From positions 1 to 64,000 of the forward strand of contig NZ_JADDOL010000007.1 in NCBI RefSeq assembly GCF_016906305.1: a stretch of 64,000 bases of DNA. The letters run 5' to 3'. The notes below the pieces were generated by a model. That model made no database searches, was not told the DNA's origin, and worked only from the letters and a program-made list of their open reading frames with translations. The position numbers were made by a program, and so were the translations under genes. Below are positions 1-64,000 of the stretch, piece by piece; position 1 is the first letter of the stretch; every line of letters starts with the position of its first letter. The DNA is from Alloalcanivorax marinus (GTDB taxonomy: Bacteria > Pseudomonadota > Gammaproteobacteria > Pseudomonadales > Alcanivoracaceae).

Positions 1-68
1 CGGGCTGACAGGGGATGGTAGCTAATCATCTCCCTGCGGAGAGACACAAGGAGCGGCTTGGCGCGGGC

Positions 69-1424
69 TCAGTTTTCCAGCGCCGCCAGTTCCTCCTCGA
101 AGAAGAAGCGGTCTTCGCCGAGGGCCGGCTCCAGGTGGTTGAGCCAGGTGGCGTCGGGATTGTATTTGGCGAAGAACGGCCGCTGCACCCAGTCCGCGTT
201 GCGGCCCTGGATCAGGCGCAGCACGAACACCTTCTCGCCATGGATCTCGGTGACGCCCTGGATCTCCACCTTGCCCGGGTGGCTGGACATGCTCGGGCCG
301 CGGGCGGTGCGCGCCAGGCCGGAGACCTGCTGCATGGCGTCCCGGTAGATCTCCCAGGCGCGGGCCAGGGGCACTTCGAAATAGTGGCGGGCGCCGGTGT
401 CGCGCTCCACGAACATGTAGTAGGGCACGATGCCCAGTTCCACCTGGGTCTGCCACAGCCGTGCCCAGTCCTCGGCGTTGTCGTTGATGTGCGCCAGCAG
501 CGGGCCCTGGGCGCGGATCTGGGCGCCGGTCTCGCGCACCCGGCGGATCGCTTCCCGGGCGATGGCCGGTTCCATTTCCCGCCAGTGATTGTAGTGGGCC
601 ATCAGCGCCAGATGCTTGCCGGCGGCGCGCACTTCGCGGAACAGGGCCAGCAGATCGTCCGCGTCGGCGTCGGACACGAAGCGCTGCGGCCAGAAGGTCA
701 GTGCCTTGGAACCGATGCGGATGGTGCGCACCTGCTCCAGTTCCAGCAGCGGCTCGATATGGGCGCGCAGGTTTTTGGTTTTCATCACCAGCGGGTCGCC
801 GCCGGTGATCAGAATGTCGGTGATTTCCGGGTGGGCCTGGACGTACTTCTTGAGCTGGCCGGCTTCCTTGGTGGCGATCTTCAGGTCGTTGTCGCCGATG
901 AACTGGGCCCAGCGAAAACAGAAGGTGCAGTAGCTGTGGCACACCTGGCCCTGGCTGGGAAAGAACAGCACGGTTTCGTTGTACTTGTGCTGAATGCCGT
1001 CGATCTTCTCGCCGTCCACTTCCGGAATATTGTGTTCCATCTGGCCGGCCGGGTGCGGGTTGAGCGCCTCGCGCACCGCCGCCACGGTGGCGTCGATCTC
1101 CGCCTTGTCGCCGCCGCGCAGGGCCGCCGCCACGCGCTCGAAATGCTCCGGAGCGAGCATGTCCTTTTGCGGAAAGGTGAGCTGGTAGATGGGGTCGTCG
1201 GGCACCCGGTCCCAGTCGATCAGTTCCTCGATCACGTACTCGTTGACGCGAAACGGCAGCACGCTGGCCACCACCCGCATGGCGAACCGGGTGTCCTCGT
1301 CCAGGCGTTGCAGCGGTTCGATCTTGTCCAGTTGGCGCGCGGTGAACACCTTGAACCGGCGGGGTTCCCATTGCTCCGCTCGCGGCTGTTCGCGCAGGGG
1401 GATGATCTTGTTGGCGTTTGACAT
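69..1424 (-). CDS. KamA-family radical SAM protein (lysine 2,3-aminomutase-like)
   Basis: A 451-residue protein of the lysine 2,3-aminomutase family. These enzymes use a 4Fe-4S cluster, S-adenosylmethionine and PLP to move an amino group from the alpha to the beta carbon. The radical SAM motif CxxxCxxC is visible at C162, C166 and C169, followed by the conserved stretch ITGGDPL near residue 210. It is about 100 residues longer than EpmB-type enzymes, which act on EF-P, so a free amino acid substrate is more likely. No glutamate mutase or beta-lysine acetyltransferase partner lies beside it, so the exact substrate is not shown. It is transcribed away from the cardiolipin synthase gene. Confidence 0.85.
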   Translation of the reverse strand: MSNANKIIPLREQPRAEQWEPRRFKVFTARQLDKIEPLQRLDEDTRFAMRVVASVLPFRVNEYVIEELIDWDRVPDDPIYQLTFPQKDMLAPEHFERVAAALRGGDKAEIDATVAAVREALNPHPAGQMEHNIPEVDGEKIDGIQHKYNETVLFFPSQGQVCHSYCTFCFRWAQFIGDNDLKIATKEAGQLKKYVQAHPEITDILITGGDPLVMKTKNLRAHIEPLLELEQVRTIRIGSKALTFWPQRFVSDADADDLLALFREVRAAGKHLALMAHYNHWREMEPAIAREAIRRVRETGAQIRAQGPLLAHINDNAEDWARLWQTQVELGIVPYYMFVERDTGARHYFEVPLARAWEIYRDAMQQVSGLARTARGPSMSSHPGKVEIQGVTEIHGEKVFVLRLIQGRNADWVQRPFFAKYNPDATWLNHLEPALGEDRFFFEEELAALEN

Positions 1425-1741
1425 GGTTTTCGCTCCTGATCATGTGCCGGCGTCGACACACGCGCGCCGGTACACTGGCCGCTTAACCAGCGTTGTGGAT
1501 GTACATCACTGACGACGGCCGGTGACACCGGCCGGAAAACGGGCTCCGGGAGCCCCATGTGGCTCCGGCGGAACAGCGGCCGGAGCAAAGGCGCGTAACG
1601 GGACGCGGCGGGTATCGAAGGGCGGCGGGCCGGCCTTCGAGGCGGCGTATTCTACGGTCCACCCCGGCAAAGCGCAAAAACGCGACGGACCGCAACGACG
1701 CCATCCGTGTTATGTTTCTCCCCGTCATCAGGGAGGGATCC
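1425..1741. other. Divergent intergenic region between kamA-like gene and cls
   Basis: About 317 bases with no convincing gene. It holds the divergent start regions of the radical SAM gene and cls. Two GC-rich inverted repeats are visible: GGCCGGTG/CACCGGCC around 1517-1533 and GGGCTC/GAGCCC around 1540-1555. No clear -35/-10 pair could be assigned for either gene. Confidence 0.4.
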
Positions 1742-3193
1742 ATGCAGGATTTGATCATCAGGCTGGCGGCGCCGTTGGAGCACGCTCTGGCCTGGCTGTA
1801 CAGCTTCTGGCCGGCGGTCGCCGGGGTGGTCGGCATCACTCTGGCGGTGATGGTCACGCTGCATGTGGCCCAGCACAAACGCGACGCCCGCGCCGCGGCG
1901 GCCTGGACCGGGCTGGTCTGGCTGGTGCCGTTTCTGGGGGCCGCCCTGTACCTGATGCTGGGCGTCAACCGTATCCAGCGCCGCGCCCGGCAGCTCACCG
2001 GCGGCGGCATCGACGCCGCCCTGCGCGCCGGCCAGGAACAGGGCACGCCCCTGCAGACCGACCGCCTGCAGGTGCTGGCGCGGCTGGTGGGCCGGCTCAC
2101 CCGGCTGCCCCTCACCGGCGGCAACCGGGTCACGCTGATGGAAGCACCGGAGGCCCTCGACGCCATGGTGCGGGCGGTGGATAACGCCACCGAAAGCGTC
2201 TATCTGGCCACCTATATCTTCGGCAACGACGCCGCCGGCCGCCCCCTGGCCGACGCCCTGGCGCGGGCCCACCGGCGCGGCGTGCGGGTGCGGGTGCTGC
2301 TGGACGGGGTGGGCGCCCTGTATTCCCTGCCGCCGATCACCTTCCGGCTGCGCCGCCAGGGTGTGTCGGTGCAGCGGTTTTTGTATTCCATCGCGCCCTG
2401 GCGCATGCCCTATATGAACCTGCGCAACCACCGCAAACTGATGGTGGTGGACCGGGCCCTGGGCTTCACCGGCGGCATGAACGTGCGCGCCGGCTATGTG
2501 GCCGAGCCGGCCACCATCCAGGACCTGCACGCCCGGGTGGAAGGCCCGGCGGTGGCCCACCTGCTGCTCAGCTTCGCCGCCGATTGGGCCTTTACCTGCC
2601 GGGAAGAACTGAACGACAACTTTGCCGGCGACATGGACCTGGGCACGGTGCAGGCCCGCGGCGTCAACACCGGCCCGGACGCCGACTTCGACAAGCGCCG
2701 CCTGACCATACAGGCCGCCATCGGCGCCGCCGAACGGGAAATCCGCCTGGTGACGCCGTACTTCGTGCCCGGTCAGACCCTGCTGGCCAGTCTGCAGCTG
2801 GCGATCCTGCGTGGCGTGCGGGTGGTGATCCTGGTGCCGGAGAAGAACAACCTGCGGCTGGTGCAATGGGCCAGCCTGCACGCGCTCAAATGGCTGGCCA
2901 AGGAAGGTGCGGAAATCCACGCCTCGGCGCCGCCCTTCGACCACACCAAGCTGTTCACCGTGGACGGCCACTGGGTACAGCTCGGCTCCGGCAACTGGGA
3001 TGCCCGCAGCCTGCGTCTGAATTTCGAGTTCGACCTGGAATGCTATGATGACCCCCTGGCGGCCGACGCCAACGCCCTGATCGACCGCAAACTGGCCCGG
3101 GCCCGTCCGCTGGCCGACGCCGACTTCCGCGCCATGGCGCGCTGGCGCCACGTCCGCAACGCCCTGGCTCACATGCTCGAACCCTATCTCTGA
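1742..3193 (+). CDS. cls: Cardiolipin synthase (phospholipase D family)
   Basis: A 483-residue membrane enzyme that condenses two phosphatidylglycerol molecules into cardiolipin and glycerol. Two hydrophobic segments lie within residues 20-75. Both HKD catalytic motifs are present: H230-K232-D237 in NHRKLMVVD and H401-K403-D408 in HTKLFTVD. The ATG at 1742 is chosen because it follows a GGGAGGGA ribosome-binding site and gives the family's usual length. An earlier in-frame start would add 61 residues of low-complexity sequence. ClsA is the closest general match, but the paralogue class cannot be settled by eye. Confidence 0.93.
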   Translation: MQDLIIRLAAPLEHALAWLYSFWPAVAGVVGITLAVMVTLHVAQHKRDARAAAAWTGLVWLVPFLGAALYLMLGVNRIQRRARQLTGGGIDAALRAGQEQGTPLQTDRLQVLARLVGRLTRLPLTGGNRVTLMEAPEALDAMVRAVDNATESVYLATYIFGNDAAGRPLADALARAHRRGVRVRVLLDGVGALYSLPPITFRLRRQGVSVQRFLYSIAPWRMPYMNLRNHRKLMVVDRALGFTGGMNVRAGYVAEPATIQDLHARVEGPAVAHLLLSFAADWAFTCREELNDNFAGDMDLGTVQARGVNTGPDADFDKRRLTIQAAIGAAEREIRLVTPYFVPGQTLLASLQLAILRGVRVVILVPEKNNLRLVQWASLHALKWLAKEGAEIHASAPPFDHTKLFTVDGHWVQLGSGNWDARSLRLNFEFDLECYDDPLAADANALIDRKLARARPLADADFRAMARWRHVRNALAHMLEPYL

Positions 3194-3218
3194 CCCACCG
3201 ACAAGGACCCGAGACCCT

Positions 3219-3707
3219 ATGCGCCTGCCCCGTGCCCCGGAACTGCCGGATGCTCTGGTGACGCTTTCCCGACTGCAATTTCTGCACGGCTTCGTGGTGG
3301 TGGCGGTGGCCTCCGCCATCTGGCTGCCCGACCCGGTCACCGCCCGGCCCTGGCTGGACATCGTGCCGCTGCTGGCGGCCCTGTACGTGCTGCTGCAGAC
3401 CGGACTCTACTTCGGCGCGGAACTGGCCCGGGAGGGTCGCACCCTGGCGCCGGCGGCGAGTCTGCTGCTGGTGATGGCTACGGCCACGCCGTTCCTGCCG
3501 GCCTGGCTGTCGGTGCCGCTGATGGCGGTGGCGGTGATGATGCTGTTCGGGCTGGAGAAGGTGGGGGCGGTCCGCGAGCACTGGCCGGAAGCCTGGCTGC
3601 GCGGCCGCAAACAACACATGCAGTTCGTGATGGTGTCCCTGGCCAGCGTGCTGTTCTGGCTGATCAGCCAGGACAACCGGGCCCTGCTGAACGCCGCCGG
3701 CGGCTGA
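3219..3707 (+). CDS. Small integral membrane protein of unknown function
   Basis: A 162-residue protein with about four hydrophobic segments: residues 20-40, 48-65, 78-110 and 135-150. No recognised domain. It begins 25 bases after the cls stop codon on the same strand, so it is probably co-transcribed and may have an envelope role. That link rests on position only. Confidence 0.7.
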   Translation: MRLPRAPELPDALVTLSRLQFLHGFVVVAVASAIWLPDPVTARPWLDIVPLLAALYVLLQTGLYFGAELAREGRTLAPAASLLLVMATATPFLPAWLSVPLMAVAVMMLFGLEKVGAVREHWPEAWLRGRKQHMQFVMVSLASVLFWLISQDNRALLNAAGG

Positions 3708-3724
3708 GCGCCGGCGGCGGCCGG

Positions 3725-3904
3725 TCACTTCTTGGCGGGCCCGCCCGGGCCCAGCAACGCCCAGATGATCAGGCCGATGACCGGCAGCACCAGCACCAGA
3801 ATCACCCACAGAATTTTCTCGCCGGTGCTGGCACCGGACTGCACGATCTTGATGATGGCCAGAATATCCAGCACCAGAATGATCAGACTGATGATCTTGC
3901 TCAT
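3725..3904 (-). CDS. PLDc_N-like two-helix small membrane protein
   Basis: A 59-residue protein made of two hydrophobic helices separated by a short loop containing GEKILW and ending GPGGPAKK. This resembles the stand-alone phospholipase D N-terminal (PLDc_N) domain that anchors cardiolipin synthases and also occurs as a separate small protein. It is convergent with the gene at 3219, with the two stop codons 17 bases apart. Function is unknown. Its position beside a complete cls is suggestive, but Cls itself already carries two N-terminal helices. Confidence 0.75.
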   Translation of the reverse strand: MSKIISLIILVLDILAIIKIVQSGASTGEKILWVILVLVLPVIGLIIWALLGPGGPAKK

Positions 3905-4137
3905 GTCCCGCTCCCTAGGTGTGATTGAACAACCCCTCCGACGCTAGCCCGCCCCCGCCCCCCGGTCCAGCGCCGCAAGGTAAAAGCCGGTAAAGCCCCG
4001 GACTGGCGTCCCCCCACCGAATCATTACAATGGACCGCCGCGAAGCTGAAGCCCGAAGGGCGAGCAAGGGCCGCATAAAGAGTGCTTGCTCCAGCCCAAG
4101 TGCGATGAACTTGCACATACAATGACAGTTTAAAAAT

Positions 4138-4214
4138 GCCCCGGTAGCTCAGTCGGATAGAGCAAGCGCCTCCTAAGCGCTAGGTCGCAGGTTCAATTCC
4201 TGCTCGGGGCGCCA
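4138..4214 (+). tRNA. tRNA-Arg (anticodon CCU)
   Basis: A complete cloverleaf can be drawn by hand. The acceptor is GCCCCGG with UCGGGGC (last pair G-U), the D stem GCTC/GAGC, the anticodon stem AGCGC/GCGCT with loop CUCCUAA, and the T arm GCAGG-TTCAATT-CCTGC. The 3' CCA is encoded at 4212-4214. Anticodon CCU reads the rare arginine codon AGG. No repeated copy of its 3' end was seen elsewhere in the window, so there is no sign that it serves as an attachment site here. Confidence 0.96.
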
Positions 4215-4308
4215 TCTTCCGACCGATCCGAATTTACCCACCTTTACAGACACCGCCCGCCGCTCGCGGCATGCTTTGCCGCATCCCAGACAGCAGTGGT
4301 GAAGTCTC

Positions 4309-4539
4309 ATGAACGTCAGCACCTTGAACCCGCGACGCGGCCGGTTCTTCAACAGCACCGATCAGCGGGAAGTGGAGCGCCTGGCCCGGCAGTACGGTGA
4401 CCACAGCGAGCAGGTGCGGGCGTTTATCGACGAGCTCCGCTCGGTGGACGAGATCGACCATCTGACCCATCAGGCGGTGCATCAACTGGTGGCCAGCGAG
4501 CTGGCACTGCCGTTGCCCCGGGGCTACGCGGCGGCCTGA
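4309..4539 (+). CDS. Small hypothetical protein, tandem paralogue 1
   Basis: A 76-residue protein with no recognised domain. Its C-terminal half (RAFIDELRS...HQLVASELALPLP) is clearly related to the gene 100 bases downstream, so the pair arose by tandem duplication. It contains alternating acidic and basic residues and no signal peptide. The ribosome-binding site before this ATG is weak (GGTGAAG). It lies just downstream of tRNA-Arg and could share its transcript. Function unknown. Confidence 0.7.
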   Translation: MNVSTLNPRRGRFFNSTDQREVERLARQYGDHSEQVRAFIDELRSVDEIDHLTHQAVHQLVASELALPLPRGYAAA

Positions 4540-4638
4540 TCCGGGTGATGTGAAATTTTCTGAAAGAAGGTCAACGACTTTCACGTGAAAATGACGTGAC
4601 CGGCCTCATTCTCCTGGCACCACCCAGGAGGTCGCGTC

Positions 4639-4860
4639 ATGATCGGCTTCACCTTTCTCAGCAAGCGGTTCGACAGCAGCAACCCGGACGATGTGGACGC
4701 GATCGCCGACCCGTACGGCGTGTTCGCCGACGACGTCCGCGCCTTTATCGATGAGGCCCGCCGCCACGGCGAAGTCGACAAGCTGAGCCACCAGGAAGTG
4801 CACCGCCTGATCGCCAGCGAACTGGCCCTGCCGGTACCCGACGCCGGCGTGACGCTTTGA
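4639..4860 (+). CDS. Small hypothetical protein, tandem paralogue 2
   Basis: A 73-residue protein preceded by a strong AGGAGG site. It shares the block RAFIDEA...SHQEVHRLIASELALPVP with the gene at 4309, while the N-terminal halves have diverged. The conserved histidine-valine-histidine region and the SELALP tail are the best handles for a family search. No function can be assigned. Confidence 0.75.
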   Translation: MIGFTFLSKRFDSSNPDDVDAIADPYGVFADDVRAFIDEARRHGEVDKLSHQEVHRLIASELALPVPDAGVTL

Positions 4861-4979
4861 TCCAGTCTGGCTGATCCGATCCGGTTCGCGCCGGGACGGC
4901 TTTTGACGTAACGTTCCCTCCGATCGTGCATCCATGGTTCCATACGCCCAGGATCGCCACCCACCCGGAGGAGCCCGCC

Positions 4980-5942
4980 ATGAAAGACACCCGGCCTCTG
5001 CTGCTGCGCAGCGGCACCGACTTTCCGCCGGTGCGGCGGCGGCGCACTCGTATTCTGCAGGTCAATCTGGGGTACCTCTGCAACCTGAGCTGCGTGCACT
5101 GCCACGTGAACGCCGGGCCCACCCGCACCGAGCAGATGAGCCGGGAGGTGGTGGACCAGGTGATCGCCGTGCTCGACCAGGGTCAGGTGCGGGTGCTGGA
5201 CCTGACCGGCGGCGCTCCGGAAATGAATCCCCACTTTCGCGATCTGGTGCGCGCCGCCCGTGCCCGGGGCGTCACCGTGATCGACCGCTGCAATCTGACC
5301 ATCGTGCTGGAGCCCGGCTACGAGGACCTGCCCGCCTTTCTGGCGGAGCAGGGCGTGCAGATCGTCGCCTCGCTGCCGTGCTATCTGGAAGACAACGTCA
5401 ACCAGCAACGCGGCAAGGGCGTCTATCAGGGCAGCATCGAGGCCATCCGCCGGCTCAACGCCGCCGGCTACGGCGACGATGACGCCCTGCCGCTGGACCT
5501 GGTGTACAACCCGGTGGGCGCCCACCTGCCGCCGCCCCAGGCCGCCCTGGAGGCGGACTACAAACGCGAACTGGACGAGCGCTTCGGCGTTCGTTTCAAC
5601 CGGCTGCTGACCATCACCAATATGCCGATCAGCCGCTTCGGCGCGGTGCTGCTGGCCCAGGGCGCCTTCAACGACTACATGCAACTGCTGCGCGACAACC
5701 ACAATACCGCTAACCTGGACGCGGTGATGTGCCGCGACACGCTCAGCGTGGATTATCGCGGCTATCTCTACGATTGCGATTTCAACCAGATGCTGGATCT
5801 GCCCCAGGGCGGCGGCCCACGCCACCCCCATCTCGGCGAGCTGCTGGCGGCGGATAAGGACGGCGAGGCGGTGTTCGTGGCCGACCACTGTTTTGGCTGC
5901 ACCGCCGGCGCCGGCAGCAGTTGCGGAGGAGCCCTGGAATGA
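4980..5942 (+). CDS. arsS: Arsenosugar biosynthesis radical SAM protein ArsS (Cys form)
   Basis: A 320-residue radical SAM enzyme. The cluster motif CNLSCVHC lies near residue 35, and a cysteine-rich C-terminus carries CFGCTAGAGSSC. This combination matches the ArsS radical SAM (seleno)protein family, linked to transfer of an adenosyl-derived sugar to arsenic in arsenosugar synthesis. Some family members use selenocysteine in the tail, but all positions here read as cysteine. The ATG at 4980 follows GGAGGAGCCCGCC. The stop overlaps the next gene as ATGA, so the three downstream genes form one translationally coupled unit. Confidence 0.85.
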   Translation: MKDTRPLLLRSGTDFPPVRRRRTRILQVNLGYLCNLSCVHCHVNAGPTRTEQMSREVVDQVIAVLDQGQVRVLDLTGGAPEMNPHFRDLVRAARARGVTVIDRCNLTIVLEPGYEDLPAFLAEQGVQIVASLPCYLEDNVNQQRGKGVYQGSIEAIRRLNAAGYGDDDALPLDLVYNPVGAHLPPPQAALEADYKRELDERFGVRFNRLLTITNMPISRFGAVLLAQGAFNDYMQLLRDNHNTANLDAVMCRDTLSVDYRGYLYDCDFNQMLDLPQGGGPRHPHLGELLAADKDGEAVFVADHCFGCTAGAGSSCGGALE

Positions 5943-6646
5943 GTGTGAGCGTGGTGGTCCCGGTGCTCGACGAAGCCCGGTGCCTGGACGATTTTCTCGC
6001 TGGTCTGCGCGAGCGCCTGGGCGAGCAGGACGAAATCATCGTGGTGGACGGCGGCAGCGAAGACGGCAGCCCGCTGATCGCCCGCGAGCACGCCGACCTG
6101 GTGCTGCACTGCGACCGGGGCCGGGCCCGCCAGATGAACCTGGGCGCGGAGCGCGCCAAGGGCGACTGGCTGTGGTTTCTGCACGCCGACTGCGGCAGGG
6201 TCAAGCGCGGCCACCTGGCGGCGCTGCGGGCGCTGCCCGAGGACGCCCAGTGGGGCCGCTTCGACGTGCGCCTTTCCGGTGATCACCGTCTGTTCCCGGT
6301 GATCGGCCACGCCATGAACCTGCGCTCGCGCTGGACCGGCATCGCCACCGGCGACCAGGGCATCTTCGTGCGCCGCGAACTGTTTCTGGAGCTGGGCGGC
6401 TTTCCGCTGCAGCCGCTGATGGAGGACGTGGCCCTGAGTACCCGCCTGCGCGGCCGCGCCCGGCCGGTGTGCCTGCGCCCGCGTCTGGTGGCGGACAGCC
6501 GCCGCTGGGAAGAGAACGGCGTGCTGCGCACCACCTTGCTGATGTGGCAGCTGCGCTGGCGCTACTGGCGCGGTGAGGATCCGGCGCGTCTGCACCGGGA
6601 CTATTACCGCCACCATTACCGTCAACCGCACACCGGCACGCGCTGA
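5939..6646 (+). CDS. Family 2 glycosyltransferase of the arsenosugar cluster (TIGR04283-like)
   Basis: A 235-residue GT-A fold glycosyltransferase. It opens with the nucleotide-sugar binding strand VSVVVPVLDEARCLDDFL, then IIVVDGGSEDGS and the DxD-like stretch LHADCG. The length and the position directly after arsS match the TIGR04283 group, which co-occurs with ArsS. The start overlaps the arsS stop by four bases (ATGA). It probably helps build the sugar part of the product. The acceptor is not evident from sequence. Confidence 0.85.
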   Translation: MSVSVVVPVLDEARCLDDFLAGLRERLGEQDEIIVVDGGSEDGSPLIAREHADLVLHCDRGRARQMNLGAERAKGDWLWFLHADCGRVKRGHLAALRALPEDAQWGRFDVRLSGDHRLFPVIGHAMNLRSRWTGIATGDQGIFVRRELFLELGGFPLQPLMEDVALSTRLRGRARPVCLRPRLVADSRRWEENGVLRTTLLMWQLRWRYWRGEDPARLHRDYYRHHYRQPHTGTR

Positions 6647-6648
6647 CC

Positions 6649-7308
6649 ATGGGCGCGCCGGACCCGCGTTCCGACACCCTGCTGATGGTGTTCGCCCGGG
6701 CGCCGCGCCTGGGCGAGGTGAAGACCCGGCTGGCCCCGGCCCTGGGCGACCAGGGCGCCCTGGCGGTGTACCAGCGCCTGCTGGACCGCACCCTGACCGT
6801 GGCCGCCGGCCACCCGGGCCCGGCCCGGCTGATGCTGGACCGGGACGACCCGGCCCTGGCCCGTCGCGCCGAGGCGCTGGGGCTGACCGTGGGCCGCCAG
6901 CGCGGCGCCGACCTGGGCGAGCGCATGGCCCGGGCTCTGGCCGAAGGCCTGAGCCAGGCACCCCGGGTGCTGCTGGTGGGCTGCGATTGTCCGGTGCTGG
7001 ATCAAACCTACCTGGCCCTGGCCGACGATCACCTGCGCCGCCGCCGTGTGGTGCTGGGCGCCAGCGAAGACGGAGGGTTCGTGCTGATCGGCGGCAGCGA
7101 CGCCACGGTCTGGCGGCCGGACCGGTTCAACCGGGTGCGCCTGGGCGGCGCCTATGCCCTGGCCGATACCCTGGTGGCGCTCAACGACGTGGCGCTCAAC
7201 GACCTTTCCCAAGACGACGAAACCGGCGTGGCGGTGCTGCCGCCGCTCTGGGATGTGGATCACCCGGAAGACGTGGCCCGGGCCCGCCAGTTGGGCGTAC
7301 TTCCCTGA
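6649..7308 (+). CDS. DUF2064 glycosyltransferase-like protein of the arsenosugar cluster (TIGR04282-like)
   Basis: A 219-residue protein of the TIGR04282/DUF2064 type, related to nucleotidyl- and glycosyltransferases. It shows FARAPRLGEVKTRLAP at residues 13-28, the GCDCPVL motif and a downstream GGFVLIGG. It begins two bases after the previous stop codon. The arsS-TIGR04283-TIGR04282 order is typical of this pathway. No arsM methyltransferase lies nearby, so the methylated arsenic substrate must be made elsewhere or the pathway is partial. Confidence 0.85.
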   Translation: MGAPDPRSDTLLMVFARAPRLGEVKTRLAPALGDQGALAVYQRLLDRTLTVAAGHPGPARLMLDRDDPALARRAEALGLTVGRQRGADLGERMARALAEGLSQAPRVLLVGCDCPVLDQTYLALADDHLRRRRVVLGASEDGGFVLIGGSDATVWRPDRFNRVRLGGAYALADTLVALNDVALNDLSQDDETGVAVLPPLWDVDHPEDVARARQLGVLP

Positions 7309-7427
7309 AATCGTCCCACTCCTTGGGACGCCGACGATGAGCTGGTGATTTTTTGGCCGTATACTCGGGAACCATGGCGGTGCGTCCCGGTGTCCGGGCG
7401 CGCCCCCCGCATTCAAGGGAGTGACAC

Positions 7428-7772
7428 ATGCAAGAGCCAGCGGTGCTCAACGACGGCGTGATCGCCGAACTGCGCGATATCATGGGCGGCGATTTCGAAA
7501 CCCTGGTGGAATCCTATCGTCAGGACGGCCGCCAGCGGCTCGACGCCCTCCAGCAGGCGATCCGCGAAGGCCACGCGGAAGGGGTGCGCCAGCAGGCGCA
7601 CAGCTTCAAGGGCAGCAGTGGCAATCTGGGCGCCCAGCGAGTGTCGGCGCTTTGTCTGGAAATGGAACAACTGGCCCGGGACGATCAGGTGGACGCCGCC
7701 GGCGACCGGCTGGCGGCGCTGGAACAGGCTTTCGAGGAATCCTGCCAGGCCCTCGGCGCGCAACCCGCCTGA
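7428..7772 (+). CDS. Stand-alone Hpt phosphotransfer protein
   Basis: A 114-residue histidine phosphotransfer domain. The phosphorylatable histidine is H58 in QQAHSFKGSSGNLGA, the standard Hpt core. No kinase or receiver domain is attached, so it must relay phosphate between separate hybrid kinases and response regulators. It sits beside the GacA-box sRNA gene. In Pseudomonas aeruginosa a free Hpt protein (HptB) feeds into Rsm sRNA control, so a role in the same circuit is possible but unproven. Confidence 0.88.
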   Translation: MQEPAVLNDGVIAELRDIMGGDFETLVESYRQDGRQRLDALQQAIREGHAEGVRQQAHSFKGSSGNLGAQRVSALCLEMEQLARDDQVDAAGDRLAALEQAFEESCQALGAQPA

Positions 7773-7783
7773 AAAGCAGGCCC

Positions 7784-7827
7784 CAAAAAAAACCCCTCTT
7801 CCAAAGGGGGTGGAAGAGGGGGGGTTG
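7784..7827 (-). terminator. Hairpin with A/T tract oriented for the minus strand
   Basis: The stem AACCCCTCTTCC pairs with GGAAGAGGGGGGGTT across a short loop, and eight A's precede it on the plus strand. Read on the minus strand this is a hairpin followed by a U tract, the form of an intrinsic terminator. No minus-strand gene is evident before fdxA, 500 bases away. It may also cap the Hpt transcript through the stem alone. Confidence 0.5.
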
Positions 7828-8007
7828 TGAGCGCTATTTCTAGCGCCTTGGGGGGATACCTGTTGATGTGTTAAATGCTACCGACCATCACCCCCGGGTG
7901 CTGTAAAAACCGGTGAGCGATTGTAAAAGTTGGCGATAGTGTGGCGGCAATCTGTAGCCCGCCGTCGACGACGAACGGGGGATCCGTACCGCCCGTTGAT
8001 CGGAATT

Positions 8008-8025
8008 TGTAAGAGATATCTTACA
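8008..8025 (+). promoter_or_regulatory. GacA upstream activating sequence
   Basis: TGTAAGAGATATCTTACA matches the GacA box consensus TGTAAG-N6-CTTACA at every specified base. Its centre lies about 180 bases before the predicted sRNA start. That is the usual distance in rsmY/rsmZ promoters, where phosphorylated GacA activates transcription. Confidence 0.9.
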
Positions 8026-8183
8026 AGGCTGTAAGCATTTGTACCATTCTTACGTGCGTTTTTGTCTCTTCGTTACCTCACGCCTTTCTCTAAGCGATTG
8101 ATTCCAAAGAGCTATCACTTTTTCGGTGGTTTTTCGGGCCCAGATTTTATGGATGTTTAACCCGCGGCGCGGAAACGGGTTGC

Positions 8184-8189
8184 TATAGT
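8184..8189 (+). promoter_or_regulatory. Predicted -10 element of the rsm sRNA
   Basis: TATAGT lies about eight bases before the predicted RNA start near 8197. No good -35 is present at normal spacing, which fits a promoter that depends on an activator. Confidence 0.6.
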
Positions 8190-8196
8190 GTCTCCC

Positions 8197-8316
8197 GTGT
8201 TCAGGGAAATCAGAGCACAGGGAATGGCTAAGGAAGGCGGACACGGAAGTCCAGGTGAGCGCAATCGGGTAAGGACAACTCGACGCAAAAGGGCGGCAGG
8301 ATGCCGCCCTTTCTCG
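8197..8316 (+). ncRNA. rsmZ: RsmZ-like (CsrA/RsmA-sequestering) small RNA
   Basis: About 120 nt predicted to carry seven GGA motifs, at 8205, 8221, 8232, 8239, 8245, 8273 and 8299. The last sits in the loop of the terminator hairpin. Rsm/Csr sRNAs display such GGA motifs in loops to titrate the translational repressor RsmA/CsrA. A perfect GacA box lies about 180 bases upstream. The locus order (sRNA, then fdxA and mutS on the opposite strand) is that of Pseudomonas rsmZ, although rpoS is missing from the other side. The 5' end is estimated from the -10 box. Confidence 0.85.
8289..8316 (+). terminator. Intrinsic terminator of the rsm sRNA
   Basis: The eight-base stem GGGCGGCA/TGCCGCCC closes a GGA loop and is followed by TTTCTCGTTTC. 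It ends the sRNA just before the convergent fdxA stop codon. Confidence 0.85.
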
Positions 8317-8347
8317 TTTCCGGCTACCGAATTACCGGTTCACCGAA

Positions 8348-8677
8348 TCACCATTCGCGAATCAGCTTGTCACGCTTGTTGGGCACGCCATCCCACTCCT
8401 CGGCGTCCTCCGGCGAATCCTTCATCTCGGTGATGTTCGGCCACTTCTCGGCCAGCTCCGCATTGATTTCCAGGAAGTCCTGCTGATCCTCCGGCAATTC
8501 GTCCTCGGAGAAGATCGCGTTCACCGGGCACTCCGGCTCGCACAGCGCGCAGTCGATGCACTCGTCCGGGTGAATAACCAGGAAATTGGGGCCTTCATAG
8601 AAGCAATCCACGGGGCATACTTCCACGCAGTCCGTGTGTTTGCACTTGATGCAGTTTTCACCTACTACGAACGTCAT
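8348..8677 (-). CDS. fdxA: Ferredoxin FdxA (7Fe, 3Fe-4S/4Fe-4S)
   Basis: A 109-residue low-potential electron carrier. The N-terminal cysteines follow the pattern C-x2-C-x4-C-x3-CP ([14 protein letters not shown]), and a second cluster motif [12 protein letters not shown] follows. The 50-residue acidic C-terminal extension is typical of proteobacterial seven-iron FdxA proteins. The gene lies between the Rsm sRNA and mutS, as in Pseudomonas. It is convergent with the sRNA and lies downstream of mutS on the same strand, separated by about 200 bases. Confidence 0.95.
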
Positions 8678-8880
8678 TAGCCTGTCCTCGCCAGGGGTGT
8701 TCTCGTCTCGTTCCGCGCCGGCGTCGCGCCGACGCCATGCGACTTGGGGGCGGCGCTAGTCTACCGGACTGCCAGCTTCAGGCAAGCGCCGCAACCGGTC
8801 CGCGAACGCATATGGATATAACGCCTGCACCGCCCGATCAACGCCGGCGGCAGCGGCTTCAGCCGCGAAACGCCGCGAAA

Positions 8881-11439
8881 TCATTCCTTCAACGCCTTAA
8901 GCGCGTACAACCGCTCCAACGCCTGCCGGGGGGTCAGCTCGTCCGGGTCGATGTCCGCCAGGGCCTTCTCCACGGCGCTGGGCGCGCCGAACAGATCCGC
9001 CTGGGCCGGCGCCGTGGCCGGGGCGGGGGGCGCCGACTTGGGTCGCTCGCCCTGTTCCAGCTCCGCCAGTTTGTCGGTGGCGCGGCGGATCACTCCCGCC
9101 GGCACCCCGGCCAGCTGCGCCACCTGTAACCCATAGCTGCGGCTGGCCGGCCCCTCCTGCACCCGGTGCAGAAAGACGATGCGGTTATCGTGCTCGCTGG
9201 CGGTCAGGTGGGCGTTATAAACCCCGGGCAACTGCTCCGGCAACTGGGTCAGCTCGAAATAATGAGTGGCGAACAGGGTGAATGCCTTCAGATTAAGCGC
9301 CAGATGCTCCGCCGCCGCCCACGCCAGGCTGAGCCCGTCGAAGGTGCTGGTGCCACGGCCGATCTCGTCCATCAGCACCAGGCTTTCACGGGTGGCGTTG
9401 TTGAGAATATTGGCGGTCTCCGACATCTCCACCATGAAGGTGGAGCGGCCGCCGGCCAGATCGTCGGAGGAACCGATGCGGGTAAAGATGCGGTCCAGCT
9501 TGCCCACCCGGGCGCTGGCCGCCGGCACCGCGCTGCCGATATGGGCGAGCAGGGCGACCAGGGCGGTCTGGCGCATATAGGTGGACTTACCGCCCATGTT
9601 CGGGCCGGTGATGATCACCATGCGGCGCTGGTCGTCCAGATGCAGGCTGTTGGGCACGAAGGCATCGTCCAGCACCTGCTCCACCACCGGGTGGCGACCG
9701 TCGACGATCTCCACCACCGGCTCTTCCACCAGATGCGGCTGCACCCAGCCCAGCGCCTCGGCGCGCTCGGCGAAGGCGGCCAGCACGTCCAGCTCGGCCA
9801 CCGCCGCGGCGCTGCGCTGCAGCCCGGCCAGCTGTGACGCCAGGGTCTCGATCAGCTGCTCGTAAAGCCGTTTCTCCAGGGTCAACGCCTTGCTCGACGC
9901 GGACAACGCCTTGTCCTCGAACTCCTTGAGTTCCGGGGTGATAAAGCGCTCCGCGTTCTTCAGGGTCTGGCGGCGCTGGTAATCCATGGGCGCGTTGTCC
10001 GCCTCGCGGCGGGACAGCTCGATGTAGTAGCCGTGCACCCGGTTGTACTTCACCCGCAGGGTGGAGAAGCCGGTGCGCTCGCGCTCCCGGGTCTCGATGT
10101 CCACCAGCACCTGGCCGGCGTTCTCGCTGATCGAACGCAGCTCGTCCAGCTCGGCGCTGTAGCCTTCGGCGATCACGCCGCCGTCGCGGATCAGCATGGG
10201 CGGGTTCTCGATCACCGCCTCCGCCAGCAGCGCCGCCTGCTCGGGAAACTCCCCCAGCCGATCGTGCAGCGCCGCGAACGCCTCGTCGTCCGGCAACGCC
10301 GCGTGCAACGCCGGCAGCGCCTCCAGGCTGGCGCGCAGGCGGGTCAGATCCCGCGGCCGCGCCGAGCGCAACGCCACCCGACCCAGAATCCGCTCCATAT
10401 CGCCGATCCGGTCCAGCACCTCGCGCACCGCCTCGAACCGCCAGCCGTCGCGCAGCGCCGCCACCCGCCGCTGGCGGTCGCCGAGCACCGCCCGGTCGCG
10501 CAACGGCCGGTGAATCCAGCGCTTCAGCAACCGCGCGCCCATGGCCGTCTCGGTGCTGTCCAGCACCCAGGCCAGGGTCGGCGACTCGTCGCCGTTGAGC
10601 GTCTCGGTGAGCTCCAGATTGCGGCGCGTGGCCGCGTCCATGGCCACCCCATCGTCGAACGCCTCCAGGGCCAGCCCGGTCACATGGGGCAGGCTGCTGC
10701 GCTGAGTATCCCGGGCGTACTGCAACAGGGCACCGGCGGCGGCCACCGCCACCGCCGGCGGCTGCCCGAACCCGGACAGATCCTGCACCCCGAACTGCTT
10801 GCACAACTGCCGCAATGCCGCCTCGCCGTCGAACTCCCACGGCGGCCGCTTGCGGCACCCGGCGCGCTCCACCAGCACCACCGGCAAACCATGGTCCTCG
10901 CACACCAGCAACTCCGCCGGCTGCCAGCGCTCCAGCAACGCCTGCAACTGCTCGTGCCCCTCCACCCGGGTCACCACGAACCGCCCGGCGGCCAGATCCA
11001 GACTGGCCGCCCCCACCGCGGACCCGTCCTCGAACAGGGCGCACAGCAAGGTGTCCCGCCGCTCCTCCAGCAACGCCTCATCGCTCACCGTCCCCGGCGT
11101 CACGATCCGCACCACCTTGCGCTCCACCGGCCCCTTGGCCAGCGCCGGATCGCCGATCTGCTCGCAAATCACCACCGACTCGCCCAGCTTCACCAACCGC
11201 GCCAGATACCCCTCCGCCGCGTGATACGGAATCCCCGCCATGGGAATCGGCTTGCCGTTGCTCTGCCCGCGCTGGGTCAGGGTGATGTCCAGCAACCGCG
11301 CCGCCTTCTGCGCATCACCGAAAAACAGCTCGTAAAAATCCCCCATCCGGTAGAACAGCAACTGATCCGGATGCTCGGCCTTCAGGCCGAGATACTGCTT
11401 CATCATAGGGGTGTGTCCGGAAAGATCTTCCTTAGGCAT
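8881..11439 (-). CDS. mutS: DNA mismatch repair protein MutS (5' end supplied by the island)
   Basis: An 852-residue mismatch recognition ATPase. The mismatch-reading motif GDFYELF lies at residues 33-39 (F35, E37), and the Walker [10 protein letters not shown] lies near residue 615, followed by the signature region ending in [12 protein letters not shown]. Full length for the family. The first 14 codons are repeated at 41,940-41,981, so this gene's start was exchanged during island integration while the reading frame was kept. The present start codons (CCT AAG GAA GAT) use less GC at third positions than the orphan copy (GCA AAG GAC GAC). The original promoter is now 30.5 kb away, so expression depends on island DNA between 11,440 and 11,711. 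Confidence 0.97.
11399..11424. repeat. Left attachment site (inside mutS codons 6-14)
   Basis: This 26-base copy lies inside the functional mutS start. It differs from the right copy at two positions, both synonymous third bases. The crossover should lie within this block. Confidence 0.85.
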
Positions 11440-11561
11440 ATCAGCGTTTTTCCTTGATTCTGGCCAATTATTGCCAGATAAATCAGTAGCTTGTGTTGTG
11501 TCTCGTAATCTGCGCTGGTCCGTCTGCGTCCGTGGGAATCCGTGGGAAGCGCATGACTGGG

Positions 11562-11637
11562 TGTAGGTTTTGATGTAGGTTTGAAGCTGAGGCTCGGCAG
11601 GGACATTCCGGGGGCGGACAATCCAGGGAAACCTACA
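11562..11637. repeat. TGTAGGTTT repeats, candidate integrase arm sites
   Basis: TGTAGGTTT occurs at 11,562 and 11,574 in direct orientation, and inverted as AAACCTACA at 11,629. A near copy, TGTAGGTTA, lies at 41,872 close to the right end. The spacing and position beside the integrase gene fit arm-type binding sites. A role as an operator for the integrase gene is also possible. Confidence 0.45.
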
Positions 11638-11711
11638 CGTACTACCGCGCGCCCACCACGGAAAGGGCTAGGTGGGCTGCCTGAACACGACCAGCGAAGT
11701 GAGAGCGAAAG

Positions 11712-13061
11712 ATGGAGCATAACAAACGCAACACCAAGCCTCTATCGGCCCGAGCGGTGGAGACCATGCGCCCGGGCGACGCGGACAAGACCGATGTCGG
11801 TGAGAACACGGGTCTCAGAGTCACCTGTGGCTCCACCGGCGTGCGAGCCTTCATCTATCGCTACAAGAGCCCGGAGACGGGCAAGCTTACCCAGGTAAAG
11901 CTGGGAAACTATCCGGCGATGACGCTCACCGAGGCACGTATGAAACTGGCGGAGCTGAAGGCCCTGCGCGCCAGCGGTGTCTGCCCGAAAGCGGAACGGA
12001 CCCGCCTGCGCCGGCGCGCTGAAGAGGAGGAGCGTGAACGTGAGCGGCAGGAACAGGCCGAGCGCTTCACCGTAGCCGACTTGGTTGAGCTCTATCTGTC
12101 CGAGGTGATCGAGGACAGGGTGGTCGTCGATTCCCGCACCGGCGAGCGTAAGCGGCTCCCCGGGGCGCGTAAGCCCAAAGGCCAGGCTGAGACCCGGCGT
12201 ACCCTCTACAACGACCCTGTCCGCGTGCTGGGGCGCCGTAGTGCCGGTTCCCTGACTCGCAAGGATGTGGTGGCCATGGTGAAGGAAATCCTGGATCGTG
12301 GTGCTAACGTGCAGGCCGGGAACGTGCTGCGTGAGCTGACCGCCGCCTACGAGTACGCTATAGGGCTGGACCGCTTCCCGGACGACTTCGCCAATCCAGC
12401 GCTGTTGGCCAGGGGAAGTCTGCGACAGAGCCGAGTGCGGCTGACCCCGCAGAAGGGCAAGCGGGTGCTGTCCGACAACGAGCTCAAGGCGGTACTGGCT
12501 TGGCTGCCTGGCTCCGGGTTCTCCGCCACGCAGAAAGATGTCCTCTTCCTGACCCTGTGGACCGGCTGCCGGACCGGAGAGGTATGCCAGGCGGAATGGC
12601 GGGATATGGACCTGGACAACGGCACTTGGCACCTGCGCGAGTCCAAGAACAACGCCGAGCGATACGTCCAACTCTCCCGCCAGGCCGTGGCCTTCCTCCG
12701 CCAGCTCCCGGCCAACGGTAGCCCCTATCTCTTTCCTTCCTCGCGAACAGGCCTGCCGATCCAGCAGAAATCGCTTTCCGAGATCAAATGGCAGCTACGC
12801 AACCCTGACAAGGTGAAGGAGAACCGGGCCTTCCGGCCGGAGCAGTGCTGGCTGGAGACGATCAATGACTGGTCGCCGCACGACCTGCGGCGTTCCGTGC
12901 GTACCGGCCTGGCGAGGCTGCGCTGCCCCAGTGACGTCGCCGAAGCGATCCTGGGGCACTCCCAGAAGGGTATTGAGGGCACCTATAACCTGCATGGCTA
13001 CGAGGAAGAATGCCGGGAGTGGTTGCAGCGGTGGGCGGACCATCTGGATACGCTGCGGTAA
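11712..13061 (+). CDS. Tyrosine-type integrase with DUF4102 arm-binding domain
   Basis: A 449-residue site-specific recombinase. The N-terminal P4-type arm-binding domain includes GLRVTCGSTGVRAFIYRY and KLGNYPAMTLTEAR. The catalytic domain shows the first arginine in TGCRTGEV, the HxxR box in HDLRRS, the second histidine in ILGHS and the likely nucleophile tyrosine in GTYNLHGY. It lies 270 bases from the left attachment site and should integrate and excise the island at the mutS 5' end. It is convergent with the gene at 13,072. Confidence 0.95.
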   Translation: MEHNKRNTKPLSARAVETMRPGDADKTDVGENTGLRVTCGSTGVRAFIYRYKSPETGKLTQVKLGNYPAMTLTEARMKLAELKALRASGVCPKAERTRLRRRAEEEERERERQEQAERFTVADLVELYLSEVIEDRVVVDSRTGERKRLPGARKPKGQAETRRTLYNDPVRVLGRRSAGSLTRKDVVAMVKEILDRGANVQAGNVLRELTAAYEYAIGLDRFPDDFANPALLARGSLRQSRVRLTPQKGKRVLSDNELKAVLAWLPGSGFSATQKDVLFLTLWTGCRTGEVCQAEWRDMDLDNGTWHLRESKNNAERYVQLSRQAVAFLRQLPANGSPYLFPSSRTGLPIQQKSLSEIKWQLRNPDKVKENRAFRPEQCWLETINDWSPHDLRRSVRTGLARLRCPSDVAEAILGHSQKGIEGTYNLHGYEEECREWLQRWADHLDTLR

Positions 13062-13071
13062 ATGCTGGCTT

Positions 13072-13821
13072 TCAGGCTGTATTGTTATCCGGGGGTGGAG
13101 GAATGCGGGGTAAATCGGCTCGGGGGCGTCTACGGGCCTTTGGGATTCTGGATAGCTCGCCCTGATACTCTTCGCGGATGCTGCGGGCTCTTTCCTCGAC
13201 CAAATCCTCGAACGCTTCGCGCGCTTCTGGGTCCGTCTGGGCCGCTATGGTGGGATCTTCTACCTGGAGCTCCAATCGTGCGGCCCGGTCGGTTAGCTGA
13301 GCGATAACACGTTGGTGTTGCTCAAGGCGCTGTTTCTGCAACTCTTCTTTGTGCTCCGCTTCCTGAACCGCTTTCTGGCTTGCTTCTGCAAGGCGCTGGT
13401 CCATTTCGGCCCTAAAGTCCCGGCTCATGCTGTTCTCTCGGCGCACTAGATCCTCAAGAGCCTCGCCGATAGTCATCTTCTGTTTTGTGGCAAGTTGGCG
13501 TAGCAGAGTTCGTAGATCTTTGCTCATCCGTAAGTTGTAGGTGCTGAGGTGTTTATCTTCCTGTCTCTTTTTCCACTGGTAGTACGCGGAGCGCATTCTC
13601 AGCTCCAGCATAAGGTAGGGAGAGTACGCGGGATCTTGGGGCGCTTGGTTGGCGTGATCGCGCGGTGGCCAATTGGCTAACAGTCCACTCAGACGCAGCC
13701 CAAATGACTTCCACTCGTTGGAAGGGGGTACGGTATGACCGCGCTGTCCTAGGTACCTGGCGGCCCATTCGCAGTGTTCTTGGTCCTCGACCTGAAGCCA
13801 ATCCAGCCATGCCCTTCCCAT
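13072..13821 (-). CDS. Unknown protein with RHH-like segment and long coiled coil
   Basis: A 249-residue hydrophilic protein that I do not recognise. Residues about 93-125 (STYNLRMSKDLRTLLRQL...) look like a ribbon-helix-helix segment. A heptad-rich region (about 130-225, with many E, Q, K and R) then predicts a coiled coil, and the tail is proline-rich and basic. This suggests a DNA-binding oligomer. It is divergent from the gene at 14,004 across an AT-rich stretch that probably holds both promoters. It could regulate the integrase region or act in replication or partition. Confidence 0.7.
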   Translation of the reverse strand: MGRAWLDWLQVEDQEHCEWAARYLGQRGHTVPPSNEWKSFGLRLSGLLANWPPRDHANQAPQDPAYSPYLMLELRMRSAYYQWKKRQEDKHLSTYNLRMSKDLRTLLRQLATKQKMTIGEALEDLVRRENSMSRDFRAEMDQRLAEASQKAVQEAEHKEELQKQRLEQHQRVIAQLTDRAARLELQVEDPTIAAQTDPEAREAFEDLVEERARSIREEYQGELSRIPKARRRPRADLPRIPPPPDNNTA

Positions 13822-14003
13822 TGTAGCCCCCTATGCACATGTCGGGTTCGAGATGTCCGAAATCTTATTTTCCATTGTATTATTACACATCAAAGATTAG
13901 ATTTGTGACGTGTTTTAATTCCATTTTTAATAGGTGTAAGTCATTGGAAATATGGGGACCAGGAGGCAGCCAGGCTGGCTTGATATGGTTACTGGAAACG
14001 GAA

Positions 14004-15380
14004 ATGCCGCAGTTATCGCCAGAGGCTAAGTACCTGCTTGCGAGAGTGTGGTTTGCGTTCGGAACCTCTCCGGTGAGGTTGAAGGTTAAGCAGCTGGAGG
14101 CACTATTCGGGATCAGCCGAAAGACATTTCTCAATGCCAGGGACGAGCTGCTGGCGGACCCCCGATCGAAGAGGGAGAAGCCTTACCTGGTGAGGTGCTA
14201 TCGGGACGATTGGGATGACGAGCGATTTGGTGAATTCACTCGGGGGCGTCCTGTACGGGAGTTCCGTTTAGAGAGGGCTTTTGGCGCAGAGCTGGCGAGC
14301 GCGCCGGCGGGTGGACGGGTGGTGAGCCAGGCGAACAAGGCAGTCGCGGCTCTTCAGTGCCGGACGATACAGCTACGCCAAAGTACTGAGCCCGGCAATG
14401 AGCGCGTGGCGGCTGAGGCTGAGGAGCTTTCTCCTCCTCGCCTCGCCGTTCCGGGCAAGCTGCTGTTGGCGATTCTATGGTCTGTGGCGGATAGGCGAGG
14501 GGTGGTGCACGACGCTGGGCTCCGTCGCCTCTCTCGGCTAGCGGGGATGTCCCTCTCTCGCGTTCGTAATCATCTTAACCGTCTGGAGCAATTGGGGTTC
14601 TTCACGTTGAGGGTTTCTGGTCTGACCGGGCGGTTCCTGCCGGGTAAGGTGCCGGGTGCCCTGGTGTTGAACGGAGCCGCCATTGGCTATTCGCGCACTG
14701 TCTCTAAGAGCCGCATTCTGGACTTGGGCGAGCTTGAGTCGATAGCGTTTGTACACAGTAAGAGCGACCAAGCTCTGAGAAAAAGGAAGGTTGCCGCTGG
14801 CGGTAAAGCAAAGGGGGGCGACTCGGATCAATGGATTGAGGCGGAGGCTGCGGCTTATCCCTGGCAACCACCGAACCAGAAGAATCAGAGGGATGAGAAA
14901 GAGCGCAAGGAGAAGCCACCACCGCTATATACGGTATTCGCTGGTGAGCCCCGCCGTGCGGAGATTCGAGAGTACCTGCTGTTCAAAGCTTGCGCCTATG
15001 TGACCTGGCTGGTTAATGAGCATCCAACCCAGCTGCTTGCCTGGGGGGCTGACAAAGAGGATGAACCTGAAGCGGCTAGGCTCCTCTTGGCAACGGTACA
15101 GGAGGAATTGTTGTCCAATGGTTCATTGATCGCCAAGTTTGAGAGCGGAAGGGCATTATTGGTACGTTGGTTCTGCCTTCATGTTTGGCGAAGGGCTCGG
15201 GAGGTTATAAGCGCCATCGCGGTGGCTGAGAAAGATGAAGGCTTCGAATCGGTAATCGGGAGTATCGGTTCGCGTTACTCGGATATCATCGTGCTGCCGA
15301 TGCGGGGGTACACCCTTCAACTGCTCACCTATGAGTTGAAGGGAGACGTAGCCAAGGTTGAGGCGGAGAGCCAGCCGTAG
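14004..15380 (+). CDS. Unknown protein with two winged-helix-like segments
   Basis: About 458 residues from the ATG at 14,004. Upstream in-frame starts back to 13,833 run through AT-rich, promoter-like DNA and are less likely. A TTG at 13,980 lies after AGGAGG, but with 13-base spacing. Two helix-turn-helix-like segments are visible: VKQLEALFGISRKTFLNARDEL near residue 30 and LRRLSRLAGMSLSRVRNHLNRL near residue 180. The latter is followed by a GFF-type wing. This layout resembles plasmid or phage replication-module proteins, but no family was recognised. GC content is lower than in the neighbours. Confidence 0.65.
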   Translation: MPQLSPEAKYLLARVWFAFGTSPVRLKVKQLEALFGISRKTFLNARDELLADPRSKREKPYLVRCYRDDWDDERFGEFTRGRPVREFRLERAFGAELASAPAGGRVVSQANKAVAALQCRTIQLRQSTEPGNERVAAEAEELSPPRLAVPGKLLLAILWSVADRRGVVHDAGLRRLSRLAGMSLSRVRNHLNRLEQLGFFTLRVSGLTGRFLPGKVPGALVLNGAAIGYSRTVSKSRILDLGELESIAFVHSKSDQALRKRKVAAGGKAKGGDSDQWIEAEAAAYPWQPPNQKNQRDEKERKEKPPPLYTVFAGEPRRAEIREYLLFKACAYVTWLVNEHPTQLLAWGADKEDEPEAARLLLATVQEELLSNGSLIAKFESGRALLVRWFCLHVWRRAREVISAIAVAEKDEGFESVIGSIGSRYSDIIVLPMRGYTLQLLTYELKGDVAKVEAESQP

Positions 15381-15605
15381 CGGCAATATAATTGTACGAT
15401 GGCGTGGTTGGAGTGGTGGCTCTCCGGGCCGCTAGCCATAGGGAGCTCGCCTCCGAGCGGCGGGTGATTTGTGTCGGTCTAGTAGTATATACATACTCGT
15501 CTGTTGTCTATGGCATGCCCTTCATCGACCACCGTCATGAACTCTCAACCAATAAATAAATAGTTTCCCTGAGGTTCCTATGCGAAGACGCATAGGAGAA
15601 TCGTA
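15381..15605. other. Short gene-free region upstream of the Rep-like gene
   Basis: An AT-rich stretch with a palindromic GTATATAC near 15,485 and an AT-rich run AATAAATAAATAG near 15,551. It ends in the perfect hairpin described at 15,577. It may hold a promoter and possibly a replication origin. No gene is seen. Confidence 0.4.
15577..15596 (+). promoter_or_regulatory. Perfect hairpin overlapping the ribosome-binding site
   Basis: CCTATGCG-AAGA-CGCATAGG forms an eight-base stem with a four-base loop. Its 3' arm overlaps AGGAGA (15,594-15,599), the ribosome-binding site of the GTG start at 15,606. It could limit translation. Because the gene looks like a rolling-circle initiator, it could instead be an origin hairpin. 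Confidence 0.6.
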
Positions 15606-16295
15606 GTGGAACCCCACCCGGACAACCGTAACTTAACACTCACCGATAGCCCGTTCTGGAAAGGTTGGCCGCTTTGTCCTGGCCACATGCCCTTCATTTG
15701 TGAGTATCTGGACCGCTTACTTGAAACCATGCAGGAGGCCTTGTCGGCCTATAATCGAGTCTGCGCATTCCGATTTGACCTGCACTATCCCCCTGAATTG
15801 GCGGTTGTGCCTGAGTCAGCGATCTCAAGGTTTTTCCATCAGCTACAGAGAGAAGTGGAAGGGGATATGGCCATGAGGGTACGGAGACACCCCTGCCGCG
15901 TTCGTTACGCCTGGGCGGCTGAACGGCACCTATCTACCCGAAACCACTATCACGTGGTCATTCTTGTCAATAAGGATGCATATCACTCCTGGGGTCATTT
16001 CCCAAACTTAGTGGGCGGCGGTAGGGATTGCAGGTATAGAGCAGGCATGGCGCATTGTGTCATCCGGGCATGGGCTCATGCCTTGGGCGTCCCACCTGAG
16101 ACAGTGGTCGGCAGCGTCCATTTTGCGAGCAACGGCGTCTATTACTTGAACAATAACGGACCGGACAATTCCAGCCAGTTTGCGGCTATATTCGAGCGTG
16201 CCAGCTATCTGGCCAAGGCGAGCACGAAGGTTTATGGCCAGGGGGCGAGGTGCTTTGGCTGTTCCCGCCGTCGGCAATCCTCTGTATTCCAGTAA
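15606..16295 (+). CDS. YagK/YfjJ (inovirus Gp2-type) protein, HUH rolling-circle initiator-like
   Basis: A 229-residue protein resembling the YagK/YfjJ C-terminal family, which includes inovirus Gp2-like replication proteins. A histidine-hydrophobic-histidine (HUH) motif is visible as H114-Y-H116 in NHYHVVIL. A candidate catalytic tyrosine is Y201 in YLAKASTKVY, the YxxK pattern of single-tyrosine Rep proteins. The GTG start follows AGGAGA with normal spacing. Its position before an alpA gene is usual in satellite-type islands. The enzymatic role is inferred from these motifs. Confidence 0.75.
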   Translation: MEPHPDNRNLTLTDSPFWKGWPLCPGHMPFICEYLDRLLETMQEALSAYNRVCAFRFDLHYPPELAVVPESAISRFFHQLQREVEGDMAMRVRRHPCRVRYAWAAERHLSTRNHYHVVILVNKDAYHSWGHFPNLVGGGRDCRYRAGMAHCVIRAWAHALGVPPETVVGSVHFASNGVYYLNNNGPDNSSQFAAIFERASYLAKASTKVYGQGARCFGCSRRRQSSVFQ

Positions 16296-16343
16296 TTTTT
16301 AATGGGCGCTCCTCATCCCGTGTAGGATTATGAGGAAAAGCAA

Positions 16344-16559
16344 ATGAAGATCATGCGATTGGAAGAAGTCATGGCCTGCACGGGCCTGGGGCGGTCGTCC
16401 ATCTACAAATTGATGGCTGATGACGCATTCCCGAAGTCGGTGCCGCTGGTGAACCGCTCGGTGGGATGGGTCTCCCATGAAGTGGAGGGGTGGATCAAGG
16501 ACCGTATTGATGAACGGGACCGGAAACTGGCGGGGGAAGAAGAGAGCCTGCCGGCATGA
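16344..16559 (+). CDS. AlpA-family regulator / excisionase-like protein
   Basis: A 71-residue protein with a MerR-like winged helix: MRLEEVMACTGLGRSSIYKLM, then FPKSVPL and VGWVSHEVEGWI. This is the AlpA signature. AlpA proteins act as transcriptional activators of the integrase gene or as directionality factors in P4-like elements. An intrinsic terminator follows at once. It probably shares a transcript with the Rep-like gene upstream. Confidence 0.93.
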   Translation: MKIMRLEEVMACTGLGRSSIYKLMADDAFPKSVPLVNRSVGWVSHEVEGWIKDRIDERDRKLAGEEESLPA

Positions 16560-16561
16560 AA

Positions 16562-16602
16562 AAAGCCCGCCGACCGCCGATAGGGCAGTGACGGGCTTTC
16601 GC
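16562..16602 (+). terminator. Intrinsic terminator after alpA
   Basis: AAAGCCCG (16,562-16,569) pairs with CGGGCTTT (16,592-16,599) three bases after the alpA stop codon. The T's close the stem. Confidence 0.75.
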
Positions 16603-16712
16603 TTGGGTCGCTGTGATGTAGTGTGTTGGTTACTTTCTATCGATAATGCACCCTCCTTGTCCGTTTCTTAGATATCCCGGTCCGCTTTAGGGCGGAGATT
16701 GGGAGGAAGGCG

Positions 16713-17630
16713 TTACCACTGTTTCTTGGCAATCCAATCGACGACGATCCTAGAGATTCTGGAGCCGTAGCGGACGGCGGTCTCAACGACGAAGTCGGTC
16801 AAGAATTCCTTGGCGTAATCAAAGCCCGCGCCGATCTTCTCCGCCAGGTAGTCCAGGATGCCGGTTTCGGAGGCGGCAATGGTCTCATCGGAGACGTTCT
16901 CCTCCTTGGCCTCGCGAACCAGGGAGGCCTTCTTGTCATTGGGGAGAACCTCGACGATGGTGCTCACCAACAGATCCAGGTTGTAGTTTTCCTCGGCGGA
17001 CACCGCCACCAGCTGGGTGCCTGCCAGATCAAATTCCCGGGCGATGTGCTGTTTCTTGATTTCCAGGTTGTGCTTTTGACGCCCACTGGGTTGGCGGCGT
17101 TGCACGTCCCACTCGCGGCACGGTTCAATCTTGTCCGCCTGGGTAATCACGAAAACCACCGGGCATTTGGCCTCATGGGGTCGGATGGCGGTGCGGTAGG
17201 CCTGCACGGCGGAGGCGTAGGCGCGGTCGTCGGCCTTGATGGCCCAGAGGATCAGGTCGAGTTCAGGGGCCAGGTGCTGATAGAGCTCGATGTACTCCTT
17301 ATCCCGCTCCAGGTTCTCCCCCACACCGGGTACGTCCACCAGGATCAGGCCGCCGCCTTCGTCGTCGGTGACCAGCACCTCCTGGGGGTTGCGGGTGCAG
17401 GCGGCCACATCGCTGACCTCGGCGATCTCGCGGCCGAACAGGGCATTGCAGAGGCTGGATTTGCCGACTCCGGTAGTGCCGAATACACCGATCTTGGGTG
17501 TATAGGTGCGAATACGTTTTATCTCCCGCTGAATGAAGTCGCGGATTTCCTTTTTGTGGCTGATGTCCTGCGGGTCGGGCAGTGCGTCCTCGGCGTCGCC
17601 CGGCAGATCGGCCGCGTTATTCTCGTCCAT
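16713..17630 (-). CDS. P-loop GTPase of the YeeP/YfjP type
   Basis: A 305-residue TRAFAC-class GTPase. The motifs are in order: G1 GTTGVGKSS at residues 51-59, G3 DVPGVG near 98, G4 TQAD near 163 and G5-like VAVSAEE near 208. Related YeeP/YfjP/YkfA GTPases occur in cryptic prophages and islands of enterobacteria, with unknown targets. The C-terminal 60 residues are a predicted amphipathic region (AEKIGAGFDYAKEFL...). It is followed on the same strand by the PKD lipoprotein, about 90 bases away behind its own stop region. Confidence 0.85.
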   Translation of the reverse strand: MDENNAADLPGDAEDALPDPQDISHKKEIRDFIQREIKRIRTYTPKIGVFGTTGVGKSSLCNALFGREIAEVSDVAACTRNPQEVLVTDDEGGGLILVDVPGVGENLERDKEYIELYQHLAPELDLILWAIKADDRAYASAVQAYRTAIRPHEAKCPVVFVITQADKIEPCREWDVQRRQPSGRQKHNLEIKKQHIAREFDLAGTQLVAVSAEENYNLDLLVSTIVEVLPNDKKASLVREAKEENVSDETIAASETGILDYLAEKIGAGFDYAKEFLTDFVVETAVRYGSRISRIVVDWIAKKQW

Positions 17631-17680
17631 CGTTCAAAATCCTTGTCTTAAGGTAGAAAGTCCCGATTGGCGGGGTGTAG

Positions 17681-17716
17681 CGGCCGAACCCCCTTGCATT
17701 GCGCAAGGGGGCGGCC
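17681..17716 (-). terminator. Large GC-rich hairpin after the PKD lipoprotein gene
   Basis: GGCCG-CCCCCTTG pairs with CAAGGGGG-TT-CGGCC immediately after the stop codon at 17,723, read on the minus strand. No U tract follows, so it may stabilise the 3' end or act as a weak terminator. Confidence 0.5.
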
Positions 17717-17722
17717 AGGGGG

Positions 17723-20506
17723 TTAACGGAAATTCAAGGTGTAGCGGCTACTGAAGGTCTCACCGGTCCCGTCCACCTCGAAGGCGAAGTCGAGCTGCAC
17801 CGAGGCGTTGACGTTCTCCACCAGCAAGCTGAAGGTCCGCGTCTCGCCGGCTTCGACGGTGTCGTCGCTGACCAGACCGGAGAAGCGCGGGTTGAGGCCC
17901 GGTGGCAGGGTGCCGCTGAGGCGGGTGACCCGGACGTTGCGCAGGGTGTAGCTGCGGCCCTTGGCTTCCAGGCGGAAGCGGGCCAGTTCAACGGTCCCGC
18001 ACGAACCGCTGCAGGTACGGTTGAGGCTGCTACCGCTGCTGTAGGGCAGGCCCACGTTGTACCAGCGCGGCGGGTCGAAGGCGCTGCCTTCGTCGTACTG
18101 CTCCATGGCCAGGTCGGGCTGCAGGGCGGTGATGCGGACCGTGTCCTCCTGGCTGGTCTTCTCGCCGTCGTTGACGGTCAGCTTGATGACGTAGTCCCCG
18201 GCCTGGTCCGGCGTGAGAGACGGCCGCACCGTGGTCGCGTCCACCAGTGTCACGGCACTGCCGATGGGCAGGCTGCTCGTCGACCAGGCGTAGCTCAGCG
18301 CATCGCCTTCCGGGTCGTAGGAACCGCTACCATCCAGTTCCACACGGTTGCCGGTGTAGACGGTCTGATTCGGTCCGGCATCGGCCACCGGCGCGTTGTT
18401 GACGGTCTCGGCGACGACCTGAACGCGGTCGCCCGCGCTGTCCAGCTCGCCATCGTTAACCACCAGCTCCAGCACATAGGTGCCGTCCAGGTCCGGTGTG
18501 AACGACGGCGATGCCGTGCTCGCATCCACCAACGCCGTGGTGCTGCCGTCGGGCCGGGACACGAACCGCCATTGGTAGGTCAGGGCATCGCCGTTGGCGT
18601 CGGAGCTGGCGGAGCCGTCCAGCGTCACCAGCGTGCCGGTTAGGGCGTTCACATCGCGGCCGGCGTCGGCCACCGGCGCGGCATTGGCCTCGGCGGCCAC
18701 CACCGTCACACGGTCCTCGATGCTGTCCAGCTCGCCATCGCCGACGATCAAGCCCACCACATAGGTGCCCGGCAGGTCGGCGGTGAAGTTGGGGGCCGGG
18801 GCGACCTCATCGGACAGCATCGCCGCGCTGCCATCGGGCGTGGAAATGAAGCGCCAGCGATAAGACAGAGAATCGCCATCCGGGTCGCTGCTGCCGCTGC
18901 CATCCAGCAGCACGATATCGCCCTCCACCACCGACTGGTCCGGACCCGCATCGGCCACCGGTTTGACGTTGGCCCGGGTCACGGTGACCGTCACCGTGGC
19001 CGGCGCGCTGTCGAGCTCGCCGTCGTTGACCACCAGCTCAAGCACAAAAGTGCCGGGCAAATCGGCGACGAATTCCGGCGTTACCCCGTTGGCGCGCGTC
19101 AGGGTCGCGCCGCTGCCGGCGGGCCGGCTGACGAACCGCCACTGGAAGGACAGCTCATCGTCGTTGGCGTCGGAACTGGCGGACCCGTCGAGACGCACGG
19201 TGGCGCCCTCGATCACCTCCTGATCGGCGCCGGCATCGGCCATCGGCGCGGCGTTACGCTCGGTGGCGGTGACCGTCACCCGGGACGATTCGCTGGTCGC
19301 CTCTCCATCGCTCACCACCAGGCTGATGACATAGCTGCCCGGCAGGTCCGCATGAAACGTCGGCGCGACCGTCTCCTCGCCCTGCAAGGCGGCCTGGCTG
19401 GCGTCCGGCACGGAAACGAACCGCCACTGGTAGGTCAGCGAGTCGCCGTCGGCGTCGGCGCTTGCCGCCCCGTCCAAGGTGACACTGTCACCGGCCACCA
19501 CGGCCTGATCGTTGCCCGCGTCCGCCACCGGCACGGCGTTGGCCGCCGCCACGGTCACCACCACATTGTCCGGCGCGCTGTCTTCGCTGCCATCGTTGAC
19601 GATCAGCTCGATCACATAATCACCGGCCTGGTCCGCCTCGAAGCTGGGGCGCGCGGTGTCGGCACCGGTGAGCGCGGCGGCGCTGTCGGCCGGGCGGGAG
19701 ACGAAGCGCCATTGATAGGACAGCTCGTCGTTATCCGCGTCGGTGCTGGCGGCGCCGTCCAGGGTTACCGTACTGCCCGCCATCGCGTTCTGGTCCGCGC
19801 CAGCATTGGCTATGGGCGTGCTGTTGGCGGTGGTGGCCGTGATCACCACCTCGTCGGCATCGCTCTCGATCAAACCGTCACTGACCACCAGGGCGAGGCG
19901 GTATTCGCCGTCCAGATCCGGGGTAAAGGAGGGCTCAACGCTCGCCGCGTCTTGCAGCTCGGCGCTACTTCCCACCGGCGTGGCCACGAAAGACCACTGG
20001 TAGCTCAAAGGGTCGCCATCGGCATCGCTGCTGGACCGGCCATCCAGACGGACAAGGTCGCCGGTAGCGACATTCTGGCCCGGGCCGGCATTGGCCATCG
20101 GAGCGCTGTTCTGAATGGAGGCCGTGACCTCGACGGAGGCCGGCTCGCTGTTCAGCTCACCGTCGCTCACCACCAGGGTGGCCACATAGCGCCCGGTCGC
20201 ATCCGCCTGAAAGCGGGGCTTGGTGCTGGTGATATCGGACAGATTGGCGGTGCTGCCATCGGGCAGCGTTGCCAGCTCCCACTGGTAGGTAAGGGGATCA
20301 CCGTCGGCGTCGCGGCTGCCGCTGCCATCCAGAATTACGGTATCGCCCACCTTAACGTTCTGGGCGGGGCCGACCTGGGCCACCGGGGCAGTGTTGCCGG
20401 CGCCGGGTCCGCCGGAATCCACGGCCGGCGAGTCCGAGCCGCCTCCACCGCCACAACCACTCAAGATAAGGCCGGCGAGCACGCCGTAACCGATCCTTCG
20501 AATCAT
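17723..20506 (-). CDS. Outer-membrane-type lipoprotein with eight PKD-like repeats
   Basis: A 927-residue secreted lipoprotein. The lipobox LILSGC lies about 20 residues in, followed by a glycine/serine linker. Eight tandem repeats of about 96 residues each open with N-x-x-P-x-A-x-A-G, carry LDGSxSxDxDxDxLxYxW, and close with DGE or DGS loops, as in PKD/REJ-like beta-sandwich domains. A C-terminal domain with two cysteines (RTCSGSCGTV) and a beta-rich end follows. The start at 20,506 follows GGAGTAAGAACA. The role is likely surface adhesion or binding; no enzyme motif is seen. Such a gene is unusual cargo for a small island. Confidence 0.85.
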   Translation of the reverse strand: MIRRIGYGVLAGLILSGCGGGGGSDSPAVDSGGPGAGNTAPVAQVGPAQNVKVGDTVILDGSGSRDADGDPLTYQWELATLPDGSTANLSDITSTKPRFQADATGRYVATLVVSDGELNSEPASVEVTASIQNSAPMANAGPGQNVATGDLVRLDGRSSSDADGDPLSYQWSFVATPVGSSAELQDAASVEPSFTPDLDGEYRLALVVSDGLIESDADEVVITATTANSTPIANAGADQNAMAGSTVTLDGAASTDADNDELSYQWRFVSRPADSAAALTGADTARPSFEADQAGDYVIELIVNDGSEDSAPDNVVVTVAAANAVPVADAGNDQAVVAGDSVTLDGAASADADGDSLTYQWRFVSVPDASQAALQGEETVAPTFHADLPGSYVISLVVSDGEATSESSRVTVTATERNAAPMADAGADQEVIEGATVRLDGSASSDANDDELSFQWRFVSRPAGSGATLTRANGVTPEFVADLPGTFVLELVVNDGELDSAPATVTVTVTRANVKPVADAGPDQSVVEGDIVLLDGSGSSDPDGDSLSYRWRFISTPDGSAAMLSDEVAPAPNFTADLPGTYVVGLIVGDGELDSIEDRVTVVAAEANAAPVADAGRDVNALTGTLVTLDGSASSDANGDALTYQWRFVSRPDGSTTALVDASTASPSFTPDLDGTYVLELVVNDGELDSAGDRVQVVAETVNNAPVADAGPNQTVYTGNRVELDGSGSYDPEGDALSYAWSTSSLPIGSAVTLVDATTVRPSLTPDQAGDYVIKLTVNDGEKTSQEDTVRITALQPDLAMEQYDEGSAFDPPRWYNVGLPYSSGSSLNRTCSGSCGTVELARFRLEAKGRSYTLRNVRVTRLSGTLPPGLNPRFSGLVSDDTVEAGETRTFSLLVENVNASVQLDFAFEVDGTGETFSSRYTLNFR

Positions 20507-20661
20507 TGTTCTTACTCCATTTTGTATTGGGTCTGGGTGCTCCGTCGTGGCCTGGGCCAATCATCCCCAGCGCACCGCTCCTGCTGGCGGAGCGGGCCGG
20601 ACCTCGAAGCAATGGGTGATGCTCTGGACTGAGCGATGGTTCACATTCCCCGTACCCGAAA

Positions 20662-20702
20662 GTATGGTTTAGGTGAACATGTGTGGTCAAGATAGACCAT
20701 AC
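20662..20702. promoter_or_regulatory. Inverted repeats, candidate operator for the XRE regulator
   Basis: GTATGGT (20,662) and ACCATAC (20,696) form an outer inverted repeat. TGGTC-AAGATA-GACCA (20,684-20,699) forms an inner one. They lie in the divergent region between the PKD lipoprotein and the XRE gene, where an autoregulating HTH protein would bind. Confidence 0.5.
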
Positions 20703-20759
20703 GACAGAGGTAAAGCATTGCCGTAGCTTGGGAGGGCAGATCATCATCGAGGCCCCCCA

Positions 20760-21086
20760 ATGGCAGGTTTTCACGAGCGTTTGAAAGCGGCCCGGCAAGC
20801 GCTGGGCATGACCCAGGAAGCCCTGGCCGAAGAGCTGAACGTGACCAAGGCGTCGGTATCCGCCTGGGAGAACGACCGAGAGAAGCCAGGCTTCCGGCTG
20901 CTCGCCAAAATCCGCGATGTTCTGGGCGTATCCCTGGACGATCTGGTGTGCGGCGCCGAGACGGAAGAGGCGCCGGCGAACGACCCCCAGCGGGTGGCCC
21001 GTAACGACGACGAAGCCGCCTTGCTAAGGGCCTATCGCAAATTGCCTGCCAAGCGCCGCCAAGCACTGCTGAATCTTCTGGGGTGA
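20760..21086 (+). CDS. XRE-family transcriptional regulator
   Basis: A 108-residue Cro/CI-type DNA-binding protein. The helix-turn-helix lies in residues 6-60 (RLKAARQALGMTQEALAEEL, then VTKASVSAWENDR). The acidic linker and basic C-terminal helix (LPAKRRQALLNLLG) probably mediate dimerisation. It is divergent from the PKD lipoprotein gene, and the palindromes at 20,662-20,702 are the likely target. No peptidase or sensor domain is attached. Confidence 0.92.
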   Translation: MAGFHERLKAARQALGMTQEALAEELNVTKASVSAWENDREKPGFRLLAKIRDVLGVSLDDLVCGAETEEAPANDPQRVARNDDEAALLRAYRKLPAKRRQALLNLLG

Positions 21087-21134
21087 GAAGAGGGGGCGGC
21101 CAACGCCGACCGTGTGAAACGGCCGGTAAAAGGC

Positions 21135-21575
21135 CTACTGCGGAGGAACAACCGGCGCCGGGCCGTCATCGTCCTGGAAAAAGTCGTCCAGCAAATCCTG
21201 AATCACCAGATCGGCTTCTTCTTCGGAAGGCAGTTGTCCGCCGTTCAGGATCAGGTGATAGCCCAGCAACTCCCCGAACGCCGAGACCACCTCATACTCA
21301 AAAACGCCTTCCGGCCGCGACTGTCGTGGCCAGCGCTGGCGGCTCAGCGCCCAGATGCGATCCAGATATCGGCTGCTCCGCACAATCAGCTCGATGCGAT
21401 CGGCCTTCCAGAGCGCCAGGACGTGCTCCCGCCGTTGGGGGTTACGTGCCGAGGTCAGCAGACCCTCGAACAGAAAGGCGCCCCACACCGGCGCAACGGT
21501 GAGGGGCAGCTCCTTGCTCTCCAGATCCCGAGCCCGCCCAGCCTGGCGGTAGGGGGTGAAATCATCAGGGGGCAT
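21135..21575 (-). CDS. Unknown acidic protein downstream of the DUF932 gene
   Basis: A 146-residue soluble protein with no recognised domain. The C-terminus is very acidic (EEEADLVIQDLLDDFFQDDDG), and the middle is rich in W, R and aliphatic residues. It follows the DUF932 gene on the same strand after 69 bases, so it is probably in the same transcript. Genes next to DUF932/RadC cassettes in plasmids and islands are often uncharacterised. No function is offered. Confidence 0.65.
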   Translation of the reverse strand: MPPDDFTPYRQAGRARDLESKELPLTVAPVWGAFLFEGLLTSARNPQRREHVLALWKADRIELIVRSSRYLDRIWALSRQRWPRQSRPEGVFEYEVVSAFGELLGYHLILNGGQLPSEEEADLVIQDLLDDFFQDDDGPAPVVPPQ

Positions 21576-21644
21576 CTTCTTCTCCTTCCAATGCGATTCC
21601 CGGTGGCGCTTGGTGCCACCGGGAGTCCTTCTTGTCCATTCGGG

Positions 21645-22604
21645 TCAGGCCACCAACAGCGAGGCCTGCTCCAAGGCTTTTTGTTTTAGGGCGGCACCCT
21701 GGCCGAACCAGGCGGAATCCAGACGGTGGCCGGCGGTGCGCGCCCGGCGCTGGTGGTCCACGAACTCGGTGACCGCATTGAGCAGTCCATAAGCGGTGCC
21801 CTGAGCCGACGCGAGCCCGGCGCCGCGACCGCTGCCTTGATAAAGAGCCTGTACCGACGCCATGGCCCTTTCATTGGCCCGAGTGCGCGATGAATCGTGC
21901 GCCCCCTGGAAGACCCGATGCAGAAACGCCTTCATCTCCGCATCCTTCAGCCGGCGCTCGCTCAACCCTTTTAAGCGGTACATAAAGTCGTCCCAACAGG
22001 AAACGGACAGCCCCAACCGGCTTTTCACCGCCTCCGCATCAAAGATGGAGCGATGGGATACCTTTACCGCCTCCACCGCGCCATTCAGCGCCACCGCCAA
22101 GGTGTTATTGCAGACCACCCGCACGCTGGTGAATTGCGCGGTGGTGGCCATGGTGCCGTCACAGGCGGTGGCCAGCAGCACGTAGGCGTCCGTGCAGTCG
22201 TTCCCTCTGAGCAGACCGCTTTGCCCGGTCCGGGCCAGCGCCCAGATCTTGCGGCCGCCCTTGAGCACGCCGGCGGTCTCCAACTCAAAACCGGACACCT
22301 CGGTGAGATCCCGGTAGAACTCCAGGATCTGCCGTGGCTGAACGACACGATAACGCCGGCTTACGACAGATAGTGGCGCACGGGTGTCGGAACGGTACAA
22401 AACCTTATGATCGTCGAAGCTCAACAACTCACCAGGCTGATTCGGGGCCCCAGAAACGAAGCGTACCGGGCTCTCCTCGATGGCCCAGTCCAGGCCGGCC
22501 TGTTGCAGCCAGACCTCCAGGGGTTGCTGGCGGGCCAGGCGGTTACCCAGGCCGTGCCACGGCGTGCGGCAGACATAGGCCATTTGCTCCACGAGATGGC
22601 TCAT
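21645..22604 (-). CDS. DUF932 (phage/plasmid-like, TIGR03299-type) protein
   Basis: A 319-residue protein of the DUF932 family found in phages, plasmids and islands. The N-terminus has PWHGLGNRL and a later VSRRYRVVQPRQILEFYRDL, both family hallmarks. The start at 22,604 follows AAGGAGA. Its biochemical role is not established, and it is often near recombination or anti-restriction genes. Here it is followed by the 146-residue gene and preceded by a RadC gene, all on the minus strand. Confidence 0.85.
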   Translation of the reverse strand: MSHLVEQMAYVCRTPWHGLGNRLARQQPLEVWLQQAGLDWAIEESPVRFVSGAPNQPGELLSFDDHKVLYRSDTRAPLSVVSRRYRVVQPRQILEFYRDLTEVSGFELETAGVLKGGRKIWALARTGQSGLLRGNDCTDAYVLLATACDGTMATTAQFTSVRVVCNNTLAVALNGAVEAVKVSHRSIFDAEAVKSRLGLSVSCWDDFMYRLKGLSERRLKDAEMKAFLHRVFQGAHDSSRTRANERAMASVQALYQGSGRGAGLASAQGTAYGLLNAVTEFVDHQRRARTAGHRLDSAWFGQGAALKQKALEQASLLVA

Positions 22605-22698
22605 GGTCGTTCTCCTTGTAAACGGCATAAAAGCACCCGCGCCAGGCAGGCGGGGCGATGGAAGGACGAGAAAATGGAGGAAAAGGAATGCGGGCCAG

Positions 22699-23199
22699 TC
22701 AGACCCAGCCGCGCCGGGAAAGGCTCTCCCAGCCGGATTGAGATACGATCAAATGATCCAGTACCCGTACGTCGATCAGCTTCAGCGCCTTTACCAGCAG
22801 ATCGGTGACTTCCCGATCCGCACGAGACGGCTCGCTATGACCGGAGGGATGGTTGTGGGCCAGGATCACTGACGCGGCGTTATATTCAAGCGCCTTCTGC
22901 ACCACGACCCGGGGATGAACGGTAGTGCCATCGACCGTACCGAAGAACAGACGCTCGAAGCTCAAAACCTGATGCTTGTTGTTCAGGAACAGCACCGCGA
23001 AGTGCTCATTCTTTTCATTGGCTAAGGCCATCTGCAGGAATCGGGCGGCATCCTCCGGATTGGTTAAGGCATCGCCGCGCACCAGGCTCTCCTGAAGGAT
23101 GGCGGCGGCGGTTCGCACAATGGCCTCAGGCGTAATGGGCCCAAAGGCCTGGTAAAAGCCCTTTTCGCTTTTCACGAAGGTGGTCTCGCAGTCGCACAT
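22699..23199 (-). CDS. RadC-like JAB (JAMM) domain protein
   Basis: A 166-residue protein of the accessory RadC type. The metal-binding JAMM motif is complete: E near residue 70, then HNHPSGHSEPSRAD. The helix-hairpin-helix domain of chromosomal RadC is missing, as is usual for copies on mobile elements. The start at 23,199 follows GGAG. It is often placed next to DUF932 and anti-restriction genes. A role in DNA processing on entry to a new cell has been proposed for such genes but is not shown here. Confidence 0.88.
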   Translation of the reverse strand: MCDCETTFVKSEKGFYQAFGPITPEAIVRTAAAILQESLVRGDALTNPEDAARFLQMALANEKNEHFAVLFLNNKHQVLSFERLFFGTVDGTTVHPRVVVQKALEYNAASVILAHNHPSGHSEPSRADREVTDLLVKALKLIDVRVLDHLIVSQSGWESLSRRGWV

Positions 23200-23213
23200 G
23201 GGGATCTCCAGAA

Positions 23214-23238
23214 ACAAAAAAGCCCGCATAAGCGGGCT
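23214..23238 (-). terminator. Intrinsic terminator before radC on the minus strand
   Basis: AGCCCGC-ATAA-GCGGGCT with six A's on its plus-strand left flank. Read on the minus strand it is a hairpin followed by a U run. It ends the transcript of the small gene at 23,263 and lies just before the radC start. Confidence 0.75.
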
Positions 23239-23262
23239 GGTGGGATAAGAGGGAAGGGGGCT

Positions 23263-23367
23263 TTACTCCGGTTCGACGCTGAACCGGTAGCCGCACTCCA
23301 GGCATTCGAGAGTGTTCAGTACGGTGTCGTCCATCAGGTCACCAACGGCCGCGTCGGTGGTGTTCAA
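23263..23367 (-). CDS. Possible very small zinc-knuckle protein
   Basis: The frame reads 34 residues from a TTG at 23,367, or 23 residues from the ATG at 23,334. It contains LECLECGYRFSVEPE, half of a zinc ribbon. An intrinsic terminator begins 25 bases after its stop, which favours a real transcript. No good ribosome-binding site is seen, so it could also be the 3' remnant of a larger zinc-ribbon gene. Confidence 0.35.
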   Translation of the reverse strand: MNTTDAAVGDLMDDTVLNTLECLECGYRFSVEPE

Positions 23368-23513
23368 GGAACCGGTCGGACCGGCAACGTAGGCAAGTGA
23401 TAGTCAATGTGCCTCCAGGGGTAGATGAATTGAGGATAAGCACGAAGGACCCGGCTATCGGGCCGGTGATATGTATCTGAAGATTTATTGAGTAATGTTT
23501 CGTTTATTGCGCT

Positions 23514-23711
23514 TCAGAGATGCAGCTGTCGCCGCAGCCGCGCCAGCGCGCGTGCCAACCCGGTTGTCTGCTCGCGCTCCAAATCCGGCGACTGGCAGAC
23601 TGGGCACGCTGAGAAAAAATCCCCGGGCATCAAGGCGTCGGACTTCGGTGCCAGCGTCTTGCGCCAACCGCAGTCCGAACAGCGGTAGGTATAAGGCTCA
23701 GGGGGCCACAT
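23514..23711 (-). CDS. Small zinc-ribbon protein
   Basis: A 65-residue protein with two cysteine pairs, CSDCGW near residue 11 and CPVC near residue 36. This is the layout of a four-cysteine zinc ribbon, followed by a basic C-terminal helix (ARALARLRRQL). Its start lies within the end of the upstream 51-residue gene (14-base overlap), indicating translational coupling. Zinc ribbons of this size bind nucleic acid or protein partners. The target is unknown. Confidence 0.7.
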   Translation of the reverse strand: MWPPEPYTYRCSDCGWRKTLAPKSDALMPGDFFSACPVCQSPDLEREQTTGLARALARLRRQLHL

Positions 23712-23853
23712 TGCCGTCCGCCTGTTGCTTTGGCTTGCGCTCCGCTTCGGCGCAAGCGACTTTCTTCTTTAAATCCTGAAACTCGGTGTACCAGTCGTAC
23801 CCCTTGCGGCAGACGACCAGAAGGCCGATGGCAGCGAGGATGTTTTGGAGCAT
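23698..23853 (-). CDS. Small membrane-anchored protein upstream of the zinc-ribbon gene
   Basis: A 51-residue protein. Residues 1-15 (MLQNILAAIGLLVVC) form a short hydrophobic segment, and the rest is charged and predicted helical (TEFQDLKKKVACAEAE). The start follows AAAGGAGAAG with ideal spacing. The stop overlaps the zinc-ribbon start. The pair is probably one operon of unknown function. Confidence 0.6.
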   Translation of the reverse strand: MLQNILAAIGLLVVCRKGYDWYTEFQDLKKKVACAEAERKPKQQADGNVAP

Positions 23854-24085
23854 AGACTTCTCCTTTTTCGGGGTTATTCGGTGCTATCGGGCGAGTCTAG
23901 ATAACGGAGGCGACAAATTGTGTCGGAGATTTGCACACCGCCGAAATGACCACTAAAAAAGAGTTGGAGTCTGTAGCAATAAAGCTAGAGCTCGATAAAA
24001 TAAAGTAATGGCTATCTGTCTGGATTGGTGGCGGGGAGGGCGAGCCCGGCGGTGAGAAACCACCGCCGCGATCCGATTTTTCGTA

Positions 24086-24484
24086 TCAATTTCGAGATGA
24101 TGCTTGCCAAGCCTCAAAGTCAGCGAGGTCTTGTTTAACAAGTTTTAGGCAGGCGGCAATCACAAATGCATCATCAACCAAACCCAAAATGGGTATGAAA
24201 TCAGGTATTAAATCGATAGGGCTAAAAACGTAAAGCAGGGCAGCAACGATGGCGGCAATGGTGAGCCATGGTATTTCTCTGTATTCTCCGCTCCAATATG
24301 CCTTTAGCAAGGAAAACATCGTTTTCACTGCATCAATATATTCCTTTAAGGGGCCTTCCCCTCTGACTTTTTTCTCGATTTCATCTTCTCTATTGAGAAC
24401 TTTTCTAATGTCATCTTCCGTGACTTTTTTTGTCTTTTCTCTGAGCTCTTTTTCAGCATCCTCAGGTTTTATATTCTTGGGCAT
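24086..24484 (-). CDS. YkvA/DUF1232 family membrane protein
   Basis: A 132-residue protein. The DUF1232 core SPIDLIPDFIPILGLVDD lies at about residues 88-105, flanked by hydrophobic segments. The N-terminal 60 residues are highly charged. DUF1232 proteins are widespread, small and membrane-associated, with unsettled function. The start follows GGAAAACAAC. The surrounding DNA is AT-richer than the backbone, as elsewhere in the island. Confidence 0.88.
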   Translation of the reverse strand: MPKNIKPEDAEKELREKTKKVTEDDIRKVLNREDEIEKKVRGEGPLKEYIDAVKTMFSLLKAYWSGEYREIPWLTIAAIVAALLYVFSPIDLIPDFIPILGLVDDAFVIAACLKLVKQDLADFEAWQASSRN

Positions 24485-24665
24485 GTTGTTTTCCTTTTTT
24501 TAGGTTGGTCTGCCGTTGGGGTGGTAAGGTTTTGGTTTTTTAGGAGGCTGTCGGTCCGCTGATGTACCGGTTCCACGCCTGAAGAAGTTGCCATGGCAGT
24601 CTGCCGATTCAATCTCAGGGATAAGTTTTTTGTATTTTATCTGACTTGTAATTAAAATGAGAAAT

Positions 24666-25709
24666 CTAATGGGAATTTGATTTTTTTTCCCAAATCAGTT
24701 GATAAGTTTGTGCCGTCTCTTCCAGTGCCTCTTTAATCTGTGCCACCCAATCCCCTGGTTCCAGAACCCGGATCTGACTATTCAGCCCGAGTATCCACCA
24801 TAAAGTTTCCTGATCTTTGCCGACGGTGGCGGTGAGACGGTGCCAACCGTTGTCTTCATCGCCGATGGTTTGGTCTTCGCTGAGAGGTGTTTCCTGAAGT
24901 AACCAGGCCAATTGCGGGCGGATATCCGCGACAAGCGTGGTCTGTTCAGGCTCGCCGGTTTGCCAGCCGAAGGCGCCGCTGTCGATGTATGCGTCCAAGT
25001 CGAAGTCGTCGGCAATGGCGGATGGGTCGTCCAGCACCTTGGCTTGCTTAATACGATGCAGGGCGAATCGGCGCAGGTCCTCGTATCCAGCGACGTTGGC
25101 GATCAGGTAGGTAATGCTGTGGCGATTAACCAGGCCGGCCGGATTCAGCGTCATCTCGCTGACTTTGGACTGGCTGCGGCTCAGGTATGTGATCGAGAGC
25201 TGTTTTTGCTGTGCCACGGCCGTCGATACGTGTTCCCAGACTTGCGGTTCCAGTGGCGCCGGTAGCAGGGCTTTGCCATTGGGAAGACTGCGCACACGCC
25301 TCGTCCAATGCTGCAGCGGATGCTGGTGCAAGCCGTCCAAATAGCGCCGTGCGGTTTGGAACCGAGGGCCCAGGTAATCCACGACGTTTTGCGGCAACAG
25401 CCTGTCCAGATGCTGTTCGACCAAATAATAGGCGAGGGCCCCCGGTGGGCTCTGCGCCAGATCCGGATGGTCGAGGTCCGTGTTCGCGGTCTTGTACCAA
25501 CGATAGGGAAGCCGATCATCGTGGCAGCCGATAGGAAAATGCCGTGCGAGTTTCTTGAGATCGCGTTGCACCGAGCGGGGACTAATCTGGAAACCGCGAT
25601 CCTTGAGCTTTTCTTCCAGAGTGCGAGTGCTGATTCCCACGTCATTTCGGGGAATCAACGCATAGAGCACCAGCATCCGCGCCAGCGTTTCAGATGAAGG
25701 GGTGTCCAT
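24666..25709 (-). CDS. WYL-domain transcriptional regulator 1
   Basis: A 347-residue regulator with an N-terminal winged helix (residues about 5-60, including RTLEEKLKDRGFQISPRSVQRDLKKL). The WYL domain (about 155-225) shows the core ITYLSRSQSK...LNPAGLVNRHSITYLIA, and a C-terminal WCX-type extension follows. WYL proteins sense nucleic acid or nucleotide ligands and often control defence genes. A perfect palindrome, CTGCGAC/GTCGCAG (25,862-25,882), lies about 155 bases upstream and is a candidate operator. Confidence 0.9.
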   Translation of the reverse strand: MDTPSSETLARMLVLYALIPRNDVGISTRTLEEKLKDRGFQISPRSVQRDLKKLARHFPIGCHDDRLPYRWYKTANTDLDHPDLAQSPPGALAYYLVEQHLDRLLPQNVVDYLGPRFQTARRYLDGLHQHPLQHWTRRVRSLPNGKALLPAPLEPQVWEHVSTAVAQQKQLSITYLSRSQSKVSEMTLNPAGLVNRHSITYLIANVAGYEDLRRFALHRIKQAKVLDDPSAIADDFDLDAYIDSGAFGWQTGEPEQTTLVADIRPQLAWLLQETPLSEDQTIGDEDNGWHRLTATVGKDQETLWWILGLNSQIRVLEPGDWVAQIKEALEETAQTYQLIWEKKSNSH

Positions 25710-25861
25710 GTTCTACGGGTATCCTTTTTGTTTCTTTTAATGTCCTGGTGAGACCCGGGTCACACTTATACCCGGTCCGCTGGAGAAAAACCAGCACACA
25801 GGAGCCGCGCTCTCTTGCGTTTTCGCCGCGCAAAGATTGCAAAAAAGATTCTGCCGGTATT

Positions 25862-25882
25862 CTGCGACGGATAATGTCGCAG
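25862..25882. promoter_or_regulatory. Palindrome CTGCGAC-N7-GTCGCAG
   Basis: A perfect seven-base inverted repeat between the two WYL genes. A close relative (GCGACA-GGTAA-TGTCGT) lies at 26,943-26,959 ahead of the HExxH gene. The shared core GCGAC...TAATGTCG suggests a binding site for one of the WYL regulators. Confidence 0.5.
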
Positions 25883-25911
25883 TTAGGGTAAGAAAAGAGA
25901 ATGCAATCCGA

Positions 25912-26802
25912 TCAGCCGGGCATTACGCTCCATTGGCGTACTTCTTCTGGATTCAGGACCACTACCTGCTGCGCTTCCGGGGATCGCTGGTTTGTCGGGG
26001 TATCCACGCGCAATTGCTGCAGCAAATAACTCACCAGCGCCCCACGAGTCTTAAGACGTAACTCGCCACTCTGCATGCCATAATCCCGCGCGATCAGGGC
26101 TTGCTGCGCTGAAGTCAGGCGAGGATCGGGCCCCAGGCGCACAATGACTCGGGCCTGCCAGGCGTCGTCGTCCTCCGCTCGCTGGGTGGCGGCGGTGACC
26201 AATTCGGGCTGGTCGCCGATGCGGCTGAGCACGAAATCCCGAAAATCCCCGTTCTTCTCGCACCAGGCCCGCACATGCCAGCGGTAACCGGTATGAACCA
26301 CGGTGTGCGGCTGGATCACCCGGTACTCCGGTTCCGGGTTGGCCAATGAGGCGTACTCAATCTCCACCCGCTTGCGCTCCCGGCAGGCTTGCAGCACCGG
26401 CTGAAGTACCTCGGGGCGCAGATCCCGGGCCGGCGGCAGCAGCACCTCGGTGTTCAGCTCACGCACCGTCAGCGCCTCGAACGAGCTGGCCAGGTCCTCC
26501 CGGGCGTGCATCATCTGCAGGTACTCGTCCGCCACGCCCCGGGTAAACACCGGCCGGAAACCCGGCGTGGGCCGATACCCCTTGAGGAAGCGGTCGTACA
26601 CCAGATTTTCCGGCCCGTAATCCGAAAGGTAGGTGTTGATGTCTTTGCTGGCTTGCTGCCGCCCAATACCGAAGGCGCGCATCAGGTGATTGGTGGTGAG
26701 GCGGCCTTCCCATAAAGCGATGACTTCGATCAGCCGATAGCGCAATAACAGATCCCAACGTACCGGCCAGTCCCCGGCGCTCTTGCGGCTAACATGGGCC
26801 AT
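25912..26802 (-). CDS. WYL-domain regulator 2 (BrxR/CapW-like)
   Basis: A 296-residue protein with a winged helix in residues 20-75 (LRYRLIEVIALWEGRLTTNHLMR then GRQQASKDINTYL), a WYL domain (about 120-200, with VIQPHTVVHTGYRWHVRAWCE) and a C-terminal WCX domain. This domain order and length match the BrxR/CapW repressors that control BREX, CBASS and other defence loci. The 100-base region just before its start is duplicated at 28,198, ahead of the metallophosphoesterase gene. It may therefore repress both itself and that downstream operon. Confidence 0.88.
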   Translation of the reverse strand: MAHVSRKSAGDWPVRWDLLLRYRLIEVIALWEGRLTTNHLMRAFGIGRQQASKDINTYLSDYGPENLVYDRFLKGYRPTPGFRPVFTRGVADEYLQMMHAREDLASSFEALTVRELNTEVLLPPARDLRPEVLQPVLQACRERKRVEIEYASLANPEPEYRVIQPHTVVHTGYRWHVRAWCEKNGDFRDFVLSRIGDQPELVTAATQRAEDDDAWQARVIVRLGPDPRLTSAQQALIARDYGMQSGELRLKTRGALVSYLLQQLRVDTPTNQRSPEAQQVVVLNPEEVRQWSVMPG

Positions 26803-26806
26803 GAGG

Positions 26807-26911
26807 CTCTCCTGCCTGAAAAGTGGACATGTTCATGTAGTCAGTATAGTCATGTCTTTGGTGAAGGCATAGAGTGCGAGCTGTCACGGATCGACCACTG
26901 GGGCAGGGATG
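26807..26911. repeat. Promoter-region repeat, copy A
   Basis: About 105 bases, matched at roughly 85 per cent by 28,198-28,301. It begins four bases before the WYL regulator 2 start, includes its ribosome-binding site, and carries an inverted pair GACATG...CATGTC (19-base spacer). A minus-strand TATACT is a good -10 box for the regulator. Confidence 0.85.
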
Positions 26912-26942
26912 CCATTCTGGCCTCGAGGCCGGTGAGGTACGT

Positions 26943-26959
26943 TGCGACAGGTAATGTCG
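26943..26959. promoter_or_regulatory. Second GCGAC...GTCG palindrome
   Basis: GCGACA-GGTAA-TGTCGT, about 55 bases before the HExxH gene. It shares its core with the palindrome at 25,862. Candidate operator. Confidence 0.45.
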
Positions 26960-27014
26960 TGGGAACGCAGCAAGATGGCCAGCGGACAAGGCCAGCAAAA
27001 ATAGGGAAAGAGCA

Positions 27015-27461
27015 ATGAGAGACTATAACGCCATCCGGGAGCCGGTGGTTCGATGGGCCAGTGAACATTACCAGATCATCCAAAACACGGGGTCGTCGCT
27101 AAGCGACGAGGGCCTGGCCCTGGCGAGAAGGGTTGGGGTGCTTGAGCCGGAGCGGATCAGGGTGCTGCTGGTCGATGAGATTCCGATCCACAACGACCCG
27201 CTTATTGCCGGCCTGGCCAAAAGCGCGGGCATGCTGGATGGGACGATAGAAGGGATCACATTCGGGCACTCGATTTACATTGCCCGGGGACGCGAATCGG
27301 CACGCCTGTATTCCCACGAGTTTCGCCACGTTCATCAATACGAAAAATACGGATCAATCCCGGCTTTTATGGACGAGTACCTGCCTCAGGTGTTGGTGCT
27401 GGGCTACAGTGACGCGCCTTTGGAACGGGATGCCCAGGCGTTCGAAGTTGAAAGGGTGTGA
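27015..27461 (+). CDS. Putative HExxH zinc metallopeptidase-like protein
   Basis: A 148-residue protein. The zinc-binding motif HEFRH lies at about residues 101-105 in YSHEFRHVHQYEKYG, and a possible third ligand follows in LERDAQAFE. The length and the ending ...ERDAQAFE resemble DUF4157-type domains. No signal peptide is present, so it would act in the cytoplasm. It is divergent from WYL regulator 2 and preceded by repeat copy A and the second palindrome, so it is probably controlled by that regulator. The protease activity is inferred from the motif only. Confidence 0.65.
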   Translation: MRDYNAIREPVVRWASEHYQIIQNTGSSLSDEGLALARRVGVLEPERIRVLLVDEIPIHNDPLIAGLAKSAGMLDGTIEGITFGHSIYIARGRESARLYSHEFRHVHQYEKYGSIPAFMDEYLPQVLVLGYSDAPLERDAQAFEVERV

Positions 27462-27545
27462 ACGCGTACCATGCTGGTTCCACGATTCTCGTCTCCATGA
27501 GAATCTGAGCGGCATTCTCCTTTCGGAAAACACGCCGGCTGTCTT

Positions 27546-27821
27546 TTACCGATCCTCACGGGTATGCCATAGACGCAGGATATAAACCGTGCCGTTGGCG
27601 ATCTCGTAGCGCATTTCGTAATGGCCGATGAGGAGGCGTCGCACCACCCTGGGCTGGAACCCGTCGAGGCGCTCGCCGAGGCGAGGATTCGCCAACAGGG
27701 CTGCCGGCGCCTCGGTCAGTTGCTGAACGGTTTGGGCCGCCGCGAGCGGATTGACCGCCGCCAGAAACTCATAAAGCCTGACCACGTCGGACAGGGCTTT
27801 GCTGGTCCACTTCAGTTCCAT
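27546..27821 (-). CDS. RelE/ParE-family toxin
   Basis: A 91-residue toxin of the ParE/RelE fold. It begins MELKWTSKALSDVVRLYEFL and ends with the typical EIANGTVYILRLWHTREDR strand. ParE toxins poison DNA gyrase, whereas RelE toxins cleave mRNA. The sequence looks closer to ParE, but this cannot be settled here. The start overlaps the antitoxin stop codon by one base, the usual arrangement for antitoxin-first pairs. Confidence 0.9.
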   Translation of the reverse strand: MELKWTSKALSDVVRLYEFLAAVNPLAAAQTVQQLTEAPAALLANPRLGERLDGFQPRVVRRLLIGHYEMRYEIANGTVYILRLWHTREDR

Positions 27822-28093
27822 CAGCGCGGTACGGGCAGGGGGGAATCCGTGCTCAGGCTCTCGGCCCACTCGCGGACCGCCTGATGGTCGATCACATGGC
27901 CAGCGTCCACATTGGCCAGGGCTTCGCGCGTCAGCCGGTCGCGCTCTTCTTCCTGGTCAAGCCAGTCGGCCAGGGCTTGCCTGACGATCCAGTTTTTGGA
28001 TCGTTCCAGGCGCGTGGCGATCTCATCGATCCGGTCGGCCAGTTCCACGGGCACGTGAGCCGTCACCGAGCGTGTATTGGCAGTCGTTGACAT
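27821..28093 (-). CDS. Ribbon-helix-helix antitoxin (CopG-like)
   Basis: A 90-residue antitoxin. The N-terminal RHH domain is visible as SVTAHVPVELADRIDEIATRL followed by RSKNWIVRQALADWL. The C-terminal part (residues 50-90) is acidic and would wrap the toxin. It is translationally coupled to the toxin. The direct repeat ATTAATC-GAT-ATTAATC at 28,134-28,150 is a likely operator for the pair. Confidence 0.9.
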   Translation of the reverse strand: MSTTANTRSVTAHVPVELADRIDEIATRLERSKNWIVRQALADWLDQEEERDRLTREALANVDAGHVIDHQAVREWAESLSTDSPLPVPR

Positions 28094-28133
28094 GAGGGGC
28101 ACCTCCAATCGTGGATAAGCAAACTGATTTTCT

Positions 28134-28150
28134 ATTAATCGATATTAATC
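28134..28150. promoter_or_regulatory. Candidate toxin-antitoxin operator
   Basis: Two ATTAATC copies three bases apart, about 40 bases before the antitoxin start. Short repeats like this are typical RHH binding sites. Confidence 0.5.
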
Positions 28151-28197
28151 ATCAGGGTCCCTGTTGTCCATGAACCCGCCAAATGCGGACGCCCGGA

Positions 28198-28301
28198 CTC
28201 TCCTGCCTGAAAAGGTGACATGTTCATGTAGTCAGTATGGTCATGTCTATAGTGAGGGCATAGAGTGGAAGGTGTCACGGACCGGCACTTGGGGCACGGA
28301 C
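28198..28301. repeat. Promoter-region repeat, copy B
   Basis: The second copy of the region at 26,807. It retains the same GACATG...CATGTC inverted pair, and even the ribosome-binding site of the WYL gene, although no regulator gene follows on the minus strand. It lies just before the metallophosphoesterase gene at 28,329, so it probably carries a shared operator. Confidence 0.85.
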
Positions 28302-28328
28302 GTCCATCCCCGATAAAGAAGGCGAGTT

Positions 28329-29258
28329 ATGTACGACATCATCGGCGACATTCATGGCCATGCCGGGCCGCTCAAGCAGCTTCTGGACCGGCTCGGCTAT
28401 CGGGAGACAAACGGCGTCTGGCGTCATTCCCACCGCAAGGCCCTGTTCCTAGGCGATTACATCGACCGTGGACCGGAGCAAGTGGAGGTGGTGCGGGTGG
28501 TGCGCGCCATGGTCGATGCCGGCGCGGCCCTGGCAATCATGGGCAATCATGAGTTCAACGCCGTGGCCTGGGCCACGCCGCACCCGTCGCATTCAGGAGA
28601 GCATCTTCGGCCCCATACTGCCAAAAACCGGCACCAGCACCACGCGTTCCTGGAGCAGGTGGGGGAGGGCTCGCCGCTCCACCAGGAAGTGATCGATTGG
28701 TGCCGGACCCTGCCTCTGTACCTGGACCTGCCGGAACTGCGTGCCGTGCACGCCTGTTGGCACCCGGTGCACATAACGACGCTCTCCCGGGAACTGGACG
28801 ATCGACAGCGCGTGCCCGTCGACGCCTGGGGGCGCGCCGCCACCGAAGGCAACGCCCTGTTCGACGCGGTGGAAACGACCCTCAAGGGGCAGGAAATCGA
28901 ACTGCCGGACGGCGCCGGCTTCCACGACAAGGACGGCCACCATCGTCGGCATGTTCGCACCCGCTGGTGGCAATCCACACCGGCGACTTACCGGAGCGTG
29001 GCGCTGATCCCGGACAGCGCCCGCGCCACCGTCCCCGACCAGCCCCTGCCAGATGGCCTCTTGCCTGGCTACGAGGGCGACAAGCCGGTTTTTGTTGGCC
29101 ACTACTGGCTCAGCGGCACGCCCGCGCCGCTTACTGGACACGTCGCCTGCCTGGATTACAGTATTGCCGCCCGTCATGGCGGGCGTCTGGCCGCCTACCG
29201 CTGGGATGGCCGGCATCCCCTACATGAAGACGCCTTTGAATGGGTAGCCCATGACTGA
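28329..29258 (+). CDS. Calcineurin-like metallophosphoesterase
   Basis: A 309-residue enzyme with the full set of metal-binding motifs: GDIHGH at residues 6-11, GDYIDRGPEQ near 39, GNHEFN near 72, and an H near 140 in HACWHP. This is the arrangement of PrpE/ApaH and PP-family phosphatases that cut phosphoproteins or dinucleoside polyphosphates. It follows promoter repeat copy B and precedes the HEPN gene, suggesting a regulated unit. A nucleotide or RNA-end substrate would suit that pairing but is not shown. Confidence 0.88.
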   Translation: MYDIIGDIHGHAGPLKQLLDRLGYRETNGVWRHSHRKALFLGDYIDRGPEQVEVVRVVRAMVDAGAALAIMGNHEFNAVAWATPHPSHSGEHLRPHTAKNRHQHHAFLEQVGEGSPLHQEVIDWCRTLPLYLDLPELRAVHACWHPVHITTLSRELDDRQRVPVDAWGRAATEGNALFDAVETTLKGQEIELPDGAGFHDKDGHHRRHVRTRWWQSTPATYRSVALIPDSARATVPDQPLPDGLLPGYEGDKPVFVGHYWLSGTPAPLTGHVACLDYSIAARHGGRLAAYRWDGRHPLHEDAFEWVAHD

Positions 29259-29339
29259 ATCATCGCGACTGGCCAGTCTGGCCCGGCCTCGAGAGTGTGA
29301 TAAGGTTCACGGTATAAGACCGGGAAGAGCCGGCTAGGG

Positions 29340-30011
29340 ATGGGGGACATGGAGAGAACGTTCGAAGGGTTGAAGGCGCGTCAACGCGCCGAGCGGGATG
29401 GCTACCCGGACAATCTGAGCCTGCGCGTGCATCGCGCGCTCAGCTGGCTCGACCGCGCCGAACGGGACGATGACCCGGACAGCCGCTTCATCTTCCTGTG
29501 GATCGCCTTCAACGCCGCCTACGCCACGGAAATCGACGACCGCGTTCACCTCAACGAACAAGCCACCTTCAACGCCTTCCTGGAAAAGCTCTGCGAGCTG
29601 GATGGCGAAAAGCGCCTCGACGAGCTGGTGTGGACCGCCTACCCGAACGCCATCCGCGTGCTGCTGGACAACCCCTATGTGTTCTCCTGTTTCTGGGACC
29701 ACCAGAAAGGTGTCCTGACCGAAGCCCAGTGGAAGCGCAGCTTTGATGGCGCGAAGAAGGCGGCACACACCGCTCTGGCTCGGCAGAAGACCCCAGCCGT
29801 GCTCTCCATCGTCTTCAGCCGCATCTATACCTTGCGCAATCAGATCATCCACGGTGGCGCCACCTGGAACGGCCGCGTTAACCGCGACCAGATCCGCGAC
29901 TGCGTGGCGATTCTGGCGGACCTGGTGCCGGTGGTGATTGAAATCATGATGGATAATCCCCGTACGCTCTGGGGAGCGGCGAGTTATCCGGTGGTTTTAC
30001 ACAAAGGATGA
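29340..30011 (+). CDS. HEPN-domain protein (putative RNase)
   Basis: A 223-residue, largely helical protein. The HEPN catalytic motif Rx4H is present as R166-N-Q-I-I-H171, followed by GGATW, in the layout of Apea-type HEPN proteins. Many such proteins are RNases in toxin-antitoxin and abortive infection systems. It lies 81 bases after the metallophosphoesterase gene on the same strand and 46 bases before the four-gene methyltransferase cassette. The initiation codon may be the ATG at 29,340 or 29,349. Confidence 0.78.
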   Translation: MGDMERTFEGLKARQRAERDGYPDNLSLRVHRALSWLDRAERDDDPDSRFIFLWIAFNAAYATEIDDRVHLNEQATFNAFLEKLCELDGEKRLDELVWTAYPNAIRVLLDNPYVFSCFWDHQKGVLTEAQWKRSFDGAKKAAHTALARQKTPAVLSIVFSRIYTLRNQIIHGGATWNGRVNRDQIRDCVAILADLVPVVIEIMMDNPRTLWGAASYPVVLHKG

Positions 30012-30057
30012 TGGACATGGGTTGCCCTAAGTCGAAGTGCCCAAGGCTCGCTTGATC

Positions 30058-31404
30058 ATGAATACCGCGATTCTCCAACAAGCAGAGCAACTGTTCCGGG
30101 CAGGTCGCCGGCAGGCCGCTGTGGACATGCTCGAAGAGCATATGCACTCCTGCCCCGCCGATCGCCAGGCGGCAACTGTGCTGGGTCGCATATACGTGAA
30201 CCTCCGCCAGCCTGAGAGGGCGGCGTACTGGTTGCGACTTTCGCTTCAAATGGACCGCCAGGGTGTGTTGCGCGCACGCGGCTCGGAACAGCCGCTGGAT
30301 GAGCCTCTGGGGGCCGACGAGCTCGACCATATCCATGCCAGCACTGACACCCCTACCGAATTCGACTTCGCTCACGAGTATGGTTTCGATGCCAGCCCGT
30401 CGGATCAGGTTGATACCCCCAAGGAGCCGAGGAGAGAGACAGATCCGGCGCCCAGCGGGCTACCCCTAATTACCGCTGACGATGATGAGGCAGCGTCAGA
30501 AGGCGGAGCGGACTTTACAGAGGAAGACCTGGCTTTTTTCGGCGCCTGTGAAGATAGCCAGAATGGCGATCAGGAGGTGCTACCTAAAACCACTGCAGAT
30601 CCGCTGGAAGGTGATTACGATTCATACCTCTCGAGTGAAGGCGGCGCGTTGCTCGGCGATGAGGACCTGGACGAGCTCCCCCCCGCTCTTGAGGATGCTG
30701 CTCAGGCGGACGAAGACACGGACTGGGTAATACATACCCTCAGTTTCGATCCGCTGGATACCTCTGAAGAGGACTCACTCGAAGAGCTTCCGGTGAGTGC
30801 CGCAGTCGTTAGCGATTACCGCAAGGCGCGGCAGGTCGCCGCCGAGCTCGCCACGGAGGCTGGCTGGTCACTCGATGATTTGGCGAAGCTGGTTGAGGTG
30901 CTGCTCCATCATCGCAGCCATGGCAAGACCCGCGTGGCCCTGCGTCAGTTGCTGCAGGATGAAGAGGTCACTCCGGATGAGTTGACCATAATGCATGACT
31001 TGCGGCTTCAGTGGGGTGGAGGGGGGTACAACCGTTGTTTTCGCAGCGGAAAGGCGGAGGATGGCTGGCCGAACGTCTCCTGGCAGCTCGCTCTGCGTCT
31101 TCTGCGTGAGCTGCAGGCGGACTCCGCCGAGGAAATCCTGCTGTTTGTGGAAGATTGCTTTCAGCAATGGAATGACTCGCCCCGGATGCTGAACGCGTTT
31201 CCTATATTTGCTTATTACCTGAACAATGTTATCGAACACATGCGTCGTGTTGCCGAAAACTGTGGTGAGCGTATGCCGCCCTATGTTGATTTCGACCTGT
31301 TCCCTGACTATGAGGGCGATTACGACAGTTGGCGACTGGGAGGGTCTCGTTTCCCCTTTGGCTATAGCATTGATACGGTCATCCCGGAAAGTGAGTGGTT
31401 GTGA
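30058..31404 (+). CDS. TPR-like accessory protein of the SNF2/methyltransferase cassette
   Basis: About 448 residues from the ATG at 30,058; a GTG at 30,037 is an alternative. Residues 1-75 form tetratricopeptide-like helix pairs (AEQLFRAGRRQAAVDMLEEHM, then AATVLGRIYVNLRQPERAAYWL). A long acidic linker (about 105-240) follows, then a conserved globular C-terminal domain (LAKLVEVLLHHRSHGKTRVALRQLL...). I do not recognise the C-terminal domain. It overlaps the helicase gene start, so it is translationally coupled to it and is probably a subunit or adaptor of the same defence complex. Confidence 0.65.
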   Translation: MNTAILQQAEQLFRAGRRQAAVDMLEEHMHSCPADRQAATVLGRIYVNLRQPERAAYWLRLSLQMDRQGVLRARGSEQPLDEPLGADELDHIHASTDTPTEFDFAHEYGFDASPSDQVDTPKEPRRETDPAPSGLPLITADDDEAASEGGADFTEEDLAFFGACEDSQNGDQEVLPKTTADPLEGDYDSYLSSEGGALLGDEDLDELPPALEDAAQADEDTDWVIHTLSFDPLDTSEEDSLEELPVSAAVVSDYRKARQVAAELATEAGWSLDDLAKLVEVLLHHRSHGKTRVALRQLLQDEEVTPDELTIMHDLRLQWGGGGYNRCFRSGKAEDGWPNVSWQLALRLLRELQADSAEEILLFVEDCFQQWNDSPRMLNAFPIFAYYLNNVIEHMRRVAENCGERMPPYVDFDLFPDYEGDYDSWRLGGSRFPFGYSIDTVIPESEWL

Positions 31405-31406
31405 TC

Positions 31407-34271
31407 ATGATTACACCAGTTCTCGATGCCTTCGTTCGGCTGAAAACGGATACTGCCGGCCAGTCGCCGGGTTTAGTGCGGTCTGTTGGCGAGCAGGGAA
31501 GTGAAAAGGTCAAGGTATATTGGCCAAGAAAGAAAAGCACCAGCTGGCACCGGGCCGACGAATTGACTTCCGGTTTCCTTGCCAAAATGGAAGTGTTGCA
31601 TGAGCCAGTGAGCCGAGCACAGCAGTCGTTGGGCTGGGGCGTCGTGGTGGCCACCCGCGACGTGGCCGGATTCGCTCAGGTCCTCGTTGAGTTTCCGGAC
31701 GCAGGCGAGCGCCGCTGGCTACCCTGGCAGCGCCTGCGCATGGTGCGGGGGATCGCTCACGCTTTCAATACCGTCCGCTTCGAGCAAGGTGATGCCGCTG
31801 AACGCCAGCGGCTACGCCTTCTCGCCTGGGCAACCCGCTTGTGGAATGAAAATACAGGCGCGCTCGCCACCTTCGATATTGACCCTTTGCCGCACCAGAT
31901 ACACCTGGTCCACCACATACTGGCTTCCGGGCAATATAACTGGCTGATCGCGGATGACGTCGGCCTCGGCAAGACCATTGAAGTCGGTTTGCTTCTGTCG
32001 GCCTTACGGCAGCGGGACGAGGCTTGCCGGGTATTGATCATTACCCCAGCCGGTCTAACGCGCCAGTGGCAGGAGGAAATGTCTGGAAAGTTCGGTCTGG
32101 ATGAGTTTCGTATTTACGGCGATGACTTTCTTATCAATGAGCCCCGTCACTGGAAAATGTACGATAACGTGATTGGCTCCATGGACCGCCTGAAGCAGGG
32201 AAAACACCTAGAATCCCTCCTGCAGGCAGAGTCTTGGGATCTGATCATTGTCGATGAAGCCCATCGCCTCTCGCGCCGTCAATATGGTAATCAACTCGAT
32301 GCCAGCCAACGCTATGACATGCTGGAGAAACTGCGTCAACACACTGAATCAGTGCTGCTCCTCTCAGCGACCCCGCACCAGGGTAAGCAGGACAGCTTCG
32401 TCGGGTTGCTGGAGTTGTTGCACCCGGAACGCAAGGAAGAGTTCGATACCCTCGCCCTCAATCCCGAGATCATCGGCGAAATGGTGTTCCGAAACTACAA
32501 AGCGGATGTCACCGACATGGAGGGCAAGTTCATTTTCCATGGCAAAACCGTGAAGCAGATCGAGGTGCCACTCTCCGATCAGGCGCGGGCCTTTGATGAA
32601 AATCTGCGTGGCTACCTGCGCCGTGGCTATGCGGCAGAAGCAGCAGATGGTCGAACCACCAGCCGCGCTATTGGCTTTGTGATGACCGTATACAGGAAAC
32701 TGGCCGCCTCCAGCGTGGCAGCTATCCATACCTCGCTGCTTCGGCGTCAGGCGCGCTTGCGAGGCGAGCTGCTGGAACAACGTCGCCGCGAGGAGGACGA
32801 GCGTTACCAGGGCGAACTGGAGGAGCTGGAAGCCGCACTGACTCAGGCCACCCCCTTCTTCGACGGCGAGGAGGAGCTTTTGCAGGACCTCATCGACGAG
32901 GCCGGGGCCCTGGCCCAGCATGACATCAAGCTTCAGGCCTTTATGGACGGCCTTGTGAGCACTGTCCTGGGCCAAAACTCGTCGGAAAAGATCCTGATCT
33001 TTACCGAGTACCGCAGCACCCAGGCCTGGGTGCAAGACGCACTCAAGCAGCGCTTTGGTGAGCAAGCTAGTGTGCTCATCCACGGCGGCATGGATATGGA
33101 TGAGCGCCGGGAGGCGATTACCAGTTTTGAGGAAGAAGCAGGCGCTCAGTTCCTGGTTTCCACCGAAGCGGGCGGCGAAGGCATCAACCTCCAAGAGCGC
33201 TGCCACATCATGGTCAACTATGACCTGCCCTGGAATCCGATGCGTCTGGTGCAGCGTATCGGTCGCCTGTACCGCTATGGCCAGAAGAACCGCGTCGTGG
33301 TGTTTAATGTTCACCAGTCTGACAGCGCCGATGAACAGATTCTCGATATCCTCTATCAGCGGCTGGACAGAGTGGCTGAAGACATGGCTACGGTGCAGCG
33401 CCACGAATTCAACGAAGCCATGAAGGAAGACATTCTCGGCGAACTCGCCGACTTGGTGGATATTGAAGAGGTGCTGGCCACCGCCAGTCGGGAGCGTGTA
33501 GAGCGTACCGCCGAGCGTATCGATGAAGCACTGGGTCGTGCCCGCGATGCGGCCGGCAAGCAGCAGGAACTGTTCCAGCATGCCGCGGGCTTCGACCCTG
33601 ACGAAACTCGTGGTGAGCTGGCAATCACCGTTGTTCACCTGCAGGCCTTTGTCGAAGGCATGGCGAACCTGTTGGGCATCGACATCGTCGAGCGCACACA
33701 CAAGAACCTGGTGTGGGACCTGCGCTTGCCCGAGGCACTACGCGAAAGCTTCGGTGTCAGCAAGACCCGCTGGAAAATCACCTTCGACCGCATGCTGGCG
33801 GCGCGCAACCAGGATTGGATGCCGATCAATATGGATAACTGGTTCTTCCGCCGTTTGCTGGACATCGCTGTGCGCTACGACTTTGGCGGCACGGCGGCAC
33901 TTACCGACGGCCTGCAAGGTCAGGCGCTGTTTGCCGGTGTGGCCCGCTGGCAAAATGATCGCGGCCGCCGTGCGCGCCAGGAGCTCGCCCTGATCAGCAT
34001 TGACAGCGAGCGGGCGCATCTCAACCCTGCCTGGGCAAGTGATTGGCTGGTGACAGCCCGCAGCTCGGTAAACGGCCAGATCCCCGACAAACAGGAGGCA
34101 ACTGCCGCTTTCGAGCTTGCTGCTGCCCGTCTTGAAAAGATGCTGGCCAACCAGGCCGGCAGAACACTTTTGCCCGATCAGCCTCAGTGGCTGGCCGGCG
34201 GCTGGCAGACAACTGGCCAGCAAAGCCCACAGACAAACGCATCACAGGAACCACCCGATGAGCAATATTGA
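31407..34271 (+). CDS. SNF2-family helicase (DrmD-like)
   Basis: About 954 residues. The superfamily 2 motifs are complete: Walker A GLGKT near residue 185, DEAH box VDEAHRLS near 281, motif III SATPHQGK near 325, and a C-terminal helicase domain with STEAGGEGINLQ and QRIGRLYRYGQ. It has the SNF2 style of the DISARM protein DrmD. The start could be ATG 31,407 or GTG 31,401. It overlaps the methyltransferase start by 14 bases. It probably translocates on DNA to assist methylation or restriction. Confidence 0.88.
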   Translation: MITPVLDAFVRLKTDTAGQSPGLVRSVGEQGSEKVKVYWPRKKSTSWHRADELTSGFLAKMEVLHEPVSRAQQSLGWGVVVATRDVAGFAQVLVEFPDAGERRWLPWQRLRMVRGIAHAFNTVRFEQGDAAERQRLRLLAWATRLWNENTGALATFDIDPLPHQIHLVHHILASGQYNWLIADDVGLGKTIEVGLLLSALRQRDEACRVLIITPAGLTRQWQEEMSGKFGLDEFRIYGDDFLINEPRHWKMYDNVIGSMDRLKQGKHLESLLQAESWDLIIVDEAHRLSRRQYGNQLDASQRYDMLEKLRQHTESVLLLSATPHQGKQDSFVGLLELLHPERKEEFDTLALNPEIIGEMVFRNYKADVTDMEGKFIFHGKTVKQIEVPLSDQARAFDENLRGYLRRGYAAEAADGRTTSRAIGFVMTVYRKLAASSVAAIHTSLLRRQARLRGELLEQRRREEDERYQGELEELEAALTQATPFFDGEEELLQDLIDEAGALAQHDIKLQAFMDGLVSTVLGQNSSEKILIFTEYRSTQAWVQDALKQRFGEQASVLIHGGMDMDERREAITSFEEEAGAQFLVSTEAGGEGINLQERCHIMVNYDLPWNPMRLVQRIGRLYRYGQKNRVVVFNVHQSDSADEQILDILYQRLDRVAEDMATVQRHEFNEAMKEDILGELADLVDIEEVLATASRERVERTAERIDEALGRARDAAGKQQELFQHAAGFDPDETRGELAITVVHLQAFVEGMANLLGIDIVERTHKNLVWDLRLPEALRESFGVSKTRWKITFDRMLAARNQDWMPINMDNWFFRRLLDIAVRYDFGGTAALTDGLQGQALFAGVARWQNDRGRRARQELALISIDSERAHLNPAWASDWLVTARSSVNGQIPDKQEATAAFELAAARLEKMLANQAGRTLLPDQPQWLAGGWQTTGQQSPQTNASQEPPDEQY

Positions 34272-37200
34272 ACAGATTAAGGCCGCTATCCTTGCCCAGC
34301 TGCCGGATGACGGCACCCAGATCGGCAACCGGAAGATGCAGACCCAGTTGGTGATGGTGGATGAGCTGAAGCTCAGCGAAGAGGATTACCGTCAGGCCTG
34401 TGATGAACTGGTGGCCGAAGGCCTCGTGGCCAAGGGGCGCGGACGTGGCGGCGCGATTCGTCTGGCGGGAAAAAAGGCAGAGGCCGGCAGCGGATCAGGC
34501 GCTACTTCGGCAGGTAGTCGCCGCAATAAGAAAAAGCAGTGGAACGCTGCTGGCACTGCCAGTACCCCCGCCCCAGGCATTGGCGACGCGGCGGGGCCCT
34601 ACGGCAATTACCTTCACGATGCCGCTGCTATCAGCCGACCGGACGTTGGCGTTCAGGCACAGTTCAATGTACGGCGCGAGCCAAAGACCTACCGCTATGA
34701 TTCTAGCCTGGCGCCGGAGCTGTGCTGGGACGAAAACGCCGAGCGCGATTTTGCCGAATGGTTGTTGAACCTGGTGGAAGAATCCGTCGAGAAAGGCGAG
34801 GCAGAGGTGTTTGCCAATGAGCAGGTCTGGAAGGGCACCGGTGATCGCTTTGCCAGCCTCAGCCAGTGTGTCGCGCGGCTGAAAAGCCTCACCCAGCCGC
34901 TTCTGAACTGGGCCGGTAAGGCGGAGAGGCAGCAGATCAGCGTGCCCACGGTGCCGCTGTTTGTGCACGAGCGGCATTCCACCGAAACCATTCTCAAGAC
35001 ACTCGAATCTCATCGCGCCAGCGGCACCAACCTGGATCTGTTTGGCGATGAAAACGAAAAGGATATTGCCGACCGGCTGGATGCTTACTCCCATACCGAA
35101 GAGTGGCAGAACCGGCTTGTCCTTGGTGACTCGTTGCAGGTGATGAACTCGCTGCTGGAGTATGAAGGGCTCGGTGGTCAGGTGCAGATGATTTATATAG
35201 ACCCCCCGTATGGGGTTAAGTTTGGCTCCAATTTCCAGCCGTTTGTACGCAAGCGTGATGTGTCCCATGGCAGGGATGAGCAGATGATTCGCGAGCCAGA
35301 GATGGTCAGGGCCTATCGCGATACATGGGAGCTGGGATTGCACTCTTATCTCAGTTATTTGCGTGATCGGCTTCTTCTAGCGCGTGAGCTTTTGACCGAC
35401 AGCGGCAGTGTTTTCGTGCAGATATCAGATGAGAACCTTCATCATGTCCGGGAGGTTATGGATGAAGTTTTTCCTGGCGGCTTCGTGTCCCAAATTAGCT
35501 TTCAAACGACCTCGGGCTTCGAGTCAAACACTCTCCCAACGTTGGGCGACTTTTTGCTTTGGTATGCAAAGGATAAAACACGGGTTAAGTATAACCGGGT
35601 CTATGAGGATCAGCCCGTTGTTTTAGGTTCAGGCAATGCAAAATGGCTTTTATTGCCCAATGGCTCTTATCGGGGAGTGACGGCGGCTGAAAGGCGAGGA
35701 GAAGTTGAGTTGCCGGAGGGGGCACGTCTTTATAATCCAGGGGATCTTCAGTCACAGGGGGCTTCTTCGGAATCACAACCTTTTGAGTTCGAAGGCAAGA
35801 TTTACAACCCCGCCTCCAACTCTCATTGGAAGCCCAGTTATCCGGAAGGGTTGAAGCGGCTAGCTGACGATGGGCGCATCCATGTTGCAAAAAATAGTTT
35901 GCGCTATCGTAGGTTTTCGGATGATTTTTCATACCAGCAGATTGGTAATATCTGGACCGACACTCTTACGGGCAGTTTCACAGATGAAAAGCTCTACGTT
36001 GTGCAGACTGGTTTAAAAGTTGCGGAGCGCTGCATGCTAATGGCAACGGATCCTGGTGACGTGGTCTTAGATCCCACCTGCGGCTCCGGAACCACCGCTT
36101 ACGTCGCCGAGCAATGGGGCCGCCGCTGGATCACCTGTGACACTTCCCGTGTGCCGCTGGCCCTGGCTCGGCAGCGGCTTCTCACTGCCACCTTCCCTTG
36201 GTACGAACTGAAAGAGCTACAGCGAGGTCCGGCGGGCGGCTTCGTATACCAACGCAAGCAGAACAGAAAAGGCGAGGAAGTCGGCGGACTGGTCCCCCGC
36301 ATCACTCTAAAATCTATCGCGAATAACGAGGACCCTGAGACCGTTACCCTGGTGGACAGGCCCGATGTGAGGAAGGGCATCACCCGAGTATGTGGGCCCT
36401 TTACGGTAGAAGCTACCATCCAGGCTGCCCATTCACTTGCAGCGCAGGGTGAGCGTGCTGAGTCTGAGAAGCATGCAGGTTACGATGCACGCACCTACCT
36501 GGATCGCATGATCGAGATCGTGCGTCGCAGCAAGAATCTGAATCTGCCCGGCAACCGGGTGCTCAAACTCGACGGCGTACGGCCGGTGGATAGTGAGCAT
36601 CTACACGCCGAGGCAGTGGATGAGAGCGGCAAGCGTGTCGCGCTGATGTTTGGCCCCGAAGATGGCGCTATCCACTCCCAGCAGGTGTTCGACGCCGCCA
36701 GCGAGGCTTATTTCCTCAAGTACGATCAGCTCTATCTGTTTGGTTTTGCCATCCAGGCCAAGGCCCGCGAGCTGGTGGATGACCGCGCCCGGCTGCGACT
36801 GCCCTGCACCTATATCAGCGTCAATCCGGACGTGGCCATGGATGACCTGCTCAAGACCAGCCAGACCGATCAGTTGTTCTCCATTACGGGCTTGCCTGAC
36901 GGGAAGCTTAAAAAAGCCGGTAAAGCAGACGACGGCACGCCGCTGTATAGGGCAGAGATCAAAGGGCTGGACACCTTCCTGCCTGACAGTATGAAAACGG
37001 AATCTTTGGCGGCGGAGAACCTGCCTTGCTGGATGCTGGATACCAACTATAACGGTATGGTGTTTTGTGCATCACAGGTGTTCTTCCCGCGTACGCAGGC
37101 CTGGGACAATCTGCAGAAGTCCCTCAAGGGTCAGTTCAACGAATCGCTTTGGGATCATCTGGCTGGTACCGAGAGTGAGCCTTTCGCTGCCGGCAGTAAC

Positions 37201-37278
37201 GGTCAGGTCGCGATCAAGGTCATCGATGACCGTGGTAACGAGCTGATGCGGGTCTTCTCGGTTGGGGAGGCGCAATAA
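34258..37278 (+). CDS. Type III-like (beta-class) DNA methyltransferase
   Basis: A 1006-residue modification enzyme. Motif IV DPPYG lies near residue 315 and motif I DPTCGSGTTA near 604. This order defines beta-class N6-adenine or N4-cytosine methyltransferases, as in type III Mod proteins. A winged-helix-like segment occupies the first 70 residues, and a Ser/Gly/Ala linker joins it to the core. It is longer than a typical Mod. The ATG at 34,258 lies within the helicase gene end, and the stop overlaps the next start (TAATG). The middle of the gene (35.4-36.0 kb) is AT-richer and probably encodes the target-recognition region. Confidence 0.9.
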   Translation: MSNIEQIKAAILAQLPDDGTQIGNRKMQTQLVMVDELKLSEEDYRQACDELVAEGLVAKGRGRGGAIRLAGKKAEAGSGSGATSAGSRRNKKKQWNAAGTASTPAPGIGDAAGPYGNYLHDAAAISRPDVGVQAQFNVRREPKTYRYDSSLAPELCWDENAERDFAEWLLNLVEESVEKGEAEVFANEQVWKGTGDRFASLSQCVARLKSLTQPLLNWAGKAERQQISVPTVPLFVHERHSTETILKTLESHRASGTNLDLFGDENEKDIADRLDAYSHTEEWQNRLVLGDSLQVMNSLLEYEGLGGQVQMIYIDPPYGVKFGSNFQPFVRKRDVSHGRDEQMIREPEMVRAYRDTWELGLHSYLSYLRDRLLLARELLTDSGSVFVQISDENLHHVREVMDEVFPGGFVSQISFQTTSGFESNTLPTLGDFLLWYAKDKTRVKYNRVYEDQPVVLGSGNAKWLLLPNGSYRGVTAAERRGEVELPEGARLYNPGDLQSQGASSESQPFEFEGKIYNPASNSHWKPSYPEGLKRLADDGRIHVAKNSLRYRRFSDDFSYQQIGNIWTDTLTGSFTDEKLYVVQTGLKVAERCMLMATDPGDVVLDPTCGSGTTAYVAEQWGRRWITCDTSRVPLALARQRLLTATFPWYELKELQRGPAGGFVYQRKQNRKGEEVGGLVPRITLKSIANNEDPETVTLVDRPDVRKGITRVCGPFTVEATIQAAHSLAAQGERAESEKHAGYDARTYLDRMIEIVRRSKNLNLPGNRVLKLDGVRPVDSEHLHAEAVDESGKRVALMFGPEDGAIHSQQVFDAASEAYFLKYDQLYLFGFAIQAKARELVDDRARLRLPCTYISVNPDVAMDDLLKTSQTDQLFSITGLPDGKLKKAGKADDGTPLYRAEIKGLDTFLPDSMKTESLAAENLPCWMLDTNYNGMVFCASQVFFPRTQAWDNLQKSLKGQFNESLWDHLAGTESEPFAAGSNGQVAIKVIDDRGNELMRVFSVGEAQ

Positions 37279-40200
37279 TGGCGGATCAGCCGATTACCGA
37301 GGTTCCGGAACCGATTATCAACTCTCCCTATTACGAGCCAACTAGCCATTGGCAGGTGGAACATGGGGCGCAGCCAGTCAAGGCCAATGGCCGCAGGCCG
37401 GCCTATTACTATTACCGATTGCCCGAAGGTGCGAGTACCGGTCGTGCCGGTCGTCGCCAGACGGACATGCTTAGTGATGTGGATGTCGGTGAGCGCGAGG
37501 AGCTGGGCCAGGTCAACCTGATTCGCCAGAAAGTACGCGAGTGGCGTGAGGGTACGCTCACTGGTGTGCCCTACGACGGCGTCGGCCGCGTAACCCGGGA
37601 GCTGCTGGAACTTTGGCGTTCAGAAGACCGGGGCCAGCGGCTGTTCTTTGCCCAGATTGAAGCGGCGGAAACCGTGATCTTTCTGGTGGAGGGCAATACG
37701 CTGTATCACAGGGGGCTGACGAAGATCCCTCTTGATGAGCCGGGTGCGGCTGCAAGGGAAAAGGGCTACCGCTATTTCCTGCGTTATGCCTGCAAGATGG
37801 CCACCGGTACCGGCAAGACCACGGTAATGGGTATGCTGGCGGCCTGGTCGATTCTGAATCGCGTGGCAGCGCCCACCGATGATCGTTTTTCGGATACCGT
37901 CCTGATTGTCTGTCCGAACGTGACCATCCGCGAGCGCCTGCAGGAGCTTGATCCGTTGCTTGGAGATCTGTCCCTGTACCGCACCCGGCAACTGGTGCCG
38001 CCGCAGCGTATGGAAGAGCTGCGTCGTGGTGAGGTGATGATAGCCAACTGGCACCGGTTGGCCAGGCAGGAGACCAATAGCGTCAATGGCGTTTCCTCAA
38101 AGGTGGTGAAGACTGGCGAGCCAGTCGAAACCGTCAAGAAGAGTGGAAAGGACAAGGGCAAGATAGAGGTGCGCTACTTTGAATCGGACAAGGCCTGGTT
38201 TCGGCGCATTCGCCAGGAACTGGGTTCTGGCCGTGGCCGCAGCCCGCACTGGCTGGTGTTCAATGACGAGGCGCACCATGCCTACCGCCGGGGGGATGCC
38301 GACAAGGATGAGTCTTCCCTGGAGGAGGACGCCACCATGGCGAAGAAAAATGCCCGCGAGGCGACCATCTGGATCGAAGGCCTAGACCGGATAAACAAGC
38401 TGGCCAACGGCAAAAGTCGCGGCATCAATCTCTGCCTGGATCTGTCGGCGACACCCTTCTACATCCAGGGCTCGGGCAACGAGGTGGGGCGACCGTTCCC
38501 GTGGATTGTCTCGGATTTCGGCCTACTGGACGCCATTGAATCCGGCCTGGTGAAAATACCTGAACTGCCGACAGCGGATGCGACCGGCGCCGAGGACGCG
38601 GCGTATTTCAATATCTGGCGCTGGGTGCAGGCTAAGGCTGAACAGGACGGCCATGGCAGTAATGTTAAACCGCAGATGGTGATGACCTATGCGAGCCGGC
38701 CGATTACCTTGCTCGCAGCAGACTGGTATAAACACTTCGAGCGGTGGCAGCGGGTGATGAAAGACCGTCAGCGTTACCCGGTGCCCCCGGTGTTTATTGT
38801 GGTGTGTCGGGATACCAAAGTCGCCAAAGAGGTATACAGCTGGCTCGCATTGAATGAGGGCGGCTATGGTGAAAGCCCGGAATGGTTTCGCAACGAAGCG
38901 GGCAAAGAACTCACCGTACGGGTCGACTCCAAGGTGTCAGAGGATATGGAGGCCGGTGGCGGTAGCGACGAGGTGAAGCGTATGCGTTTTATCCTCGATA
39001 CGATTGGTAAGCCCGAATGGCCCGGTGGCAAGGTGCCGGCGGAGTGGTCTGAGCTGGTACGCAAGCACAATGACAAGCTCTCGTCTGATGATGGCGACGC
39101 CGAGGAGCAGGGTCAGTGGCTGGACGAAAAAGTGCCGCCGGGCCGTGATATCCGCTGCATCGTTTCGGTATCCATGCTCGCTGAGGGCTGGGATGCCAAT
39201 ACCGTCACACATATTGTCGGCCTGCGCCCGTTCGGTTCCCAGTTGCTGTGCGAGCAGGTGATTGGTCGCGCCCTGCGACGTCAGAGCTATACCATCGACG
39301 ATGGAAACGGGCTGTTTACGGAGGAAACCGCCAAGGTATTCGGTGTGCCCTTTGAGTTGGTGCCGTTCAAGAAACGGCCGGTGGGCGACCCGCCGGAGCC
39401 CAAAGAGGTGCACCATGTCTACTCGGTGCCAGAAAAGGAGAGTTATCGCATCGATTTTCCTGTGGTCACCGGCTATCAGGAAATCGACTCCCTCGAGATC
39501 AATATCGACTGGTCACAGGTGGCGCAGGTCACCATTGATCCGATGGATATCCCCGACAGCGTTCAGACGGGTCAGCTGACCGCCCCGGACGGTTCTCTGG
39601 TGGCTTTTGCAGCCGGGAAGAAGGCCTATTTAACCTTGGGGGAATGGCGCGATATGTGGCGCGACCAGCAGGTGGCCTTCGTGCTGGCGCGGGAGGTGTG
39701 CAAGCAGTGGATCGAGGAACGTGGCAGCGACGCCGTGCCTCTTGCCGAGATATTCCCCAAGGTGCTCCATGCCAGCATGCGGTTCCTCCAGGATAAGCTG
39801 GTACTTAAGAGCAGCGAAAGCCGAGCTTGTGATGTGCTGGCCGCAGGCAAGTATACACAGGGGGTAATCGGTAGCCTGCTCAACGCCATTCAGCGAGGCT
39901 CAGCGGAGAAGCGAGGACTCCTGCCGGTGGTCCCGAAAGGCGCATCTGGCATGGGCAGTACCCTGTATGTGGATTTTCACACCACCAAACCGGTACGTGC
40001 GGTGACCAAGTGCCATCTGAACCTGATGGTGGCGGATACCCGCAAGTGGGAGCAAAGCACCGGCTATCTGCTTGATCAGCATCCAGGGGTGGTCAAATGG
40101 GTCAAGAATGACCGCCTCGGTTTCCACATCCCGTACCGGCATAACAATATCCCGCACCGCTACGAGCCCGACTTTATCGTCGAGCTGGATACCGGCATGC

Positions 40201-40406
40201 GCCTGATCATCGAGACCAAGGGCCAGTACGGGGATGATGCTGACCGGAAGGCCAAGGCCGCACAGCGCTGGGTCGAGGCAGTGAACTTCGATGGCCGGTT
40301 CGGCCTCTGGATGTATGTGATGGTGACGGACCCAAGTCGGTTGCTTAAGGAGCTGAATCAGCTGTCTGGAGAGACGATGGCGGCTGCTCAGTTTGAGCTT
40401 GAGTAA
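37278..40406 (+). CDS. Type III-like restriction helicase-nuclease (BPTD_3080-type)
   Basis: A 1042-residue protein. The helicase motifs are Walker A ATGTGKTT near residue 175 and DEAH-like NDEAHHAYR near 331, with ATP-dependent helicase sequence through WDANTVTHIVGLRPFGS. A C-terminal PD-(D/E)xK nuclease domain is visible as YEPDFIVELDTG...LIIETKGQ near residues 955-980. The layout is that of type III Res subunits. The N-terminus (EPIINSPYYEPTSHW) resembles a family I recall as BPTD_3080 restriction endonucleases. It starts on the last base of the methyltransferase stop codon. Confidence 0.87.
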   Translation: MADQPITEVPEPIINSPYYEPTSHWQVEHGAQPVKANGRRPAYYYYRLPEGASTGRAGRRQTDMLSDVDVGEREELGQVNLIRQKVREWREGTLTGVPYDGVGRVTRELLELWRSEDRGQRLFFAQIEAAETVIFLVEGNTLYHRGLTKIPLDEPGAAAREKGYRYFLRYACKMATGTGKTTVMGMLAAWSILNRVAAPTDDRFSDTVLIVCPNVTIRERLQELDPLLGDLSLYRTRQLVPPQRMEELRRGEVMIANWHRLARQETNSVNGVSSKVVKTGEPVETVKKSGKDKGKIEVRYFESDKAWFRRIRQELGSGRGRSPHWLVFNDEAHHAYRRGDADKDESSLEEDATMAKKNAREATIWIEGLDRINKLANGKSRGINLCLDLSATPFYIQGSGNEVGRPFPWIVSDFGLLDAIESGLVKIPELPTADATGAEDAAYFNIWRWVQAKAEQDGHGSNVKPQMVMTYASRPITLLAADWYKHFERWQRVMKDRQRYPVPPVFIVVCRDTKVAKEVYSWLALNEGGYGESPEWFRNEAGKELTVRVDSKVSEDMEAGGGSDEVKRMRFILDTIGKPEWPGGKVPAEWSELVRKHNDKLSSDDGDAEEQGQWLDEKVPPGRDIRCIVSVSMLAEGWDANTVTHIVGLRPFGSQLLCEQVIGRALRRQSYTIDDGNGLFTEETAKVFGVPFELVPFKKRPVGDPPEPKEVHHVYSVPEKESYRIDFPVVTGYQEIDSLEINIDWSQVAQVTIDPMDIPDSVQTGQLTAPDGSLVAFAAGKKAYLTLGEWRDMWRDQQVAFVLAREVCKQWIEERGSDAVPLAEIFPKVLHASMRFLQDKLVLKSSESRACDVLAAGKYTQGVIGSLLNAIQRGSAEKRGLLPVVPKGASGMGSTLYVDFHTTKPVRAVTKCHLNLMVADTRKWEQSTGYLLDQHPGVVKWVKNDRLGFHIPYRHNNIPHRYEPDFIVELDTGMRLIIETKGQYGDDADRKAKAAQRWVEAVNFDGRFGLWMYVMVTDPSRLLKELNQLSGETMAAAQFELE

Positions 40407-40751
40407 GCGGGCGAAGTGGACAAAAAAGGGAAAAGATGATGCTACATCAATCAGAAGCACGCACCCTGCGTGAAGCAAAGTCTATTAAGCAGCTCTGAGA
40501 TATAGCTGGTTACTACGAGTTGACTTGAAGTGCGGAAAAACCTCGCTGACGTTGACAAGGTGAAAGTGAAGCTAGCCAACGGCAATACGCGCACTATCCA
40601 GCACACGGGCGCCAGCGGCTTCTGGAGCCCGGACGGTAATCCGATCTCCGCCGCTTTTGGGGCCCCGGATACCCGCCGCCAATTGCTGGAGGGGCTGGAG
40701 AAAAAGAGCTACGGCATAGAATAACTGTAAGCGTCCGGTGATCCCACCTTG
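40407..40751. other. Junction region between the restriction cassette and IS66 debris
   Basis: No strong gene. A frame at 40,530-40,724 (64 residues from GTG, with GASGFWSPDGNPISAAFGAP) has some protein-like character but no ribosome-binding site, and an in-frame stop lies just upstream. It may be the 3' remnant of a larger gene lost when the IS66 element or island end was rearranged. Confidence 0.35.
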
Positions 40752-41183
40752 TCAGTCGGTGACCGGTGTCCAATTGTGAGGCAGGAGCTCGTCGATTGGC
40801 GCTGCTCTTCTGCGTCGGCAGCCGGGTCAACACGCCCTTGAGGTAAGTCTAGGGATCGCTGCCGTTCGGCTTCGCAGATGGAATCAGGCTCATGACGGTG
40901 GCGGCGCGCTGGCGGAGCTCACGAACAGCCCGTTGTTGCGCCACCGCGCCCTGGGCCGAATCTGGTTTTCCTCCCGCTTGTTGTTGATCGGCACCGCGCC
41001 ATCGTCCAGGTAACGCGTCAGCGCCGCCCAGCGTTTCAGGCTGTAGTCCAGGGCCTTGGCCGTGCCCGAGCCGTCCGGGACTTTTTGCCGTTGCGCGATC
41101 ATCCATTGATGCAAGGCATCGGCGATGGGCCGGGTTTTATATCCACTTTGTCTAGAGAGATGCTTTCTGGCGGGCTTATTCAT
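40752..41183 (-). pseudogene. IS66 transposase C-terminal remnant
   Basis: Frame-shifted fragments match the end of IS66 TnpC. First comes ADALHQWMIAQRQKVPDGSG...NQIRPRARWRNN in one frame, then SLIPSAKPNGSDP in another, then LLPHNWTP in a third, ending at 40,752. Only about 140 of more than 500 residues remain, with at least two frameshifts. The usual NNR and RNNWLF signatures are altered. No terminal inverted repeats were found. It marks past insertion near the right end of the island. Confidence 0.8.
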
Positions 41184-41267
41184 CTATTTCGGGCCGGCTG
41201 ACTACTCATATTGACTGTATCTCATTTGAGATACAAAATAGCGGCATCCACCACAGGAGGACAAGCC

Positions 41268-41561
41268 ATGGCCACTCAAACCTCGATGCTCCACGTCCGC
41301 ATTGATGAAAAGCTCAAAGCGGACGCCACCGAAACTCTGGCCAGTGTCGGTCTCACGGTATCCGATGCCGTGCGCATCCTGCTGACCCGGATCACGAAGG
41401 ACGGCGGCCTGCCGGCCGGCCTGACGATGGACCCCGCCGCTCACGATACCTGGTTCCGTGAAAAGGTATTGGAAGCGCTGGCCGACACTCGCCCCGGCGT
41501 TCCGCACGACCAGGCCATGGCCGACGTGCAAGCCCTGATCGACAGGAAACGCCGTGCCTGA
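41268..41561 (+). CDS. RelB/DinJ-family antitoxin
   Basis: A 97-residue antitoxin preceded by AGGAGG at 41,256. The RHH segment is MLHVRIDEKLKADATETL followed by GLTVSDAVRILLTRIT, typical of RelB/DinJ, with an acidic tail that would bind the toxin. The toxin gene that overlaps its end is truncated, so this is an orphan antitoxin. It could still act in trans on related toxins or persist as a regulator. Confidence 0.9.
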   Translation: MATQTSMLHVRIDEKLKADATETLASVGLTVSDAVRILLTRITKDGGLPAGLTMDPAAHDTWFREKVLEALADTRPGVPHDQAMADVQALIDRKRRA

Positions 41562-41649
41562 ATTGGAATGGGCAGCCTGGGCGCTTGCCGACCTGTTGGC
41601 CATCGTGGAATACATCGTCGAGGACAATCCTGACGTGGCCAACGTTTAA
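41554..41649 (+). pseudogene. Truncated ParE/RelE toxin
   Basis: A GTG start overlaps the antitoxin stop and opens with PELEWAAWALADLLAIVEYI, the start of a ParE/RelE toxin. A stop follows after 31 codons, against about 95 in intact toxins. The rest has been lost, probably when the right end of the island was rearranged. Confidence 0.8.
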
Positions 41650-41843
41650 AATAGCGCATGTACGTGCTCTCCGAGCAGCTTACATGCCTCCGCTTTCTCC
41701 TTCGCGTAGTCATGGCGCAGGTAGTGCCGCCGGTCCAGATGGCGCATTCGCGGGCCGGGTCTCCTTTTGGGTGGCTGCAGCCTGTTCGGCTCAATCTTAG
41801 AGCAACGAAGGGATAAGAGAGTGTCCGATCCGCAGAGGTCCAC
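41646..41843 (-). pseudogene. Possible integrase C-terminal fragment
   Basis: The minus frame ends with RHLDRRHYLRHDYAKEKAEACKL plus GEHVHAL. This resembles the extreme C-terminus of P4-type integrases, which close with a Y-D-R-x-Y-L-type segment and a W/LGxHV helix. Nothing upstream continues it. It is therefore at best a fragment of a second integrase, left at the right island end. Confidence 0.3.
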
Positions 41844-41871
41844 TCGTGTTCGCTTGAATCCAAGAAATAAG

Positions 41872-41880
41872 TGTAGGTTA
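41872..41880. repeat. Right-end TGTAGGTTA, candidate arm site
   Basis: Eight of nine bases match the TGTAGGTTT copies beside the integrase gene. It lies about 60 bases inside the right attachment site. Confidence 0.35.
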
Positions 41881-41939
41881 TAGGGTGGGTTTTTCCAAAA
41901 ATGTCGGTAAAAGTCTTATAAATCAAGTCTAACACACCC

Positions 41940-41981
41940 TTTCATCATCGGGGTGTGGCCGGAAAGGTCGTCCTTTGCCAT
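41940..41981 (-). pseudogene. Orphan mutS 5' end (right attachment site)
   Basis: Codons for [14 protein letters not shown], the N-terminus of MutS, are followed by unrelated sequence and a stop. It aligns with 11,398-11,439, and 11 of the 14 encoded residues are identical. This is presumably the native mutS start, cut off from its gene by island integration. DNA to its right should include the original mutS promoter. Confidence 0.88.
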
Positions 41982-42161
41982 AAGCGCGGTATCGCCTGTT
42001 TTCTGGAGACTGTGGGTGACGGCCCGGGAAGAGGGCGGGCCAAGCGGGAGAGAATAGCAAACCCTTGCGCATGGCTCTATTGGCGGGCGCCGGGAGGATG
42101 GACAGGACCCCCTCAACCGCCTAGGGTATCACCAGGTATTACCTTTCGATACGAGGCCGTC

Positions 42162-42431
42162 ATGGCAACTTCCATCAAGATTGACGACGAACTGAAAAGC
42201 CGCGTCCAGGCATTGGCCAGCCAGCGCCGCCGAACTCCCCACTGGATCATGCTGGAGGCCATCAAGCAATATGTGACCCGCGAAGAGGCCCAGGAGAGCT
42301 TCAAACAGGAAGCCCTGGAGTCCTGGCGATCCTACCGCGAGACCGGGCGCCACCTCACGGTCCAGGAAAGCAACGAGTGGCTGGAGTCCTGGGGACGCGA
42401 CGATAAGGCGCCGCCCGAGTGCCACGAGTAA
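42162..42431 (+). CDS. CopG-family antitoxin
   Basis: An 89-residue RHH protein. The N-terminus is SIKIDDELKSRVQALASQ, then RRTPHWIMLEAIKQYVTREEA, with an acidic tail. This is the antitoxin type found with ParE/RelE toxins. Its stop lies within the next gene's start region (13-base overlap). It lies outside the integrase-bounded island, on the side that originally held the mutS promoter. Confidence 0.9.
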   Translation: MATSIKIDDELKSRVQALASQRRRTPHWIMLEAIKQYVTREEAQESFKQEALESWRSYRETGRHLTVQESNEWLESWGRDDKAPPECHE

Positions 42432-42715
42432 TCATCACCGAAGGCGCCGTGCGGGGGCTGGCGCGGTGCCGGGCTTTCCTGGAAGCCGTGGAAGCTGGAG
42501 AATCGGCCGTCCGTGCCGGTCGGACCATCGCGCGACATCTGCGGATGCTGGAGACAGTCCCGGACATGGGCCGTCCCGACGACGAGATGCCGGAACTGCG
42601 GGAGTTGATGATTCCTTTCGGCAAAGCCGGTTATGTGGCGCTTTACCGCTACCGGCCCGGTGACGATGCGGTGTATGTGTTGGCGGTGCGCCATCAGAAG
42701 GAAGCGGGCTACTGA
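42419..42715 (+). CDS. ParE/RelE-family toxin
   Basis: A 98-residue toxin beginning at GTG 42,419. It has the typical opening VIITEGAVRGLARCRAFL and the closing strand YVALYRYRPGDDAVYVLAVRHQ. It is coupled to the CopG antitoxin. Whether it targets gyrase or mRNA cannot be judged. The module looks intact. Confidence 0.88.
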   Translation: MPRVIITEGAVRGLARCRAFLEAVEAGESAVRAGRTIARHLRMLETVPDMGRPDDEMPELRELMIPFGKAGYVALYRYRPGDDAVYVLAVRHQKEAGY

Positions 42716-42756
42716 ATGTCCGCTGGTGCCGCGATAGAATTATAAATGGGGACTGT

Positions 42757-43029
42757 ATGGCCATACCCGACTTCCAAACCGTCATGCGGCCGGTGCTGGA
42801 CGCAGTCAGTGATGGCCAGCCCCGGACCCTCGGCGACGTACGCCAGCACGTGACGGAGACGTTCCTGCTGAGCGACGAAGAGCGCAAGCAAAGGCTGCCT
42901 TCCGGCCGCCAGACTGTGATCAACAACCGGATCGGCTGGGCCCGAACCTATCTAAACAAAGCCGGCCTGCGGCATATCCCGGAGCGTGGCCACGATAAGG
43001 CGACAACAAGATGCCCCTTCAGCGGGTGA
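42757..43029 (+). pseudogene. Mrr restriction endonuclease N-terminal fragment
   Basis: The first 75 residues are the winged-helix N-terminal domain of Mrr-type endonucleases (MAIPDFQTVMRPVL, then DEERKQRLPSGRQTVINNRIGWARTYLNKAGL). The frame ends after 90 residues, and the entire PD-(D/E)xK catalytic domain is missing. hsdM follows 67 bases later. It is probably a decayed gene, although a stand-alone DNA-binding domain cannot be ruled out. Confidence 0.75.
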
Positions 43030-43096
43030 TTAATACCTCATAGCAGTCGTCGTGAGGCAAATGCCACGTTACTCATCAAGAACACAAGAGAGCGGA

Positions 43097-44629
43097 ATGA
43101 GCGAAACAAACATTAACCAGGGCCAGATCAACAAGGCCGTGTGGCGGGCCTGTGACACCTTCCGTGGCACGGTGGACCCGAGCATTTACAAGGACTATGT
43201 GCTCACCATGCTGTTCGTGAAGTACCTGTCGGACGTCTGGCAGGATCACTGGGACGCCTACCAGAAAGAGCATGGCGATCACCCCGATCTGATTCGGGAA
43301 CTGATGAAGAGCGAGCGCTTTGTACTGCCGCCGGCGGCGAATTTTTACTCGCTGTATGAACACCGCCATGAGCCGGGCAATGGCGAGCGCATCGACAAGG
43401 CGCTGCACGCCATTGAGGAAGAGAATATCCAGAAGCTGAGTGATGTGTTCCAGGACATCAGCTTCAACTCCAACAAGCTGGGTGACGAGAAGCAGAAGAA
43501 CGAAATCCTCAAGGCGCTGCTGGAGGATTTCCATAAGCCGGAGCTGAACCTGCGGCCCAGCCGCATCGGGCGGCTGGATATTATCGGCAATGCCTACGAG
43601 TACCTGATCGCCCAGTTCGCCGCCACGTCCGGCAAGAAGGCCGGGGAGTTCTACACACCGGCAGAGGTCTCGGAATTGATCGCCGAGCTGATGGCACCGG
43701 CGGAAGGCGACGAGATCTGTGATCCGGCCTGTGGGTCCGGATCACTGTTGCTGAAATGCGCCAACCAGATCAAGAACGCCCACAACGGCTCCAAGCGTTT
43801 CGCCCTGTATGGCCAGGAGGCCATCGGCAGCACCTGGGCGCTGGCGAAGATGAACATGTTTCTGCACGGGGTGGATAACCACAGGATCGAGTGGGGTGAC
43901 ACCCTGCGCAACCCCAAGCTGCTGGACGACAAAGGCCGGCTCCGGCTGTTTGACGTGGTGGTGGCCAATCCGCCGTTCTCGCTGGACAAGTGGGGCCATG
44001 AAGGCGCCGGTGACGACCCCCATGGCCGTTACCGCCGGGGTATCCCGCCCAAGACCAAGGGCGATTACGCCTTTATCCTGCACATGGTCGAGACGCTGAA
44101 GCCCGGCTCTTCGGCAAAGAAAGGTGGCCGGATGGCCGTGGTGGTGCCCCACGGCGTGCTGTTCCGAGGCTCCAGCGAAGGGAAGATCCGCAGGCAGCTG
44201 ATCGAGGAAAACCTGCTGGATGCCGTGATCGGCCTGCCGGAAAAGCTCTTTTTCGGCACCGGCATTCCGGCGGCGATCCTGGTGTTCCGCCAGGACAAGA
44301 CCGACGAAAACGTGCTCTTTATCGACGCCAGCCGCGAGTTCCGGGCGGGCAAGAACCAGAATGCCCTCTCCGAGGACAATATCCGCAAGATCGTCAAGAC
44401 CTACACCAACCGCGCCGATGTGGACAAATACGCCCACCTGGCCACGCCGGAGGAAATCGCCGAGAACGATTTCAACCTGAATATCCCCCGCTATGTGGAT
44501 ACCTTCGAGGAAGAGGAGGAAATCGACCTGATGGCGGTGCGGGCCGAGCGTAAGCAGCTCAAGGAGAAGTTGGCGTCCCTGGAGCGAGAGATGGACGGTT
44601 ATCTGAAGGAGCTGGGTTATGGTTCCTGA
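43097..44629 (+). CDS. hsdM: Type I restriction-modification methyltransferase subunit HsdM
   Basis: A 510-residue N6-adenine methyltransferase. The N-terminal HsdM domain is followed by EFYTP, then motif I DPACGSGSLL near residue 210 and motif IV NPPFSLDKWG near 290, the order of gamma-class type I M subunits. It transfers methyl groups from S-adenosylmethionine when complexed with HsdS. The ATG at 43,097 gives the family's usual start. It overlaps hsdS by 11 bases. Confidence 0.95.
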   Translation: MSETNINQGQINKAVWRACDTFRGTVDPSIYKDYVLTMLFVKYLSDVWQDHWDAYQKEHGDHPDLIRELMKSERFVLPPAANFYSLYEHRHEPGNGERIDKALHAIEEENIQKLSDVFQDISFNSNKLGDEKQKNEILKALLEDFHKPELNLRPSRIGRLDIIGNAYEYLIAQFAATSGKKAGEFYTPAEVSELIAELMAPAEGDEICDPACGSGSLLLKCANQIKNAHNGSKRFALYGQEAIGSTWALAKMNMFLHGVDNHRIEWGDTLRNPKLLDDKGRLRLFDVVVANPPFSLDKWGHEGAGDDPHGRYRRGIPPKTKGDYAFILHMVETLKPGSSAKKGGRMAVVVPHGVLFRGSSEGKIRRQLIEENLLDAVIGLPEKLFFGTGIPAAILVFRQDKTDENVLFIDASREFRAGKNQNALSEDNIRKIVKTYTNRADVDKYAHLATPEEIAENDFNLNIPRYVDTFEEEEEIDLMAVRAERKQLKEKLASLEREMDGYLKELGYGS

Positions 44630-45839
44630 CGGGTGGAGCGCACAAAGTGTCGGAGAATTTTGTGAGTTTTTTAATGGAAATGGATTTAAAGCTTCCGAAT
44701 GGTCCACCCAGGGCTGGCCGATCATTCGTATCCAAAATTTGAATGGCTCAAGTGATTTTAATTACTTTAATGGTGAGGTTAAAGATAGGTGGGTTGTCGA
44801 GCCTGGAGATATTCTGTTCGCTTGGGCTGGCACAAAAGGCGTTTCATTCGGTGCCAAGCGTTGGTCCGGGCCCAGAGGGGTCTTGAATCAGCATATTTTC
44901 CGTGTAGAGCCCAAGATGAAAGTTAATCCAGATTGGCTTTATTTTGCTTTGATTAGAGTTACAGAGTGCGTTGAAAATAAAGCTCACGGATTTAAAGCTA
45001 CTCTTCTACATGTCCAGAAATCAGACATTGCGGAACAAGTCATCCCCGTCCCTCCACTTTTAGAACAAAATAGAATTGCTAGAATACTTTCCACCTGGGA
45101 CGAAGCCATTGCCACGACGGAGCAGCTTCTGGCCAACAGTGAGCAGCAGAAAAAAGCCCTGATGCAGCAGTTGCTGACGGGGAAGAAGCGGTTGCCGGGT
45201 TTTGAGGGTGAATGGCAAAGCCACGTTCTTGGTGATTTGGGGTCCACTTACCCTGGGCTAGCTGGTAAGAATAAAGAAGACTTTGGTGATGGAAAACCAT
45301 ACATTAGCTACATGAAAGTTTTTTCTAGTTTGTCAATCAATACTGATATTTTTGATAGGGTTCGAATCGAAAGAGGTGAGCGCCAACACAGAGTAAAATA
45401 CGGTGATGTTTTGTTCACAACGTCTTCCGAAGTTCCGGAGGAAGTGGGAATGACTTCCGTTTTCTTGGGAGATATGGATGAGCTATATCTGAATTCTTTT
45501 TGTTTTGGATTCCGCCTCCATGATTTTGAGATACTTCTTCCCGAATTTGCAAAGTTCAAGTTACGTGAGTGGACAGTAAGAAAGACTATCGCTCGAATGG
45601 CTCAGGGGGCAACAAGATACAATCTTTCTAAAAAGCAGTTGCTTACATTGCGCCTCCAGTTGCCAGGATTGGCGGAACAACGGGGTATTGCTCTGGTGCT
45701 TGACTTACAGGAAGAGGAGCTGGACTTGATACGCAGAGATGTTAAGCGTCTGAAAGCGGAAAAGAAAGCCCTAATGCAACAACTCCTCACCGGAAAACGC
45801 CGCGTCAAGGTCGACGAGGCTGAACGAACCAGCGCCTGA
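44619..45839 (+). CDS. hsdS: Type I restriction-modification specificity subunit HsdS
   Basis: A 406-residue specificity subunit with two target-recognition domains (residues about 5-150 and 205-360). Each is followed by a conserved helical spacer containing KKALMQQLLTGK(K/R)R, near residues 175 and 385. The target-recognition DNA is clearly AT-richer than hsdM, as is usual for recombining specificity domains. The two KALMQQLLTGK repeats could support domain shuffling by recombination. Confidence 0.95.
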   Translation: MVPDGWSAQSVGEFCEFFNGNGFKASEWSTQGWPIIRIQNLNGSSDFNYFNGEVKDRWVVEPGDILFAWAGTKGVSFGAKRWSGPRGVLNQHIFRVEPKMKVNPDWLYFALIRVTECVENKAHGFKATLLHVQKSDIAEQVIPVPPLLEQNRIARILSTWDEAIATTEQLLANSEQQKKALMQQLLTGKKRLPGFEGEWQSHVLGDLGSTYPGLAGKNKEDFGDGKPYISYMKVFSSLSINTDIFDRVRIERGERQHRVKYGDVLFTTSSEVPEEVGMTSVFLGDMDELYLNSFCFGFRLHDFEILLPEFAKFKLREWTVRKTIARMAQGATRYNLSKKQLLTLRLQLPGLAEQRGIALVLDLQEEELDLIRRDVKRLKAEKKALMQQLLTGKRRVKVDEAERTSA

Positions 45840-46086
45840 GGCGTATTATGCCCAGGGATGGGAGGGTATTTTGTCACGGAAGCTAGCCCCCAACACCAGT
45901 GAACGTTACGCCGCCCATGTTCCGGCCGGGGCCCCGCTAAACCTGGCGCTTCTCTTGCCGGCGGTGGACGTTGGTCGGGGCTTTGGCGCCGGTTGGAGCC
46001 CGGGTTGGGAAATCGGGTCTCAGCCCATTCCCTCCCGGGGCGGCGGCCACTTGCGTTTGCTGGCCGGGATTCGTTATATTGTCGGT
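45840..46086. other. Vestigial hsdR start and promoter region between hsdS and abi gene
   Basis: A frame from about 45,871 encodes PNTSERYAAHVPA, which aligns with PNTSELYASHIPA at the start of the intact HsdR (47,139). It sits 32 bases after hsdS, the normal position for hsdR. It then decays. Nothing else is recognised until the promoter at 46,051. Confidence 0.65.
46051..46080 (+). promoter_or_regulatory. Promoter of the abi-associated small RNA
   Basis: TTGCGT (-35) and TATATT (-10) with an 18-base spacer. The predicted start is near 46,087. Confidence 0.65.
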
Positions 46087-46148
46087 AACACAGCCACCAC
46101 GCTTAGTGCCCTCCTTGGGGGTGTCGCGCAACCTTGGTGGCTTTTTTA
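46087..46148 (+). ncRNA. Small structured RNA upstream of the Abi_2 gene (abiF-motif-like)
   Basis: About 62 nt. An outer stem GCCACCA (46,093) with TGGTGGC (46,135) encloses a second hairpin CCCTCC-TT-GGGGG, and TTTTTT follows, so the RNA ends as an intrinsic terminator 40 bases before the abi start. A conserved structured RNA (the abiF motif) has been described upstream of Abi_2 genes. Whether this one belongs to that class needs a covariance search. It may act as an antitoxin-like RNA. Confidence 0.55.
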
Positions 46149-46187
46149 TGTCCGCCGTTTACCGGTCGGCGGGCCAGGGGCCGTCCG

Positions 46188-47123
46188 ATGCTGAAGCCCT
46201 ATACCAAGCCCCCTCTTTCGTTCGCTGAGCAGTTGCAACTTCTGGAATCCAGGGGTCTTAACATCCCCGACCAGACGCTGGCGCTCGGTCATCTGAGTTC
46301 GATCAGCTATTACCGCCTGAGCGCTTACTGGTACCCGTTTTTGCAGCGGGGCACGAACGGGCAGGTGACCGGCGTGTTCGAGCCGGGTACGGACTTTGAT
46401 CAGGTGGTGCGGCTGTATGAGTTTGACCGTCACCTGCGGCTTCTGGTGATGGATGCCATCGAGCGGATCGAAGTGCATATTCGTACCGTGGTGACCTATC
46501 ATCTCGGCCATCGGTATGGGGCGTTCGGGCATACGGATTGCGCCAATTTCCACCCTGGATTCAATCACGCTATCTGGCTTGCGAAGCTGGAGTTCGAAGC
46601 CCGGCAGTCCAAGGACGTGTTCGTCGAGCACTTCAAACGTAACTATAAAGGGTTTCCAACTCTGCCGATCTGGATGTCCACCGAGGTCATGTCTCTGGGG
46701 TCATTGTCGTTCTGTTACACCGGCCTGAAAAACCCGGATAAGAGGCTGATCGCGGAACAGCTCGACGTTCATCACAAAAGGCTGAAAGACTGGCTTCATA
46801 CCCTGACTTACATCCGCAACCTGTGCGCCCATCACGGCCGTCTTTGGAACCGGGAGCTGGCCATCAAGCCGGAGAGAGTGCGTGAACCAGAGTGGAATCC
46901 ACCGGTAACGCCCCGTCACGACAGACTCTTCTATGCTCTGCTGATTCTGCGGGTGTTGCTCCGTAGTAATCACAATGGCGACACTTGGGCGGGGTCTTGT
47001 AACGAGCTGCTGGAGACTCTGGCAAGCGAACAAAGATACCGGGTTGCAATGGGCCTCCCTGCCGACTGGAAGGCTCATCCGTTATGGCATGACATGGATC
47101 GAAAATTCGGGGAAGGGGAATAA
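46188..47123 (+). CDS. Abi_2 (AbiD/AbiF-type) abortive infection protein
   Basis: A 311-residue protein of the Abi_2 family. It shows LSSISYYRLSAYWYPF near residues 36-51, IERIEVHIRT near 91, and the HEPN motif R210-N-L-C-A-H215 in YIRNLCAHHGRLWNREL. These proteins abort phage infection and are predicted RNases. The gene lies inside a type I restriction operon, preceded by its own promoter and small RNA. It reads in the same direction and ends just before hsdR. Confidence 0.92.
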   Translation: MLKPYTKPPLSFAEQLQLLESRGLNIPDQTLALGHLSSISYYRLSAYWYPFLQRGTNGQVTGVFEPGTDFDQVVRLYEFDRHLRLLVMDAIERIEVHIRTVVTYHLGHRYGAFGHTDCANFHPGFNHAIWLAKLEFEARQSKDVFVEHFKRNYKGFPTLPIWMSTEVMSLGSLSFCYTGLKNPDKRLIAEQLDVHHKRLKDWLHTLTYIRNLCAHHGRLWNRELAIKPERVREPEWNPPVTPRHDRLFYALLILRVLLRSNHNGDTWAGSCNELLETLASEQRYRVAMGLPADWKAHPLWHDMDRKFGEGE

Positions 47124-47126
47124 TAA

Positions 47127-50100
47127 GTGAAAAGCGATACCCCCAACACCAGCGAGCTCTACGCCTCGCACATTCCGGCCCTGGTGACGCTGATGAAGCT
47201 GGGCTGGGCCTACCGCTCGCCGGCGCGGGTGATGGCATGGCGGGGTGGCTCCACCCGTGAGGTGTTGCTGCGCCCGTTGCTGATGGATTTTCTCCGCCAG
47301 CATCGCTTCGAGTACAAGGGCGAGAGCTACCCGCTCTCCAGTGACGGCATCCAGCAGGTGGTGGCCACCCTTTCGGCGCCGGGCCTGGCCGAGGGCCTGA
47401 TGTCGGCCAACGAGGCCGTCCATGACATGCTCACCCTGGGCATTACCGTCAATGAGTTCATGCCGGACGGCAAGCGCCACGCCACCACGGTGCCGTTGGT
47501 GGACTGGAATGGTCTTGAACACAACAGCTTTCTGGTCACCGAGGAGATGGAGGTTCAGAACGCCTCGGCCACCGGTCACCGGCGCCCGGATCTGGTGGGC
47601 TTTGTTAATGGCATTCCGGTGGTGGTGATCGAAGCCAAGCGGGCCGCTTCCGGCAACCCGAACAAGTCCATGATTGATGAGAGCATCAGCCAGATGCTGC
47701 GCAATCAAGGCGTGCAGGAGATTCCCCACCTGTTCGCCTTCGCCCAGGTGCTGATGGCGGTGAGCCAGACCGACGGGCGCTATGGCACCACCCGCACGCC
47801 GAGGAAGTTCTGGTCGCTCTGGGAAGAGGAGCGGGTTAACGAGGAAGAGCGCAAGGCGGTAAAGAACCGGCCGCTCAGTGACGAGCAGATGGATACGTTG
47901 TTCGCCGGCCGGCCGCCGCGGGTCCGTCAGTATTTCGAGGCGCTCTGGTCCGGGCCGGTGCTGCCCACGGAACAGGACGAGCTGCTGATTGGCGTGCTCA
48001 GCCCGGCGCGGCTGCTGGCGTTTCTGCGTTACTACATCCTCTTTTACAAAAACGACAAGATCATTGCCCGCTACCAGCAGTTCTTCGGCATTGAAGCCTT
48101 GCTGGACACGATCAGCCAGGTGGATGCCAGTGGCTCCCGCCAGGGTGGCGTGATCTGGCACACCACCGGTTCGGGCAAGTCCTTCACCATGGTATTCCTC
48201 AGCAAGCTACTGGTGCTGCACGAGGCTCTGAAACAGTGCCGGGTGGTGGTGGTGACTGATCGGGTGGATCTGGAGAAGCAACTCTCGCGCACTTTTGCCG
48301 CCGCCGGCGCGCTGGGCCTGACCTCGGTGAAAACCGGCAAGGCCGGCAGTGCGCGGATGACCTCGGGGCGCGAGCTCGCCCGGGAGATCGGGCAGGGCAA
48401 CCAGCGGGTGCTGTTCACGCTGGTGCAGAAGTTCCTTTCCGCCATCAAGCACAAAGAGTGCTACAACCCCAGTGAAAATCTACTGGTGCTGGTGGACGAG
48501 GGCCACCGCGGCCACGGCGGGGAAAATCACCAGCGCATGCGCAAGGCGCTGCCCCATGCCGGTTATCTCGCGTTCACCGGTACGCCCCTGCTGAAAAAGG
48601 ATCGGCAGGAGACGGTGGACACCTTCGGCCCGATCGTCCACGCCTACACCATGCGCCGGGCGGTGGAGGACGGTACCGTGGCGCCGCTGCTGTACGAAGA
48701 GCGGCGCCCGGCGCTGGATGTGAATCAGGCGGCCATTGATAACTGGTTTGAGACCATTACCCGCGGGCTGACGGACCAGCAGAAGGGCGACCTGAAGCGT
48801 AAGTACGCCAAGCGCGGGGCGATCTATGGCGCCGAGAACCGTATCCGGCTGATCGCCTGGGATATCGCCCTGCACTTCAATACCAACTTCAAGGAGCTGG
48901 GTAAGACCCTCAAGGGCCAGATCGCCTGCGACAGCAAGCTGTCCGCGATTCGCTACAAGCGGTTCCTGGACGAGACCGGGCTGGTGAGTTCCCGGGTGGT
49001 GATCTCGGCTCCGGACACCCGCGAGGGCCACAGTGAGGTGGACGAGGCGGAACTCCCCGAGGTGCAAAAGTGGTGGGCGGACAATGTTACCGGCGATCCG
49101 TACGAGTATGAACGTCAGACCATTGAGCATTTCGGCATGGAAGGGGCCCCGGATCTGCTGATCGTGGTGGATAAGCTGCTCACCGGCTTCGATGAGCCTC
49201 GCAATGCCGTCCTGTATATCGACAAACCGCTCAAGGATCACAACCTGATCCAGGCGATTGCCCGGGTGAACCGGCTGCACGAGGAAAAGGCCTACGGTCT
49301 GCTGATTGACTATCGGGGCATCCTCGCGGAGCTGGATACCGCCATCAAGAAGTATCAGAACCTGGAGGAGCATACCCAGGGCGGCTATGACATTGATGAC
49401 ATCGACGGCCTGTACCGCAACGTGGATACCGAGTACAAGCGCTTGCCCGGGCTGCACAAGCACCTGTGGTCCTTCTTCGGGTATGTGGATAACGCCTGGG
49501 ACATGCAGGCCTTCCGCCAGGTGCTGATGCCGCGCTATGAGGCCGACGAGGAAGGTAAGGAATATGACAGCCGTCAGAAGCTGCGCGAAGACTTCTACCA
49601 GGCGCTGACGGATTTCGGCATGTGTCTGCAGGTGGCCCGCTCATCGCGCTCGTTCTTCGAGGATAAGGCGTTTACCGACGAGATGATCCGGACCTATAAA
49701 CGGGATCTTAAGTTCTTCACCGAGCTACGCCATGTTGCCCGACAAGACGCCCAGGAAACCGTGGATTACAGCGCCTACGAGAAGCAGATCCGAAAACTGG
49801 TGGACCGGGATGTGGTCGGCGTCGAAGTGAAGAACAGCGATGAGGTTTATGTGGTGAACCGGCTCGGTGAAGAGCCGGCGGAGTGGGACGCCCAAAAAAC
49901 CCGCAACGAGGCGGATACCATCCGAACCCGGACGCGTAAAACCATCGAGCAGGACCTGGGCGATGATCCCTATGCCCAGAAAGTGTTCTCCGAGTTGTTG
50001 AAGAAAGCCATCGAAGAGGCGGATGCGCTGTTCGACTATCCGGGCAAACAGTACGCCCTTCTCCGGGAATTTGAGGATCAGCTGAGCGAACGCCGTACTC

Positions 50101-50414
50101 CGGGGATTCCTGAGGCGTTGGCCAAGGAGCGTCATGCCAAAGCGTACTTCGGTGTCTTCCGGCTTGTCCTCGGTGATGAGGAGGTGGATTCCGCAATCGA
50201 GAAGGATGCGGATGCTCTGGTCAATCTGGCCCGTGAAATCGATGGTATCGTGCGAAGCGTGGTCGCGGAGAATACCCTGAACCCCGGTGGTATTGATGCC
50301 GGCATCCGTAAGGCCCTCTTGCCACAGCTGTTCGAGCGTTTCGGATTGAATAACGCCAAGCTGATTCTCGACCAGGTAATACACATCGTCCGGGTGGGCC
50401 TGAGTCATGACTGA
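47127..50414 (+). CDS. hsdR: Type I restriction endonuclease subunit HsdR
   Basis: A 1095-residue motor and nuclease subunit. The PD-(D/E)xK nuclease is visible as RRPDLVGFVNGIPVVVIEAKRA (residues about 152-173). Walker A TTGSGKSFT lies near 346, the DEGH box VDEGHRGHGG near 457, and the helicase domain 2 motif GFDEPRNAVLYIDKPLKDHNLIQAIARVNR near 690. It is full length. The start is a GTG at 47,127 after GGGGAA. A homologous start remnant lies at 45,871. Confidence 0.95.
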   Translation: MKSDTPNTSELYASHIPALVTLMKLGWAYRSPARVMAWRGGSTREVLLRPLLMDFLRQHRFEYKGESYPLSSDGIQQVVATLSAPGLAEGLMSANEAVHDMLTLGITVNEFMPDGKRHATTVPLVDWNGLEHNSFLVTEEMEVQNASATGHRRPDLVGFVNGIPVVVIEAKRAASGNPNKSMIDESISQMLRNQGVQEIPHLFAFAQVLMAVSQTDGRYGTTRTPRKFWSLWEEERVNEEERKAVKNRPLSDEQMDTLFAGRPPRVRQYFEALWSGPVLPTEQDELLIGVLSPARLLAFLRYYILFYKNDKIIARYQQFFGIEALLDTISQVDASGSRQGGVIWHTTGSGKSFTMVFLSKLLVLHEALKQCRVVVVTDRVDLEKQLSRTFAAAGALGLTSVKTGKAGSARMTSGRELAREIGQGNQRVLFTLVQKFLSAIKHKECYNPSENLLVLVDEGHRGHGGENHQRMRKALPHAGYLAFTGTPLLKKDRQETVDTFGPIVHAYTMRRAVEDGTVAPLLYEERRPALDVNQAAIDNWFETITRGLTDQQKGDLKRKYAKRGAIYGAENRIRLIAWDIALHFNTNFKELGKTLKGQIACDSKLSAIRYKRFLDETGLVSSRVVISAPDTREGHSEVDEAELPEVQKWWADNVTGDPYEYERQTIEHFGMEGAPDLLIVVDKLLTGFDEPRNAVLYIDKPLKDHNLIQAIARVNRLHEEKAYGLLIDYRGILAELDTAIKKYQNLEEHTQGGYDIDDIDGLYRNVDTEYKRLPGLHKHLWSFFGYVDNAWDMQAFRQVLMPRYEADEEGKEYDSRQKLREDFYQALTDFGMCLQVARSSRSFFEDKAFTDEMIRTYKRDLKFFTELRHVARQDAQETVDYSAYEKQIRKLVDRDVVGVEVKNSDEVYVVNRLGEEPAEWDAQKTRNEADTIRTRTRKTIEQDLGDDPYAQKVFSELLKKAIEEADALFDYPGKQYALLREFEDQLSERRTPGIPEALAKERHAKAYFGVFRLVLGDEEVDSAIEKDADALVNLAREIDGIVRSVVAENTLNPGGIDAGIRKALLPQLFERFGLNNAKLILDQVIHIVRVGLSHD

Positions 50415-51156
50415 GGTCCGTCAGTCCCAGGAAAAGACCTATGCGGTACAGTACGGAGATCGGCGTCTGCCGTTCCGGTGGCGCTTACTGAGTGTCGACG
50501 GTGGCAAAGCGCGGATTCATGTTTATCCGGACGGCCTGGTGGAGGTGGAGACACCCCAACACACCACCCTCGCTGATGCCAAGAAAGCCCTTCTCAAACG
50601 CGCCCGCTGGGTAACCTTGCATCTCACCGATATCGAGGCGCGCCGGGCGGAGGTGCTGGAAAGGGAATACGTCAGCGGTGAGACAGTGTTTTATCTGGGC
50701 CGCAGATACCGGTTGAAAATTGTTCAGTCGTCCGGAGAGCGGCACGTCAAGATGCTTAGGGGGCAGGTGCGCGTCACCACGCCCGATACCTCGAAGAAAT
50801 CGATCAAGCGCAGCCTGTATGCATGGTATCGGGACCGAGCCAATGATGTATTCGCCCGCCGGATAGCGATGGTGGGTGAGCAGCTGTCATGGATAAAAGA
50901 AACGCCATCCTGGTCTATTCGGGACATGAAAACGCAATGGGGGAGCTGCTCACCGTCCGGTGCCATCCTCCTTAACCCGCATCTGATTAAAACCCCCACT
51001 CGGTGTATCGACTATGTGATCCTTCATGAACTGTGCCATCTGAAAGAGCACAACCATAGCCAGGCTTTTTACCGCCTGATGGCTCTTGGGATGCCGGACT
51101 GGGAACGGGTCAAAGCTGATTTGGATCAGTTGTCGGAGTTGTATTTGAGTGAGTAG
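50407..51156 (+). CDS. YgjP-like M48-family metallopeptidase (DUF45)
   Basis: A 249-residue protein. The zinc motif HELCHLKEHNHS lies near residue 207, and the upstream KTQWGSCSPSG is the DUF45/YgjP hallmark. It overlaps the hsdR end by eight bases. YgjP-like genes are commonly the last gene of type I restriction operons, so an accessory role is likely but unproven. No membrane segments are present. Confidence 0.92.
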   Translation: MTEVRQSQEKTYAVQYGDRRLPFRWRLLSVDGGKARIHVYPDGLVEVETPQHTTLADAKKALLKRARWVTLHLTDIEARRAEVLEREYVSGETVFYLGRRYRLKIVQSSGERHVKMLRGQVRVTTPDTSKKSIKRSLYAWYRDRANDVFARRIAMVGEQLSWIKETPSWSIRDMKTQWGSCSPSGAILLNPHLIKTPTRCIDYVILHELCHLKEHNHSQAFYRLMALGMPDWERVKADLDQLSELYLSE

Positions 51157-51190
51157 CCCCGGCTCGGCCTTTCGGTATCGATAACGGCCC

Positions 51191-51982
51191 TCATCCCATA
51201 AACCCCGAAGGCGTCCCCCCGGTCACCTGCCGGAACGCATACGAAAACGCCGCCGTACTGCTGAACCCGGCCAGCCCCGCCGCCTGGGCGATGGTCTTGC
51301 CCCGCGCCAGATGGTCGATGGCCCGGACGATGCGCGCCCGTTGCCGCCAGGCGCGGAAGGTGAGGCCGGTTTCGGCGGGAAAGAGGCGGCTGAGGGTGCG
51401 CACGGAGGTGGCGGCGCCGGCGGCCAGGTCCGGGGTGGTGAGGGCGAGACCGGTGTCGGTGAGGGCCAGTTGGGCGACGCGTTGGCCCACCGGGCTGGTG
51501 GGCAGGGGCAGGTAGGTGGGGGCGTCGACCACGGCGCTGAGTTCGTGGAGGATCAGTTGGCCGATAAGAAGTTGCTTGTCGGCGTCGGTGTCCGGGGCGA
51601 AGGCGGCGCGGGTGAGTTCGCGCAGCAGGGGCGAGACGCGCAGGGCGAATTCCCGGTCCAGGGGCAGGGCGGGGGCCCAGCGGCGCAGGGCGTCCGGGTG
51701 CCAGTGGAGCAGGCGCATTTCGGCGCCGGAGAGCACGTCCAGGCGGTGGGTGATGCCGGCGGGGATCCAGACGGCGAGCTGCGGGGGCACCAGCCAGCGG
51801 CCGGTGTCGGTGTGAATCTGGGTGGTGCCGGAGAGTGCCAGAATCAGTTGCGCTTCGTCGTGGTGGTGGGGGTCGATGCGTTCGCCGGGTCGGCGGGCCC
51901 TTTGCCGGATGTGAAAAAGGGGCTGGATGCGGAACAGCGGGTGGAAGGCGCCGGGGGCTGCGTAGTCGGGTTGGCGTGTCAT
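51191..51982 (-). CDS. AraC-family transcriptional regulator
   Basis: A 263-residue regulator from the ATG at 51,982. The N-terminal cupin-like sensor has DPHHHDEAQLILALSG near residue 37. The C-terminal AraC double HTH shows RTLSRLFPAETGLTFRAWRQ and IAQAAGLAGFSSTAAFSYAFRQVTG. It is divergent from the MFS gene at 52,092 with about 110 bases between, the usual arrangement for an activator of an exporter gene. The inducer is unknown. Confidence 0.92.
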   Translation of the reverse strand: MTRQPDYAAPGAFHPLFRIQPLFHIRQRARRPGERIDPHHHDEAQLILALSGTTQIHTDTGRWLVPPQLAVWIPAGITHRLDVLSGAEMRLLHWHPDALRRWAPALPLDREFALRVSPLLRELTRAAFAPDTDADKQLLIGQLILHELSAVVDAPTYLPLPTSPVGQRVAQLALTDTGLALTTPDLAAGAATSVRTLSRLFPAETGLTFRAWRQRARIVRAIDHLARGKTIAQAAGLAGFSSTAAFSYAFRQVTGGTPSGFMG

Positions 51983-52091
51983 CGATAATCGTTGGCGCAA
52001 TTTCAGTTTCCGGCGATGCTAGCATGGCCCGATTGCGACGGTCGACCGGGCGTTCCGGGCCGCGGTCCGTCGCCGGGAGCCTGCCAGCCAG

Positions 52092-53486
52092 ATGAGTGAC
52101 ACCACGCTTTCTTCTTCCTCTTCCTCTTCCATGAATGACGGTCTGCCGGCCCGCGAGCGGCGCTGGGCGGCGGTGGCCGTGTTGCTGGGCATCGCGCTGA
52201 GCAATCTGAGCACGGCGGTGGTGAACATCGCCCTGCCGGATATGGCTCTGTCTCTGGGCGCCAGCGACGCGGCCACGGTGTGGGTGGTGAACGGTTACCA
52301 GCTGGCGGCGGTGGTGTGTCTGCTGCCGGTGGCGGCGATGGTGGAGGCGCTGGGGCTGAAGCGGTTGTTCGCCACCGGGCTGGCGGTGTTCACCCTGTCG
52401 TCGCTGGTGTGCGCGGTGGCGCCGACCCTGGGTACCCTGGTGGCGGCCCGTTTGCTGCAGGGCGTCGGCGCGGCCCTGTTGTCGGTGGCCGGGGTGGCGC
52501 TGGTGCGGGTGATCTATCCGCAGCGGCTGGTGGGCAAGGGCATGGCCTGGCTGGCCATGGCGGTGGCGGTGCCGGCGGCGCTGGGGCCGACCTTCGCGGC
52601 CATGGTGCTGGCGGTGGCGTCCTGGCCGTGGATTTTTCTGATCAATGTGCCGCTGGGCGGGGTGGCGTTGTGGTTGTTTCTTCGTACCGTGCCGGGCAGC
52701 GAGCGCACCGCCCACCGGTTCGACGGGCTGGGCACGTTACTGAACGGGCTGGCCTTCGGTCTGCTGGTGGTGGGCGTGGGCACCCTGGGCAGCGGCGACC
52801 GGCGTCTGGCGTTGGCGGAGATCGCGCTGGGGCTGGTCTGCTTTGTTCTGTTGTTCCGGCAGCAGCGGCGTCATCCGTCGCCGATGCTGCCGTTCGATTT
52901 GCTGCGGTTGCCGGTGTTTTCCCTGGCGGTGCTGACCTCGTCCTGTTCCTACACGGCGCAGATTCTGGCCTATGTGTCGCTGCCGTTTCTGTTCGAGCGG
53001 GTGCTGAATATGACGCCGGTGCAGAGCGGGCTGCTGATCACGCCCTGGCCGCTGACCACCGCCATCGCCGCCCAACTGGCCGGGCGGCTGGTGGTGCGTT
53101 ATCCGGCGGCGGTGCTCAGCAGTCTCGGGCTGGGGATTCTGGCGGCGGGGCTGGTGCTGATGGTGTTTCTGCCGGCGGAGCCGGCCTATTGGCAGATCGC
53201 CTGGCGCATGGCCCTGTGCGGAGTCGGCTTCGGCCTGTTCCAGACCCCGAACAACACCGCCATGATGACCACCGGCCCGGCAACGCGCAGCGGCGCCGCC
53301 TCCGGCATGAACGCGGTGGCCCGGTTCGCCGGCTGGACCCTGGGGTCGGCGCTGGTGACGCTGCTGTTCGGCCTGGGCGGCGAACAGGGGCCGGCGCTGT
53401 GCCTGGCGGTGGGCGCGGCGTTCGCCGCCAGCGGCGCGGTGGCCAGTGCCGCGCGCCGCTGGCGGGAAGTACGCGCCGCCGGCTGA
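52092..53486 (+). CDS. MFS transporter, DHA2 (EmrB/QacA) type
   Basis: A 464-residue inner-membrane exporter with about 14 predicted membrane segments and the DHA2 motif WVVNGYQLAAVVCLLPVAAM near residue 60. It has the RLLQGVGAALLSVAGVALV motif C region. It probably exports drugs or toxic compounds using the proton gradient. Residues 7-13 are seven serines, encoded by a TCT/TCC repeat, just before a second possible start (ATG 52,131), so the true N-terminus is uncertain. Confidence 0.9.
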   Translation: MSDTTLSSSSSSSMNDGLPARERRWAAVAVLLGIALSNLSTAVVNIALPDMALSLGASDAATVWVVNGYQLAAVVCLLPVAAMVEALGLKRLFATGLAVFTLSSLVCAVAPTLGTLVAARLLQGVGAALLSVAGVALVRVIYPQRLVGKGMAWLAMAVAVPAALGPTFAAMVLAVASWPWIFLINVPLGGVALWLFLRTVPGSERTAHRFDGLGTLLNGLAFGLLVVGVGTLGSGDRRLALAEIALGLVCFVLLFRQQRRHPSPMLPFDLLRLPVFSLAVLTSSCSYTAQILAYVSLPFLFERVLNMTPVQSGLLITPWPLTTAIAAQLAGRLVVRYPAAVLSSLGLGILAAGLVLMVFLPAEPAYWQIAWRMALCGVGFGLFQTPNNTAMMTTGPATRSGAASGMNAVARFAGWTLGSALVTLLFGLGGEQGPALCLAVGAAFAASGAVASAARRWREVRAAG

Positions 53487-53510
53487 CATTTGCCGGGGAG
53501 ACCAGATGGG

Positions 53511-54110
53511 TTACAGCACCCGTCCGGCCAGCCACTGCATGGCCAGCGCCAGGCCCAACACGGCGCCGCCGGCCATCAGGCTGGTGGTCAGCGCATGGCG
53601 GCGCCATTGCGCCTCTACCTTGGGGCCGAACCGCCACACCAGCCAGGCCAGGCCGTAGTAGCGGATGCCCCGGGCGATCAGGGCGGCCAGCACGAACAAC
53701 GCAATCGGGTAGCCGGACAGACCGGCGGTGATCATCGCCACCTGAAACGGGATCGGCAGAATGCCCAAGGTGAGGATGGCGATAAAGCCGTACTGGTCGA
53801 AGAAACCCTGGAAGCCCTGGTAGGCGTTCTGCATGCCCATGGCTTCGATGAACCAGGTGCCCAGCGACTGATAGAGCACCATGCCGACGCCGTAACCGAG
53901 CAGCGAGGCCAGCAGGCAGCCGGCGGTGGTGACCGTGGCCAGCCGCCAGAGGCGCTCGCGGTTGGCGGCCATCAGCGGGATCAGAATCAGCTCGATGGGC
54001 ACCGGCAGGATGATGGTCTCCAGAAAGGAGAGCACGCCCAACAGCCACGGCATGTGCCGGGAGCGGTTGAGGCGTTCCAGCCAGCGCTGGGTGCGGTCGG
54101 TGGTGGGCAT
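53511..54110 (-). CDS. YqaA/DedA-type VTT-domain membrane protein
   Basis: A 199-residue protein with four to five membrane segments and the VTT-domain core: FLETIILPVPIELILIPLMA near residue 29, and a later GILPIPFQVAMITAGL. YqaA-like proteins belong to the SNARE-associated/DedA superfamily, linked to membrane lipid or undecaprenyl phosphate transport. The specific role is unknown. It is convergent with the MFS gene upstream and divergent from the next. Confidence 0.88.
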   Translation of the reverse strand: MPTTDRTQRWLERLNRSRHMPWLLGVLSFLETIILPVPIELILIPLMAANRERLWRLATVTTAGCLLASLLGYGVGMVLYQSLGTWFIEAMGMQNAYQGFQGFFDQYGFIAILTLGILPIPFQVAMITAGLSGYPIALFVLAALIARGIRYYGLAWLVWRFGPKVEAQWRRHALTTSLMAGGAVLGLALAMQWLAGRVL

Positions 54111-54202
54111 GGCGCGCTACTTTAGCCGGTTTGATCCGGTTTGTCCGTGGCGGCGAATCGGACAACAATAGCCGGCTTCCTTTCCTGCCAGGGCCAATAC
54201 CG

Positions 54203-55402
54203 ATGGACACCGTTTCGTCCGAGCTTCCCGATCACGTTCAACGCGGCAATATCTGGCGGCTGTCGGTGTCCCAGGCCCTGGCCGGCGCCAACGCGGTGGT
54301 GGTCTACGCCACTGGCGCCATTGTCGGCGATGCCTTCGCGCCGTCGCCGGTGCTGGCCACCTTGCCGGTGTCGATTTTCGTGGTGGGCATGGCGGCGTCG
54401 ATTCTGCCGGTGGGCGTGATCGCCCGGCGGCGCGGCCGGCGCACGGTGTTCCTGCTCGGCGCCGGGGCCGGCGTGCTGGCCGGTGCGGTGGCCACGGTGG
54501 CGGTGCTGGTGGCGTCGTTCTGGCTGTTCTGCCTGTCCACCTTCTTTGGCGGTGCCTACGCGGCGGTGGTGCTGTCCTACCGCTTCGCGGCGGCGGACGG
54601 GGTGACGCCGGCGCGGCGGGCGCGGGCCCTGTCACTGGTGATGGCCGGCGGCGTGGCCGCCGGGGTGATCGGGCCGCAGCTGGTGACCTGGACCATGGAC
54701 CTGTGGGCGCCGTTCACCTTCGCCGCCACCTTCGTGGTGCAGGCGGCGGTGGCGGCGCTGTCCGCCTTGCTGCTGGTCGGCGTGCGCCTGCCGCCGCCCA
54801 CGGCGGCGGAGCAGGCCGGCGGCCGGCCGCTGGCGATGATCGCCCGCCAGCCCCGTTTCGTGGCGGCGGCGGTGTGCGGCGCGGTCTCCTATCTGGTGAT
54901 GAATTTCCTGATGACGGCGGCGCCGCTGGCCATGCATCTGTGCGGGCACTCCCAGGCCGCCGCCAATCTGGGGCTGCAATGGCACGTCATCGCCATGTAC
55001 GCGCCCAGCTTTTTCACCGGCAACCTGATCGCCCGCTTCGGCGCCGGCCGGGTGGCCGCCGTGGGCCTGGTGCTCACCGGCGTGTCCGCCGCCGTCGGGC
55101 TGCTGGGCCTGGAGGTGCGCCACTTCTGGTGGATGCTGGTGCTGCTGGGCCTGGGCTGGAACTTCGGTTTTCTGGGTGCCTCCGCCATGGTGCTGGAATG
55201 CCATCGGCCGGAGGAAAAGACCCGCGTGCAATCGCTCAATGACTTTATCGTCTTCGGGCTGATGGCGGTGGGCTCGTTCTCCTCCGGCGGCCTGCTCAGC
55301 GCCTACGGGTGGGAGCGGGTGCTGTGGGTGTCGTTCCTGCCGCTGGTGCTGGCGGCGCTGGCGCTCACGGTGGCGCTGCGCCGCCGCGCGCCGGCGGCCT
55401 GA
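54203..55402 (+). CDS. MFS transporter (12-segment type)
   Basis: A 399-residue permease from the ATG at 54,203. It has about 12 hydrophobic segments and the motif A-like GVIARRRGRRTVFLLG near residue 72. The length and the single long central loop (PPPTAAEQAGG) suit the drug/solute efflux groups of MFS. No substrate can be named. It ends exactly where the MksB/JetC gene ends on the opposite strand, with the stop codons abutting. Confidence 0.88.
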   Translation: MDTVSSELPDHVQRGNIWRLSVSQALAGANAVVVYATGAIVGDAFAPSPVLATLPVSIFVVGMAASILPVGVIARRRGRRTVFLLGAGAGVLAGAVATVAVLVASFWLFCLSTFFGGAYAAVVLSYRFAAADGVTPARRARALSLVMAGGVAAGVIGPQLVTWTMDLWAPFTFAATFVVQAAVAALSALLLVGVRLPPPTAAEQAGGRPLAMIARQPRFVAAAVCGAVSYLVMNFLMTAAPLAMHLCGHSQAAANLGLQWHVIAMYAPSFFTGNLIARFGAGRVAAVGLVLTGVSAAVGLLGLEVRHFWWMLVLLGLGWNFGFLGASAMVLECHRPEEKTRVQSLNDFIVFGLMAVGSFSSGGLLSAYGWERVLWVSFLPLVLAALALTVALRRRAPAA

Positions 55403-58400
55403 TCACCCGATTTCTTCCATGAAATCCAGCGCGCCCTGCTGGCGGATCACGCGGCGGTGCTGGTCCCAGAGTTCGCGGATGCGTTCCTGGTTGAGTTGCT
55501 GGCGGTCCAGCAGTACCCGGGTGTTGAGTTCGCCCACCGGGGCGGGGCTGGGCACCTTGCTGAACACGAACTGGTTGCTGATCAGGTCCAGGAAGGGGCC
55601 GGCCTTGCTGGTGGGCATGATGAAGATCAGCTGCAGGCCGAGGGTTTCGGTGAGGTAGCGGATCACGCTTTTGGAGCGGCTTTCGTCCATGTGCATGAAG
55701 GCTTCGTCGACGATCACCATGCGCAGGTGGCTGTCGCCTTCGTTGAAGCGGAAGGCGCTGGTGATGGCGGCGGCGCGGATGATGTAGGCCGGCGTTTCCA
55801 GTTGCCCGCCGGAGCCGGTGCCGTATTGGCTGAGGCTGATGGGGGCCTTGTTTTCCGGGTGTTTGAGGATGTCGTACTGGCGGTAGCGGCGGTAGTCGCT
55901 GATCCGTTCCAGTTCGCGCAGGGCCTGCTGTTCGTCACCGTCCAGCAGCAGGGCGAGCAGCCGGTCGCGCACCGTTTCCGCCTTGGCGGAAAGCGGCGTG
56001 TCGAACAGGCTGGCACCGTCGCCGAGATTGGGAATCTCGATCACTTCCTTGAAGAAATTCCAGTATTCCTTGTATTCCGGAATCCACTGCCACTCGAAGG
56101 AGAAGCGCTCCCGGTCGGCGCCGAACTGGTGATGCTCCAGTTCGGCGTTGAGGTTTTTCAGAATGCGCTCGCCGTCCTGGATGGCCTGATGAATCTGGCT
56201 GCACAGGTCGCTGACGAAGGTGGTGTTGAAGGTTTCCCGCAGGCCCTGGAGTTTTTCCTGTTTTTCCAGCAGGACGTTGTTGCTCAGCCGGTTGTGCAGG
56301 TTGTCGAGCTGCTGGTGCAGGCCGTGCACGTGGCCGAAGAAGGGCGCGCTGTGCAGTGCCTCCTGGCTGTCGGCCAGCAGTTGATCGGCGGGCTGGGCCT
56401 GCTGGTTGTACTGGTCCAGGGTTTTTTGCAGGGCCACGGCGGTTTCCGTGAGCGCCCGGGTCAGGGCCTGTTCCTCGGCGACGAAGTCGATGTCGCCGTG
56501 GGCCTGGCGCAGGCGCTGGTCCATGGCCTCGACGCGCGGGTCCACGTCCAGGCCCGGCCAGTAGCGGGTGCAGGCCCGCAGGCTGGCCTCCGCCTGTTCC
56601 TGGGCGTCCTGGTAGCGTTCGCTCTGGTCCGCCAGTTTGCCGAGGGTGGCGGTGCAGGCGCTCAGTTGGGCGCTCAGTTTGCCGTTGTCCTCGGTGAGGG
56701 TTTTCAGGCGGGTTTCCAGGTCCCGGTGACGGGTGCGGGCCTGTTGCTGCCGGTCCTCCAGGTCCTGGTGGTCGCTCAGGTCCAGGTCGGCCAGGGCGGC
56801 TTCGGTCTCCTCCAACTGGTGGCGGGTCTCCAGCAGATGGCTGGCGGCGGCGACCCAGTGCAGGGGTTGGAAGGCGCGCACCTGGTGGTGCAGCTGCCGC
56901 ACCGCCTGGTAGTCGTCGGCGGCCCGCCGGTACTGTTCCTGCAGCTCCAGCAGGGCGCCGCGCTGGGCGCGCAGGTTGCGCTCCCGCGCCGCTTCGCCAA
57001 ACACCAGCTGGCCGTCATCCAGGTCGCAGCGGAACAGGGCGTAGTTGCCGGAGCCCAGGCCGTCGACGGTGATGCCCCGGCGGGTGGTGCGCAGGGTATC
57101 GGCGTCGTTCACCCGCACCACGTTGCCGTAGGAGGCTTTCAGGTAGTGCTCGGCGGTGCGGTGGCTGAAGCGCAGGGCGTGAAACAGGGAATCGTCGGGC
57201 AGATGGCTTTTTTCCGCATCGCGACGGGCCTGCTCGCCCTGGATCACCCGGGCCCGGTTGCGCTGTTTGCCGGCCAGACGGCGGACGATGCGGATCGCCT
57301 CGGCCTCGTGGTCCGGTTCCACCAGGATGCCGAAGCGGGCGCCGCCGATGTAGCCCTCGATGGCCATTTGCCAGTCGGCGTCCCGCACGTCCACATGGTC
57401 GCACAGCACCCGGGGTTCCGCCTCGGGGCACTGCTGGCGGATCGCCTGGACGGCCAGCTCCACGTCCTGGGGGTAGTTGACCTTTTTTGATTCCAGATTA
57501 CGGATCTGGTGCTCCAGACGTTTTTGTTGCTGGTCCAGCTGTTCCAGGGCCTGGCCCCGGCGGCTGACCAGCCGGTCCAGCCGTTGCGCCACGGTCTCCG
57601 CCTCCTGGCCGGGCGCGGCGTGCGATTCGTCGTGCAGCAGCCCGGCCAGTTGGTTGTGCAGCTGCTGTTCGTCGCGCACCCGGGCCAGGCCCGCTTCCAG
57701 CGGCGACAGGTCGATCCAGTCCCGGGCCAGCATCTGGTTCAGGTCCGGCAGTGCCTTGCTCTGCTCGGCCAGCAGCGCCTTGCTGGTGGTGCGCCAGGCG
57801 TTGCCGCCAAACAAGGGCAGTTCCAGTTCCAGGCTGTGCCGCGTGAGCAGGCCCTGAATGTTGCGCAGGGCCTCCAGGTTGGCGCCCCGTTGCCGGTCCT
57901 GTTCCAGCAGCGGCCGGGCGCCGTCGCGGAGCTGTTCGGTGAGCGCCGCCTGGCGGGCTTCCAGGGCCTGTTTGTCGCGCAGGGCGGGGATGCCGAGAAT
58001 GCGCGCCTGCAGGTCCACCAGTTCCTGGTGGGCCTGCTCCAGCCGCTGCTGCACCTGGTCCGCTTCGTCCCGGTTGCTGTCCTGCTGCTGGCGGAGCCGG
58101 CTTTGTTCTTCCTTGCGTTCCCGGTAGTCCGCCTGGTTACGGCGGAACTGCTGGGCGGCGGCGCCGTAGGCCTGGGTGGTGCGTTCCAGCCAGTGTTCCA
58201 GGTAGTCGCCGGCCTGCTCCCGGGCGCGGGCCAGCAGGTCCACGTTGCGGCGCAGTTGTTCCGCTTCCTCGGCCATGCCGTGGACGGTGCGCATCAGGTC
58301 GCGGATGCGGCGCAGGGTGTCGCCCATGTCGTGGGGTTCGAGCACCTCGCTGGCGACGAATTGGTTGATCGATTCCACCGGCTTGTAGGCCATGAAACGG

Positions 58401-59053
58401 GCGAAGGTGCGCGCCGCGTTGCGCGCTTCGTTGCGCGATACCGCGTCGCGCTTGCCGCGCAGGGCGCCGTACAACCGCGCCAGATAGGCGCCTTTCTTGT
58501 CGTAGGTTTCCACTGCTTTCTTGCCGAGCCGGCGGCGTAGCAGGTTGGCGATGTCGGTGATCGCCACGGTGTGCTTGCCGTCCACGTGTTCGTGAACGAA
58601 GTCCGACAGACTGAGCATCTCGCCGGCCACGATCATTAGCAGCAGGTCGTCCTGGCGGGCCTGGGCGCTGGTGCCGGCGCGGTCCAGGTGGGCGCGCACG
58701 CCGATCACGGCGGTGAACGGTTCGGCGGTTTCGCCCTTGGTGGGGTGGAACACGCCGGCGATGTAGCCGTCGCTGTCGTAGGGGCGGGCGAAGGCGCCGT
58801 CGTCGCAGCCCAGCACGTAGGAGGCCAGGGTGCGCACCTGCTTGCCGCCACGGCCGCGCTGGGTGGTTTCGTCCTGGCCCGGGTTGTAGTTGAACAGGTT
58901 GTCGTGGGCGGCGGTCATCAAGGTTTGCAGGGCGTCGGCGGCGGTGGTCTTGCCGGAGCCGTTGCCGCCGGAAAACAGGTTCACCGGGCCGTACTCAAAC
59001 TCGCCGGCGGGCAGGTTGCCCCAGTTCACGGTGATCGAGCGTTTCAGGTACAT
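55403..59053 (-). CDS. SMC-like ATPase of a JetABC/MksFEB condensin (JetC/MksB-like)
   Basis: A 1216-residue SMC-like ATPase. Walker A SGGNGSGKTT lies at residues 28-37, two long coiled coils follow (about 270-500 and 690-950) with a hinge-like region near 520-650, and the C-terminal signature GTGSGGQLE precedes Walker B MVIVDEAFMHMDE. It would form the DNA-loop-extruding ring with the two upstream gene products. It overlaps the end of the JetB/MksE gene by ten bases. Confidence 0.9.
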   Translation of the reverse strand: MYLKRSITVNWGNLPAGEFEYGPVNLFSGGNGSGKTTAADALQTLMTAAHDNLFNYNPGQDETTQRGRGGKQVRTLASYVLGCDDGAFARPYDSDGYIAGVFHPTKGETAEPFTAVIGVRAHLDRAGTSAQARQDDLLLMIVAGEMLSLSDFVHEHVDGKHTVAITDIANLLRRRLGKKAVETYDKKGAYLARLYGALRGKRDAVSRNEARNAARTFARFMAYKPVESINQFVASEVLEPHDMGDTLRRIRDLMRTVHGMAEEAEQLRRNVDLLARAREQAGDYLEHWLERTTQAYGAAAQQFRRNQADYRERKEEQSRLRQQQDSNRDEADQVQQRLEQAHQELVDLQARILGIPALRDKQALEARQAALTEQLRDGARPLLEQDRQRGANLEALRNIQGLLTRHSLELELPLFGGNAWRTTSKALLAEQSKALPDLNQMLARDWIDLSPLEAGLARVRDEQQLHNQLAGLLHDESHAAPGQEAETVAQRLDRLVSRRGQALEQLDQQQKRLEHQIRNLESKKVNYPQDVELAVQAIRQQCPEAEPRVLCDHVDVRDADWQMAIEGYIGGARFGILVEPDHEAEAIRIVRRLAGKQRNRARVIQGEQARRDAEKSHLPDDSLFHALRFSHRTAEHYLKASYGNVVRVNDADTLRTTRRGITVDGLGSGNYALFRCDLDDGQLVFGEAARERNLRAQRGALLELQEQYRRAADDYQAVRQLHHQVRAFQPLHWVAAASHLLETRHQLEETEAALADLDLSDHQDLEDRQQQARTRHRDLETRLKTLTEDNGKLSAQLSACTATLGKLADQSERYQDAQEQAEASLRACTRYWPGLDVDPRVEAMDQRLRQAHGDIDFVAEEQALTRALTETAVALQKTLDQYNQQAQPADQLLADSQEALHSAPFFGHVHGLHQQLDNLHNRLSNNVLLEKQEKLQGLRETFNTTFVSDLCSQIHQAIQDGERILKNLNAELEHHQFGADRERFSFEWQWIPEYKEYWNFFKEVIEIPNLGDGASLFDTPLSAKAETVRDRLLALLLDGDEQQALRELERISDYRRYRQYDILKHPENKAPISLSQYGTGSGGQLETPAYIIRAAAITSAFRFNEGDSHLRMVIVDEAFMHMDESRSKSVIRYLTETLGLQLIFIMPTSKAGPFLDLISNQFVFSKVPSPAPVGELNTRVLLDRQQLNQERIRELWDQHRRVIRQQGALDFMEEIG

Positions 59054-59706
59054 GGCTGGTCCTCCTCGCCCTCGCTCAGGGTGGCCAGTACCGCGTCGGT
59101 GACCAGGCTGGTGATGTCCGGGCGGATGGTGAGCCAGGCTTCGCCGTCTTCCAGGTCGCCGTCGCCGGCACTGCGGATTAGCCGTAGCTGGCGCATGCGG
59201 CGAAACAGCGCCTCCCGTTCGGTACGTCCGTCCGGCAAGGGCCGGCCCAGCAGGTTCTTGCTGGCCAGATTCAGCGCCTCCAGGGGCAGGGTGGCCTGGC
59301 CCTGTTCGTCGATCTGGCCCTCGCGCAGGGATTTGTCGTATTCCGCCCGCAGCACCAGAATCAGCGCCACCTCCTGCTGGCTGAGCCGGTTGCGCAGGCC
59401 ATGATTGAAGCCGGTGTCGTTGAAGCCGGTGTCCTGGTCCGCCTCACCGGGCACCTCGGCGCCGGGGGGAAACAGGCGCAGGGAGGCGAAGCGGCGCTCA
59501 TGGTGCAGGCGTACCCGCAGCACGCTCAGATAGTCCTCCACCAGCTCCGGGACCCGCAGGTAGCGGTCGTACAGCTCCGCTTCCTTTTTGCTTTCGTCAC
59601 GGCGCAGCACGCCGTGGTCGAGCAGGCGGATCATCAGTTCCGAGAATTGCGCCGGGGTGACGCCGTGGGCGTCCAGCGCCTCATTCAGGGCGTGCCGTAG
59701 TGTCAT
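59044..59706 (-). CDS. DUF4194 condensin subunit (JetB/MksE-like)
   Basis: A 220-residue winged-helix kite-type subunit. DUF4194 hallmarks include RLLDHGVLRRDESKKEAELYD near residue 26 and LSQQEVALILVLRAEYDKSL near 100. Such subunits bridge the kleisin and SMC proteins. The start at 59,706 overlaps the end of the upstream gene by 26 bases, and its end overlaps the SMC gene, so the three proteins are made together. Confidence 0.9.
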   Translation of the reverse strand: MTLRHALNEALDAHGVTPAQFSELMIRLLDHGVLRRDESKKEAELYDRYLRVPELVEDYLSVLRVRLHHERRFASLRLFPPGAEVPGEADQDTGFNDTGFNHGLRNRLSQQEVALILVLRAEYDKSLREGQIDEQGQATLPLEALNLASKNLLGRPLPDGRTEREALFRRMRQLRLIRSAGDGDLEDGEAWLTIRPDITSLVTDAVLATLSEGEEDQPCT

Positions 59707-61126
59707 CCTGTTCCAGTTCCAGCAGGAAGCCGTCCCGGCGCACGAAGTAGTGTTCATCGCGGACGACGTCGGTGGGTTCGATGCGCAGCCGGAAACCGGC
59801 GGCGGCGTGGTCGGCGCTGCCCAGTTCGATCACGTGGCTCAGCGCCAGCAGGTCGCGGGCGTCGTTGACGGGCAGGTCGCGGTTGTCGATGCGGCGGCTG
59901 GCGCCGAGGGCGTCGCGCAGGTAATCGCGCAGGGCGCCGCCATTGATATGGAAGGCGCTTTCCAGCAGCCGCTCGGTGGCCAGCTCACGGAGGGTGGCGT
60001 CATCCGGGGCGTCCAGTTCCGCCATGCGGTGCTGCACCCGGCGCGGCGCGCGCGCTTCGCGCAGACGCACCTGGGCCGGATCGATCAGCCCCAGGTGCAG
60101 GCTGGCCATGGCCTCGCCGGCCTGGCCCAGGCGCCGGGCATAGGTGTCGTCGTCCAGCTCCGAAAGCCGCTGGCACAGGCCGACGATGTCGCCGTGCTTC
60201 TGGCTGTGCAGATAGCTGAGCTGGCGGATGATGATGTCCGCCCGGCGGGTAAACCCCTGCAGGGTGCGGCGCAGGGCCGGCAGCATGATTTCCGAGGCAT
60301 TGCGCATGCGCGTGTCGATGCTGTCCAGCAGCTGGAACAGCACCGAGGCCTCGGCGCTGACGATCAGATCCGGGGCCAGGCGGCGCAGTTCCTTCTCGGC
60401 CCGGGCCTTCCAGGCTTTCGGCTTGCGCTTGATCCGTTCGATCACGGCGCGGATGCGGTCGCGGTGCTTCTCCACGCTGTCGGCGGAGATGCGGATCGCC
60501 ACGTCCGGCTGAAAGCGCTTTTCCATGAACTCGAAGAACTGGTCGCTGGCCTGCTGGACCAGTTGCCGGGATTCCACCTCCCGCACCAGCTCCCGCTTGC
60601 GTTCTTCCAGCTCGGCGATGATGTCGGTGAAATCGGCGATGATCCGTTCGGAGTGCTCGTGGGCGTCCAGCAGGTCATAGACTTCACCGCGCTCGGCGAA
60701 GGCCGCCAGGGCATTGAGGGTGTTGCGGGTATTGCGGTGGCGGGTGCGCACGCTGCGGCCGTCCACCTCGGCCAGGGTCTGGGTGAACAGACGGCCGGTG
60801 CGGCTGAACGGGTAGGTGGACTGGAACGAGGCCTCGTCCTTGTCGCGCTTGAGCCAGCCGTGTTCCACCAGCAGGTTGAGGATCCAGCCGGCCTGCTCCC
60901 GGTTGTTGCGGAAGCGCCCGGCCTCGTCGTCGCCTTCCAGCAGCGGCGCCCGCTCCAGGGCCTCGCTGAACACGTCCAGCACCTGGTCGCGCTTCAGCGA
61001 TTCGCCGTAATCCGCCTGGCTGCCGTAGAGCCGCTCGTGGAGCAGACGCACGCACTCCGCCACCTGCTCCCGGTACTTGCCGGTGAGCGGTTTGAAGAAC
61101 TGCTCGCGTTCGTCCGTGAAAAACAT
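59681..61126 (-). CDS. DUF5716/JetA-type kleisin subunit (MksF-like)
   Basis: A 481-residue protein from the ATG at 61,126; an earlier start at 61,150 adds eight residues. The N-terminal winged-helix region (EQFFKPLTGKYREQVAECVRLL) and long central helices fit the kleisin role of JetA/MksF. It is the first gene of the operon. A Wadjet operon would add the JetD nuclease, and a Pseudomonas-type Mks operon would add MksG, but neither is present in the window. Confidence 0.88.
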   Translation of the reverse strand: MFFTDEREQFFKPLTGKYREQVAECVRLLHERLYGSQADYGESLKRDQVLDVFSEALERAPLLEGDDEAGRFRNNREQAGWILNLLVEHGWLKRDKDEASFQSTYPFSRTGRLFTQTLAEVDGRSVRTRHRNTRNTLNALAAFAERGEVYDLLDAHEHSERIIADFTDIIAELEERKRELVREVESRQLVQQASDQFFEFMEKRFQPDVAIRISADSVEKHRDRIRAVIERIKRKPKAWKARAEKELRRLAPDLIVSAEASVLFQLLDSIDTRMRNASEIMLPALRRTLQGFTRRADIIIRQLSYLHSQKHGDIVGLCQRLSELDDDTYARRLGQAGEAMASLHLGLIDPAQVRLREARAPRRVQHRMAELDAPDDATLRELATERLLESAFHINGGALRDYLRDALGASRRIDNRDLPVNDARDLLALSHVIELGSADHAAAGFRLRIEPTDVVRDEHYFVRRDGFLLELEQDDTTARPE

Positions 61127-61322
61127 GAAAGGGCACCGGCGCTCCACCAAACGCGCTATTTAATCAGGTTGCCGGCCGTCTTCAAAGACGACCCCTTTAC
61201 CGACCGGTTACAGATCCGCCACAGGACCCCTACGGGAACGGGCGTGCCTGCCACGGGACCGTCATCTTGCCCGCCCAGGCTGGGTGATTTTCCAGGTCCG
61301 ATCCGGCCGAAGGGGGTAAACC

Positions 61323-62741
61323 ATGGCACTGTCACGACGCGATATTCTGCAACTCATGTTTCTGGCCGGCGGCGGCGGCGCCCTGGCCGCCTGCGGCGGG
61401 GGTTCCTCGTCCGGTCCGTCCGGCGCTGGGGAGACACCCCGGGACCCGGGCGACGGCGGCGGCACCCCGACGCCGACGCCGGAGCCGCCGGCGCCGGCCC
61501 GGGAACTGCCCCTGCGCGCCGGGCCGCTGGCCAACATCGGGCCGCTGGTGGACTCCGGCGTGGACGGCGTGCTGATCCCGGAAGGGTTCGCGCTGCGCCG
61601 GGTGGCCACCGCCGGCCGCCAGCCGGTGTCCAAGCTGCCGCTGTTTCTCTGGCATTCGTTGCCGGACGGCGGGGCGGTGTTTTCCCAGGCGGACGGCGGC
61701 TGGGTGTATGTGTCCAACAGCGAGTTCGTGCCCGGTGGGGTGGGGGCGCTGCGCTTCGGCGCCGACGGTGAACTGCTGGACGCCTATCCGATCCTGTCGA
61801 ACACCCGCATCAACTGCGCCGGCGGCGCCACCCCCTGGGGCACCTGGCTGTCCTGCGAGGAGGTGGAAGACGGGCAGGTGTATGAGTGCGACCCGGTGGG
61901 CACGCCCCGCCAGGCGCAATCCCACCCGGCCCTGGGGCGTTTCAAACACGAGGCCGCCGCCGTGGACCTGGCCACGTCGTCGGTGTTCATGACCGAGGAC
62001 GAGGGTGACGGCCGCCTGTACCGGTTCCGCTCCGCCGGCCGGGTCAGCGCGGTCAACGGCGCCCCCGGGCTGGACCTGGACAACGGCGTTCTGCAGGTGC
62101 TGGAAGTGGAAGGCTTCGAGAACGGCGCCTATATGGAAGACCTGGCCGGCGCCCGGGCGCTGCGCCGGGTGACCTGGGTGGACGTGCAATCCCCGGACGA
62201 ACCGCAGAGCCGGGTGCGGGCGCGCATCGAGGAGAGCACCGGCCAGGGCGCGCCCGGGACCCGTTTCAAGGGCGGCGAGGGCATCTGGATTCAGTACTGG
62301 CCGGAGGGGGAGCGCGACACCGTGACCGGTTTCGAGCACCCGCTGCGGGCGGTGGTGTTCTTCGCCTGCAAAGGCGACAACCGGGTGCACGCCCTGGACG
62401 TGGACAACGACCTGATCGAGGTGGTGTTCGACAACGAGCAATTGATCAGCGCCGGCGAGGACGCCTTCGACGACGTGGACAACCTGGTGGTCAGCCCCAT
62501 GGGTGACGTGGTGGTGGCCGAGGACGGGGAAGCCATGCGCCTGATGGTGATGGTGCCCAATCAGCCGGCCCGAATCCTGCTGCAGGTGCCCGGCGGCGGC
62601 AGCGAGCTCACCGGGCCGGCGTTCACCGCCGACGGGTCGCGCCTGTACTTCAGCTCCCAGCGCGGCCCCGCCGGCCTGCTCGGCCTGCCCCTGGGGCGCA
62701 CCTACGAACTGACCGTGCCGGCCGCCTTTCGCGCCGTTTGA
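61323..62741 (+). CDS. PhoX/DUF839-family lipoprotein
   Basis: A 472-residue protein. The N-terminus SRRDILQLMFLAGGGGALAAC combines a twin-arginine-type signal with a lipobox cysteine, followed by a Gly/Ser/Pro-rich linker. The body has DUF839/PhoX features such as NCAGGATPWGTWLSCEE and RFKHEAAAVDL. PhoX enzymes are calcium-dependent alkaline phosphatases. Many DUF839 proteins lack full activity, so phosphatase function is only probable. It would be exported folded and held in a membrane facing the periplasm. Confidence 0.85.
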   Translation: MALSRRDILQLMFLAGGGGALAACGGGSSSGPSGAGETPRDPGDGGGTPTPTPEPPAPARELPLRAGPLANIGPLVDSGVDGVLIPEGFALRRVATAGRQPVSKLPLFLWHSLPDGGAVFSQADGGWVYVSNSEFVPGGVGALRFGADGELLDAYPILSNTRINCAGGATPWGTWLSCEEVEDGQVYECDPVGTPRQAQSHPALGRFKHEAAAVDLATSSVFMTEDEGDGRLYRFRSAGRVSAVNGAPGLDLDNGVLQVLEVEGFENGAYMEDLAGARALRRVTWVDVQSPDEPQSRVRARIEESTGQGAPGTRFKGGEGIWIQYWPEGERDTVTGFEHPLRAVVFFACKGDNRVHALDVDNDLIEVVFDNEQLISAGEDAFDDVDNLVVSPMGDVVVAEDGEAMRLMVMVPNQPARILLQVPGGGSELTGPAFTADGSRLYFSSQRGPAGLLGLPLGRTYELTVPAAFRAV

Positions 62742-62815
62742 GCGGCCCGCCCGTTGCATCCGGCGGGGCTTGTGCCTAGGCTTTCCGGTCCGGCACACCG
62801 AGAGAGACGGCGACA

Positions 62816-63763
62816 ATGGCATTCAAGGTTTATGTGGACGGTCAGGAAGGCACCACCGGTCTGCGGCTGTTTGATTATCTGGAGCGGCGCGACGACATCG
62901 AGCTGCTGCGGATCGACAGTGCCCTGCGCAAGGACCCGGCGGAGCGGGCCCGTCTGCTGAACGCCGCCGACGTGGCTTTCCTGTGCCTGCCGGACGCCGC
63001 CTCCCGGGAGGCCGCCGCCATGGTGGACAACCCGGACACCTGCCTGATCGACGCCAGCACCGCCTTCCGGGTGGCCGAGGGCTGGGTCTATGGCCTGCCG
63101 GAGCTGGCCCCGGGCCAGCGCGACAAAATCCGCGCCAGCAAGCGCATCGCCAATGTGGGCTGCCACGCCAGCGCCTTTATTCTGGCGGTGCGGCCGCTGG
63201 TGGACGCCGGCCTGCTGCCGGCGGATTATCCGCTCACCGCCACTTCCATCACCGGCTACAGCGGCGGCGGCAAGAACATGATCGCCGATTACGACGCCGA
63301 CGCGGACGGGCTGCTGCGCGCGCCGCGTTCCTACGCGTTGGGTCTGGAGCACAAGCACCTGCCGGAAATGCAGCGCTATGCCGGCCTGGGGCTGGCGCCG
63401 GTGTTCGTGCCCACGGTGGGGCCCTTCCTCAAGGGGCTGGCGGTGACTGTGCCGCTGCATCTGTCCCACCTGAAGGCGGGCACCGGCGCCGACGATCTCT
63501 ACCAGGCGCTGCGCGGCCGTTACGCCGATGAGCCGTTCGTGCGGGTGCACGCGCCGGACGACCCGGCCAACCTGAACGGCGGCTTCTTCGACGTGCAGGG
63601 CAGCAACGACACCAATCGGGTGGACCTGTTCCTGTTCGGCAACGGCGAGCGCCAATGCGTGGTGGCCCGGCTCGACAACCTGGGCAAGGGCGCCGCCGGC
63701 GCCGCCGTGCAGAACATGAACGTGCACCTGGGCGTGGATGAAGGCACTGGCCTGAGCGCGTGA
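62816..63763 (+). CDS. argC: N-acetyl-gamma-glutamyl-phosphate reductase, type 2
   Basis: A 315-residue NADPH-dependent enzyme of arginine synthesis that reduces N-acetylglutamyl phosphate to the semialdehyde. The N-terminal nucleotide-binding region [16 protein letters not shown], the catalytic cysteine C116 in NVGCHAS and the [13 protein letters not shown] loop are visible. The length and sequence are those of the shorter type 2 ArgC. No other arg genes are adjacent. Confidence 0.93.
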
Positions 63764-63850
63764 CGCCCGCGTGGGAAGCGTGCCCGGGGGGCTCGCGGTC
63801 GGGCCACCGCTCCTGCCGTTTTCGCGGGCGGACGTTTCGCGGGCGCCGGT

Positions 63851-64000
63851 TCAGCGTCCGCGCAGGGCGCGCTTGAGTTCCTCCTTGTTCATCTTGCTGC
63901 GCCCGTCGATGCCCACCTTCTTCGCCTGCTGGTAGAGCTCCTCGCGGCTCCAGTCCTCGTAGGGCGGCTGCTTGCCGCCTTTCTTGCCGGCGTTGCGGGT
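63851..64000 (-). CDS. C-terminal part of a small SAP/Rho-N-like protein
   Basis: The last 49 codons of a minus-strand gene that continues beyond the window. It shows EDWSREELYQQAKKVGIDGRSKM then NKEELKRALRG, a SAP-like or Rho N-terminal-like helix-extended-helix motif that binds nucleic acid. A lysine/glycine-rich stretch precedes it. The full length cannot be seen. Confidence 0.65.
   Translation of the reverse strand, partial: TRNAGKKGGKQPPYEDWSREELYQQAKKVGIDGRSKMNKEELKRALRGR

Follow-up and report, generated by a model that had tools for sequence, protein, structure and literature searches.

In the window (the whole stretch of 64,000 nucleotides from Alloalcanivorax marinus that was analysed), a short RNA and a probable toxin gene of the abiF type occupy the hsdS–hsdR joint of a type I restriction operon, behind a decayed copy of the hsdR start. 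We consider it likely, with a probability of about three in four, that this putative toxin–antitoxin module was placed into the hsdS–hsdR joint by recombination, and that RNA-held AbiF serves there as a second defence.

Embedded defence genes serve to discover new systems, and to our knowledge it is not settled how such genes enter an operon without breaking it. Stubs of hsdR would be footprints of cargo entry and a searchable mark of it: they give the place, within the first ~20–280 bases of hsdR, and indicate a likely direction, with new cargo entering beside hsdR and older cargo shifting toward hsdS. Because AbiF and its RNA occur in restriction operons, one can also ask by experiment whether restriction is backed up by a toxin that an RNA keeps in check. 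Our literature search returned no report of hsdR stubs at the hsdS–hsdR joint, nor of AbiF there; the papers found on hsdR remnants, judged by their titles, do not concern cargo scars, and none was found on AbiF embedded in type I restriction operons.

Operon layout, AbiF and known embedded systems

The operon is of type I, with hsdM, hsdS and hsdR all intact by reading frame, PADLOC and Pfam, and the abiF module is embedded between hsdS and hsdR on the same strand (Table 1). The intact hsdR reads MKSDTPNTSELYASHIPA from its GTG at 47127, 3 bases after the abiF stop. A gene of the YgjP-like type is often the last in such type I operons, and a SprT/M48-type metallopeptidase gene lies 3' of hsdR in L197, L198, L199, L298 and E. 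coli L299–L307.

Table 1. Features of the type I operon and its embedded module in the window
Feature	Coordinates	Strand	Evidence
hsdM, type I restriction-modification methyltransferase subunit	43052..44629	+	Pfam N6_Mtase and HsdM_N; PADLOC MTase_I
hsdS, specificity subunit	44619..45839	+	Methylase_S in two stretches; PADLOC Specificity_I
hsdR 5' stub, decayed, TTG start, LSRKLAPNTSERYAAHVPA...	45871..45990 (end approximate)	+	alignment to hsdR reaches 45990
promoter-like stretch of the RNA, TTGCGT - 17/18 - TTATAT/TATATT	46051..46080	+	by eye
abiF-type antitoxin RNA (putative)	46086..46147	+	model R1, pair counts, Rfam-coincident homologs
abiF (Abi_2/AbiD-F family), 311 aa, predicted HEPN-type toxin	46188..47123	+	PF07751; 8vz6 sequence match
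possible mini-scar, abiF 3' extension resembling first codons of KFQEEY-type hsdR	47088..47126	+	shuffles
intact hsdR, restriction/translocase subunit, GTG start	47127..50414	+	HSDR_N, SWI2_SNF2, T1R_D3-like, ResIII; PADLOC REase_I
YgjP-like metallopeptidase gene	50407..51156	+	PF01863

The first-pass annotation called the embedded gene Abi_2, and both Pfam (PF07751, 1.9e-56; 191.7 bits for the domain against a curated cut-off of 25.6) and PADLOC (AbiD, 1.3e-73) agree. AbiF also matches the PDB entry 8vz6, 'Abi family protein', in sequence (3.1e-42, RNxCxHH segment aligned), which places the two in the same family, as distant relatives. We take 8vz6 to be the AbiF structure that PMC12373285 cites. 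The HEPN catalytic motif R-polar-xxx-H, as defined in the accessible part of that study (PMC12373285), is present as RNLCAH (RxxxxH), aligned to RNSCCH of 8vz6; the same part describes AbiF as the ancestral type behind Cas13. By analogy, the RNA and AbiF are probably an RNA antitoxin and its HEPN toxin, a type III-like pair housed in the type I restriction operon.

The nesting of one defence system in another, proposed from the first reading, is borne out, yet it is not unusual: the joint is often occupied, and embedding there is already in print for RRDM and TgvAB, as far as the accessible parts of these and the other reports compared here extend (PMC12255303, PMC12409362). The window exemplifies a broader pattern. 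In the RRDM island of E. coli E2348/69, DarTG2 lies between hsdS and hsdR, and the authors name the joint a potential recombination hotspot (PMC12255303). The window is alike in carrying a predicted toxin–antitoxin pair between hsdS and hsdR and a zinc metallopeptidase gene after the operon, but it has a putative RNA antitoxin, AbiF and an hsdR stub, whereas RRDM has a protein antitoxin and the RptR repressor at its front; the accessible part of the RRDM description mentions no stub (PMC12255303). For TgvAB in Vibrio cholerae VPI-2, HsdS VC1768 and HsdR VC1765 flank VC1767 and VC1766 (PMC12409362), again a second defence system inside a type I cluster, although TgvAB is a type IV modification-dependent restriction system and the window module a predicted toxin with a putative RNA antitoxin. 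In AbiF–RCd22 of Clostridioides difficile, a short RNA neutralises AbiF (PMC12373285); as in the window, an Abi_2 HEPN protein stands directly behind a short RNA, RCd22 having its own terminator, but that pair is prophage-borne, its RNA has two motif copies, and the accessible part describes no restriction operon around it. PrrC in EcoprrI is a tRNA anticodon nuclease that is activated on EcoPrrI inhibition (PMC12707154). Like PrrC, AbiF is predicted to be an RNA-cleaving growth-arrest protein within a type I operon. AbiF might likewise guard restriction and be freed when restriction is blocked, which its position does not by itself imply. We know of no RNA that holds PrrC.

The hsdR stub and other cargo slots

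That a leftover hsdR start follows hsdS is confirmed at the DNA level. When the 215 bases 3' of hsdS were aligned locally with the first 300 bases of hsdR, the score was 60, against a best of 47 among 1000 dinucleotide shuffles (0/1000), and nine internal hsdR pieces used as a control scored 18–32 against the same region. The same test in the sister species gave 62 against a shuffle maximum of 50 (0/1000), with internal pieces at 18–36. The similarity extends over ~110–135 bases, beyond the 13 residues noted initially. The remnant had been placed 32 bases after hsdS, which fits the frame start at 45871 (31 bases between) but not PNTSE, whose P lies at 45889 (49 between); the intact hsdR, said to begin 1.26 kb on, does so, with 1253 bases from PNTSE to PNTSE. 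The hsdS tail–stub–RNA–abiF block is also found in Marinobacter salarius L002, a locus within which no hsdR was found.

Between the window and L003, pN/pS of the stub is 0.41 over the first 90 bases (3 synonymous and 3 nonsynonymous changes) and 0.73 over 189 bases (5.5 synonymous and 10.5 nonsynonymous, few changes), compared with 0.15 for abi and 0.09 for hsdR. On these few changes, the stub appears to drift neutrally, as if it were untranslated DNA. It is very improbable that it is instead a working leader, a 107-codon frame translated through the RNA that would tie translation of abiF to the operon: no stop interrupts the frame in either Alloalcanivorax species, and the window copy closes at 46194, four bases past the abiF ATG and just inside the abiF start, but stops are scarce in GC-rich DNA, the L002 copy is shortened and altered, and the pN/pS over 189 bases, from few changes, also speaks against it. 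A chance resemblance of a short peptide motif is close to excluded. At the protein level the match is weak and covers only 12–14 residues (E 0.009), but at the DNA level it was reached by none of the 1000 shuffles in either species, in the right place and on the right strand, and we rejected chance on the shuffle test.

A comparison with type I operons lacking abi, recommended in the first-pass annotation, points the same way. In the closest abi-free operon found (L161/L190; hsdM 87% and hsdR 80% identical to the window), a single hsdR begins 29 bases after hsdS, the position taken by the stub in the window (31 bases), and the genome has no Abi_2 match. Six other cargo-free operons have hsdS–hsdR gaps ranging from overlap to 127 bases.

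Genes occupy the joint in 30 of the 37 resolvable operons of the family. An hsdR 5' stub, defined as a copy whose start falls among the first 13 hsdR bases and which beats all 100 shuffles by at least 15, is present in six of the 30 slots (L153, L264, L266, L267, L158 and the window). A clear stub is absent from the other 24, and seven E. coli/Klebsiella slots had none apparent (local scores 25–35, no shuffles); cargo entry therefore need not leave one. L273 and L261 scored slightly above shuffles but without a match to the hsdR start, which makes the slot scan noisy near its lower limit. When 45 slots or upstream stretches were scanned at the protein level, the N-terminal hsdR segment matched below 1e-4 in L153, L266 and L267, and nine other hsdR segments gave nothing below that value; the N-terminal segment found no match in reversed slots and one minus-strand match, at E 0.029. 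Among the E. coli operons, L299 and L307 are each identical to L300 at 10 of the first 20 hsdR bases and at 69 and 68, respectively, of the next 70, and their cargo differs.

Proposed entry of the module at the hsdR start

L153, L264, L266 and L267, in which hsdR stubs adjoin other cargo, lend support to the original suggestion of insertion by recombination at the hsdR start. Incoming DNA carrying the RNA–abiF module would recombine where hsdR begins, a part that is conserved in this family; the other junction would fall within the old hsdR, whose first ~110–135 bases would remain as the stub. An intact hsdR lies downstream of the module. From sequence comparison, we favour the intact hsdR as the resident gene rather than a companion of abi, because it is close to that of L190 and because a weak KFQEEY-type mini-scar lies at the abi 3' end. 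The mini-scar, which was picked after the fact, has a score reached by 4/1000 shuffles and 2/1000 random window segments, and its letters are suggestive of a remnant of a KFQEEY-type hsdR start. We found neither a donor nor a direction for the recombination, and the hsdR starts compared included no source of a PNTSERYAAHVPA-type hsdR. A plasmid tblastn with 20 residues of the stub gave one match (E 9), which falls at the beginning of a Bartonella hsdR, and a pattern search of viral contigs for PNTSERYAAHVPA-type hsdR gave no match.

Two other routes would produce a similar arrangement. A foreign abiF–hsdR unit may have displaced the old hsdR as a whole, leaving the stub as all that remains, which we judge somewhat unlikely. 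It would suit the adjacency of abiF and hsdR in six of the seven family cases with abiF before hsdR (window, L158, L156, L157, L259 and L063), the abiF end overlapping the hsdR start in L156, L157 and L259, but in L030, the seventh case, which sits at a contig end, abi and hsdR are ~0.75 kb apart. Moreover, the intact hsdR shares its PNTSELYASHIPA type with that of abi-free L190 and is nearly as near to it as hsdM is (80% and 87%), identity along the gene does not break clearly near the 5' end (0.70 for the first 50 residues, 0.56–0.96 for the others), and the mini-scar suggests that abiF came from the KFQEEY type of hsdR.

The other route, a Campbell-like single crossover, would bring in a circle with RNA–abiF and an hsdR 5' fragment, giving direct repeats and an excisable insert; we regard it as unlikely. 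The stub and hsdR start of L267 are near-identical over ~100 bases and would be usable direct repeats round one cargo gene, and the L153 stub best matches the hsdR of its own operon. Against this, the window repeats have drifted too far to tell, and the L266 stub, much like that of L267, is closer to the L262 hsdR than to its own, so gene conversion explains L267 equally well.

The abiF-type RNA and its proposed action

Conservation, pairing counts and homologs all speak for the small RNA proposed beside abi. It has the form of a hairpin with a conserved 3' bulge (CAACCU) and then a U run, probably serving also as a terminator, and lies 40 bases upstream of abiF. The RNA and its upstream region (46051–46155) have 0 substitutions in 105 bases between the window and L003; in this two-species comparison the RNA stays unchanged and the stub drifts. 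A promoter of its own is confirmed in part: a -10-like TATATT (46075–46080) is visible by eye in the stretch unchanged between the two species, but no site passed a consensus scan, and the same scan did not flag the bulged hairpin as a terminator.

Model R1 was built from the window clade and contains the window copy and the L273 copy (= L175b), but not L063 or L035; it scores the window RNA, its own member, at 66.6 bits. Its matches coincide with Rfam RF03085 RNAs in L063, L035 (two) and L273. A scan of the window with RF03085 was negative, as was one of 45800–46260 up to E 1, and in an Rfam scan of abi loci the abiF RNA threshold was reached in only 2/12; judged by its R1 relatives, the window RNA is a homolog of abiF RNA though below the Rfam threshold. 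Of 80 named-genome loci (the best 80 of 118), 56 have an R1 match (E <= 0.01) directly upstream of abi, three of them within the model, and the remaining 24 have none. In the alignment, 98% of cells are paired, against 31–44% when it is slid, and the covariation score was matched by 3/500 shuffles. Pairs changed on both sides number 2, equalled by 219/500 shuffles and no better than chance, and the fold alone is unexceptional (z -1.67, 12/200 shuffles; z 0.21 for a longer stretch). A reading of the region as a conserved peptide (NTxATxxxAQPWW..., open in several loci) was set aside, because the L083 loop length breaks the frame, the stems co-vary and Rfam-positive homologs exist.

By analogy with the C. 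difficile AbiF, a short, abundant RNA that stops at a hairpin terminator of its own would bind and silence AbiF. A phage that stops host transcription would let the RNA decay and free AbiF, which would then cut RNA and halt growth as a further defence should restriction fail. As hsdR sits behind the RNA hairpin and directly 3' of abiF, the same read-through transcripts probably serve to make both AbiF and HsdR. Since the hairpin stands within the hsd operon and precedes both abiF and hsdR, the RNA might even be both antidote and shared switch, holding down HsdR and AbiF and releasing them jointly once the RNA decays or more transcription reads through; we consider this rather doubtful.

In G225, two abiF RNAs lie directly 5' of hsdR and no Abi_2 gene was found in the genome (95% complete), as if the RNAs had been kept, or left over, as an hsdR leader. 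An abiF relic between these two RNAs was dropped as a candidate, the best on the same strand having E 0.033. A 38-base match was seen in G397, and weaker orphan R1 matches in G169, G231 and G308. Separately, a new-looking structured RNA was observed adjoining NYN-domain genes.

The decayed hsdR start between hsdS and abiF

Comparison with database loci (L-numbers) and genomes (G-numbers) established the anatomy, conservation, homology and scars of the locus at the sequence level. The coordinates and peptides of the first-pass annotation, which had described an abi gene and a small RNA inserted between hsdS and hsdR behind a leftover hsdR start, were confirmed, but its PNTSE peptide lies 49 bases from hsdS and not 32. 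Gene order is identical in Alloalcanivorax gelatiniphagus (L003/L158); genome G370 is of the same genus. Upstream, the operon is situated among other putative defence or toxin-antitoxin genes.

Features of the window and of compared loci
Feature	Location	Strand	Remark
ResIII-matching protein	37278-40406		window, 1042 aa
RelB-like antitoxin, ParE-like toxin	41211-41561, 42419-42715		window
hsdM	43052-44629	+	window, type I restriction-modification operon
hsdS	44619-45839	+	window
hsdR-like start (stub)	from 45871	+	window
Small RNA	46086-46147	+	window
abiF	46188-47123	+	window
hsdR	47127-50414	+	window
YgjP-like metallopeptidase gene	50407-51156	+	window
abiF-type RNA	L041:3388-3436		Halomonas restriction locus, 47.5 bits
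Tandem abiF RNAs	L175:474-524, 687-736		G225; second = L273:9454-9503
NYN-linked RNA	L153:4224-4298	-	NYN gene at 3503-4186, -
NYN-linked RNA copies	L282-L297
Orphan NYN-type RNA copies	L156:2640-2714; L266:6323-6396; L267:6301-6374
No cargo	L301, L306		E. coli/Klebsiella series
YecA-family gene	L298, L300, L302, L303		same series
YecA and cold-shock-domain gene	L299, L304, L307		same series
TIR gene and IS before hsdR	L305		same series, stretch without hsdS

Aligning the 215 bases after hsdS with the first 300 bases of intact hsdR gave a score of 60 in the window, against a best of 47 among 1000 dinucleotide shuffles and 18-32 for nine internal hsdR pieces; the sister species scored 62 (shuffle best 50, internal pieces 18-36). 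The leftover start was borne out by the nearest abi-free operon found (L161/L190, 87% identical in hsdM and 80% in hsdR, from genome G288, which has no Abi_2 match), where the hsdR start codon follows hsdS by 29 bases, as the stub start codon does by 31 in the window. Between the window and L003, pN/pS of the stub is 0.41 over the first 90 bases (6 changes) and 0.73 over 189 bases, to 46059 (16 changes), versus 0.15 for abiF, 0.09 for hsdR and 0.08 for hsdM; on these 6 and 16 changes, the stub appears to behave as untranslated DNA.

Marinobacter salarius (L002, 5690-6900) has the abiF RNA and abiF (77% identity over 300 residues) together with a shortened stub and a decayed tail of hsdS; it lacks the rest of the operon, and no hsdR was found in the locus. 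Since these parts are shared, the block is probably of single origin in the two loci. The 3' end of the window abiF resembles a KFQEEY-type hsdR start, which overlaps the abiF end in L156, L157 and L259; this may be a second scar, a weak resemblance chosen after the fact. A one-base length difference lies near the abiF end (L003 6890-6945 versus window 47076-47126), the stop coming directly after HPLW in L003 and at 47123, extended, in the window.

Cargo and stubs at the hsdS-hsdR joint

We examined 45 operons or partial operons of the window's hsdR family. In 37, one of them the window's own, both the tail of hsdS and the start of hsdR could be resolved, and in L156, L191, L192, L197, L030, L253, L269 and L271 they could not. 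At least one frame of at least 140 aa lies between hsdS and hsdR in 30 of the 37, a biased sample that combines operons chosen because they carry abi with the best hsdR matches among those listed; seven (L190, L195, L199, L250, L251, L252, L265) have no such frame. Within this sample, the joint is a hotspot as judged from sequence. Outside the window and L158 there are 54 cargo frames, of which 40 were scanned against Pfam, with no match for three. The families found are SMODS/AGS_C with SLATT, SIR2, HerA, KAP, TIR-STAND, RhuM, DUF1016/YhcG, Fic, DUF559, Schlafen-AlbA, McrBC, AAA-15/21, NYN, DUF4917, Abi_2, and guanylate cyclase with a below-cut-off PycTM match; going by family names, the cargo is mostly defensive. 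Embedding has published precedents: RRDM between hsdS and hsdR (PMC12255303), TgvAB in a type I cluster (PMC12409362) and PrrC inside EcoprrI (PMC12707154). In the open-licence PMC literature, we found no report of AbiF at this joint or of hsdR 5' stubs.

Stubs, defined as copies starting within the first 13 bases of hsdR and exceeding all 100 shuffles by at least 15, occur in six of 30 sufficiently long slots: L153 (281 bases), L267, L266, L264, L158 and the window. Shuffles were not exceeded in 22, and in L273 and L261 they were exceeded by at most 5, at internal hsdR positions, which we did not count. A protein scan gave strong matches only for N-terminal hsdR segments (L153, L266, L267) and weak ones for L264 (E 0.006) and the window (E 0.009). 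Counted by lineage, the stubs amount to at least three events, one shared by the window and L158, one by L266, L267 and perhaps L264, and one in L153. Those of L266, L267 and L264 all precede a RhuM-type gene. Ahead of the stub, L266 and L267 retain what appear to be the final codons of a NYN gene that is otherwise largely deleted, and the slot therefore looks like a palimpsest with newer cargo adjoining hsdR.

The same hsdR family provides an allelic series of eight stretches of E. coli chromosome, six of which were shown to adjoin yecA, an E. coli plasmid (L306) and a Klebsiella plasmid stretch (L298). Compared with L300, whose cargo differs, L299 and L307 match in 10 of the first 20 hsdR bases, in 69/70 and 68/70 of the next 70, and in 492/510 and 502/510 of the following 510. 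L304 and L305 share the first 20 bases of L299 exactly but are more divergent further on, matching in 476/510 and 445/510. Between some alleles, an exchange border lies about 20 bases into hsdR. Our interpretation is that cargo has been swapped by recombination, with the exchanged segment ending in the conserved start of hsdR, a route that we infer. No stub was apparent in seven tested slots of the series.

Structured RNAs and the proposed mechanism

The window AbiF has an Abi_2 domain and an RxxxxH motif and matches the solved 'Abi family protein' 8vz6 in sequence. Window 46051-46155 shows no change from L003 in 105 bases, versus 17 in 211 in the preceding gap. In an alignment of ten RNA copies (nine distinct), 98% of pair cells are formed, versus 31-44% when slid; five cells changed on both sides. 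The covariation score was reached by 3 of 500 shuffles, but 219 of 500 had at least as many doubly changed pairs as the alignment, which has two. Fold energy of the window RNA is unremarkable (z -1.67; longer piece, 0.21), and its inner hairpin is longer than in the G225 copy.

A covariance model built from these ten copies, R1, was run on 80 AbiF loci of named genomes (the best 80 of 118, with L002, L003 and L004 among the model sequences); 56 have a match at E <= 0.01 that ends at most about 60 bases from the abi match, and 24 have no such match. R1 matches coincide with Rfam RF03085 in L063 and L035, outside the model, and L273, inside it. The Rfam threshold was reached by only 2 of 12 abi loci and, in a further set of six, by L259 and L273; the window copy falls below it. 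Of two abiF-type RNAs in L041, the copy at 5929 precedes abi, and no abi match lies within 1.6 kb after the other.

In C. difficile, according to PMC12373285, the AbiF-associated RNA RCd22 binds and neutralises AbiF, and by analogy the window RNA likely does the same. The locus would then combine two defence layers, HsdMSR restriction and an RNA-held RNase that we infer becomes active upon failure of host transcription. As hsdR lies behind the RNA hairpin, read-through past it would probably feed abiF and hsdR alike. Genome G225, where two tandem abiF RNAs downstream of a DUF4917 gene directly precede hsdR and no Abi_2 gene was found, offers a natural test of the RNA serving hsdR alone. For a guard role, in which AbiF would sense HsdR loss, position is the sole argument.

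Genes of a NYN-domain (PIN-like nuclease) family are directly preceded by another structured RNA, of about 50 bases, and a terminator hairpin. In the loci scanned, this RNA did not match Rfam at the gathering threshold, and no paper linking NYN domains to antitoxin RNAs turned up in the open-licence PMC literature. RNAalifold, applied to an alignment of 18 copies, gave 20 pairs, 13 with compensatory changes; 15 of these copies stand next to NYN genes, three have none in place, and the alignment excludes L291 and L294. The arrangement suggests a candidate pair of RNA antitoxin and NYN toxin.
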